From: Oleiphilus sp.
Lineage (GTDB): Bacteria > Pseudomonadota > Gammaproteobacteria > Pseudomonadales > Oleiphilaceae
Assembly (NCBI GenBank): GCA_006212045.1
Contig: PZPK01000032.1
Span: 1 to 39,285 of the forward strand
DNA: 39,285 nucleotides
Direction of reading: 5' to 3'
Shown: piece by piece, positions 1 to 39,285 of the stretch
How positions within the stretch are numbered: the stretch's first letter is position 1
Layout: each line of letters starts with the position of its first letter
Position numbers and translations under genes: made by a program
The notes under the pieces: generated by a model
Told to the model about the DNA's origin: nothing
Database searches by the model: none
The model's input: only the letters and a program-made list of their open reading frames with translations

Positions 1-12
1 AGAGTCCATCAT

Positions 13-45
13 AATAGTGTCCACTAAAAATAAGTGGACACTATT
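13..45. repeat. Perfect 13-bp inverted repeat, 7-bp spacer
   Basis: Arms AATAGTGTCCACT (13-25) and AGTGGACACTATT (33-45) are exact reverse complements separated by AAAAATA. There is no T-run after either arm, so it is a poor intrinsic terminator. It could be abutting insertion-sequence ends, a regulatory palindrome, or the 3' hairpin of a gene to the left of the window. No transposase is visible. The rest of 46-274 has no gene; it holds the candidate ArgR site described separately and a 10-bp palindrome CCAGCGCTGG at 223-232. Confidence 0.6.
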
Positions 46-114
46 GAAGCGGGTGCGACCTGGGATAACTAGGTGGTATTACCGGGCGCTTACTCTTCAA
101 GGCCCATTCATTAG

Positions 115-151
115 ATACGCATTCTGAAAAATGCATGTCGCAATTTTGCAA
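115..151 (+). promoter_or_regulatory. Candidate ArgR-binding site upstream of astC
   Basis: TGTCGC at 136-141 is followed by eight bases and AA at 150-151. Exactly 21 bp upstream is a weaker half-site, ATACGC (115-120), also followed by eight bases and AA (129-130). This matches the direct-repeat TGTCGC-N8-AA-N5 pattern I recall for Pseudomonas ArgR, which activates the aru (AST) operon. The downstream half is a full match; the upstream half matches only three of six bases (CGC). The site lies about 125-160 bp before the astC start. Binding is inferred; no argR gene lies in this window. Confidence 0.45.
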
Positions 152-175
152 ACAGCCGCCCCCGTGCCGAACTAG

Positions 176-1489
<1,314 letters not shown>

Positions 1490-1533
1490 TCCGGATCATC
1501 AATCCAGAACGAAAAGAAGAGAGGACAGGCAAT

Positions 1534-2547
1534 ATGATGGTGGTGAGACCCTGCCGTGCCAGCGATCTGGCCGGCGTCGAAAAGGTAGTGACACAAAACG
1601 TTGCGAGGATTTCATCCGTACCGCATAACCGTGACAAACTCAGTGAACGCATTGACCACTCCATACGTTCATTTGCCCAGGATGCATCTGTTGAGGGCAT
1701 GGAGTTTTACCTGTTTGTACTGGAAGATCCGGAAACCGGAGAGATTCGGGGCACCAGTGGCATTGCTGCCAGCGCCGGTAACGGACAGCCATTCTTCAAC
1801 TACCGCCTTGATGACCTTATCCATTCTTCACAGCAGTTGAATGTGCATCAGAAGGTACCGGTGTTGTATCTGTCGCATGCCCTGACCGGAAAGACCCAGT
1901 TGTCATCGTTTGCAATTGAGTCCGGATTGCATGGCACTGAAGCCTTTAGCCTCTTATCCCGTGCGCGCTTGTTGTTTATCAAACAGCACAGGGAAAAATT
2001 TGGCGACGAGGTCATTGTCGAGTTGCAAGGGGTCGTGGACGAGAATGGCGACTCCCCCTTCTGGGATAGTTTGGGGCGTCACTTTTTCGCGATGGATTAC
2101 GCAACGATTGAGCACTACCAGGGCATAAAGAGTCGTAGCTTCATTACCGAAATGATGCCGCCGCATCCGATCTATGTGCCGCTGCTGAGCGAAGCGGCGC
2201 GTCAGGTATTGGGGCAGCCGGACAGTAGCGCTGAGGAGACCTGCCGCTTACTGTACCGGGAAGGCTTCAAACCCGGCGAATTCGTGGATATTTTTGACGG
2301 CGGTCCGACCCTGAGTGCACCGCTTGAACAGTTGCAGACCATCGTTAATGCCCGTACCAAGTCAGTGAAACGTACGGAGAGCTCAATGGGTTTGCGTTAC
2401 CTGGTCAGCAACCAGTCTTTTGACGAATTTCGCTGCACCTTGGGGCAATTGACTGACGGCATTGGCGATACGCTCAGACTGAACAGCCAGGTTGTCAGTC
2501 AGCTGGGCCTCGAGGACGGCGATGAAGTGCACTATGTTGCGGTTTAG
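1534..2547 (+). CDS. aruF: Arginine N-succinyltransferase, alpha subunit (AruF)
   Basis: A 337-aa AstA-family acyltransferase. Arginine succinyltransferase transfers succinyl from succinyl-CoA to the alpha-amino group of arginine (and ornithine), the first AST step. The family signature is clear: an N-terminal MVVRPCRASDL start, then YRLDDLIHSSQQLNVH (about 90-105), VPVLYLSHALTG, FWDSLGRHFFAMDY and FITEMMPPHPIYVPLL. Enterobacteria have a single AstA, whereas Pseudomonas has two paralogous subunits, AruF and AruG. This gene and the next form such a pair. RBS AGAGGA lies upstream of two adjacent ATG codons (1534 and 1537). It follows astC by 44 nt and precedes aruG by 66 nt. Confidence 0.92.
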   Translation: MMVVRPCRASDLAGVEKVVTQNVARISSVPHNRDKLSERIDHSIRSFAQDASVEGMEFYLFVLEDPETGEIRGTSGIAASAGNGQPFFNYRLDDLIHSSQQLNVHQKVPVLYLSHALTGKTQLSSFAIESGLHGTEAFSLLSRARLLFIKQHREKFGDEVIVELQGVVDENGDSPFWDSLGRHFFAMDYATIEHYQGIKSRSFITEMMPPHPIYVPLLSEAARQVLGQPDSSAEETCRLLYREGFKPGEFVDIFDGGPTLSAPLEQLQTIVNARTKSVKRTESSMGLRYLVSNQSFDEFRCTLGQLTDGIGDTLRLNSQVVSQLGLEDGDEVHYVAV

Positions 2548-2613
2548 ATCCTTACCTGTGCTGATGCATTACGGCGGCCATGGCCGTGCGTATGACATCG
2601 AGGAGAAGTCGTT

Positions 2614-5123
<2,510 letters not shown>

Positions 5124-5135
5124 GCGGAGCCGGAA

Positions 5136-6473
5136 ATGCACGCGTATGAAGTAAACTTTGATGGATTGGTCGGTCCAACGCATAACTATGCCGGATTGTC
5201 TTATGGCAATGTGGCCTCTCAGGCCAATCTGAAACAGTCGTCCAATCCGAAAGAAGCCGCCAAACAGGGCCTGCGCAAGATGAAGTCACTGGCAGATCAG
5301 GGCTTCCAGCAGGCGGTATTGCCACCACTGCAGCGTCCGGATTTGAATTTTTTGCGCCAGATCGGGTTCACCGGATCCGACGCACAGGTATTGTCCAAAG
5401 CCGCCCGACAGGCTCCCCAGATGTTGGCTGCCGCTTATTCGGCTTCCAGTATGTGGACCGCGAATGCGGCCACGGTTTCACCGAGTGCCGATACCGCCGA
5501 CGGCCGCGTCCATTTCACCGCAGCCAATCTGAATGCCAAGGTGCATCGTTCTGTGGAGCATCCTGTGACCAGTCGCATTCTGGCGGCGATTTTCGAAGAT
5601 CCTGAGTTCTTTGCCCATCATCAGGCTTTGCCCGCAGTTTCTCAGTTCGGGGATGAAGGGGCGGCCAATCACACGCGCTTTTGTGCTGATTATGGCGCCC
5701 CCGGCGTCGAGTTTTTTGTCTATGGCAAGGTCGCTTTCGATGCAGGGGCGGCCAAACCACACCGATATCCGGCGCGCCAGACAAAAGAAGCCTCAGAAGC
5801 CATCGCGCGCTTGCACGGTTTGGATGAGGGAGGAGTCGTATATGCGCAGCAACGTCCTGAAACCATTGATTCCGGTGTGTTTCACAATGATGTCATTGCC
5901 GTTGGAAACCGCGAGGTCCTGTTCTACCACGAGCGCGCGCTTGTTGATACCGAACGTGTATTGTCGGAGCTGGATCAGAAGCTTCAGGGAGCTGATTTGA
6001 AAGCCGTGATGGTGCCTGAGCAGGCGGTTTCATTGGAAGATGCCGTGGGTTCCTATCTGTTTAACAGCCAGCTGTTGAGTCGCAGCGACGGGGGCATGAC
6101 TCTCGTTGTTCCGGGTGAATGCCGCGAAGTGGCCTCAGTATCCGCCTATCTGGATCAACTGCTTGGTATGGATAACCCGATTGACCGGATTGAGGCCTTT
6201 GACCTGAAACAAAGCATGAAGAACGGCGGCGGGCCGGCCTGTTTGCGCTTGCGTGTGGTATTAAATGCGGCGGAACTGGCTGCCGTGAAATCGACCGTCA
6301 TTATGGATGATGCGCTGTTTGAACGCTTGAATCATTGGGTCGATGCGCATTACCGGGACCGTCTGAGTCAAAACGATCTGGCCGATCCACAGCTGCTACA
6401 GGAAAGTCTTTCAGCGCTGGATGAGCTGACGCACATTCTGCAACTGGATTCGGTTTACCCCTTCCAGAGATAG
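5136..6473 (+). CDS. astB: N-succinylarginine dihydrolase (AstB)
   Basis: A 445-aa amidinotransferase/dihydrolase-fold enzyme. It hydrolyses N2-succinylarginine to succinylornithine, two ammonia and CO2, the second AST step. The start [21 protein letters not shown] is characteristic. Candidate triad residues, by analogy with E. coli AstB, are E174 in [10 protein letters not shown]250 in SGVFHND and C369 in [11 protein letters not shown]. The full family length is present. It is the last gene of the plus-strand operon and ends 11 bases before the convergent astE stop; no intrinsic terminator is visible between them, so readthrough antisense RNA is possible. Confidence 0.95.
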
Positions 6474-6484
6474 CCCTGTTGGTA

Positions 6485-7513
6485 TCAGCGCGGGCCAACT
6501 TCCCTGAGCATCAGGCCCGCACGCTGACCCGCGGGTACCTTGCTGTTGGGAAACACAATGTACTGGCTCTCGCCTTGCACGACATAGGCTTGCGTGTGGT
6601 CTCGCCAGATCTCGCTTCCCGGAGGGTATTCGGTAAAGTTTTTCACGTCCTCGGGAATATTCAGTACAAAACCTTCCCCGGTATGGATGATCTCGTGCGC
6701 CACCTCAAACAATTGCATGCCTTTGGCCGGACTGACCGAAGTACCTCCAGCGGAACACAATAATTGCTTCAACTGTTCGGACACATTCTCATAGCGCTTC
6801 AGGTCATTCTGCCCAAAGGGGCGCACCTTCCCCAGCTCAAGGGTAAAGCTCTCGCTGCCACACTGACTGGCCGAAAACGACGAGAAGGTCGTTGCCGGGC
6901 TGTTCTGCAGAAGGACGGATGTGATCCCCGCACTTTCCAGCCAGTCGATCCACTGTTGTGGGATTTGGCGTCCGGGTACAAAAGGGTAAAGGGCGAAGCG
7001 TTCGATCCTGGAATCGCGGATGGCGGTATGCAGATCCAGATGACAGGCCAAAGGTGATCGTTGATGAAATTCCAGCACAGCCTTCTCAATGGTCTCGGCG
7101 CGCTTGGCATCCGGCGAGTGAAGGTATTCCGGCAGACGATAGGCACCACAGAAAAGACGATTCATATTGAAGTCCAGAAAGCGTTGTTCCTGCTTCATGG
7201 CTTCGGGGTGCCCCAGAATAATCATTGCCGGAGATCTGGGTTCAAGTTCGCCTGCGAGTATCTCTGATACCAGCTGATTGAGCAGCTCGACCGGAGCCGT
7301 TTCATTGCCATGCACGCCAGCAGATAGCAGAGTTCCATGAGGCTCTGTGGCTTGGTTTGGCTGAAACTCGAGGATGCCGCGGGCTGTGAGTCGCATGCAG
7401 CCGGATGGTAATGTCACCTGACAAGGCGTTGCAGCCAATTGGTGATGGGCAAGGGTATGAGAGAGAAAGTCCTGATGCTTGCCGAACAGAGTGCTTGCAT
7501 TGTTTTGTTCCAT
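6485..7513 (-). CDS. astE: Succinylglutamate desuccinylase (AstE)
   Basis: A zinc hydrolase of the AstE/aspartoacylase family, about 342 aa. It cleaves N-succinylglutamate to glutamate and succinate, the last AST step. Predicted zinc ligands are H68 and E71 in SAGVHGNETAPVELL and H162 in CHLDLHTAIRDS. A GTG at 7528 is also in frame, but GGAG six to seven bases before the ATG at 7513 supports the shorter form starting MEQNNAS. It is the last gene of the minus-strand transporter operon, close behind the permease aotM. In Pseudomonas the related aotO likewise lies within the aot transporter operon, so this arrangement resembles a merged aot/ast locus. Confidence 0.92.
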   Translation of the reverse strand: MEQNNASTLFGKHQDFLSHTLAHHQLAATPCQVTLPSGCMRLTARGILEFQPNQATEPHGTLLSAGVHGNETAPVELLNQLVSEILAGELEPRSPAMIILGHPEAMKQEQRFLDFNMNRLFCGAYRLPEYLHSPDAKRAETIEKAVLEFHQRSPLACHLDLHTAIRDSRIERFALYPFVPGRQIPQQWIDWLESAGITSVLLQNSPATTFSSFSASQCGSESFTLELGKVRPFGQNDLKRYENVSEQLKQLLCSAGGTSVSPAKGMQLFEVAHEIIHTGEGFVLNIPEDVKNFTEYPPGSEIWRDHTQAYVVQGESQYIVFPNSKVPAGQRAGLMLREVGPR

Positions 7514-7535
7514 TGGCTCGCTCCGCACCTGCTGC

Positions 7536-8255
7536 TCAGGAGAGCGGCCTGAGGTGCGCCATCAGCTTGTTCTCCAGTTTTCTGAACGTGAAGATCAGCA
7601 CAAAGGTCAGGCAGAGATAGATGCAGGCGACAAAAATAAAGGCATCGAAGGGCGCGTAATAGCGTGCGTAGATATCGCGTGCGGCACCGGTCAGATCAAC
7701 GATCGTGACGACACTGGCAATGGAGCTGGCATGCAGCATAAAGATGACCTCATTGCTGTAGGCCGGTAATCCCCGGCGCATGGCACTTGGCAGAACAATT
7801 CTGCGCAGTCTCAGAAACCAGGACATGCCATAGGCCTTGGCGGCTTCTATTTCCCCACGGGGCGTGGCCTTGATGGCCCCGCGAATAATTTCGGTGGTAT
7901 AGGCGGCTGTATTCAGTACAAAGGCAATCAGACAGGGGTAAAAGGCGTCGGCCAGTATTTCCCAAAGAAAACTTTCCTGAATTCCCGAAATCTGAGCGGT
8001 CCCGTAATAGATCAGATAAAGCTGCACGAGCAGGGGGGTGCCGCGAAAGGCATAGGTATAGAGCCAGATTGGACGGCTGATCCAGGGGTTGTCGGATGCG
8101 CGCATAATGCCCAAAGGCAGGGCGATGATCAGTCCGATCAGCAAAGCCAGAAAAACCAGTTGGACGGTGGTCACCAGTCCGTCCCAGTAGTGTAGAAGTG
8201 TCGGCGGATTGAAGATGTCGTTATCCGCGAATAGCGCTAAAAATGCTTCCAACAT
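7536..8255 (-). CDS. aotM: Arginine/ornithine ABC transporter permease (AotM/HisM-like)
   Basis: A 239-aa inner-membrane permease of the polar amino acid uptake (HisM) family. Hydrophobic spans begin with TTVQLVFLALLIGLIIALPLG. The binding-protein-dependent permease (EAA) loop reads EIEAAKAYGMSWFLRLRRIVLP, which docks on the ATPase. HisM-like features are YLIYYGTAQI and TAAYTTEIIRGAIKA. Its ATG shares one base with the stop codon of aotQ, so the two permeases are translationally coupled. Arginine/ornithine specificity is inferred from the adjoining AST genes; histidine or lysine transport cannot be excluded by sequence alone. Confidence 0.88.
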   Translation of the reverse strand: MLEAFLALFADNDIFNPPTLLHYWDGLVTTVQLVFLALLIGLIIALPLGIMRASDNPWISRPIWLYTYAFRGTPLLVQLYLIYYGTAQISGIQESFLWEILADAFYPCLIAFVLNTAAYTTEIIRGAIKATPRGEIEAAKAYGMSWFLRLRRIVLPSAMRRGLPAYSNEVIFMLHASSIASVVTIVDLTGAARDIYARYYAPFDAFIFVACIYLCLTFVLIFTFRKLENKLMAHLRPLS

Positions 8256-8965
8256 CAGGCTGCCGACCCTGTTAGTACGCCGGCATTGAACTTGATTTCA
8301 AGGCGTTTGAGAAACCACTCAGAGATCGCCGTGAGCGCGAGGTAAACACCCGCCACCGGTAATAAAAAGGTGAATGGTTCGTGGACAGCTTTGGCTGCTT
8401 CCGAGGCCAGACGCACCATGTCGGCCAGTCCGATCACGGATACCAGAGCGGTCGTCTTAAGCAAGACCATCCAGTTATTGCTTAATCCGGGCAGTGCATG
8501 GCGCATCATTTGCGGAAACATGATGCGTCGAAATATGTGCCAGCGACTCATGCCGTAGGCATGTCCTGCCTCAATCTGGCCATGATCGACACTTTGGAAT
8601 GCGCCGCGAAAGGTTTCTGCCATGTAGGCGCCAAAAATAAAGCCAATGGTGATGACTCCTGCGACGAACTCATTAATATTAATGAATACATCCCAGTCAT
8701 ATGTCTCGTAGAGCCAGTCGGAGACTTCATTCATCATCATCTGACCGCCAAAGAAAATCAGAAGCATTAGCACCAGATCGGGAACACCACGAATGATCGT
8801 GGTATACAAGGTTGCGATCAGCTTCAGGAGTTTATTGCTGGAGAGCTTGGCGAGGGCACCGAGCAGACCGAGTATCAAGGCCAGCAACAATGACAGCAAA
8901 GCCACTTCAATGGTCAGAATTGCGCCTCCGAAAATCGAAGGACCGTAACCGTGCAAGTCAATCAT
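8255..8965 (-). CDS. aotQ: Arginine/ornithine ABC transporter permease (AotQ/HisQ-like)
   Basis: A 236-aa inner-membrane permease, partner of AotM in an expected HisQM-type heterodimer. It begins MIDLHGYGPSIFGGAILTIEVALLSLL, typical of HisQ/AotQ. It has several hydrophobic spans, the TIIRGVPDLVLMLLIFFGGQ segment, and the EAA-type loop QIEAGHAYGMSRWHIFRRIMFP. It is separated from the upstream aotJ by 95 nt containing a stem-loop, and it overlaps aotM by one base. Confidence 0.88.
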   Translation of the reverse strand: MIDLHGYGPSIFGGAILTIEVALLSLLLALILGLLGALAKLSSNKLLKLIATLYTTIIRGVPDLVLMLLIFFGGQMMMNEVSDWLYETYDWDVFININEFVAGVITIGFIFGAYMAETFRGAFQSVDHGQIEAGHAYGMSRWHIFRRIMFPQMMRHALPGLSNNWMVLLKTTALVSVIGLADMVRLASEAAKAVHEPFTFLLPVAGVYLALTAISEWFLKRLEIKFNAGVLTGSAA

Positions 8966-9013
8966 GGCTCAACAACATCAAGGTAAGGGAAATGCTTCAT
9001 CCATATCGTTTAT

Positions 9014-9049
9014 GTGCGTCTCAGCCCGCCAGTGCAAGCCGGGACGCAC
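9014..9049 (-). promoter_or_regulatory. Stem-loop between aotJ and aotQ
   Basis: GTGCGTC (9014-9020) pairs with GACGCAC (9043-9049), and the interior can pair further (GCCCG with CGGGC-like bases). It sits between the binding-protein gene and the first permease gene. In ABC importer operons such structures commonly stabilise or attenuate the message so that the binding protein outnumbers the permeases; that role is inferred. There is no T-run, so it is not a full intrinsic terminator. Confidence 0.5.
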
Positions 9050-9060
9050 AAGAAAAGGCT

Positions 9061-9816
9061 CTAGATCATAATGTCGTACTTGAAGTACTTATCCATGATC
9101 TTTTTGTAAGTGCCGTTTTCTTTCAGCTTCTTCAATGACGCATTGAATTTCTCGGCCAGATCTTTGTCACGCTTACGGAAGGCTACGCCAACACCGTCAC
9201 CCAGCTTGACCAGATCACCCACGGCCTCATAGTTTTCATCTTTCAGAATGGTTTGTTCGCCGACCGGAAAGTCAACAAATACCAGATCCAGGCGGCCGCC
9301 TTTCAGATCCAGTACCTGGTCGTCTGCAGTGGTATAGCGTTTGATCTCGACCACATCACCGAGGTTGTCAGAAACATAGTTGTCTTGCAGCGTGCCACGC
9401 TGAACGCCCACCTTTTTACCTTTTAATGAAGCCTTGTCACTGACATCGATACCCGCGCCTTTTTTACCGAACCAGCCTGAAGGCGTGTTGTAGTAGCCTT
9501 CAGAGAACAGTACTTTTTTGGCACGTTCTTCCGTGATAGACATGGAAGACATGATGGCGTCATATTTGCGGGCCAGCAGTCCGGGAATGATGCCGTCCCA
9601 AGCCTGAATGGTCCACTCACACTTCACTCCGATATCGGCGCAGACGGCATTGCCAAGGTCTATCTCAAAGCCAGTCAGCGATCCGTCGGGTGCTTTGTAT
9701 TCGAAGGGTTCATAAGGCACATCTACCGCGATACGAACCATCTCCCAATCTTTTGCAAATAAGGACGCACTGGAAAAGGCCAGTACGCAAGCGAGGGTCA
9801 TTGTTAGTTTTTTCAT
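9061..9816 (-). CDS. aotJ: Arginine/ornithine periplasmic binding protein (AotJ/ArgT-like)
   Basis: A 251-aa periplasmic solute-binding protein (SBP family 3). A Sec signal peptide is evident (MKKLTMTLACVLAFSSASLFA). Ligand-pocket features of the lysine-arginine-ornithine binding family follow: VDVPYEPFEYKAPDGSLTGFEIDLGNAVC, WDGIIPGLLARKYDAIMSSMSITEERAK, the hinge GKKVGVQRGTLQDNYV, and DLVFVDFPVG. It delivers cationic amino acids to AotQM. The gene lies 106 nt downstream of aotP, a gap large enough for an internal promoter. Confidence 0.9.
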   Translation of the reverse strand: MKKLTMTLACVLAFSSASLFAKDWEMVRIAVDVPYEPFEYKAPDGSLTGFEIDLGNAVCADIGVKCEWTIQAWDGIIPGLLARKYDAIMSSMSITEERAKKVLFSEGYYNTPSGWFGKKGAGIDVSDKASLKGKKVGVQRGTLQDNYVSDNLGDVVEIKRYTTADDQVLDLKGGRLDLVFVDFPVGEQTILKDENYEAVGDLVKLGDGVGVAFRKRDKDLAEKFNASLKKLKENGTYKKIMDKYFKYDIMI

Positions 9817-9922
9817 CTTTAAAGCTCCCGTTTACAAGGGTTTATGATTTCCTTCCCTGGCTTTCTTATCGTACCGCGTGCATCCCGGCTCCACGTTTTG
9901 TCAGAATGTTTGAACAGTACCT

Positions 9923-10693
9923 TCAATAATTGGGTTGCAGGAACTGTTGCATTCTTTCTGAATCAGGATTCTCAAATACTTTGGCTGGTGGGCCCTGTTC
10001 TTCAATTCGCCCTTGATGTAAAAACATGACATGTGAAGAAACATCACGCGCAAACGCCATTTCATGCGTGACGACGATCATCGTGCGGCCTTCTTCCGCC
10101 AAACTACGCATCACTTTCAGCACCTCCCCTACCAGTTCAGGGTCCAGAGCGGATGTTGGTTCGTCAAACAGCAGTACTTCCGGCTCCATCGCCAATGCAC
10201 GTGCAATTGCAGCCCGTTGTTTCTGACCACCTGACATCTGCGCCGGATAATATTCCTTGCGGTCATGAATGCCGACCTTGTCCAGCAAGGCTTCGGCTTT
10301 TGCAATGGCTTCTTTGCGGGAAAGGCCGAGCACGTGGATCGGGGCTTCAATAATATTTTCGAGAATGGTCATATGAGACCAGAGGTTAAAGCTCTGAAAC
10401 ACCATGGAAAGTTTTGCACGCATGGCTTCCACCTGCTTGTGGTCGGCGGGTACGCGTACGCCTTTTTTTACGGTGAAGGCAACCTGTTCGCCGTGGAGCA
10501 GAATATCGCCGGAGGTCGGGGTTTCGAGTAGATTAATACAACGCAGAAAGGTGCTTTTTCCGGAACCGGACGAGCCGATCATGGAAATAACATCACCTTT
10601 TTTGGTTTCGAGTGAAACGCCCTTGAGGACTTCGAGTTGATTAAATTGTTTATGCAGGTCGCGAACAACGAGAGGGGGTGCACTAGTAGCCAA
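9923..10693 (-). CDS. aotP: Arginine/ornithine ABC transporter ATPase (AotP/HisP-like)
   Basis: A 256-aa polar amino acid transporter ATPase. Walker [10 protein letters not shown], the Q-loop [13 protein letters not shown], signature [14 protein letters not shown], Walker [17 protein letters not shown] and the H-switch VVTHEM are intact. It starts [17 protein letters not shown]. It is the first gene of the minus-strand operon (aotP-aotJ-aotQ-aotM-astE). In Pseudomonas the ATPase gene is instead distal in the operon, next to argR, so the order is rearranged here and no argR follows. Confidence 0.91.
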
Positions 10694-10732
10694 TGTCTAG
10701 TCCCGTACCATTTAGTTGGAGTGTCACAATAC

Positions 10733-10801
10733 TGTCGTGTTTCCACAATGGCGTCAAGTACTGGTCGTCCTGTTGTACACCTGAATTTACAATGAATTCA
10801 G
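10733..10801 (-). promoter_or_regulatory. Candidate aotP control region with 21-bp inverted repeat
   Basis: The 114-nt gap between aotP and the cytochrome gene contains CTGAATT (10781-10787) and AATTCAG (10795-10801), 7-bp arms around a 7-bp spacer. It also contains TGTCGT followed eight bases later by AA (10733-10748), similar to one Pseudomonas-type ArgR half-site. Either could tie the importer to arginine supply. No second ArgR half-site is present at the expected 21-bp spacing and no strong promoter hexamers stand out, so this is tentative. Confidence 0.3.
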
Positions 10802-10807
10802 CTCGTT

Positions 10808-11230
10808 TCAGGGTTGCCGGTCAGCCGGTCTGCTCATGTAGTGAATCAGCGAAACCAGCTGTTCGCGGGAACATTGAAAACACTGGCCTAATGGCGGCAT
10901 GCCTCCATAGCCATCGATGACTCGGGAAAGCGTAAGCTCGAAAGGTTTGTTGTACACCACTTGCCAGCGCTCCGTATCCCCTGTAACCGGTGCGCCGGTT
11001 GCCGAAGATTCGTGGCAATTGGCACAGCTTTGCTTGTAAATTTCCTGCAGTTCAGCGGTCAGTGAGACCTTCTGCATCTCAGAGAGTTTGGTTTCCGGTG
11101 TCGTGTCGGAAAACCCGCAGCCGCCTGTAAGCAGCGCCAGGATTATAATCAGGGCGCTTGGTGAAACATATGCTTTGTCGCTGGAGGAACGAAAGGGCTT
11201 GAACGCAGATAAACTGAAAAGAGACATCAT
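10808..11230 (-). CDS. Lipoprotein cytochrome c, c5-like
   Basis: A 140-aa monohaem cytochrome. A hydrophobic N-terminal span ends in LLTGGC (C38), a lipobox, so membrane anchoring by lipidation is likely. The haem site is CANCH (69-73). The distal segment GYGGMPPLGQCFQCSREQL resembles cytochrome c5, in which Met of the MPP motif is the sixth ligand and two additional cysteines sit just after it. It probably carries electrons in the periplasm; the partner is unknown. It is transcribed in the same direction as aotP, but the gap and its own upstream palindrome suggest a separate unit. Confidence 0.82.
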   Translation of the reverse strand: MMSLFSLSAFKPFRSSSDKAYVSPSALIIILALLTGGCGFSDTTPETKLSEMQKVSLTAELQEIYKQSCANCHESSATGAPVTGDTERWQVVYNKPFELTLSRVIDGYGGMPPLGQCFQCSREQLVSLIHYMSRPADRQP

Positions 11231-11249
11231 GGGGTAATCCGCCTTAAAC

Positions 11250-11264
11250 GTGAATAATATTCAC
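11250..11264. promoter_or_regulatory. 15-bp palindrome upstream of the cytochrome gene
   Basis: GTGAATA-A-TATTCAC is a perfect odd palindrome 20 bp before the cytochrome start codon. It resembles the palindrome at 25415-25429: both have TGAAT and ATTCA separated by three A/T bases. E. coli-type ARG boxes have the same half-sites but a four-base spacer, so the identity of the binding protein is open. Confidence 0.4.
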
Positions 11265-11295
11265 ATTATGCTTGAGAAGATTGCCGGTGGCAATA

Positions 11296-12213
11296 TCAGA
11301 ACCGGACAACAATGGTTTTCAGCCCCTTGCTGTCATCCTGTTCCAGGATTTCGCTGGCACGCGATACTTGCTCAATACCCTGGGCCTCGGGAAACAACTG
11401 CGCCAGATCTGACTGGAATTCCTGAAGAGTGACTTGGGGATTGTTCAGACAGGCAAACATCTGGCCGTTTGGGCTAAGCGCTGTTTTGCAGGCTTTCAGT
11501 AATTTCCGGTAGTCGGACCAACCTCGAAAGGCTTTTTTCTGATAGGGCGGTGGATCCAGTATGATCAGATCATAGTGTGGACGGTTTTCCAGCCAGCGGT
11601 CAGACTTTAATACGTCACGTTTATAAAAAGCGCAACGGCCATCGTGCAAGGCATTTTTCTGATGATTGCGTTGCGCGATCTTGAGGACATTCGCAGCCAT
11701 GTCGACATTGTCGACCTTGCGTGCCCCGCCGTGCAGGGCAAACAGCGAAAATACGCCGGTATAACTGAACAGATTCAGGACATTACGCTCATGCGCATTG
11801 TTTTGTACCCAGTCCCAGCCAGCACGCATATCCAGGAACACGCCGGTATTGCGATTCTTGCCCAGACTGGTCTCGCAGATGATGTCCTTGCTGAGGGCTG
11901 TCCATTGTTTTATGGGCAATTCCACAGATGTGCGCGCAATTGCGATTTCTGTTTCAAAATCTGGCCAGCGTCGCGATTGCACCAGAATGGCGTCTATCTG
12001 CGCATGGGACTCGAACAGGGAGGCGAGGGTCTCTGACACCTCAGGGCTCAGTTCCTCGGAAAAATTCTGCACGAAAATAAAGGGCGGGTACCATTCGATG
12101 TTCAAATGCTCCAGCCCTGCATAGGCACGGCCCCGGCCGTGCAGCAGACGACGGGCGTAGCCCCCGGCTTGTTCGAGTTGTTGTTTCAGCTGTGTCAGTA
12201 ATTCGTTGTTCAC
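11296..12213 (-). CDS. Class I SAM-dependent methyltransferase, RlmI/RlmK-like
   Basis: A 305-aa protein with a C-terminal Rossmann methyltransferase domain from about residue 130. SAM-binding motif I is NLFSYTGVFSLFALHGGARKVDNVD, and the catalytic-type motif DPPPYQKKAFRGW follows at about 208-220. FSYTGxFSxxAxxGGAxxVxxVD is characteristic of the 23S rRNA methyltransferases RlmI and the N-terminal half-related part of RlmK. An N-terminal PUA domain as in RlmI is not evident, and the N-terminal 120 residues look like the short variant annotated simply as SAM-dependent methyltransferase. RNA is the likely substrate, but the position methylated is unknown. Confidence 0.78.
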   Translation of the reverse strand: MNNELLTQLKQQLEQAGGYARRLLHGRGRAYAGLEHLNIEWYPPFIFVQNFSEELSPEVSETLASLFESHAQIDAILVQSRRWPDFETEIAIARTSVELPIKQWTALSKDIICETSLGKNRNTGVFLDMRAGWDWVQNNAHERNVLNLFSYTGVFSLFALHGGARKVDNVDMAANVLKIAQRNHQKNALHDGRCAFYKRDVLKSDRWLENRPHYDLIILDPPPYQKKAFRGWSDYRKLLKACKTALSPNGQMFACLNNPQVTLQEFQSDLAQLFPEAQGIEQVSRASEILEQDDSKGLKTIVVRF

Positions 12214-12251
12214 GCGCGGGGCTACCTCTTGAAGACGCCGCGCATCATACC

Positions 12252-13457
12252 CTAAGAGTCAATCTGTTTTAAATGTTCACGCGCAGCTTTCAATGAAGGG
12301 TCAAGTTGCAAGGCTTTGTTTAAATGAACACGTGCCTGCTCGGTACTACCGTTTTTAAAGTAGGCCCAGCCCAACGTATCCAGATAGTTGGCATTGTCCG
12401 GTGCCAGGCGATGCGCTTTTTTCGCCAGCTCCAGGGCGCGTGCAGGTGTAAACAGCTCGGAATCTTCCAGAAGCAGTGTCGCGAGATTGTTGAGTGCCGG
12501 TAACATGTCCGGTTGCTGGTTCAGTATGCGTTCATAGGTACGTTTCGCCAGATAGTGTGCGCCATCCAAGTGGTAAGCCAGCGCCATTTTGTAGCCTAGC
12601 TCGATATTCTCCAGCAGGTCGGCGGGTGCGGCTTCCAGCATTTTCGTCAGCCTGGAATGCTGCCCGGTTTGGAGGTAAAGATCGCTCAGGTTCCGCAGCG
12701 TCGAGAACTTACCGGGTGTAAGTTCGAGTGACTGTTCGAAGGCCTTGATCGCTGCATCGGGTGATTGTGACATGGCGTGGATGGTTCCCAGGAGGTCGTA
12801 GAGCTGACTGTCTTCCGGTAACTGCTTTTGCGCATTGGCAATTGCATCTTTGGCATCCTGTGGTTTTTTAAGAGCGATCAGACTGGAGACCAGACCGTAG
12901 TGGGCAGGCGCATAGTCTTGTTTGAGCGTGATAATTTCCCGGTACAGGTCGTGGGCTTTTTCAGGCATGTTCAAGCGAATCAGATACAAGGAGGCCAATT
13001 CCAGCTTTGGCTCCAAAAATTCGGAATTAAGCTCAATGGCTTTCAGAAAAGTTTGTTCGGCCTGTTTGTGTTGGCCGGATAAATAAAGATACTTGGCCCA
13101 GGCGGTATTCACGACTGCCGAGTCCGGAGATGCAGCCAAGGCTTGCTCGAGATAGGAACGTGCGGCGTCCTGGTCATTTTGTTGAAAGGCAACGTCTGCC
13201 AGACCAAGTTGCGCCGGAAAGAAGATAGGGTTTGCTTCAAGGCTGAGTTCGAAGGCCTTTATTGCCTCGCTATGACGATTGGATTGCAGAGCCGCTCGAC
13301 CTTCCTGATAGAGTTTCCATTCTTTGACTTTTTTCCATTGCTGCGCGCGCGTGGCGTTTATGAGCTGTTCGCTGCTGATAATTGGTACGGCATAAACCTG
13401 GCTGCAGAGGCAGAAAATACAAATGTTTGTCAGTAGCAGTCTTTGTATCGCGTTCAC
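12252..13457 (-). CDS. Secreted tetratricopeptide-repeat protein
   Basis: A 401-aa protein with an N-terminal signal peptide (MNAIQRLLLTNICIFCLCSQVYA) followed by about eight to nine TPR units of roughly 34 residues. Examples are KLYQEGRAALQSNRHSEAIKAFELSLEANP and the last unit, DTLGWAYFKNGSTEQARVHLNKALQLDP. TPR solenoids are protein-docking scaffolds, and this one would act in the periplasm or on the envelope. It lies downstream of two PEP-CTERM protein genes on the same strand but is separated from the nearer one by a terminator, so co-transcription is doubtful. PEP-CTERM loci often contain a TPR partner; whether that holds here is inference. Confidence 0.82.
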   Translation of the reverse strand: MNAIQRLLLTNICIFCLCSQVYAVPIISSEQLINATRAQQWKKVKEWKLYQEGRAALQSNRHSEAIKAFELSLEANPIFFPAQLGLADVAFQQNDQDAARSYLEQALAASPDSAVVNTAWAKYLYLSGQHKQAEQTFLKAIELNSEFLEPKLELASLYLIRLNMPEKAHDLYREIITLKQDYAPAHYGLVSSLIALKKPQDAKDAIANAQKQLPEDSQLYDLLGTIHAMSQSPDAAIKAFEQSLELTPGKFSTLRNLSDLYLQTGQHSRLTKMLEAAPADLLENIELGYKMALAYHLDGAHYLAKRTYERILNQQPDMLPALNNLATLLLEDSELFTPARALELAKKAHRLAPDNANYLDTLGWAYFKNGSTEQARVHLNKALQLDPSLKAAREHLKQIDS

Positions 13458-13497
13458 TTAAGCAATCCCTTATTTGTGAGGTCGTGGAATGACATTT

Positions 13498-13528
13498 AAA
13501 AAAAAGCCCGATCTGTATTGATCGGGCT
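13498..13528 (-). terminator. Intrinsic terminator of the first PEP-CTERM gene
   Basis: On the minus strand the stem AGCCCGATC / GATCGGGCT (13505-13513 and 13520-13528) with a 6-nt loop is followed directly by a run of T (13498-13505). It sits 37 bp after the stop of the PEP-CTERM gene at 13565 and before the TPR gene start at 13457. This is the clearest intrinsic terminator in the window. Confidence 0.88.
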
Positions 13529-13564
13529 GATTCTAACCCCTGAGCGGGGGTAAAGCCATGATGG

Positions 13565-14599
13565 CTATGGGTGCTTTCTTCGGGCCCGTGCCAGACCCAA
13601 AAGTCCGAGTCCCAGCAGTGAAAGGGTACCGGGCTCTGGTACGCTAACGTTATTGTCGTTATCGTCATCAGGCAGCGGGGGCGCGTCGTCATTGACCGCG
13701 GCCAGAGCAGTGATGCTGATGCCTGCGAAGAAGATATTGTCGTTGTTAGAAGGGTTTTGAGTGTCAATCACAATTTGATCATCGCCTGCGGCAATAAAAT
13801 CGTTCAGTGAATAGAGTTCATCATCCTGACGCGGGCCAGTTTGGCTACAGTCTGGACCATCTGTGCTGTCGCCCAGTCCACCTACAGTAATCAGGCCGCC
13901 ATTAAAGCCACCGCCGTCATCCTGTCCGCCTGCACAGGTTGTCAGGTTGGAACCATTTACGTCGACAATCGAGTTCTGGCTATCACCCTGAAAGCCATAG
14001 CCGATGCCGAGAGACAAAGTGGCTTCAAAGTCTGGTTCATCCAAGCGTGCTTGAGTCAGAGGTTCAGCGAGATTGATAACAGCTTGATCCCCAGCGGGTT
14101 GACTAAAACCATCCAGAAAGGCAATCGTACGCTCTTCTTCGTTGGGGTTGCTGTAAACAATGGCAAGTACTTCACCGTCAATGGTTGTTGAAGGGCTTTC
14201 TGAATTGACAGCAAAGCTGAAAGGGCTGGCACTGCCGCCACCGACAAGCGCTGCGACCTGTGAAGTAACATCGGTGCGATAGGCACGCAGATTAACGGAA
14301 TTTCCGCCAAGGTGCGTCCAGTCTGCGCCGGAATAGGTTACGCCCTGAAAGTTAACCGTAGGAATTGTGCTTGCGCTTGAAGGGACTAATGATGAATACA
14401 AAAATGCCGCTTCAACGGTGGAACCGAGTGGAACGACTGCATCAACAAAACCGACGGGCGTCGAATTGCTGCCAACCGCATCCAGTGACCAGTTACCTTT
14501 TCCGTTAAACTGGTAACTGACATCGAGCGCTGCGTTGGCGCTCATACTAAGGGCTGATGCGGCAATTCCCGCGCACATCAGGGTTTTTAAACCTTTCAT
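13565..14599 (-). CDS. PEP-CTERM sorting domain protein
   Basis: A 344-aa exported protein starting MKGLKTLMC, with AGGAGG immediately upstream of ATG 14599. It has a signal peptide ending near SANA, then an extracellular domain beginning LDVSYQFNGKGNWS. The C-terminus is a classical exosortase signal: VPEPGT, a hydrophobic segment LSLLGLGLLGLA, then ARARRKHP. A short Pro/Asp/Asn linker precedes it. The core contains AGGQDDGGGFNGGLITVGG and RQDDELYS, both shared with the neighbouring paralogue. Such proteins are cut by an exosortase (EpsH family) and usually end up in the surface or exopolysaccharide matrix. No exosortase gene is in this window. Confidence 0.88.
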   Translation of the reverse strand: MKGLKTLMCAGIAASALSMSANAALDVSYQFNGKGNWSLDAVGSNSTPVGFVDAVVPLGSTVEAAFLYSSLVPSSASTIPTVNFQGVTYSGADWTHLGGNSVNLRAYRTDVTSQVAALVGGGSASPFSFAVNSESPSTTIDGEVLAIVYSNPNEEERTIAFLDGFSQPAGDQAVINLAEPLTQARLDEPDFEATLSLGIGYGFQGDSQNSIVDVNGSNLTTCAGGQDDGGGFNGGLITVGGLGDSTDGPDCSQTGPRQDDELYSLNDFIAAGDDQIVIDTQNPSNNDNIFFAGISITALAAVNDDAPPLPDDDNDNNVSVPEPGTLSLLGLGLLGLARARRKHP

Positions 14600-15246
14600 A
14601 GATATTCCTCCTGGAATCATTTTGTTATGAAGCAAGCTCTTCCTGTGAATCTGACATCAACACTAAACTCAGCCCGAGAGCCATCTTGAAGTTATTGAAA
14701 GCTATGCCTTCGATGTGTCTCAATGCATATCTCTTTCCATGTTCAGCTAAATATGAATAAAAATAACGGCTTGCCTATAAAGTTGAGGCCATCCTCAATT
14801 GCATAGTGTAAAAATACTTGACATGTCCTAAGTGCCTGAAACTGATAGGCAATAGGTTTTTGGGCTATGCATTGATGTTTTAATGACAGAAGGGAATGTT
14901 ATGAATGTTCGTTGGATTGTTCATCCAGGTGTGAAGCGTATTTACGCAACGGCTGATTGTTCAGGGTGATTTACAACGGGGTGAAGGGGTGGCCCCTGTA
15001 TTTAGGAGCCTGTCAGTTGTTTCTGCCCTAGCAGAATTTTGCTGCCTCGATTCTTTAGGCTTCTGAAATTACGTTCATTTGTGCACCCTTGTCTGGCATC
15101 GCAGGACGGCAGCGATTTTCACCTTTCTGCATATGAAGGTGTAAAAAGGCCCGACAGTGCGTTCTGGCAAAATTGTCGGACAATCAGGCTTGCAGGATAT
15201 GGAAAAAAGTTGCGTTTGATGATCTTCTACAGTTTGCCGGTATGAT
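14600..15246. other. Intergenic spacer between PEP-CTERM paralogues
   Basis: About 650 bp without a convincing gene. It contains an inverted repeat TTGAGG-CCAT-CCTCAA (14783-14798), in the promoter-side region of the minus-strand PEP-CTERM gene, and a 13-bp palindrome ATTGTC-G-GACAAT near 15173. A 22-codon reading frame with AAGGGA upstream starts at ATG 14901 on the plus strand (ends 14969). It may be chance. I found no match to a -24/-12 sigma-54 promoter, which often drives PEP-CTERM genes. Confidence 0.5.
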
Positions 15247-16445
15247 TCAAGCGACACTGGTATAACCTACTCGCCGAAGCGCTAGCATAGAGAGCCCAAT
15301 CAGCATCAATGTCCAGGTCGTGGGCTCCGGAACATGCACGGTTCCATCACCACCGGAAGAGCCGGTACCCCCATTGTCGCTGCCATTGCTTCCTCCATCT
15401 CCTTCGTTGCCACCATTGCTATCATCGCCATTTCCGCCACTACCGCCATCTTCGCCGTTGTTGCCTCCTCCGCTGTTGCTGCCACCATTACTGCCCCCAG
15501 TCGGAGGGTCAATGGGTGCATCATTGACAGTTGCCAGCGCCGTGATATTGATACCGGCAAAGAAGATATTGTCGTCTTTGGAAGGATTGAGGGTTTGTAT
15601 TTCTATGGATTCGTCACCGGCTTCGAGAAAAGCTTCAATGCTGTAGAGCTCGTCATCCTGACGGCTCCCGACAATCTCACAGTCAGGACCGTCCGGGCTA
15701 TCGCCGATCCCTCCCACGGTAATGAGTGCGCCGCCAAAGAAGCTATCGCTACCGTCGTCCTGTCCGCCGGCACAAGCGGTAAGCAGCGTATCATTTACGC
15801 GGACCTCTGATACCTGTAAATCATCCAGCCCTTCTCCCAGTAATACTGATTGTAAGCTGAACCCGATGCCGAGTGACAGCAGGGCTTCAAATTCGGGTTC
15901 GGCCAGTTTTTCCTCGGTCAGGGGCGTGTCGAAGTCGACCATGGTCTGATCACCCAGCGAATTGCTGAAGCCGTCCAGAAATGCGACCGTGCGCTCCTCT
16001 TCATTGGGGTTACTGTAAATAATTGCCAGTACTTCTCCATCAACTTGAGGACTGTTGAGTTCGGAGTCTATATCGAAAGAGAAAGGGGTATCGCTGCCAT
16101 TGCCAACCAACGCGCTGACCTGATCGGTCACATCAGTACGAAAGGCGGTCAAATTAAAGTCGTTGGTGCCAAGGTTTTCCCAGTCAGTTCCGGCATAAAC
16201 AATGCCTTCAAAACTGACTTCCGGTATCTCGGGCCGTCCCAGAACCAAAGGTAAGCGATTTCGACCGTCGAGCCCACCGGGACGATGGCAGATACCGTAC
16301 CGGTCGGGTTGGAAACACTACCTACGCCATCAATTGACCAGTTGCCGCGGCCTTGGAATTGATAGGATACATCGAGCGCAGCAAGGCCCGCAGGTGAAAT
16401 CAATAACATCAGCAACAACGTGCACAATTGCCTCGAACCTAGCAT
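15247..16445 (-). pseudogene. Second PEP-CTERM protein, interrupted by a frameshift
   Basis: A paralogue of the upstream-numbered PEP-CTERM gene. The N-terminal part starts MLGSRQLCTLLLMLLIS at ATG 16445 behind AGGAGG and reads LDVSYQFQGRGNWSIDGVGS to VEIAY. The homologous continuation PLVLGRPEIPEVSFEGIVYAGTDW is in another frame, which requires a -1 shift near 16245-16252. After it the reading frame is open to the end, through AGGQDD, RQDDELYS, a roughly 60-residue Gly/Ser/Asn/Asp linker, and VPEPTTWTLMLIGLSMLALRR. Apart from the shift everything is intact, so it is either a very recent pseudogene, a sequencing error, or a slip site. The low-complexity linker is longer than in the first copy. 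Confidence 0.82.
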
Positions 16446-16754
16446 AAAAGCCTCCTGTAACTGCAAACAAGAGGTCATCCTTTGACCCGACTTACCTTGA
16501 ACAGACCGCTTGTTTACCGGCCTGAGAAGCTGTGCGCTGGAAGCGCCTGACTAAGTCTAGAAGTGATTGAAAAATGTGCAAGTGCCGGGGCTTGTGTTCT
16601 TGAAGAATTAATTCTTGCGTTCCTTAAAGCGACGTTTTTCGCCGCTACGAGTCCGCTGAATTGAAAAGCCAGGCTGGTAGATGAAGGCAAGGAATGGGAG
16701 AAAAAGCGAGTGATTGTTTGGAGCTTTGATATTGTCAAAGGCAGATGTTGCCAC
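16446..16754. other. Intergenic region upstream of the second PEP-CTERM gene
   Basis: About 310 bp. The AGGAGG Shine-Dalgarno of the minus-strand PEP-CTERM gene lies directly beside 16446. I see no further gene, terminator or sigma-54-type promoter in it. Confidence 0.5.
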
Positions 16755-17285
16755 TCAGAACATTTCCAGTTCACCCTCTTCGACATCGTCGTCGCCTTCT
16801 GCTTCAATCGTGAGTTCATCTGCCATGAGCTCCAGGTACAAGCGACACTCGATCGGCACGCCGTCCAGGTCGAACCCGTAAACAAACTCCTCGGCGCCAG
16901 GTGGAATCAGGCTTTCAAACTCATCACCAAAGAAGTTTTCGGGCAGACCAATGGTAATTTTGATGCCTTGATTCAATAACCTTGTTTTGAGCTTTCCGAT
17001 CAAAAGGTTGGCGATTTCTGCCATCCAGTCTTCGAGCTTTGTGTCCTCCACAACGGTGATATCAGCGCTGGGGTAGGTAAGAGAAAGCACTGAAAAGGGC
17101 ATGCGCAGCAGTGCCCTGATTTCGAGCTCCTCGGAGCCGGCGTCAATGGATGCGGCGATGGCATTATCCAGGTCGGCTTCATCCGCTTCGATTGGCTCCA
17201 CTTTGCACTGGAACCCTTCAAACAATGCAATGCAGGCTGCTGAAAATTCATTATTAATGTACTGACTGGCTTCAGATCGATTCAT
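16755..17285 (-). CDS. CheX-type CheY-P phosphatase
   Basis: About 176 aa if it starts at ATG 17285 (MNRSEASQYINNEF). In-frame ATGs at 17309 and 17363 would add 8 or 26 residues, and none has a strong RBS. The segment DWMAEIAN followed by 21 residues and Pro (D86, E90, N93, P115 with the short start) fits the CheC/CheX/FliY phosphatase pattern [D/S]x3Ex2Nx22P, with E and N as the catalytic pair. The family removes phosphate from CheY-like receivers. The acidic C-terminus (EGDDDVEEGELEMF) is unusual. No other chemotaxis genes are adjacent; stand-alone receivers lie about 12 kb away. Family call is good, target unknown. Confidence 0.72.
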   Translation of the reverse strand: MNRSEASQYINNEFSAACIALFEGFQCKVEPIEADEADLDNAIAASIDAGSEELEIRALLRMPFSVLSLTYPSADITVVEDTKLEDWMAEIANLLIGKLKTRLLNQGIKITIGLPENFFGDEFESLIPPGAEEFVYGFDLDGVPIECRLYLELMADELTIEAEGDDDVEEGELEMF

Positions 17286-17644
17286 CGTGACATTGTTACT
17301 CCGCGGCATGCACGTTTGCTGAAAGTATGGCGCTCGCCCCAAGGGCGGGGCCCGTTTGATCATTATTAAATCACATGAATATTAGTCGAAAGATGCCAGT
17401 TTTGCCCAATAGCCAAGTATGTCATTTTGTAATTGATAGTTAGCTCAAACTTTAATGCCCCCGAAAAACGTTCAGGGCATGGAACAAACCGGGTTCTGGT
17501 TTTGTCTGTTATTTCGACCAATACGCGTTTGGACGCGCGTCCGGACCTCCATTGTTGGTGGTATTTATCCCAGGAATTTGAACTCACACGGCAGAATGGA
17601 ATAGAGTGATCATACCTTCGATCCGATTTCAAAATTACAAGAAT
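17286..17644. promoter_or_regulatory. Divergent spacer between the CheX-like gene and egtB
   Basis: About 360 bp that must contain both promoters. It includes a perfect 12-bp palindrome GGACGCGCGTCC at 17531-17542, about 100 bp before the egtB ATG, and an inverted repeat ATGCCC (17455-17460) / GGGCAT (17475-17480). Both are candidate operators or RNA structures; no regulator is identified. A GTG at 17606 in frame with egtB is an alternative start. Confidence 0.4.
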
Positions 17645-18967
17645 ATGAATACCGATTTCATACTGGCGGATTTTCAGCGGGTAAGGGCGCAATCCCTCGA
17701 CGCCTGCTCAGGTTTGTGTCTGGAGGATTACGGCCTGCAGGCTGCCGTGTTTGCGAGCCCTCCCAAGTGGCATCTGGCACATACCAGCTGGTTTTTCGAA
17801 ACTTTTATTCTGAAGCCATTTTCTGAGGGTTATCAGGAATTCAATCCCCGCTTCGAAGTCCTGTTTAATTCCTATTACAACGGTATCGGGCAGCAACATC
17901 CCAGAGCCGAGCGCGGGCTGTTGAGTCGCCCGGAGTTGAGCGAAATACTGGCGTATCGCAACCATATCGATGCCTGCATGCTGTCATTGCTGGATCAAAG
18001 TGCTCACCCTGACAGGGAAGAGATTTGGACCCGCTGTCGGCTGGGTTTGCAACATGAACAGCAGCATCAGGAACTGTTCTACACCGATATCAAATATTCT
18101 TTTTCCCGTAATCCACTGTTTCCAGCGCTTCATGAACCCGATTCCAGTGATAAGTCAGCTCTGGCCTCCTCAAATGTTGGTGATATCGCGACACTTGCCT
18201 ATGCGTCGTTTGAAGGTGGACTGGTCAGTATCGGCCAGGACGTTGACAAGGAAGATGCGGCTGGTAGCGTCACGGGTTTTTCATTTGATAATGAGCGACC
18301 GGCACACAAGGTGTATCTGGAGCCCTTTTCCTTTGCTACGCGCCTGGTGACCAATGCTGAATATCTCGCATTTATTGAGGATGGCGGTTACGAGAGACCT
18401 GAACTGTGGTTGGCAGATGGCTGGAACTGGGTGCAGCAGCGAGACATCAAAGCGCCATTATATTGGTATGAGCGGAATGGAGAGGCTATGGAGTACACGC
18501 TGTACGGTCTGCGCCGGCGCTTGCCTGCGTTGCCGGTATGCCATGTCAGTGCTTATGAAGCAGACGCCTATGCGGCCTGGGCCGGTGCCAGATTGCCTAC
18601 GGAATTTGAGTGGGAAACAGTTGCACGTGCTGTATCAGAGGCGTCAGGAAGCTCCGGGGCTATTACCTTACATCCGGCGGCACTGCAGCCCGGACAGGAG
18701 ACGCAACAGGCGCACGGACAGGACATCGGGCAGCTGTTCGGGCACTGCTGGCAATGGACAGGCAGCGCCTACCGGCCCTATCCCGGCTACCGGAAAGCCG
18801 AGGGTGCGATCGGTGAATATAATGGCAAGTTCATGTGTAATCAGTGGGTGTTACGTGGCAGTTCCTGTGTGACGCCCGTGGGCCATGCCCGCAGTAGTTA
18901 CAGGAACTTTTTTACCCCGGAAGACCGTTGGCAGTTCACCGGCATTCGCTTGGCCCGGGATATATAG
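17645..18967 (+). CDS. egtB: Ergothioneine biosynthesis sulfoxide synthase (EgtB)
   Basis: About 440 aa. A non-haem iron enzyme that couples O2-dependent C-S bond formation between hercynine and a thiol donor (gamma-Glu-Cys or Cys) to a sulfoxide. The N-terminal DinB-like domain has WHLAHTSWFFETF (H46) and LQHEQQHQELFY (H137, H141), giving the expected three-histidine iron site. The C-terminal FGE-sulfatase-like domain includes PVCHVSAYEADAYAAWAGARLPTEFEWE, GHCWQWTGSAYRPYPGY, and the terminal VLRGSSCVTP...RSSYRNFFTPEDRWQFTGIRLARD. ATG 17645 fits family alignments; a GTG at 17606 would add 13 residues. No fused methyltransferase is present, which argues against ovothiol synthase OvoA. Confidence 0.92.
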   Translation: MNTDFILADFQRVRAQSLDACSGLCLEDYGLQAAVFASPPKWHLAHTSWFFETFILKPFSEGYQEFNPRFEVLFNSYYNGIGQQHPRAERGLLSRPELSEILAYRNHIDACMLSLLDQSAHPDREEIWTRCRLGLQHEQQHQELFYTDIKYSFSRNPLFPALHEPDSSDKSALASSNVGDIATLAYASFEGGLVSIGQDVDKEDAAGSVTGFSFDNERPAHKVYLEPFSFATRLVTNAEYLAFIEDGGYERPELWLADGWNWVQQRDIKAPLYWYERNGEAMEYTLYGLRRRLPALPVCHVSAYEADAYAAWAGARLPTEFEWETVARAVSEASGSSGAITLHPAALQPGQETQQAHGQDIGQLFGHCWQWTGSAYRPYPGYRKAEGAIGEYNGKFMCNQWVLRGSSCVTPVGHARSSYRNFFTPEDRWQFTGIRLARDI

Positions 18968-18995
18968 CACTGCGCCTGATTCGTATCGGTGGGAG

Positions 18996-19050
18996 CCAGT
19001 GCGGTTTATTCCGGAAATCCGGGGTCAAAGGTGTCGTGTGCTCGCACTGG
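18996..19050 (+). promoter_or_regulatory. Nested hairpin in the egtB-egtD gap
   Basis: The outer stem CCAGTGCG (18996-19003) pairs with CGCACTGG (19043-19050), perfect over 8 bp. It encloses a short hairpin CCGGA-AA-TCCGG (19011-19022). The structure is followed by AATAAAAAAA, not T, so it is not a plus-strand terminator. It lies about 120 nt before egtD, in a 204-nt gap between two genes of one pathway, and may be a leader or processing element. Further on, a direct repeat GGAATCC occurs at 19124-19130 and 19138-19144 close to the egtD ribosome-binding site. Function is unknown. Confidence 0.45.
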
Positions 19051-19171
19051 AATAAAAAAAGAGAACCGCGTCGGACTGATCAGGTTGTACAGGCAAACGC
19101 AGAACAATCGTATTATTTACCGCGGAATCCCGAGCAGGGAATCCTCAAGCTGATCACATCAAGGAGCGATC

Positions 19172-20164
19172 ATGTCTGAATTTGCCTCAAGCCTCGAAGC
19201 TTCGCCATTGTCGAATGTCCGGTTCAATTATCAGCCGGCAATGCAGTCCAATGGTCTGCAAGAAATTGTTCAGGGGCTGTGCCAGAAACACAAACAGATT
19301 CATCCGAAATACTTTTACGACCACCTTGGCTCGCAGTTGTTTGAGCGCATCACCGAGACTCCCGAGTACTATCCGACACGCACAGAGCGCCGCATCCTGT
19401 TGGAAAATGCGGAATCGATTGCAAAGTATTGTGGCGAAGATTGCGTCGTGATCGAGCCTGGCAGTGGCAGCAGCGAAAAAATCAGACTGTTACTTGAGAC
19501 GATGCGCCCGAAGGCGTATGTGCCGATGGATATTTCCGCCGAGTTTCTGCATCACGCGGCGATTCGTCTGGGGCAGGACTTCCCCTGGTTACACGTCAGT
19601 GCCGTGTGTGCGGATTTTGCGAGTTACGAACCGGCCCAAAGGCAGTTGCCATCGGGGAAGCGGGTGGTTTTTTATCCGGGCTCGACACTTGGGAATATGA
19701 GCCGGGAAGCGGCACGAGGTTTTCTGGGAAAAATGGCTGGCTGGCTGGATAGCGAGGGCGGGGTGCTGGTGGGGATAGATTTGCATAAATCCAGCGCTAC
19801 CCTGAATGCCGCCTACAACGACGCTGAAGGTCTGACTGCGCAATTCAACCTGAATGTACTGAATCACCTGAATCGTATTGCGGATGCCAATTTCGAGCCG
19901 GAACAGTTTGAGCATCTGGCGTTTTACAATGAGTCCGAGCGTCGTATCGAGATGCACCTGGTAAGTCGGTCGGACCAGATCGTTCGCGTAGGTGGTCACG
20001 CCATTGCGCTGTCACAGGGCGAACGGATCCATACCGAGAATTCCCACAAGTACACGCTATCGGGATTTGCGGAACTGGCAGAGCAGGCCGGTCTGAAAAC
20101 AGTCAGGGTTTGGCAGGATCAGGATGCCCTGTTCAGCTTGCACTATCTTGAGCGGATACAATAG
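19172..20164 (+). CDS. egtD: L-histidine N-alpha-methyltransferase (EgtD)
   Basis: A 330-aa SAM-dependent enzyme that trimethylates the alpha-amino group of histidine to make hercynine, the EgtB substrate. Diagnostic segments are PKYFYDHLGSQLFERITETPEYYPTRTE (about 44-71), the SAM-binding VIEPGSGSSEKIRLLL (about 92-107), YVPMDISAEFL, and VVFYPGSTLGNMSREAARGFL. Length is typical of the family. AAGGAG upstream supports ATG 19172. It pairs with egtB; no egtA, egtC or dedicated egtE C-S lyase is seen nearby, which is common in proteobacteria. The last 32 bp overlap the 3' end of the convergent exporter gene. Confidence 0.94.
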   Translation: MSEFASSLEASPLSNVRFNYQPAMQSNGLQEIVQGLCQKHKQIHPKYFYDHLGSQLFERITETPEYYPTRTERRILLENAESIAKYCGEDCVVIEPGSGSSEKIRLLLETMRPKAYVPMDISAEFLHHAAIRLGQDFPWLHVSAVCADFASYEPAQRQLPSGKRVVFYPGSTLGNMSREAARGFLGKMAGWLDSEGGVLVGIDLHKSSATLNAAYNDAEGLTAQFNLNVLNHLNRIADANFEPEQFEHLAFYNESERRIEMHLVSRSDQIVRVGGHAIALSQGERIHTENSHKYTLSGFAELAEQAGLKTVRVWQDQDALFSLHYLERIQ

Positions 20165-21953
20165 TTTCCTTTGAACTCTGAAGAACAGCATCATTGAACT
20201 GCAGGCTGGCCAGTCGGCGGTAGAGAGGGCTGGACTCCAGCAGTGCGTCATGGCTGCCGATCGCTTCTATGCGGCCGGCATTCATCACCGCAATTCTGTC
20301 TGCTGTTTTAACGGTTGCCAGTCGATGCGCGATCACCAGCGTGGTGCGGTTTTGCATCAGCTTTTCAAGTGCTCCCTGTACCAGGTATTCACTTTCTGCA
20401 TCCAGCGCACTGGTGGCCTCATCCAGCAACAGAATGGGCGCGTCCGCCAGCACAGCTCTTGCAATCGCTAGCCGCTGCTTTTGCCCACCGGACAAGCCTA
20501 GCCCGGCATCGCCCAAACGTGTGCGATAGGCTTTGGGGAGTGCGTTGATAAATTCGTGCGCATGCGCAGCTTTGGCGGCTTGAATGACGTCGTCCAGAGA
20601 GGCATCGGGTCTACCGTAGCGAATGTTGTCTTCAATCGTGCCGAAAAAAAGTGCCGGTTGCTGCGAGACCAGTGCGAATTGATTGCGCAGGGTGTTCAAG
20701 TCAATCGCTTTGATATTGCATTGCTTTATCTCGATGCTACCGGAATGCACATCATAGAAGCGCAGTAACAGGTCGAATAGTGTGGATTTTCCGGCGCCGC
20801 TGGGGCCAACCAGAGCCAGCGTTTCGCCCGGTTGGATCGCGAGATTTAATCCGTCGATCGCCCATTGCTCAGGGCGCGAGGGATAGTGAAATCGCACTCC
20901 CATGAGTTCGAGAATCGGGCTCTTCGTTGCTTGGGTTTCGAATGTCGGTGTTTGCAATGTTGTTTCGGGAGACAGAATTTCCGATCTCGACAGCAGCAGT
21001 TCGGTGATACGTTCCAGCGCACCCGCGGCCCGTTGCAGTTCACTGATGACCTCGGAAATAGAGCCCACAGCCGATCCCACGATAATACTGTAGAACAGAA
21101 ACGCGGCCAGTTCTCCGCCGGTAATTTCGCCCTGAATAACATCGCTGCCGCCCACCCACAACATGGCCGCAATGGCACCCAGCACCAGCAGGATCACCAG
21201 GGTGATCAACCAGGAGCGCTGCCTGACACGCTGAATGGCGACGTCAAAAGCCTGTTCCGCAACACCATTGAAATGCCGGATGTCGGTGTTTTGGTGGTTG
21301 TATGCCTGAACGGTTTTGATTTCACCCAGAATTTCTCCGACATAGCTGCCGACATCCGCGATTCTGTCCTGATTGGTGCGCGACAGGGCCCTGACCTTGC
21401 GGCCAAAGTACAGGATCGGGGTGACCACAAGTGGTACCGAGATCATCACGATGGCTGTGAGCTTGGCATTGGTCAGAAAGAGCCAGATCACGCCACCGAT
21501 CATCATTAACAGATTGCGCAAGGCAATCGATACGGAGGATCCGATGACTGACTGCAGAAGGGTGGTGTCTGCGGTCAGTCTTGATTGGATTTCAAGGCTG
21601 CGGTTGTCCTCGAAAAAACCCGGATGCAGATAGATCAGATGCGAGAACACCCGTTTGCGGATATCGGTGACCACACGCTCACCGATCCAGGATACCCAGT
21701 AATAGCGCGTAAATGTGCCGATCGCCATCGCGAATACCAACGCCAGAAACAGCTGGATAGAACTCGCCAGATTTTCACTGGAACGCGTAGCGAAACCTTC
21801 ATCAATCAGCAAGCGAATACCCTGACCGAGCGAAAGTGTAACAGCGGCGGTAAATATCAGCGCCAGGCTGGCATAGACAATTTGCCGCCGATAGGGCCGG
21901 ATAAAACCGAACCCTGTGCGAATGACCGGTCTGCGCTTTTCCGGTAACAACAT
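20133..21953 (-). CDS. MsbA-like ABC exporter (fused permease-ATPase)
   Basis: About 606 aa from ATG 21953 (MLLPEKRRPVIRTGFGFIRPYRRQ). The frame stays open to 22115, but that longer start would overlap the GST gene and add an atypical tail. The N-terminal ABC transmembrane domain (about 1-310) has a six-span exporter fold. The nucleotide-binding domain has Walker A VGPSGAGKST, Q-loop ALVSQQPALFFGTI, signature LSGGQKQRLAIARA, Walker B ILLLDEATSALD and the H-loop VIAHRLAT. This is a half-transporter expected to homodimerise and export a lipid or hydrophobic compound. The substrate cannot be read from sequence. The 3' end overlaps egtD by 32 bp on the opposite strand. Confidence 0.88.
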   Translation of the reverse strand: MLLPEKRRPVIRTGFGFIRPYRRQIVYASLALIFTAAVTLSLGQGIRLLIDEGFATRSSENLASSIQLFLALVFAMAIGTFTRYYWVSWIGERVVTDIRKRVFSHLIYLHPGFFEDNRSLEIQSRLTADTTLLQSVIGSSVSIALRNLLMMIGGVIWLFLTNAKLTAIVMISVPLVVTPILYFGRKVRALSRTNQDRIADVGSYVGEILGEIKTVQAYNHQNTDIRHFNGVAEQAFDVAIQRVRQRSWLITLVILLVLGAIAAMLWVGGSDVIQGEITGGELAAFLFYSIIVGSAVGSISEVISELQRAAGALERITELLLSRSEILSPETTLQTPTFETQATKSPILELMGVRFHYPSRPEQWAIDGLNLAIQPGETLALVGPSGAGKSTLFDLLLRFYDVHSGSIEIKQCNIKAIDLNTLRNQFALVSQQPALFFGTIEDNIRYGRPDASLDDVIQAAKAAHAHEFINALPKAYRTRLGDAGLGLSGGQKQRLAIARAVLADAPILLLDEATSALDAESEYLVQGALEKLMQNRTTLVIAHRLATVKTADRIAVMNAGRIEAIGSHDALLESSPLYRRLASLQFNDAVLQSSKETIVSAQDSAS

Positions 21954-22092
21954 GGTTTGACTCACTCTAGAATAAGGGACCCATGATGCCGACAATTTCG
22001 CTTGTCGGATAGTCCCGGGTGATGGTACATACTGTTCCGGGGTTTGATATTTGTGAAGATGAATTTTAAGCGATACAAAAAGGAGTGTTGAA

Positions 22093-22755
22093 ATGAAACT
22101 GGTGATCGGAAACAAAAACTATTCGACTTGGTCCCTGCGGCCCTGGCTGATGTTGTCGGTGTTTGGACTTGAATTTGAAGAAGAGCAGGTATCGCTGAAA
22201 CACACAGGTATTACCGAGCGCCTGGGCCAATACTCACCTACAGCGCGAGTGCCGGTGCTGATTGATGAAAAACTGACGGTATGGGATTCACTGGCTATCT
22301 GTGAATATGTATCTGAACGCTACCTTGATGGTGCCGGCTGGCCTGCCGAAATCGAAGCACGAGCGCGAGCGCGTGCTTTGGTCTGTGAAATGCACGCCGG
22401 GTTTTCTGCCCTGCGTGCCGAACTCCCGATGAACTGCCGCGCGCATCGTAAGGTTTCGCTCACCGCCAATGCACAGCGGGATATCGAGCGTATCGCGCAT
22501 ATCTGGACCGACACGCACCTAGAGTTCGGCAAAGGCGGACCCTGGTTGTTTGGCGAATTTTCTATTGCGGACTGCTTCTATGCTCCTGTCGCATTGCGAT
22601 TCCCGACTTATGGCATCGAATTGCCGGAAGCGGCCGAACGCTATGCCACTGCCATCCGCGAACTGCCGGAAATTAAAGCCTGGATAGCATCTGCGATACA
22701 GGAAACCGAAACGGTAGAAGAAGATGAGGCAGGCGAACCCTGGGAGCTTCCGTAA
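22093..22755 (+). CDS. Glutathione S-transferase family protein
   Basis: A 220-aa cytosolic GST. The N-terminal thioredoxin-fold domain (about 1-80) begins MKLVIGNKNYSTWSLRPWLMLSVFGLEFEEEQV, with S11 and S14 candidates for glutathione activation. It continues to ARVPVLIDEKLTVWDSLAICEYVSER, the cis-proline and glutathione-contacting DS motif. The C-terminal helical domain contains GPWLFGEFSIADCFYAPVALRF, the N-capping box. RBS AAGGAG precedes ATG 22093. Substrate unknown. It starts about 140 bp from the divergent exporter start. Confidence 0.9.
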   Translation: MKLVIGNKNYSTWSLRPWLMLSVFGLEFEEEQVSLKHTGITERLGQYSPTARVPVLIDEKLTVWDSLAICEYVSERYLDGAGWPAEIEARARARALVCEMHAGFSALRAELPMNCRAHRKVSLTANAQRDIERIAHIWTDTHLEFGKGGPWLFGEFSIADCFYAPVALRFPTYGIELPEAAERYATAIRELPEIKAWIASAIQETETVEEDEAGEPWELP

Positions 22756-22872
22756 AGGTACGCGCAGCGCGCTAAATCGGCCCTGATTGACATGGCGCAA
22801 GTAGCTCTTGTCCGACTCTGATACCTTGGTCCTTTGCAGGTGAATTCAGAGACAGGTATCGGAGGAGAAACC

Positions 22873-23130
22873 ATGATGACCGAAGCGGAAATGCAAGCAC
22901 GCAAGCATGAATTGCTGGAGCGGGCAGGCGACTTGCGTGAACGGCTGCACGCGATCAATCGGGATTTTGCCAAGGGGCTGGATTCGGACTGGGAAGAGCA
23001 GGCGACACAGCTTGAAAATGACGAGGTACTTCAGGAAATATCACGTGTGACGGCTGAAGAACTGGCTAAGGTGGAGCAGGGTATTGTGCGCCTGCAGCAG
23101 GCGATCGAAAAAGTGCACTCAGCGCCCTAG
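22873..23130 (+). CDS. DksA/TraR-like coiled coil without zinc finger
   Basis: About 85 aa from ATG 22873 or 22876, placed by a strong GGAGGAG Shine-Dalgarno. The protein is nearly all helix with heptad character. The middle, DSDWEEQATQLENDEVLQEI followed by EELAKVEQGIVRLQQAIEK, resembles the coiled-coil half of DksA/TraR-family proteins, in which D..EQA.ELENDEVL leads into a C4 zinc finger. Here the protein stops where the finger (CxxC) should begin, and it has no cysteine. It may reach into the RNA polymerase secondary channel like DksA, or be a decayed or repurposed relative. Family link is by motif only. Confidence 0.68.
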   Translation: MMTEAEMQARKHELLERAGDLRERLHAINRDFAKGLDSDWEEQATQLENDEVLQEISRVTAEELAKVEQGIVRLQQAIEKVHSAP

Positions 23131-23139
23131 TATGCCCCA

Positions 23140-24219
23140 CTAACGGCGCAGATAAATAGCGGTTTCATCGACGGGCTCTTGGTACATAGCCGTGTTGCCT
23201 GTAATGTCATCGGCATAACGGTCATAGATTTCCATAATCGAAGTGAGATTCTTGCGTAGCAGGGGCGTTATCTGCGGATCGAAATGCGTACCGGCACGGC
23301 TTTCAATATATAGCAGCGCCTGCTCCACAGGCCAGGGCTCTTTGTAGGGGCGTTTGGAGGTGAGTGCATCAAACACGTCTGCGATCGCCACGATGCGCGA
23401 GACCAGAGGGATTTCTTCACCTTTCAATCCGTCGGGGTAGCCGGTGCCATCCCACTTTTCATGGTGCGACATGGCCACCGTCCTGGCGATTTTTAACAGA
23501 TCACTGTGATGCTCTCCGATAATTTCAGCGCCATGCAGGGTGTGGGCGCGCATGCGATCCATATCATGCTCGCTGAGCGCCTCCTTGTTCCGCAATATCG
23601 CGTCGGGAATGGTGATTTTGCCAATGTCGTGCATCGGAGCGGCCAGCTGCAAGGTATTGGCGTCTTCTTCGCTCATGCCGAGTGCCAGAGCGAGTACGCG
23701 AGAGTAGAGGCTCATACGAATAACGTGTTTGCCGGTCTCGTTGTCACGGAATTCAGCGGCTCGCCCGAGCCGTTCTATGACAATTTTCTGGGTTTCCCGG
23801 ATTTCCTCAGTGGCCTGATCGACCATGCGCTGCAATTCCCTTTTCTGGTCATACAGTGCAAGATGCGTTTTAATCCGGGCTCTGAGAAGTGCCGGGTTCG
23901 CGGGTTTGGTAATATAGTCAACGGCACCGACTTCAAAGCCGTAAGCTTCGTCTTTGACTTCTCCGAGCGCAGTCACAAATATGACCGGGATGGCTCTGGT
24001 GCGGTAATCTTCTTTTAATCGCTTGCAGGTTTCATAGCCGTCCATGCCAGGCATGACGATGTCGAGAAGAATCAGGTCCGGTTTTACAGCTCGGGCGATA
24101 CTGATGGCATGTTCACCACTGTCGGCTTCGATGACTTCATACTGTCGATCCAGAATGGTCCTCGCTACGAGCAGGATTTCCGGCATATCATCAACAACAA
24201 GAACACATTGTCTCTTCAT
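23140..24219 (-). CDS. Response regulator with HD-GYP phosphodiesterase domain (RpfG-like)
   Basis: A 359-aa soluble regulator. The N-terminal receiver (about 5-120) has the phospho-acceptor D53 in LILLDIVMPGMDG and the conserved K in YITKPA. A coiled linker follows, then an HD-GYP domain (about 150-340) with HD (197-198) in MHDIGKITIPD and the signature HHEKWDGTGYPDGL (252-265), plus ADVFDALTSKRPYK. HD-GYP domains hydrolyse c-di-GMP to pGpG or GMP, so phosphorylation would be expected to adjust c-di-GMP breakdown. No cognate kinase is adjacent. It could antagonise the diguanylate cyclase at 30798-32477. It is convergent with the small coiled-coil gene, 9 bp apart. Confidence 0.92.
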   Translation of the reverse strand: MKRQCVLVVDDMPEILLVARTILDRQYEVIEADSGEHAISIARAVKPDLILLDIVMPGMDGYETCKRLKEDYRTRAIPVIFVTALGEVKDEAYGFEVGAVDYITKPANPALLRARIKTHLALYDQKRELQRMVDQATEEIRETQKIVIERLGRAAEFRDNETGKHVIRMSLYSRVLALALGMSEEDANTLQLAAPMHDIGKITIPDAILRNKEALSEHDMDRMRAHTLHGAEIIGEHHSDLLKIARTVAMSHHEKWDGTGYPDGLKGEEIPLVSRIVAIADVFDALTSKRPYKEPWPVEQALLYIESRAGTHFDPQITPLLRKNLTSIMEIYDRYADDITGNTAMYQEPVDETAIYLRR

Positions 24220-24309
24220 TTACCTTACCCTCCGCTGCATTTATTAGGCTCCCTGCTTCAAATTGCATGTCGGTTATCTCCCTAATGTAGTCCAGTTTGA
24301 ATTCCAATG

Positions 24310-25374
24310 CTATTGCTTTAGCATGGAATTTTGTAACCGGAGTGGAAGCATTTCCGGGCGCGCCCGACTGCGCAAGTGGGTCGTGTCGGCACTGCTAAAT
24401 GTATGCCAGTACAGGATTTTTTCTTGCGGATGCGCGCGACAATAGTCCAAAGCGCATGCGGCTGCTTTGGCGGTATACGTGGGATCAAGCCTGATGCCGT
24501 GTTTGATCAGTTGATCTTGCGCCTCATCCCCGGCCGCCAGCCGATGTCCGTAACCTTCTCCAAAGTAATTTTGCTCCAGAACCGGTTCCGGAATGGCCAC
24601 ACCAGTCAGGCGGAGGCAATGCTGTGACAGTGCTTTGTGCGTCTGCTGTATGAGCTGTTGGATGGTTCCTGTGGTGCAGGTCGGAATAAGGCCCAAATGG
24701 GAAGGCGCTACCCGCACTCCAACAACGCGGGTGTTTAAACCGGCAAGACGGCACCCCAGAGTTAGTCCTGCCGTGGTCGCACTCGATCCCACCGGGCAGA
24801 TAATGATATCCGGTTCGGGGCATTCCCCTTCCAGAATTTGTGCTTTAAGCTCATACGCTGCGTTAACGTAGCCAATGCAGCCGGCAATATTGGAACCCCC
24901 GGCAAACAAGTGATAGGCCGACCTGTGGGAGGCGAACTTGCTCAGGTAGAAGGCGAGTGCGGCACGTGCGAGACCTTTGCGATAGCGCAGGTCGGCACCC
25001 AAAGCCTGCATGCACAGAAGATTATTTGTCACGGTGGGTGTAAGGGGTTGGTCAAACAGATAAACGGTGACCGCAATTTCGAACTGCTTGCAAAACAGGG
25101 CAGTAGCGACGCCATGGTTGGTACCAATGGCTCCAAAGGTAACCAGTTCGCGAGCGCCGGACTGCAGTAACTCTGCCAGAATGAATTCCAGCTTTCTCAC
25201 TTTATTGCCGCCGTAGTCCGGGTGAGTGAGGTCATCCCGTTTGATCCACAAATTACCAGGATCGTTCGTTACCGAGGGAGTGAAGTGCTCGACCGGGGTT
25301 GGGCAGTTGGCGAAGCGTAGAACCGGGATTTTGTCCGCGAGTTCGGGGATGGATTCGAATAAAGGGTGCAACAT
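24310..25374 (-). CDS. PLP-dependent ACC deaminase/D-cysteine desulfhydrase family protein
   Basis: A 354-aa fold-type II PLP enzyme. LWIKRDDLTHPDYGGNKVRK (42-61) contains the expected Schiff-base lysine K58. VTFGAIGTNHGVATALFCKQF is the substrate-facing segment, and CPVGSSATTAGLTLG is the phosphate-binding loop. These are features of the ACC deaminase/D-cysteine desulfhydrase (COG2515) family. The substrate cannot be decided by eye. ACC deaminase would release ammonia and 2-oxobutyrate; D-cysteine desulfhydrase would release H2S. It diverges from the oxidase gene at 25522 across a short region with a palindrome. Confidence 0.8.
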   Translation of the reverse strand: MLHPLFESIPELADKIPVLRFANCPTPVEHFTPSVTNDPGNLWIKRDDLTHPDYGGNKVRKLEFILAELLQSGARELVTFGAIGTNHGVATALFCKQFEIAVTVYLFDQPLTPTVTNNLLCMQALGADLRYRKGLARAALAFYLSKFASHRSAYHLFAGGSNIAGCIGYVNAAYELKAQILEGECPEPDIIICPVGSSATTAGLTLGCRLAGLNTRVVGVRVAPSHLGLIPTCTTGTIQQLIQQTHKALSQHCLRLTGVAIPEPVLEQNYFGEGYGHRLAAGDEAQDQLIKHGIRLDPTYTAKAAACALDYCRAHPQEKILYWHTFSSADTTHLRSRARPEMLPLRLQNSMLKQ

Positions 25375-25414
25375 GGTTATATTTTCCGGCCTTTTTTGAA
25401 ATCGTACACAAAAT

Positions 25415-25429
25415 ATGAATAAAATTCAT
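25415..25429. promoter_or_regulatory. Palindrome in a divergent promoter region
   Basis: ATGAAT-AAA-ATTCAT, 15 bp, lies between the divergent PLP-enzyme gene (start 25374) and oxidase gene (start 25522). It has the same TGAAT-three A/T-ATTCA layout as the site at 11250-11264, suggesting one regulator with at least two targets. The spacer is one base shorter than an E. coli ARG box. Confidence 0.4.
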
Positions 25430-25521
25430 GTATTATGGTTGGCAACTCATACACAAGCTTTGTGACAGGCCTTGCCAGAATACGCTATCGGCCACTTGGA
25501 GCAACTCAGGAAAACACGGAT

Positions 25522-26883
25522 ATGAATCGACGCAATTTACTGAAAGCACTGGTAGCTGGGACTCTGGTGACCTCCTTACCGGGCCTGAGCTGGTCACAGA
25601 CCAAACCATTGCCCTGGCGCAACTGGTCTGGAAATCAAAAGTGTTCCCCAGCCGTTCGTGCCGTGCCTGGCTCGGTCGCAGAGCTACAGAATCTGGTGCG
25701 GGAAAGTACTGGCACCGTCAGAGCGGTAGGCGCAGGGCATTCTTTTTCAGCGTTGGTGCCGACCAACGACACGATTGTTTCGACCCGGCGATTAGCCGGT
25801 CTGTCGTCGGTTGACCCTGCCAAAAAGATCGCGACTCTCGGGGCCGGAACCTTACTAAGTGAAGTAGGCCCCTTACTGGATGCGCATCGGCAGGCGCTGG
25901 TAAATATGCCGGATATTGACCAACAAACACTGGCGGGAGCCATCAGTACGGCAACGCACGGTACCGGCCGGGAATTGCGTAGTTTGTCCGGTTATGTCGA
26001 TGGACTGGAATTGGTGGCCGCTAATGGCGAACTTCTGCGTTGCAGTCCCAGTGAAAATCCGGATCTGTTTCGGGCGGCTCAGGTAGGTCTGGGTTCTCTC
26101 GGTATCGTCACCAGCATCACAATGAAGAACAGAGCCGCTTTTCGACTGAAACGGGAAGCCGACTGGATGCGTTTTGAAGAGGTTATCGAGCAGGCGCATG
26201 CGCTTTCGCGCAGTAATCAACACTTCGAATTCTTCTATTTTCCGTTTACCGGTATGGTGCTGACGGATCAGCTGAACGAAACCAATGAACCGGTGCAGCG
26301 TAACGAGGAAATTGACGGAAACAGTGGTGTGATGGATTTGAAGCTCGCACGTGATACCTTGTCCTGGTCGCCGCAACTGCGTGAGTTGATCGTTGGTTCC
26401 TATATGAAAACCATCGGCAAACACAGCAATGTGGATCATTCCTATGCGATCTACGCGAATGACAGGAACGTCCGTTTCAATGAAATGGAATATCATTTGC
26501 CCGCAGAAACGGCGATGGAGGCCCTGGCAGAAGTACGCTCCGTTGTTGAAAAGAATTTTTCCGAGGTGTTTTTTCCCTTTGAATGTCGTTTTATTGCCGC
26601 CGAAGAAGCATGGTTAAGCCCTTTTTATCAACAGGACACTGTTTCCATTGCTGTGCATCGTTTCTTTGAGGAAGACTTCAAACCCATGTTTGCTGCGGTT
26701 GAGCCTGTGTTTAGAAAGTATGGCGGTCGTCCGCATTGGGGAAAGCTGAACACTTTGGTGGCATCAGATTTTGCGCAGCTCTATCCGCGCTGGCAGGACT
26801 TTCTGGCCGTAAGGGAAAGCCTTGATCCGCAGGGAAAATTTCTCAATCCCTATCTCAAGAAAGCCTTCGGACTACCTGTTTGA
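25522..26883 (+). CDS. Tat-exported FAD-linked sugar-lactone oxidase (ALO family)
   Basis: About 453 aa from ATG 25522, preceded by CAGGA; an open frame reaches 25435 but lacks a sensible leader. MNRRNLLKALVAGTLVTSLPGLSWSQ is a Tat-type signal with twin arginines. The FAD-binding PCMH domain follows (about 45-220): AVRAVPGSVAELQ, VRAVGAGHSFSAL with H73 (the possible covalent FAD His), DQQTLAGAISTATHGTG. The C-terminal D-arabinono-1,4-lactone oxidase domain ends with GGRPHWGKLN. Family members oxidise aldonolactones or alditols with O2. The true substrate is not evident. It lies directly upstream of the DUF1223 gene. Confidence 0.86.
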   Translation: MNRRNLLKALVAGTLVTSLPGLSWSQTKPLPWRNWSGNQKCSPAVRAVPGSVAELQNLVRESTGTVRAVGAGHSFSALVPTNDTIVSTRRLAGLSSVDPAKKIATLGAGTLLSEVGPLLDAHRQALVNMPDIDQQTLAGAISTATHGTGRELRSLSGYVDGLELVAANGELLRCSPSENPDLFRAAQVGLGSLGIVTSITMKNRAAFRLKREADWMRFEEVIEQAHALSRSNQHFEFFYFPFTGMVLTDQLNETNEPVQRNEEIDGNSGVMDLKLARDTLSWSPQLRELIVGSYMKTIGKHSNVDHSYAIYANDRNVRFNEMEYHLPAETAMEALAEVRSVVEKNFSEVFFPFECRFIAAEEAWLSPFYQQDTVSIAVHRFFEEDFKPMFAAVEPVFRKYGGRPHWGKLNTLVASDFAQLYPRWQDFLAVRESLDPQGKFLNPYLKKAFGLPV

Positions 26884-26935
26884 ACTAAATGACTGTCGGC
26901 GGGTCAAGGATTTAAACCCTGTTCTGGAGTCCGCT

Positions 26936-27718
26936 GTGTGTCTTGTTTCAAATGTTATCGGTTTCGGAGCGAATTGCATTCGCTTATTGGCTTTTCTGGC
27001 CTTCATCAACCCGGTATTGGCGTCCGAGCGCGTGTTTGAAAGCGCTGAAACCAGCCTACGTTTTGTGGAACTGTATACCTCCCAGGGTTGTTATAGTTGC
27101 CCACCGGCAGAACGCTGGATGAATCAAATGGTCGAGCGTGCGGATTTGTGGAGGGATCTGATTCCGATCAACTTTCATGTCGACTATTGGGATTATATTG
27201 GTTGGCGCGACCCCTTCGCGCGCAAGGTGTTCAGTAGTCGACAGCGCAACTATAACCGACTGGGTTATACCCGAAATGTAGCGACACCGGGATTTGTGGT
27301 GAACGGTAAGGGCTGGAATGGGTGGTTTGCAAGACAGGCTTTACCGGGTGTCGCAGGTGAGTTTAGCGGGAAAATCAGGGCCGAGCTGAATCAGAGCCAA
27401 CTGGAGATTAGCTATCACCGCAATGAGCGCGTTCCTGAGGGTATTCATGTGCATGCAGCAATATTGGGCTTCGGCATTGAAACCAACGTGCCTCGTGGTG
27501 AAAATGCCGGCAAAACACTGGCGCATGAATTTGTGGTGGTGGGGTATCATCAGGCCCCGATGGCGGCAAATGAGGGGGCCGAAAGCAGTATGCAGTGGAG
27601 GGCATCCTTCTCGTTGCCGCAAACTGTGGATGTGGCCATGACCAGGCAGGCCCTTGTGCTCTGGGTCAGTGAGCGGAAAGATCCGAAACCCATTCAGGTA
27701 CTGGGTGGCTGGTTGTAA
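26936..27718 (+). CDS. DUF1223 thioredoxin-like exported protein
   Basis: About 260 aa from GTG 26936, which is preceded by GGAG at normal spacing and gives a signal peptide (RLLAFLAFINPVLA). A TTG at 26822 is possible but lies inside the upstream gene. After the signal, VELYTSQGCYSCPPAERWMNQM carries a CxxC pair typical of DUF1223. INFHVDYWDYIGWRDPFA and YTRNVATPGFVVNGKGWNGW are other hallmarks. The fold is thioredoxin-like and the role is uncertain. It starts 53 bp after the oxidase stop on the same strand, so the two may be co-transcribed. Confidence 0.84.
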   Translation: MCLVSNVIGFGANCIRLLAFLAFINPVLASERVFESAETSLRFVELYTSQGCYSCPPAERWMNQMVERADLWRDLIPINFHVDYWDYIGWRDPFARKVFSSRQRNYNRLGYTRNVATPGFVVNGKGWNGWFARQALPGVAGEFSGKIRAELNQSQLEISYHRNERVPEGIHVHAAILGFGIETNVPRGENAGKTLAHEFVVVGYHQAPMAANEGAESSMQWRASFSLPQTVDVAMTRQALVLWVSERKDPKPIQVLGGWL

Positions 27719-27856
27719 ATTCAGGTACTCATGCACGTCTTCAGGCTTGTTTAACGCAGCAATTGATCGACACTTGTTCCCTTGTGCTTTCCGGTCCGTC
27801 ACGTATCCATTAAGATTCCCTTTCGTCGTATTAACTTTAAATAGCAGGATGCGCTC

Positions 27857-28567
27857 ATGCACTCGATTTCATGGCTGGCTCTGGCCTGGTGTCTTATCCC
27901 AATCATTCTGGTCAGCCTGATCTACCGCTCCTGGCAAGGAAAAGTGAGCGATGTACTGGTGCCTTCTGCGCGCATGGTGTTGCAACTGATCGCGGTAGGT
28001 TATGTGCTGGTTGTTCTGTTCGAGCAGTCATCCGTCTGGGTCAGCAGTGCAGTGTTGGCCATTATGCTCAGCGCGGCGGCATGGATTGCCATTCGGCCGG
28101 TCAGGCATCACCCCGGCCATTTACGGGCTGCCGTGATCTCCTTGGGTTTGTCGGTTGGGCTGCATCTCGGAATTTCGCTCAAGCTGGTGCTTGAAGTCGA
28201 TCAATGGTTTGAGCCCAGTGTTCTGATTCCATTGGCCGGAATGTATTTTGCCAACACCATGAACGCGATCAGTTTGACGGCAGAGCGTTATCATGCCGAA
28301 CGGCACAATGGTATCGACGAAAAGCAGGCGCGGCTGTCTGCGTTCCATGCGGCCATGATTCCGCAAATTAACGCATTGCTGGCGGTGGGGCTGGTCGCTT
28401 TGCCGGGCATGATGACGGGGCAGATCCTGTCTGGCGTGTCGCCACTGGTCGCCGTGCGCTACCAGATACTGATTATGGCCATGGTGCTGGGTTCAAGTGG
28501 TTTGGGGGCGGCCTTGATGCTCTCCAACATTCGTCATGTTGTCATCGAAAAACGATCACATTCCTGA
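27857..28567 (+). CDS. fetB: FetB-like ABC permease (UPF0014)
   Basis: A 236-aa inner-membrane protein with about six to seven hydrophobic segments. PSARMVLQLIAVGYVLVVLF, LIPLAGMYFANTMNAISLTAERY, and AAMIPQINALLAVGLVALPGMMTGQILSGVSPLVAVRYQILIM are diagnostic of the FetB/YbbM family. FetAB is proposed to export iron in E. coli. Its ATPase partner FetA normally lies beside it, but no such gene is found here. It may use an ATPase encoded elsewhere. AGGA precedes ATG 27857. Confidence 0.85.
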   Translation: MHSISWLALAWCLIPIILVSLIYRSWQGKVSDVLVPSARMVLQLIAVGYVLVVLFEQSSVWVSSAVLAIMLSAAAWIAIRPVRHHPGHLRAAVISLGLSVGLHLGISLKLVLEVDQWFEPSVLIPLAGMYFANTMNAISLTAERYHAERHNGIDEKQARLSAFHAAMIPQINALLAVGLVALPGMMTGQILSGVSPLVAVRYQILIMAMVLGSSGLGAALMLSNIRHVVIEKRSHS

Positions 28568-28578
28568 ACAAAGCGCGC

Positions 28579-29178
28579 TTAAAACCAGGCAATCGCACCA
28601 AACTGGCAACCCGATAGCTGAGCGCTGTCCTTGTCATAATAGTCGGTGCATTCCAGGGTCAGCGTGACACGGCGCCCGTAATTGGTGATCTTGAGTTCGA
28701 TGCCTAGCCCGGTTGCAATATCTCCGCCAATATCTTCGACCGCATTGGCGGCTTCCCTATTGGTACTGCCTGATGAAAATGAAATCTGGTTATATCCCAA
28801 TAGCAGGTAGGGGTGGAACGTTTCCCCAATGCCCAGTTTCAGGTAAGTACCCAGCAGGTAGTCCAGCTCCGAGGTGACTTTGGCTTTATCTACCACCTGT
28901 GTATCGCTGGTCAGCGCTCTCGAAAGTCGCAACTCGGCATCCAGCATATCGTAGGCACGCACGCCAAGGCGTCCACCAAGAACATCAAAAGAGTGATCCA
29001 GATCGGGCATATTGTCCTTGTCGATATCCAGTTCTCCAAAATTGACACCGGCGTAGCGTTCATAGGGGATGCCAAATGCTTCTGACCCAATGTCAGTTGA
29101 GGTGGTTTCATCGCTTGTTTCAGCGAGGCTCAAACAGGGGAAGCTGAACAATAAACAAAATAGTGTAATGGCTTTCAC
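28579..29178 (-). CDS. Probable outer-membrane beta-barrel protein
   Basis: About 199 aa from GTG 29178, preceded by AAGG and giving a clean signal peptide (VKAITLFCLLFSFPCLSLA). An open frame extends to 29277. The mature part alternates polar and hydrophobic residues, for example LDYLLGTYLKLGIGETFHPYLLLGYNQISF and VTLTLECTDYYDKDS, and ends in AIAWF with a terminal Phe, as OmpA- or porin-like barrels do. An Asp-rich stretch ELDIDKDNMPDLDHSFD could face outward. Not assigned to a named family. It is convergent with fetB, 11 bp apart. Confidence 0.6.
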   Translation of the reverse strand: MKAITLFCLLFSFPCLSLAETSDETTSTDIGSEAFGIPYERYAGVNFGELDIDKDNMPDLDHSFDVLGGRLGVRAYDMLDAELRLSRALTSDTQVVDKAKVTSELDYLLGTYLKLGIGETFHPYLLLGYNQISFSSGSTNREAANAVEDIGGDIATGLGIELKITNYGRRVTLTLECTDYYDKDSAQLSGCQFGAIAWF

Positions 29179-29464
29179 AGATCTAACCTTGTTAGTTTTA
29201 ATCAGGTTTATGCAATCAAATTTGCCGAACAGGCCGTTGTTGGCCTGATCAGTCACGAAAAACCGTATCTTAACCAATCCTGAAAGAAAAATGCTGACTT
29301 AGTAGGCAAATGTTATGAAGCCTGCTTTGACCAGACCGGTCCAGCCTTCAATTCATGCCGTCTTCAATTACGCCGATGGGGCTGATTATTGATTGTCTCC
29401 CGATATCGCAAATAAACAATGGTCGGTGCGCAGCCTGAAGATAATGTGAGGGGGTGCGGTGTCG
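29179..29464. other. Intergenic region, no gene seen
   Basis: About 286 bp upstream of the minus-strand barrel gene. Rich in small palindromes (GACCGGTC near 29332) but with no supported coding sequence or terminator. Confidence 0.4.
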
Positions 29465-29752
29465 CTACTGAACGGCGCATTGTTCTCGCGTGCGGGCAAT
29501 GATGGTGTCGAGCACCTGAGCATCACGTTCGTATTCCGTGACCAGTTCGTCGAATGCGTCAAAGTTATCGTCATTGAGGCCGAAGGTATCATCCAGCTGA
29601 ATCAGAGCGTCTTCTTTTTTGCTTAAGTCGTCGTGGAATTTCTGATTGATACAGCGGTACTGAACACTGTATTCAATATACTTTTCCTTAGTCATTAAAG
29701 GCTCGGACCACGCACTGGAGGACAACAGTCCGCCAAGCATCCCGAATACCAT
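29465..29752 (-). CDS. Small exported protein, possible ACG start
   Basis: A small protein of 95 aa from ATG 29752 (MVFGMLGGLLSSSAWSEP). This start has no ribosome-binding site and a signal peptide without a positive N-region. The frame continues upstream, and eight codons earlier an ACG at 29774-29776 sits six bases after AGGAG (29783-29787). Reading from there gives (M)RAHISLLMVFGMLGGLLSSSAWS, a full signal peptide. The mature part is acidic and helical with two Cys (YRCINQK and REQCAVQ), which may form a disulfide. Function unknown. Confidence 0.55.
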   Translation of the reverse strand: MVFGMLGGLLSSSAWSEPLMTKEKYIEYSVQYRCINQKFHDDLSKKEDALIQLDDTFGLNDDNFDAFDELVTEYERDAQVLDTIIARTREQCAVQ

Positions 29753-29857
29753 TAACAGGCTAATATGTGCGCGCGTGGGAAACTCCTGATTTTAATTCCG
29801 GCTCATAAGTTTTGTACAAAAAAAGAACAATTGCGAGTTTATAGCTAAAGAAAGTGA

Positions 29858-30256
29858 CTAATGGGGTAGGTTTGCCTGAGCGCTGTCGAGATATTTGCGT
29901 ATGGAGGGTGTCAGCAAGTCCGGGTTTACCGGCTTATCGAAATATTCACTCACGCCTGCATCCAGTGCCGCTTGTTGCAGGTCCTGACCTTCTGAGGTGA
30001 CCATAATGATCGGGGTATTGGCAAATGCTTCCTGGGCATGGATAGCTCGCACCATTTCCAGACCATTTACTCCCGGCATGTCCAAATCCGTAATGATGAG
30101 ATCAATATCCGGTTGCATGGACAGAATGTCCAGACCGTTTTGGCCATCAACTGCCTGAAGTGGTTTCACGTTGAAAAACGTTTCCAAAATAAGACAGATC
30201 AATGATCGAATTTCAGGTTGATCGTCGGCGACCAGCACCTTGATATCTTTTGCCAT
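29858..30256 (-). CDS. Stand-alone receiver (CheY-like)
   Basis: A 132-aa single-domain response regulator. Acidic pocket residues are in VLVADDQPE, the phospho-acceptor is D57 in LIITDLDMPGVNG, the switch Thr is in IIMVTSEG, and the Lys is in YFDKPVNPD. There is no output domain, so it acts by protein contact or as a phosphorelay shuttle. It is divergent from the receiver at 30422-30805. A partner could be the orphan kinase at 32518-33705; the pairing is inferred. Confidence 0.9.
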   Translation of the reverse strand: MAKDIKVLVADDQPEIRSLICLILETFFNVKPLQAVDGQNGLDILSMQPDIDLIITDLDMPGVNGLEMVRAIHAQEAFANTPIIMVTSEGQDLQQAALDAGVSEYFDKPVNPDLLTPSIRKYLDSAQANLPH

Positions 30257-30338
30257 GACTATAAGTACACACGCAGAATCGGGGAGAAAGCGTTACTCAC
30301 TAAGATGGAGTTTAGTTGATAAATCGAATCCGACGAAC

Positions 30339-30354
30339 TATAACTTTCGTTATA
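30339..30354. promoter_or_regulatory. Inverted repeat in the divergent receiver promoter
   Basis: TATAAC-TTTC-GTTATA, 6-bp arms and 4-bp spacer, is roughly midway between the two divergent receiver genes. It may be an operator shared by both; the regulator is unknown. Confidence 0.35.
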
Positions 30355-30421
30355 AATTGTTAACGACCTTATCTCATAAGCAGGGTCAGCCGTTTTCGCT
30401 ACAGCACAGGAACAAAGCTTA

Positions 30422-30805
30422 ATGGAAATTAAACAAGTGTTACTGGTTGATGATGAAGACATGATTCGTCAGTTAGCCGAGCTATCACTTTCACAATTTG
30501 GCGACCTGGAAGTCTGTTCTTGCAATTCGGGAGAGTCTGCCATTGAGAAACTGGAAACTTTTTCGCCGCAGCTGATTCTTCTGGATGCCAATATGCCGGG
30601 ACTTTCCGGTCCGGAAACGCTTGAGGCAATACGTAGCAATCATCGTTTTGTCGACACGCCGGTCGTTTTTATCACCGGAGAATCACGTGCATCAGAAATT
30701 CAGCGTTTAAAGGACCTGGGCGCCGCCGACGTGATCGTTAAACCCTTCGATCCCATGACGCTGGCGGAACAGGTGAAAAAGATAGGTCACAAGGTCAATG
30801 ACTGA
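30422..30805 (+). CDS. Stand-alone receiver in operon with diguanylate cyclase
   Basis: A 127-aa single-domain response regulator. VLLVDDEDMIRQ gives the acidic pocket, D55 in LILLDANMPGLSG is the phospho-acceptor, FITGES holds the Thr, and VIVKPFDP holds the Lys. The end overlaps the start of the next gene by 8 nt (ATGACTGA), showing tight coupling. In a multistep relay it would accept phosphate from a kinase and pass it to the Hpt domain encoded just downstream. Confidence 0.92.
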   Translation: MEIKQVLLVDDEDMIRQLAELSLSQFGDLEVCSCNSGESAIEKLETFSPQLILLDANMPGLSGPETLEAIRSNHRFVDTPVVFITGESRASEIQRLKDLGAADVIVKPFDPMTLAEQVKKIGHKVND

Positions 30806-32477
30806 CGACAAGCAGGCAAACGAATTTGCGGCTGCGCTGGATCGACTCAAACAGGCGTATATTGATCGTCTTCCCGGGGAGCTATCTGCAATTGAAGCGG
30901 CACTGGCAGAAATGGAGGCAAATCAACCCGCACCCAAACAGCTGGAAAACATGCGACAACTGCTGCACAAAATGGCAGGGTCGAGTGGCACCTTTGGTTT
31001 GCGTGAGCTGGGAGCGCAGGCGAAAGAAATAGAGCAGCAGATCAAAGCCTGGCAAAAAGTGGACAAAGATGCCTTGTCGACTGAAGACCTGGTGGCTTTG
31101 GGGCGGGCTTTTAACAGCATCAAATCCGCCAGTCTTATTGTCGATCAAAGTGTGTCTTTCAATGTACAAGCCAAACCGGATTTACATCTGGATGAGGACC
31201 TCGTGCGGTTATGGCTGGTGGAGGACGATGCAATTCTGGCGGGAGAACTCAAACGCCAGTTTGATGCCTTTGGCTTTAGTACAACGGTTTTCCCGGATAT
31301 TACATCGGCAGATAAAGCCGCTAAAACTGCCCAGCCAGACGCCTTGGTGTTGGACGTCATGTTTGACAATGGTGCGGTCAATGCGACAGAAGTCTTTGCC
31401 AGTACCATCTTTCTATCGAAACTGGCATGCCCCGTGATATTCATGTCGGCCTACGATGATTTTGCATCCCGAATTCGGGCAGTACAGCTCAATGCCAAGG
31501 GGTATTTCCTGAAGCCCATTTCAGTACCGTCTGTGGTGAACCATTTACGGCGTGAGTTCGAGGCCGTGAATAGTCCAGACTCTCGTATACTGATTATTGA
31601 CGATGATGTTGAATTGGCGCGGCATTTTCAATTGCTACTGCAGGCTTCTGGGTTCGATGTACGGTGTTTGTTTGAACCGGAAGAGATTATTGAAGTATTG
31701 GGTGACTTTAACCCGGAAGTCGTGCTGATGGATTTGCATATGCCGAAGTATAACGGCATGGAACTGGCTGGCGTGATTCGCCAGCATTCAAACTGGATGA
31801 GTTTACCGATTCTGTATCTGAGTGGAGAAACGGATCTGGAAGCACAGGCAAATGCACTTGCCAAGGGGGCGGAAGATTTTCTGACCAAGCCGATCAGCGA
31901 TATTCAGTTGGTTTCCACGATCAGAGCTCGCGTTATGCGTTCCCGGCAGCTTGAAGAGAAAATATCCAGAGACAGCCTCACCGGTTTGCTGAAACACGCA
32001 GTCATCAAGGAAACCGCGCGGCACGAAGTTCGACGTGCCGTACGCAGTGGCAAGCCCTGTAGTCTTGTGATGCTGGATATTGACCACTTCAAGCTGGTCA
32101 ATGACAGCTACGGCCATGCCGTTGGCGACGTAGTTATTTCAGCCGTGGCGACGGTGTTGCAGCAACGGCTGCGTAAGACGGATCTGGTCGGTCGTTATGG
32201 CGGAGAGGAGTTTGTTGCCGTGTTGCCGGAATGCGATTCCAAAAAGGCCATGACGCTTGTTGAGGAAATTCGAAAATCCTTCGAGCAACTCGAATTCTGC
32301 CATGACGACAGGGTGTTCCACTGTACATTTTCTGCCGGAGTCATCTGTTCCGGCGAGTTTAAGGATCTTGATGGTGAGCAATTGTTGATTAGCGCTGATA
32401 ATGCGCTCTATCATGCCAAGGAAAATGGACGCAATCAGGTAGCCTTGGCGACTGAAGTGCTTGAACCCGTCAGCTAG
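30798..32477 (+). CDS. Hpt-REC-REC-GGDEF diguanylate cyclase
   Basis: A 559-aa soluble multidomain protein. An N-terminal Hpt domain (about 10-115) has H57 in LLHKMAGSSGTFGL. The first receiver (about 137-250) has a divergent acceptor region, D186 in LVLDVMFDNGA. The second receiver (about 263-380) is canonical, D312 in LMDLHMPKYNG. A GGDEF domain (about 390-550) starts RDSLTGLLKH and has the active GGEEF (468-472) with the inhibitory I-site RKTD (459-462). It therefore should make c-di-GMP with product inhibition. Hpt plus two receivers in one chain suggests control by phosphorelay. It ends 40 bp before the convergent kinase gene. Confidence 0.93.
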   Translation: MTDDKQANEFAAALDRLKQAYIDRLPGELSAIEAALAEMEANQPAPKQLENMRQLLHKMAGSSGTFGLRELGAQAKEIEQQIKAWQKVDKDALSTEDLVALGRAFNSIKSASLIVDQSVSFNVQAKPDLHLDEDLVRLWLVEDDAILAGELKRQFDAFGFSTTVFPDITSADKAAKTAQPDALVLDVMFDNGAVNATEVFASTIFLSKLACPVIFMSAYDDFASRIRAVQLNAKGYFLKPISVPSVVNHLRREFEAVNSPDSRILIIDDDVELARHFQLLLQASGFDVRCLFEPEEIIEVLGDFNPEVVLMDLHMPKYNGMELAGVIRQHSNWMSLPILYLSGETDLEAQANALAKGAEDFLTKPISDIQLVSTIRARVMRSRQLEEKISRDSLTGLLKHAVIKETARHEVRRAVRSGKPCSLVMLDIDHFKLVNDSYGHAVGDVVISAVATVLQQRLRKTDLVGRYGGEEFVAVLPECDSKKAMTLVEEIRKSFEQLEFCHDDRVFHCTFSAGVICSGEFKDLDGEQLLISADNALYHAKENGRNQVALATEVLEPVS

Positions 32478-32517
32478 AAAGACTGCGCGGTTTTGGCCTT
32501 ATCGCTCAGGTTCTGAA

Positions 32518-33705
32518 TCAGTGTTCCATGTTTTGCGCTGATCGCAAAGGCAGCGTGAAATAAAACTCCGTCCCCACGCCGATCTCACTTTTGACACCAA
32601 TGTGGCCCTGATGAGCCTCCACCACTTTCTTCGTGATCGCCAGACCCAGACCGGTAGATTTCTCCCCGCCTGTGGCTTTTACGCTTGTCGTTTCAAAGGG
32701 TTCAAAAACCTTGTGCAATTCGTTTTCCGGTATGCCCTGACCTTCATCACGTACGCTGACCCGTATCTCTTTCTCTTCTCGTTCCAAAGCAACGCAAATT
32801 TGCGTATTCTCATGCGAGTACTTGATCGCATTGCTAATGAAGTTGTTAATGACCTGTTCAACTTTAGGCGCGTCAATTTGCAGGATCGTCGAGCCGGGGG
32901 ACGAGTAATGTATTGAAATACCTTTTCTATCGGCAATAACCTGATTGAGCTCAACATCCTCTTTCAGCAAAGTATTGATATCCACTTCGCTGATGTGAAG
33001 TACCACCTTGCCTGATTCAAGTTCGCTGATATCCAGCAGCTCCTCCAGCATGCCGGTCATTTTGTCGGTCGTTTCAATGGCCTTGTCCAGCATTTGCAGT
33101 TGCTGTTCGCTGAGGTTGTCACTGGTGCCTTTGACAAACTTGATATAGCCGCCAATCACGCCGAGTGGGTTGCGCAGGTCATGCGCTGCGATGCCGATTA
33201 ATTCATTCTTCTGATCATTCAGTTTGGCGAGTTTGTTATTGGATTTATTCAGTTCACGTTGAATGTTAACGAGCTCATTATTGAGTTTGGTAAACTCTTG
33301 AAGCTGGGGTTCCTGCAAGGTGGATTGCTTCTGTAAATTCGACTTCACTGACTCCCGTAACTGATTAGCCAGTTCATTATTTACTTTGGCAATTTCATCA
33401 TAGATGGAAGAGTCGAGGCCCTGATTGTTGGAAGCCAGCAACATGAACTTTTCGTCCTTGGATACGCCGGTAAAGTAAAAACTGCGCACCTCGCCCTGAC
33501 TATTGACGCCAAGTGGTACGTCGAACACGATACTTTCTGTTTTGAGTCGATTGATAAAATTCATGGCGGAAGCAAATTCACCCTGACTCAGAACCATAGG
33601 GAACAGCATGCCGGCTTCGACCTTTTGTTCAAGGTTGTTATACAGGACGCGCAGGATCTTTCCGGTTTTATCGACCTCAAGCGCAATGCCCATTAATTCC
33701 TGCAT
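32518..33705 (-). CDS. Soluble sensor histidine kinase
   Basis: About 395 aa from ATG 33705, one base after the stop of the cobalamin-binding gene; upstream in-frame codons belong to that gene in another frame. The N-terminal about 105 residues look PAS-like (MGIALEVDKTGKILRVLYNN...VRSFYFTGV). A coiled coil rich in KLNNELVNIQRELNKSNNKL follows, then the HisKA domain with H175 in GIAAHDLRNPLGVIGGY. The HATPase domain has N-box NFISNAIKYSHE, G1 DEGQGIPE, F-box and G2 STGLGLAITKK. No transmembrane span or receiver is seen. The coupled gene order suggests that the cobalamin protein is its sensor. Confidence 0.9.
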   Translation of the reverse strand: MQELMGIALEVDKTGKILRVLYNNLEQKVEAGMLFPMVLSQGEFASAMNFINRLKTESIVFDVPLGVNSQGEVRSFYFTGVSKDEKFMLLASNNQGLDSSIYDEIAKVNNELANQLRESVKSNLQKQSTLQEPQLQEFTKLNNELVNIQRELNKSNNKLAKLNDQKNELIGIAAHDLRNPLGVIGGYIKFVKGTSDNLSEQQLQMLDKAIETTDKMTGMLEELLDISELESGKVVLHISEVDINTLLKEDVELNQVIADRKGISIHYSSPGSTILQIDAPKVEQVINNFISNAIKYSHENTQICVALEREEKEIRVSVRDEGQGIPENELHKVFEPFETTSVKATGGEKSTGLGLAITKKVVEAHQGHIGVKSEIGVGTEFYFTLPLRSAQNMEH

Positions 33706-33706
33706 G

Positions 33707-34762
33707 CTAAGCGGCCTTTGATGCCAGTTTATTGGCCATTTCGATGGCCAATTTGGCATCGCTTGAATGTGCGTCCGCACCTATTTCGCGATACAGCTCC
33801 GGCGAAACATTGAAGGGATAGCCGCCCACCATAATACAGCTGGGTTTGGCTTCGTTTTCCCGTATGTTTTTGATCAGATCTTTGACCTGCGGGAGGTGTG
33901 AGGTAATGGTCGCTGAAATACCAATCATGTCCGGTTGTTTCTCCCTGACGAATTCCAGCACACTGTCGATGGGGACATTGGCGCCAAGATAAAAGGCGTC
34001 CCAGCCGTTCATTTCCAGCAGGTCTGCCACCATGCGTACGCCTACTTCATGCAACTCGCCCTGAGCGCAGGTGATGACCGAGACCTTGCCATTCTTTTCG
34101 TTGGCAAATATATAAGGATATAGTTGGGACATGCACAATTGGGTAGCCGCCGTGCAAAAATGCTCTTGCGCGACGCTGATACGACCGGTTTGCCATAGCA
34201 GGCCTACTTCCCGCTGGCAGGTCTGAAACACATTCAGGTAAATATCCTGGATGGGGATCTTTTGCTCTTGTACGGCGGCCAGGACCAGTTTACTGGCAGC
34301 ATTGCGGTTAGACGCCAGTAAAAGATCCAGATAGTTTTGCGCCAGATTGAGGTAGGGGGCGCCCTCTACAAGAAAGCTGTTGCCGGCTTGTGATTTCTCA
34401 CCCAGCTGGGCTTCCGCGGCTTGCAGTATCTCACCAATGCGGCCCGCAACATCCTGAGCAAGCTTCTGTCTCAGAACATCCCCCATGACCTGAAGATTTT
34501 CGGCAAGGTGTGAGATAGGGAGATTGATGCCTTCAAACAGGGTTTTGGCCCAGGCAATATAGTCTACAAACAGTTGCGTACTCTGATTGTCCAGCGCCTG
34601 TTGCAGATAGGTTAAGTGGGTCACCGCGTCCTCGAGGCATTTCTGCTGTCCCTGGGGACCATACCGTTTGGGCAACTCGGGGTTGCGTTGATAGTGCAAG
34701 TCTACAATGGTTTTTGCCAATTCAGGATAGCTGTCGGGAGTCAGCTCAATTTGCTCGCTCAT
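33707..34762 (-). CDS. Cobalamin-binding sensor with Wx9EH photoreceptor motif
   Basis: A 351-aa protein. The N-terminal about 130 residues are helical and unrecognised. A B12-binding cap domain (about 140-215) contains W190-x9-E200-H201 in LLWQTGRISVAQEH, the signature of B12-dependent photoreceptors (CarH, LitR, AerR). The Rossmann B12-binding domain (about 226-345) has ExHxxG (E236, H238, G241), with H238 the probable lower axial cobalt ligand, and MVGGYPFN. There is no DNA-binding MerR domain, unlike CarH, so output is presumably through the kinase gene that follows after one base. Methyltransferase corrinoid proteins are an alternative, but no methyltransferase is nearby. Confidence 0.85.
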   Translation of the reverse strand: MSEQIELTPDSYPELAKTIVDLHYQRNPELPKRYGPQGQQKCLEDAVTHLTYLQQALDNQSTQLFVDYIAWAKTLFEGINLPISHLAENLQVMGDVLRQKLAQDVAGRIGEILQAAEAQLGEKSQAGNSFLVEGAPYLNLAQNYLDLLLASNRNAASKLVLAAVQEQKIPIQDIYLNVFQTCQREVGLLWQTGRISVAQEHFCTAATQLCMSQLYPYIFANEKNGKVSVITCAQGELHEVGVRMVADLLEMNGWDAFYLGANVPIDSVLEFVREKQPDMIGISATITSHLPQVKDLIKNIRENEAKPSCIMVGGYPFNVSPELYREIGADAHSSDAKLAIEMANKLASKAA

Positions 34763-34773
34763 TAGCCACCTCT

Positions 34774-35073
34774 TTAGTCAGTCAGTTTGGTAAAGTAACG
34801 CACGAATGTTGCTTTGGGGTCCAGTTTCAGTCCTTTGGGAATACCTTTGTGTGAGGCATGGTGAGCTTCGCTGCGATGCCAGTTCTGAAACGAATCCTCG
34901 TCAGTCCAGCGTGTGAGTAGCCAGAACTCGGCATCGTCATCGTGTGGGCGATAAACTTCCATATCAATAAAGCCCTGAGTGCTGTCTACCAGATGAGGAC
35001 GCGACAGAAACGCAGATGCAACCTCGTCCTGCATGTCATTGCTGACCTTGAATCGACTAAGGGCTAAAAACAC
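34774..35073 (-). CDS. ABM/IsdG-fold monooxygenase-like protein
   Basis: A 99-aa dimeric alpha-beta barrel protein of the antibiotic biosynthesis monooxygenase superfamily, starting at GTG 35073 behind GGGAG. FWLLTRWTDEDSFQNWHRSEAHHASH is the typical C-terminal half; W65 and nearby histidines match the Trp/His of haem-degrading IsdG/HmoA enzymes. The Asn conserved near the N-terminus of those enzymes is Ser6 here (LALSRFKV), so haem cleavage is uncertain. It lies 11 bp before the cobalamin-binding gene on the same strand, as the first gene of that operon. It might bind haem or a related ligand for the sensor. Confidence 0.75.
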   Translation of the reverse strand: MFLALSRFKVSNDMQDEVASAFLSRPHLVDSTQGFIDMEVYRPHDDDAEFWLLTRWTDEDSFQNWHRSEAHHASHKGIPKGLKLDPKATFVRYFTKLTD

Positions 35074-35280
35074 ACTCTTGCTCCCATTCAGAGTACGTGT
35101 TTAAAACATAGTTAAAAATAGGCGGGATGCCAGTTTTGATTCGTTTTGGGTAGGTGTAATAGCTCGCTTCGGGCGATTGTTGTACATTTTGCGAATGCGC
35201 GTCTTGATCCGCTTCATCGCATCGCGGCCCATAGAGCACGAAGTATGGCAGGAGCATATTGCCAGTTCATTTTCAGCAAC

Positions 35281-36981
35281 TCAGTAGAGAGTGAATATCG
35301 GCAGATCAAAGGCGAGTGAGATGAACATCGATTCCATCTTTTCATCTTCGTGTTCTGCCAACGTTATGTCTTTCTGGTAGCCCACCAGAATTGCTGCGGG
35401 ATAGGCATTAAAGGTATAGGAAAAGAACAGGCTCGGGCTCTTGATATGGTCGAGTTTGGCTTCATAGGATGTTTCCTGCAGCTCATTATTAATATAGGTG
35501 CCAATATCGATAGGAGAGTAGTTGATCAATAAGCTGCCTTTTCGCAGTTTAAGCAATTTCAGTTCGATGCCCACCGGGCCGAAGGGGCGGTAATCGTATC
35601 CATAGCTGCCTTTGATGGGACCTGTCGTTCGTTCGCGTGAAAATGCAAGCCCAAAATAAGAGCTGACAAAGAGCATGTCTTCACAGAGTGCGACGTTACA
35701 GGAACGTTGCCAGCGATGCGTATCTTCGGACCGGTCAGGGGTATAGCGCACGGCATAGGCATCGTTGGTGCGCTTGGAGCGATAGGCACCTTGCTCATCG
35801 ACAAAATCGTTAAGCACGCCTGCTACGGCTTCTGCGCCATTCTGGTTGTTAGAGGCATCTGCAATTGAAGCGAAAAACATTGAGTACTTGCGTACAAGAT
35901 GAAATCCCGAAAAATCACGCTCATTAATGTCTGAATAGCGGTCAATGACTTTTAGCAGTGTATGGGCACGCACTACGTAGGGAACGTTTTCGTTCTCTTC
36001 ATCGCTGCTGTTTCGAATGGAGTTGAAGGCCTGTATCTGTGTCCTTACCAGAGCGATCTTGTCATATACGCTGAGAAGATAAGGAACGTTCAAGAAGCCC
36101 TCCAGCGTGTTTGGCAGCGCACCCGATTGTTCTGTGGTCTCGTCTATGTCCGGGTTCACCTCGTCCAGTCTGGCCTTGACCAGTTTTGCCAGGTTTCTGT
36201 GCTGCAGAAATTCCTTTAGCATCAAAGGCTGCTGAGCGTTTTGGTTTGCCGTAAGCAAATCCTTGAAAGTCTGGCTGTTGAATACCTGAGACAGCAATGC
36301 CGATTTCGAGAGAAGAGACTGAACATCTGCCTGGTTAAAAAAATCTTCAGGTCGGGCCTGTTCAAACCGCATGCGAAGTGCCTGAAATTGTTCAGCGCCA
36401 AACACCTTCACCAGCGCGATCTGCCGGGACAATATTTGCTTGAACTCAGAACGGCTTGGAAATTTGATCTCTGTTCTGAAATCACCGTACTGTGCTTCTT
36501 TCAGATCAGGGCAAACACTGTTCATGAAATCGATCATCGAAATGCCAGTATTTGAATCGTTTGAGGTAATGACTGCCTTCAAATGCCTGTACAAGGCCTT
36601 GGGTTTTCGCGTCAGTTCCAGCAGGTCTTCTGATACTACCCACCGATTAATATTATGGGGAATACACTGATAAATGGCTGCTTCGAACCGGTTTAGGTCC
36701 TTTTCAACGGCCAGCTTGACCAGCGCGCCCAGACCAGTACTTCCAATGTCATACTGGATTCGCACAACCTCGGCAGTTGAAGGGAAGTATTTGTTTACAT
36801 AGTTGTTCTCAGCGACTTTCAGTAGCGCGTTCTCAAGAACAATTTTTTCCACTCGCGAGGCATTCCACTTTGCAAAGCCACTGATGACATTTTGGCTGTT
36901 AACGCTCGCATGGGCACTCGAAAAAGCACTCTGCATGATGATAATTCCGCAGGCCAGAATCCAGATTTTTGTTCTAGGCAT
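35281..36981 (-). CDS. Large exported protein of unknown function
   Basis: A 566-aa protein starting at ATG 36981 with GGAG six bases upstream; an in-frame start 12 bases earlier is less likely. The signal peptide is MPRTKIWILACGIIIMQSAFSSAHA. The N-terminal about 350 residues are mainly helical and I do not recognise a family. The last 150 or so alternate as beta strands (GSLLINYSPIDIGTYINNEL, SPSLFFSYTFNAYPAAILVGYQKDI) and end FDLPIFTLY with an aromatic terminus. This suggests insertion in, or attachment to, the outer membrane. No partner is clear; it is divergent from the lipoprotein hydrolase. Confidence 0.6.
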   Translation of the reverse strand: MPRTKIWILACGIIIMQSAFSSAHASVNSQNVISGFAKWNASRVEKIVLENALLKVAENNYVNKYFPSTAEVVRIQYDIGSTGLGALVKLAVEKDLNRFEAAIYQCIPHNINRWVVSEDLLELTRKPKALYRHLKAVITSNDSNTGISMIDFMNSVCPDLKEAQYGDFRTEIKFPSRSEFKQILSRQIALVKVFGAEQFQALRMRFEQARPEDFFNQADVQSLLSKSALLSQVFNSQTFKDLLTANQNAQQPLMLKEFLQHRNLAKLVKARLDEVNPDIDETTEQSGALPNTLEGFLNVPYLLSVYDKIALVRTQIQAFNSIRNSSDEENENVPYVVRAHTLLKVIDRYSDINERDFSGFHLVRKYSMFFASIADASNNQNGAEAVAGVLNDFVDEQGAYRSKRTNDAYAVRYTPDRSEDTHRWQRSCNVALCEDMLFVSSYFGLAFSRERTTGPIKGSYGYDYRPFGPVGIELKLLKLRKGSLLINYSPIDIGTYINNELQETSYEAKLDHIKSPSLFFSYTFNAYPAAILVGYQKDITLAEHEDEKMESMFISLAFDLPIFTLY

Positions 36982-37397
36982 TGGGCACTCCACTTATGAT
37001 TCTGAAACTACTATCGGGTGTTATCGGCTAACGGCGTTTTCGTATTCTTTGGTGGCACGGCGTGCAGCGAATCGGCTTGGCCATCCTTTGGTGTTTCTTG
37101 TTATTTTTTTTATGGCTCAAATTTTCGTGAGCGCGAAACGTTTTATCCTGCAATCAGGGAAAACGATCTGTAACTCATCTTTTCAGATAATTTCGTGCAT
37201 TAAACGCTGGTAAGATTGACAGGTGTGCGTTTGTGATGCTGCACATAGAATCTAATGTTGGTTCAGACGTGAATCTGCTTCATGCTTTGATGCAAATAGT
37301 GAAAGCAGCGTGTCAATCGAATGGTGACGTCAGAGTGCATGTCCTCTGACTGAAAACCCGGACTGATTATTCTGAATAATAAACAAAGGAATTCCAT
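36982..37397. other. Divergent intergenic region
   Basis: About 415 bp holding the promoters of the exported protein (minus) and the hydrolase (plus). Just before the hydrolase GTG an ATG at 37396 opens a seven-codon frame (MCTECNG, stop), overlapping the start region; this could be chance. No terminator or named gene is seen. Confidence 0.4.
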
Positions 37398-38753
37398 GTG
37401 CACCGAATGCAACGGGTAGTGATACCCAGGTCTTTAATACTGCTGACGTTTTTGATGCAAGGCTGTGCGGGATTTGTGCCACACTTTGAGCGGGTCAAGT
37501 TGTCCCCGTATGATGATACGGTCAGAGTGGTGCTGGATCGCCAGGGCAGTATTTATCCTTACGAAACGCGCGGCGAATCGCCACGTTTTGGTAAAGAGGG
37601 GTTTTCTCTGGCAGAGCATTTTAAGAATTCCGATTGTGCTCGCTACCCTGAGCAAAGCGCCGTGTTTGAGTTATGCGAGTTGCATCACCGCACTAACACC
37701 TTGCCTGATTTCAGTCCCGACTATCTAGCGGCTATTCGGGATATAGAGACCAGAGTGTGGCAGCAAGCTGCTGACAGATTATTCGAGATCTCGTTTGCTG
37801 AAGGGCAAATCAGGGACCTCGGTATACTGATTCATGGCTTCAACGATGAAGACCCTCTGCCTACTTTAAAGGCTTTGGAATCGCTATTGAATGAGGGCTA
37901 TCTCAACAGGAAACGGAAATTGGCGTTTCTGGAGGTGATCTGGGACGGTGGCGATGGTATTTCACATTGGTGGAAAGCCCAGTATAGCGGCCCCAAAGTT
38001 GGATTCGAATTGCGCAAGCTTCTTAATATGTTACATCAGAGGTTTGTTTCTACGGACTTGCCAGTAGCAATGTTTCCCGAAGTACATGTGATGACACATA
38101 GTTCTGGTGCCTATGTCATAGGTTCGACGGTAGGGGACGTGCGCGATGCGTATAAGGATGACGGCGGCATTGGAGCCATTCAAAAGCGTATGTATCAGGC
38201 GCTGGAAAATATGTCTGATGCTTCGGAATATTTTGTTCCGGAATTTCCGGTATTGAATCTGGCAATGTTCGCCGCCGCAACACCTTCAGACACCTTTACT
38301 GGCGACCTGAGTAAGGGCAATGTTTATAGCCGGGGAATTCAAACCGCCAATACCCGCGTTTCCCTCAGCATGAACACTAACGATTACGCATTAAACAAAG
38401 GTTTTCGGCTGAATAATACCTTCGGCGCAAGTGGCATGGGAGCCAATAAGGAAATTTACTGCAACTGTGCCGATAAAGGTTTAACGCTTAAAAATATTGA
38501 ACACCAAGCCTTTGACTTTGATGACAATACTGATGGAGGGGATTGGTTGCTTTCGCTTATGAGTCTAAACGAGCATTCCATGCAGGCATACGAAAATAAT
38601 GATGCGGCAACAGATATGATCGATATGATGCTTGGGAATCGCCACGAAAGTGACAAGTTGTTTAACTGTCCGGCGCAACTTGTTCACGCGCCGAATCAGT
38701 CAGCAGGCCGGGTGTGCACTAGAAAAATAATATGGCCTGACGAGAAGCCCTAG
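37398..38753 (+). CDS. Lipoprotein alpha/beta hydrolase
   Basis: A 451-aa protein, start GTG 37398 behind AAAGGA (spacing 7-8); an ATG at 37407 is also in frame. The N-terminus RSLILLTFLMQGC reads as a lipoprotein signal with C23. GILIHGFND (142-150) fits an oxyanion-hole HG motif, and VMTHSSGAYVIGS (231-243) matches the nucleophile elbow GxSxG with Thr for the first Gly, so S235 is the likely nucleophile. Related proteins are annotated as alpha/beta hydrolases with DUF900-like placement, but I cannot assign a substrate. The C-terminus has several cysteines (YCNCADKG, FNCPAQL, RVCTRK), unusual here and possibly disulfide-bonded. Confidence 0.68.
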   Translation: MHRMQRVVIPRSLILLTFLMQGCAGFVPHFERVKLSPYDDTVRVVLDRQGSIYPYETRGESPRFGKEGFSLAEHFKNSDCARYPEQSAVFELCELHHRTNTLPDFSPDYLAAIRDIETRVWQQAADRLFEISFAEGQIRDLGILIHGFNDEDPLPTLKALESLLNEGYLNRKRKLAFLEVIWDGGDGISHWWKAQYSGPKVGFELRKLLNMLHQRFVSTDLPVAMFPEVHVMTHSSGAYVIGSTVGDVRDAYKDDGGIGAIQKRMYQALENMSDASEYFVPEFPVLNLAMFAAATPSDTFTGDLSKGNVYSRGIQTANTRVSLSMNTNDYALNKGFRLNNTFGASGMGANKEIYCNCADKGLTLKNIEHQAFDFDDNTDGGDWLLSLMSLNEHSMQAYENNDAATDMIDMMLGNRHESDKLFNCPAQLVHAPNQSAGRVCTRKIIWPDEKP

Positions 38754-39285
38754 AACGACACAATCGCAAGACTGTTAGAACTCCGGCGCTATTGTGCTAA
38801 AAATACGAACTCTAAAAAGCGAGTCAACTGTCGGCTGTTTTCGTCGGCTTGATGGAAATTTTCAGATACCACTCGGCATCAGAACAGCCTTTGCTTTGCC
38901 GTCGATCTTTCTCGGGTAACTCTGATTTCAGGTTTTTTCTACGGTCGTCAAAAATCGACTCGCCACTACGCTTTGTTTTCGCTTCTGTGTGTTTCATCGG
39001 TTTGTCCGGCTTTTTTGTTGTTCTTGAACTGCGACCTTAGCCAATGATCAAAAAATATGCAATAGAGTGTTAGGGGCCAAAGCTGGTCGACGTCTTTAGG
39101 GTGCGGATAATAAAGGGGAAGATGCAGTTAGAGCCTGTATGGTCGAGCATGCATCGGAATACCCTTGGTCAAGCTATCACTACAATGCGCAAAAAGGTGT
39201 CAGATCTGAATGGCACTTACTTAAGCATTAAGGGTGTCCATTTTCAATTACCTCTATTCGTGCCAAGTTCCGATGTTTCTTAAGT
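38754..39285. other. Right-edge region without a recognised gene
   Basis: About 530 bp to the end of the window. Two short plus-strand frames (38849-39040 and 39101-39283) have no ribosome-binding site or recognisable protein character. The last one resembles no family. Nothing else is supported. Confidence 0.45.

What the first reader, a model, noticed from the sequence alone, without database searches (positions are those of the whole stretch)
32518..35073. B12-type photosensor coupled to a soluble histidine kinase
Seen: one operon encodes an ABM-fold protein, a cobalamin-binding protein with W190-x9-E200-H201 plus E236-x-H238-x-x-G241, and a kinase that starts one base after it. Known: Wx9EH marks CarH/LitR/AerR-type B12 photoreceptors, where adenosylcobalamin photolysis changes oligomer state; CarH and LitR carry a DNA-binding domain, and this protein has none. 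Inference: light or corrinoid status is signalled to a separate kinase instead of to DNA. That would be a two-component B12 light-signalling module.
Basis: partly seen in the sequence, partly recalled or inferred. Interest (0 to 1): 0.78.

Follow-up and report, generated by a model that had tools for sequence, protein, structure and literature searches.

The report
Two-pigment light sensor with partner kinase
Three neighbouring genes look like a light-sensing switch: a protein built to hold vitamin B12 and probably a second, bile-type pigment, a partner kinase to pass the signal on, and an enzyme-like protein that may supply the pigment; the sensor belongs to a recently described family, and no light response has been shown for this one.

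Summary
In detail: three genes, both motifs, the one-base gap. D45 and W71 fall on SasPcob Asp270 and Trp296, its biliverdin contacts. A kinase directly follows the sensor gene in 52 of 80 related loci, across about 14 phyla by title, Asgard archaea included; in one myxobacterial frame both are fused. Heme-degrading-type genes recur there: the ABM subfamily at 12 of 80 loci plus 2 weaker, a canonical heme oxygenase at 3 or more. Against: the ABM protein lacks the Asn of the IsdG triad; of 50 carrier genomes searched only 3 have a PF01126 heme oxygenase and 8 the ABM subfamily; several carriers belong to anoxic-habitat lineages. Light sensing through B12 is likely, bilin binding plausible, bilin supply by the ABM protein open. 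A new variant of a known kind.

The parts
34774..35073 (-). ABM-fold protein, 99 aa, IsdG/HmuQ/HmoB-like heme-degrading monooxygenase fold; S6, W65, H75
   Evidence: PF03992 E 3e-16; HmuQ NF053649 E 1e-12 but 48 bits, cut-off 130; PDB relatives incl. IsdI, IsdG, HmoB, MhuD; S6, W65, H75 invariant in 12 aligned rows, window included
33707..34762 (-). photocobilin-type sensor, 351 aa: globin + four-helix cap + Rossmann B12 domain
   Evidence: profile of 61 homologues: best PDB matches 8j2x/8j2w E 8e-58 and 8j2y E 1e-41, each matched in two stretches
34397..34762 (-). N-terminal phycobiliprotein-like globin domain, residues 1-122
   Evidence: AlphaFold2 mean pLDDT 95.7, five helices; the 50 listed Foldseek matches are by title phycobiliproteins or phycobilisome structures, smURFP and one 'bacterial fluorescent protein', top 6kgx TMq 0.81, E 6.5e-4; PF00502 in 37 of 61 homologues at E <= 0.1
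34628..34639 (-). C42-L-E-D45, aligned with the C-x-R-D bilin site of phycobiliproteins; D45 = SasPcob Asp270
   Evidence: D in 55 of 61, C in 17 of 61
34550..34552 (-). W71 = SasPcob Trp296 (contacts biliverdin D ring and corrin)
   Evidence: W in 61 of 61; alignment
34112..34348 (-). four-helix cap (B12-binding_2), residues 139-217
34160..34195 (-). W190-x9-E200-H201 adenosyl-pocket motif
   Evidence: conservation partly by construction: the scan patterns cover it
33710..34099 (-). Rossmann B12-binding domain, residues 222-351
   Evidence: PF02310 E 6e-25
34040..34057 (-). E236-x-H238-x-x-G241, lower-ligand histidine motif
   Evidence: H238 in 61 of 61, G241 in 60 of 61
32518..33705 (-). soluble histidine kinase, 395 aa, phospho-acceptor H175
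   Evidence: HisKA, HATPase_c; no membrane-like stretch; related kinases directly downstream of homologues
33361..33705 (-). kinase N-terminal domain (about residues 1-115), no Pfam name; proposed docking domain for the sensor (inference)
   Evidence: no Pfam match in this stretch of the window kinase at E 0.1; F50 invariant, G15 and G80 nearly so in 35 rows; no room for it in the natural fusion L067
30422..32477 (+). lone receiver (30422-30805) and Hpt-receiver-receiver-GGDEF protein (30798-32477), convergent with the kinase; possible outputs (inference from position only)

Best explanation
The module is a photocobilin two-component light switch. The 351-aa protein binds adenosylcobalamin in its CarH-like domain and probably a linear tetrapyrrole in its N-terminal phycobiliprotein-like globin. 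Green light, or redder light caught by the bilin, breaks the Co-C bond; loss of the adenosyl group shifts the W190/E200-H201 helix and changes how the sensor pairs with itself. That change is passed by protein contact, most likely through the kinase's own N-terminal domain and signalling helix, to the histidine kinase encoded one base downstream, which then changes phosphorylation of a response regulator. The ABM protein is the best local candidate for making or handling the bilin. Shown by comparison: domain make-up, homology to photocobilins, conserved chromophore residues, kinase pairing. Inferred: chromophore binding, photochemistry, docking, direction of the kinase change, ABM activity.
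For: Profile of 61 homologues: photocobilins are the three best PDB matches and match in both domains, B12 part to B12 part, N-terminal domain to the C-terminal biliverdin domain (i-Evalue 1.2e-7 for 8j2w and 8j2x, 1.6e-4 for 8j2y). D45 and W71 fall on Asp270 and Trp296; conserved 55/61 and 61/61. N-domain model pLDDT 95.7, closest listed folds allophycocyanin-type. All four published light-CBD signature elements. Gln191 as in SasPcob. Kinase directly downstream in 52 of 80 loci (49 of them at E <= 1e-10), enriched over 491 control pairs; sensor and kinase distances correlate, Pearson 0.68, Spearman 0.45, 0 of 2000 permutations as high. Natural fusion of sensor and kinase in L067. Heme-degrading-type neighbours: ABM subfamily 12 of 80 plus 2 weaker, heme oxygenase at L062, L065, L069, followed in the same chain by a globin-like stretch. 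Photolyase beside the distant homologue L006. AdoCbl supply in the genome: two mutases and a BtuR/CobO homologue. Published: SasPcob added in trans changed the activity of an isolated diguanylate cyclase domain (PMC10979010).
Against: No chromophore, light response or kinase effect was measured. The IsdG triad Asn is Ser in all 12 aligned ABM rows. No PF01126 heme oxygenase or PHY domain in the window's genome; of 50 carrier genomes searched (of 80 loci) only 3 have PF01126 and 8 the ABM subfamily, so for most of these no bilin source was recognised; completeness of these genomes is not told, other heme-degrading families were not searched, and the loci with heme oxygenase next door and four ABM loci were not among the 50. 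The photocobilins' own biliverdin domain is not among the 50 listed Foldseek matches, and only 2 of 764 matches reach E 0.001; with the full-length model the best match is a CarH-like domain (8jbs) and the photocobilins, from rank 5, align over about 200 columns only. Several carriers are of lineages from anoxic habitats, judging by record titles. Per its authors AbDPcob keeps the globin but binds biliverdin weakly. In the window's order only 4 of 293 genomes match, one of them (L008) by eye a methyltransferase-type corrinoid protein.
Confidence: 0.62

Rival explanations
1. B12-only light sensor: the globin is a structural or vestigial shield, no bilin is bound, and the ABM protein has an unrelated job. 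Green light alone drives the kinase.
For: AbDPcob keeps the globin but binds biliverdin weakly (PMC10979010); of 50 carrier genomes searched 47 lack PF01126 and 42 lack the ABM subfamily; ABM lacks the triad Asn.
Against: D45, the residue replaced by His in AbDPcob, is kept in 55 of 61 and W71 in 61 of 61; heme-oxygenase and ABM genes recur at these loci.
Confidence: 0.2
2. Corrinoid, redox or oxygen sensor: loss of the adenosyl group by chemistry other than light, or cobalamin supply itself, is what the kinase reads; light is incidental, above all in anaerobic carriers.
For: Carriers include anoxic-habitat lineages such as Lokiarchaeota, Cloacimonetes and Syntrophobacteraceae (titles). By eye I recognised no light-related gene beside the window's module; the whole window was not scanned for families.
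Against: All four light-CBD signature elements in 48 of 61 (W190, E200 and H201 partly by construction of the scan); best sequence relatives in the PDB are photoreceptors; a photolyase is adjacent in L006.
Confidence: 0.13
3. Corrinoid methyltransferase shuttle protein next to an unrelated kinase.
For: NCBIfam matches to methylamine corrinoid proteins, TIGR02370 73 bits.
Against: 73 bits is far below that family's cut-off of 215; kinase neighbour; no methyltransferase among the 25 listed neighbour families; extra globin domain.
Confidence: 0.02

Closest known systems
Photocobilins SasPcob and AbDPcob (PMC10979010; PDB 8J2W, 8J2X, 8J2Y)
   Same: Both domains homologous; W-x9-EH, lower His, Asp270 and Trp296 equivalents, Gln after the Trp as in SasPcob; a standalone photocobilin acting in trans on a diguanylate cyclase domain was shown.
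   Different: Domain order reversed (globin first), which the paper mentions as existing (B12 domain at either end); partner is a separate histidine kinase rather than a diguanylate cyclase; a Cys stands three residues before the Asp, where the paper says its photocobilins lack the bilin-linking Cys.
Photoglobin family (Schneider et al. 2022, not held; known here from citations in PMC10151467 and PMC10979010, its abstract recalled)
   Same: Globin coupled to B12-binding domain in signal transduction contexts; CXQD motif reported for photoglobins in PMC10151467, here CLED and in some relatives CLQD.
   Different: Whether that paper lists this kinase pairing or the ABM gene could not be checked.
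BBAG-2 globins with separate B12-binding proteins (PMC10151467, passages only)
   Same: Globin, B12-binding protein and, in some, heme oxygenase travel together; BBAG-2 binds biliverdin.
   Different: There globin and B12 protein are separate and accompany a pre-PcyA reductase; here fused, with a kinase. Myxobacterial loci L079, L080, L083, L085 show the split form.
CarH / LitR
   Same: B12 domain and adenosyl-pocket motif.
   Different: No DNA-binding domain; the second His of CarH's light state (H132) is Gln191.
IsdG-family heme oxygenases (HmuQ, IsdI, HmoB, LFO1)
   Same: ABM fold, W65 and H75 of the triad.
   Different: Asn replaced by Ser6 in all 12 aligned rows; a largely conserved PKGLKL tail of its own.

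Membership tests
Photocobilin | CarH-like B12 domain with W-x9-EH and E/DxH | tested here: met
   W190, E200, H201, E236-x-H238; profile match to 8j2w B12 domain
Photocobilin | fused phycobiliprotein-like globin (biliverdin) domain | tested here: met
   by sequence profile to 8j2w and by fold to phycobiliproteins; order reversed
Photocobilin | Asp270 and Trp296 biliverdin contacts | tested here: met
   D45 and W71 by profile alignment; 55/61 and 61/61
Photocobilin | binds adenosylcobalamin and biliverdin; green and red light response | not testable with these tools
   needs purified protein
CarH/LitR photoregulator | N-terminal DNA-binding domain | tested here: not met
   N-terminal domain is a globin; no DNA-binding family matched
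CarH/LitR photoregulator | second His ligand after the Trp (TtCarH H132) | tested here: not met
   Gln191; Q in 44 and H in 6 of 61
IsdG-family heme oxygenase (upstream ABM protein) | Asn of the N-W-H triad (PMC5557675) | tested here: not met
   Ser6, invariant in 12 of 12 aligned rows
IsdG-family heme oxygenase (upstream ABM protein) | Trp and His of the triad, ABM fold | tested here: met
   W65, H75 invariant in 12 of 12 aligned rows
Corrinoid methyltransferase protein (MtaC/MtbC type) | score over the family cut-off | tested here: not met
   TIGR02370 73 of 215 bits; MtbC 67 of 350; MtaC 44 of 450 or 420
Corrinoid methyltransferase protein (MtaC/MtbC type) | methyltransferase gene as neighbour | tested here: inconclusive
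   none among the 25 listed of 114 families of 98 neighbours; the rest of the list was not shown
Histidine kinase (HisKA type) | phospho-acceptor His box and ATPase boxes | tested here: met
   H175 in AAHDLRNPLG; HisKA, HATPase_c

The most novel reading that the evidence does not exclude
The ABM protein is a dedicated chromophore enzyme with altered chemistry (Ser for Asn) that makes a bilin, possibly not biliverdin, and hands it to the globin of the sensor, where C42 may bind it covalently. The kinase's unnamed N-terminal domain is a dedicated docking domain for photocobilins. That would make a complete light-signalling cassette, with its own pigment supply, spread through bacteria, its sensor-kinase core reaching Asgard archaea, and give an IsdG-type fold a role in light signalling, which PMC5557675 only raises as a possibility (passage).
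Probability: 0.22. Interest if true: 0.8.

Novelty: new variant of a known kind. Interest (0 to 1): 0.52.

Why it matters
Photocobilins were described in 2024 with a diguanylate cyclase and in a standalone form whose function the paper calls less clear. These loci suggest a testable partner for globin-first standalone forms: kinases that follow the sensor gene across phyla and, once, are fused to it. A separate sensor and kinase with B12, and perhaps bilin, photochemistry would also be a useful optogenetic part. If the ABM gene makes the bilin, an enzyme fold known for iron scavenging gains a role in pigment making. The presence in lineages from anoxic habitats makes the question of what is sensed directly testable.

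Tried and rejected
Rejected: corrinoid methyltransferase carrier (scores far below cut-off; kinase neighbours). Rejected: CarH-type DNA-binding regulator. Considered and left open: ABM as bilin maker.

Results that weakened on closer testing: Cys at position 42 goes with the ABM gene, 10 of 12 ABM rows (window included) against 7 of 49 others, Fisher 1e-5, or 10 of 14 against 7 of 47 with the two weak ABM matches counted; but on a tree only 2 independent pairs rest on well-supported branches (8 on all branches), median p 0.5, so it is suggestive only. The globin match in the heme-oxygenase proteins is weak by HMMER (10.8 bits at best, E for a 3-sequence set; not over E 0.001 among all frames) and moderate by hhalign (probability 89%, E 2e-6, pairwise). 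Promoter and terminator scan gave about what shuffles give. The 3-sequence structure model served only for a first fold search; no complex with kinase or cofactor could be predicted.

Led nowhere: Pfam naming of the kinase N-terminal domain; several candidate neighbours without families.

Rows dropped: 246 relatives found, 80 kept by the tool; 22 of 80 left out of the 61-row alignment for partial or split coverage; of 128 unclassed neighbours at positions -1, +1, +2, 98 were put into the Pfam scan, chosen by me, cut to at most 330 aa; L086 and L075 were left out of the ABM alignment (both show Ser there).
Full report
What is there. On the minus strand lie three genes in close series: an ABM-fold protein (35073-34774, 99 aa), a B12-binding protein (34762-33707, 351 aa) and a histidine kinase without membrane-like stretches (33705-32518, 395 aa), with gaps of 11 and 1 bases. 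Pfam finds B12-binding_2 and B12-binding in the middle protein, HisKA and HATPase_c in the kinase and ABM in the small protein.

The first 120 residues of the B12 protein have a sub-threshold match to the phycobilisome family (E 0.0038). An alignment of 61 homologues (A2) settles what they are. The 61 are the window, 58 of the 80 loci that covered the protein nearly end to end (22 dropped for partial or split coverage), and L006 and L007. A profile of A2 against the PDB has the photocobilins as its three best matches (8j2x and 8j2w E 8e-58, 8j2y E 1e-41), each matched in two stretches: the B12 part to the chain's N-terminal half and the window's N-terminal domain to the chain's C-terminal biliverdin domain, i-Evalue 1.2e-7 for 8j2w and 8j2x and 1.6e-4 for 8j2y. 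Allophycocyanins and smURFP follow further down. The domain alone, modelled with 61 sequences, has pLDDT 95.7 and five helices, and the 50 listed Foldseek matches are by title phycobiliproteins or phycobilisome structures, smURFP and one 'bacterial fluorescent protein', the best at TM 0.81 by query length but E only 6.5e-4; the photocobilins themselves are not among these 50. Pfam's phycobilisome family is matched at E <= 0.1 by 37 of the 61. Over all 80 loci, 68 sensor genes carry the globin by profile; of the other 12, four have it as a separate gene, two have a globin frame just upstream, three follow a heme oxygenase with a weak globin-like stretch, and in three none was found. So this is a photocobilin-type protein with the globin in front. 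PMC10979010 (parts 1-4 of 8 read, and a term search) says that forms with the B12 domain at either end exist.

Chromophore residues. By the alignment, and allowing the six-residue offset that W61 fixes between chain and paper numbering, D45 falls on SasPcob Asp270, a key biliverdin contact, and W71 on Trp296, which touches both biliverdin and corrin. D45 is kept in 55 of 61 and W71 in 61 of 61. AbDPcob, which binds biliverdin poorly, has His at the Asp place (and the alignment). The window also has C42-L-E-D45 where phycobiliproteins have C-x-R-D; PMC10151467 (passages only) reports CXQD in photoglobins. Cys is present in 17 of 61. On the B12 side all four elements of the light signature of PMC11796333 (parts 1-4 of 7 read) are present in the window and in 48 of 61. 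Conservation of G187, W190, E200 and H201 is partly built in, because the scan patterns cover them; that of D45, W71, H238 and G260 is not. The residue after the Trp, His in CarH and Gln in SasPcob, is Gln here.

The kinase partner. The scan found 246 relatives, the best 80 kept. In 52 of 80 a gene whose best match among my five queries is the window's kinase (E <= 0.001; 49 at E <= 1e-10) lies within 300 bases downstream on the same strand; in 36 of these the match begins within the kinase's first 60 residues. Of the other 28, nine have a GGDEF or receiver protein, four a separate globin, three an ABM protein and twelve none of these. As a control within the same loci, a kinase is next for 44 of 70 sensors that have a next gene, but for 24 of 491 other adjacent pairs. 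For 34 pairs with full-length kinases plus the window, sensor and kinase distances correlate (Pearson 0.68, Spearman 0.45; 0 of 2000 permutations as high); no species tree was used as a control. By record titles, kinase-paired rows of the tree span 14 phyla including Promethearchaeota; at least one title is doubtful (L022). In L067 (Myxococcota) one 1552-aa frame holds the sensor (matched 944-1240) and the kinase (1283-1542), which leaves no room for the kinase's N-terminal domain between them. From this single fusion I infer that this domain, unnamed in Pfam for the window kinase, is the docking part.

The pigment question. The ABM protein resembles IsdG-family heme-degrading enzymes and belongs to a subfamily found at 12 of the 80 loci, with 2 weaker matches. 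In 8 it lies just upstream, as in the window; in L071 it is fused to a kinase and in L077 one frame matches both ABM and GGDEF queries. In the 50 carrier genomes searched it occurs in 8, once in each, and these are the 8 of the 50 whose locus carries it. Of 293 genomes of the window's order 6 have an ABM match at E 1e-8, but only the window's own exceeds 50 bits. In three Geobacteraceae loci (two of them in one assembly) the gene in front of a B12-only homologue is a canonical heme oxygenase followed in the same chain by a globin-like stretch. Heme oxygenase was, with VirK, the commonest family among the 98 neighbours scanned of 128 unclassed ones, 3 of 98. This links the sensor's globin to bilin making. 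Against a simple story: the Asn of the IsdG triad, whose exchange weakened LFO1 (PMC5557675, passages), is Ser in all 12 aligned rows; the window's genome has no PF01126 heme oxygenase and no phytochrome PHY domain; and only 3 of the 50 carrier genomes have PF01126. Other heme-degrading families (HugZ, ChuW types) were not searched. IsdG-type enzymes make products other than biliverdin (PMC9393634, passages). The link between C42 and the ABM gene (10 of 12 against 7 of 49) does not stand as an independent test on the tree.

Setting. The genome encodes two methylmalonyl-CoA-mutase family proteins and a BtuR/CobO homologue, so adenosylcobalamin should be available. In the window's order the sensor is rare: 4 of 293 genomes, of which L008 is, by eye, a methyltransferase-type corrinoid protein without the globin, and L006 and L007 are distant (26-27% identity). 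L006 has a DNA photolyase next to it. Sporadic spread suggests transfer between lineages.

How it most likely works. Adenosylcobalamin in the dark, Co-C bond cleavage in light, movement of the E200-H201 helix, changed sensor assembly, contact with the kinase N-terminal domain, changed kinase activity. The photochemical steps are carried over from SasPcob and CarH in the cited papers; the kinase step is inferred from gene order, correlated distances and one fusion. PMC10979010 shows that a photocobilin added in trans changes the activity of an isolated diguanylate cyclase domain, which makes a contact mechanism with a separate kinase reasonable. Outputs may be the receiver and GGDEF genes at 29858-32477; this rests on position alone.

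Novelty. In the listings of the paper searches (some capped) I saw no title or abstract start that describes a photocobilin with a histidine kinase partner or with an IsdG-type gene; most of the listed papers were not opened. The one held paper with both 'photocobilin' and 'histidine kinase' (PMC11908464, passages) does not join them in the passages seen, and PMC10979010 has no occurrence of 'kinase' in its main text. PMC5557675 suggests that IsdG-type bilins could serve undiscovered light signalling (passage). The founding photoglobin paper is not held and may list such neighbourhoods; its abstract, as I recall it, speaks of signal transduction contexts. I therefore call this a new variant of a known kind.

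Noticed in passing
window 29858-30256, 30422-30805, 30798-32477: Two lone receivers and an Hpt-receiver-receiver-GGDEF protein sit next to the kinase; candidate outputs.
   Followed up: partly
window 35281-36993 (-): A 570-aa frame upstream of the module matches no Pfam or NCBIfam family at E 0.01.
   Followed up: no
window 13565-14635 and 15247-16248 (-): Two neighbouring secreted-looking proteins with PEP-CTERM-like tails and similar middle parts (label recalled, by eye).
   Followed up: no
window 17606-20164 (+) and 275-6473 (+): Frames that look like ergothioneine synthesis (EgtB, EgtD) and arginine succinyltransferase pathway genes (names recalled, not searched).
   Followed up: no
L062, L065, L069: Heme oxygenase with a globin-like C-terminal stretch directly before a B12-only homologue in Geobacteraceae: a possible enzyme-to-chromophore-carrier fusion.
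   Followed up: partly
L079, L080, L083, L085: Myxobacteria carry a tandem double globin as a separate gene beside the B12 protein.
   Followed up: partly
L006: Distant homologue directly beside a DNA photolyase gene.
   Followed up: partly
L022 and L024: Nearly identical proteins in records titled Alphaproteobacteria and Bacteroidales; one contig is probably binned wrongly.
   Followed up: no
L016, 5947-6516: In Rufibacter a 189-aa frame after the sensor looks, by eye, like the kinase's N-terminal domain without the kinase.
   Followed up: no
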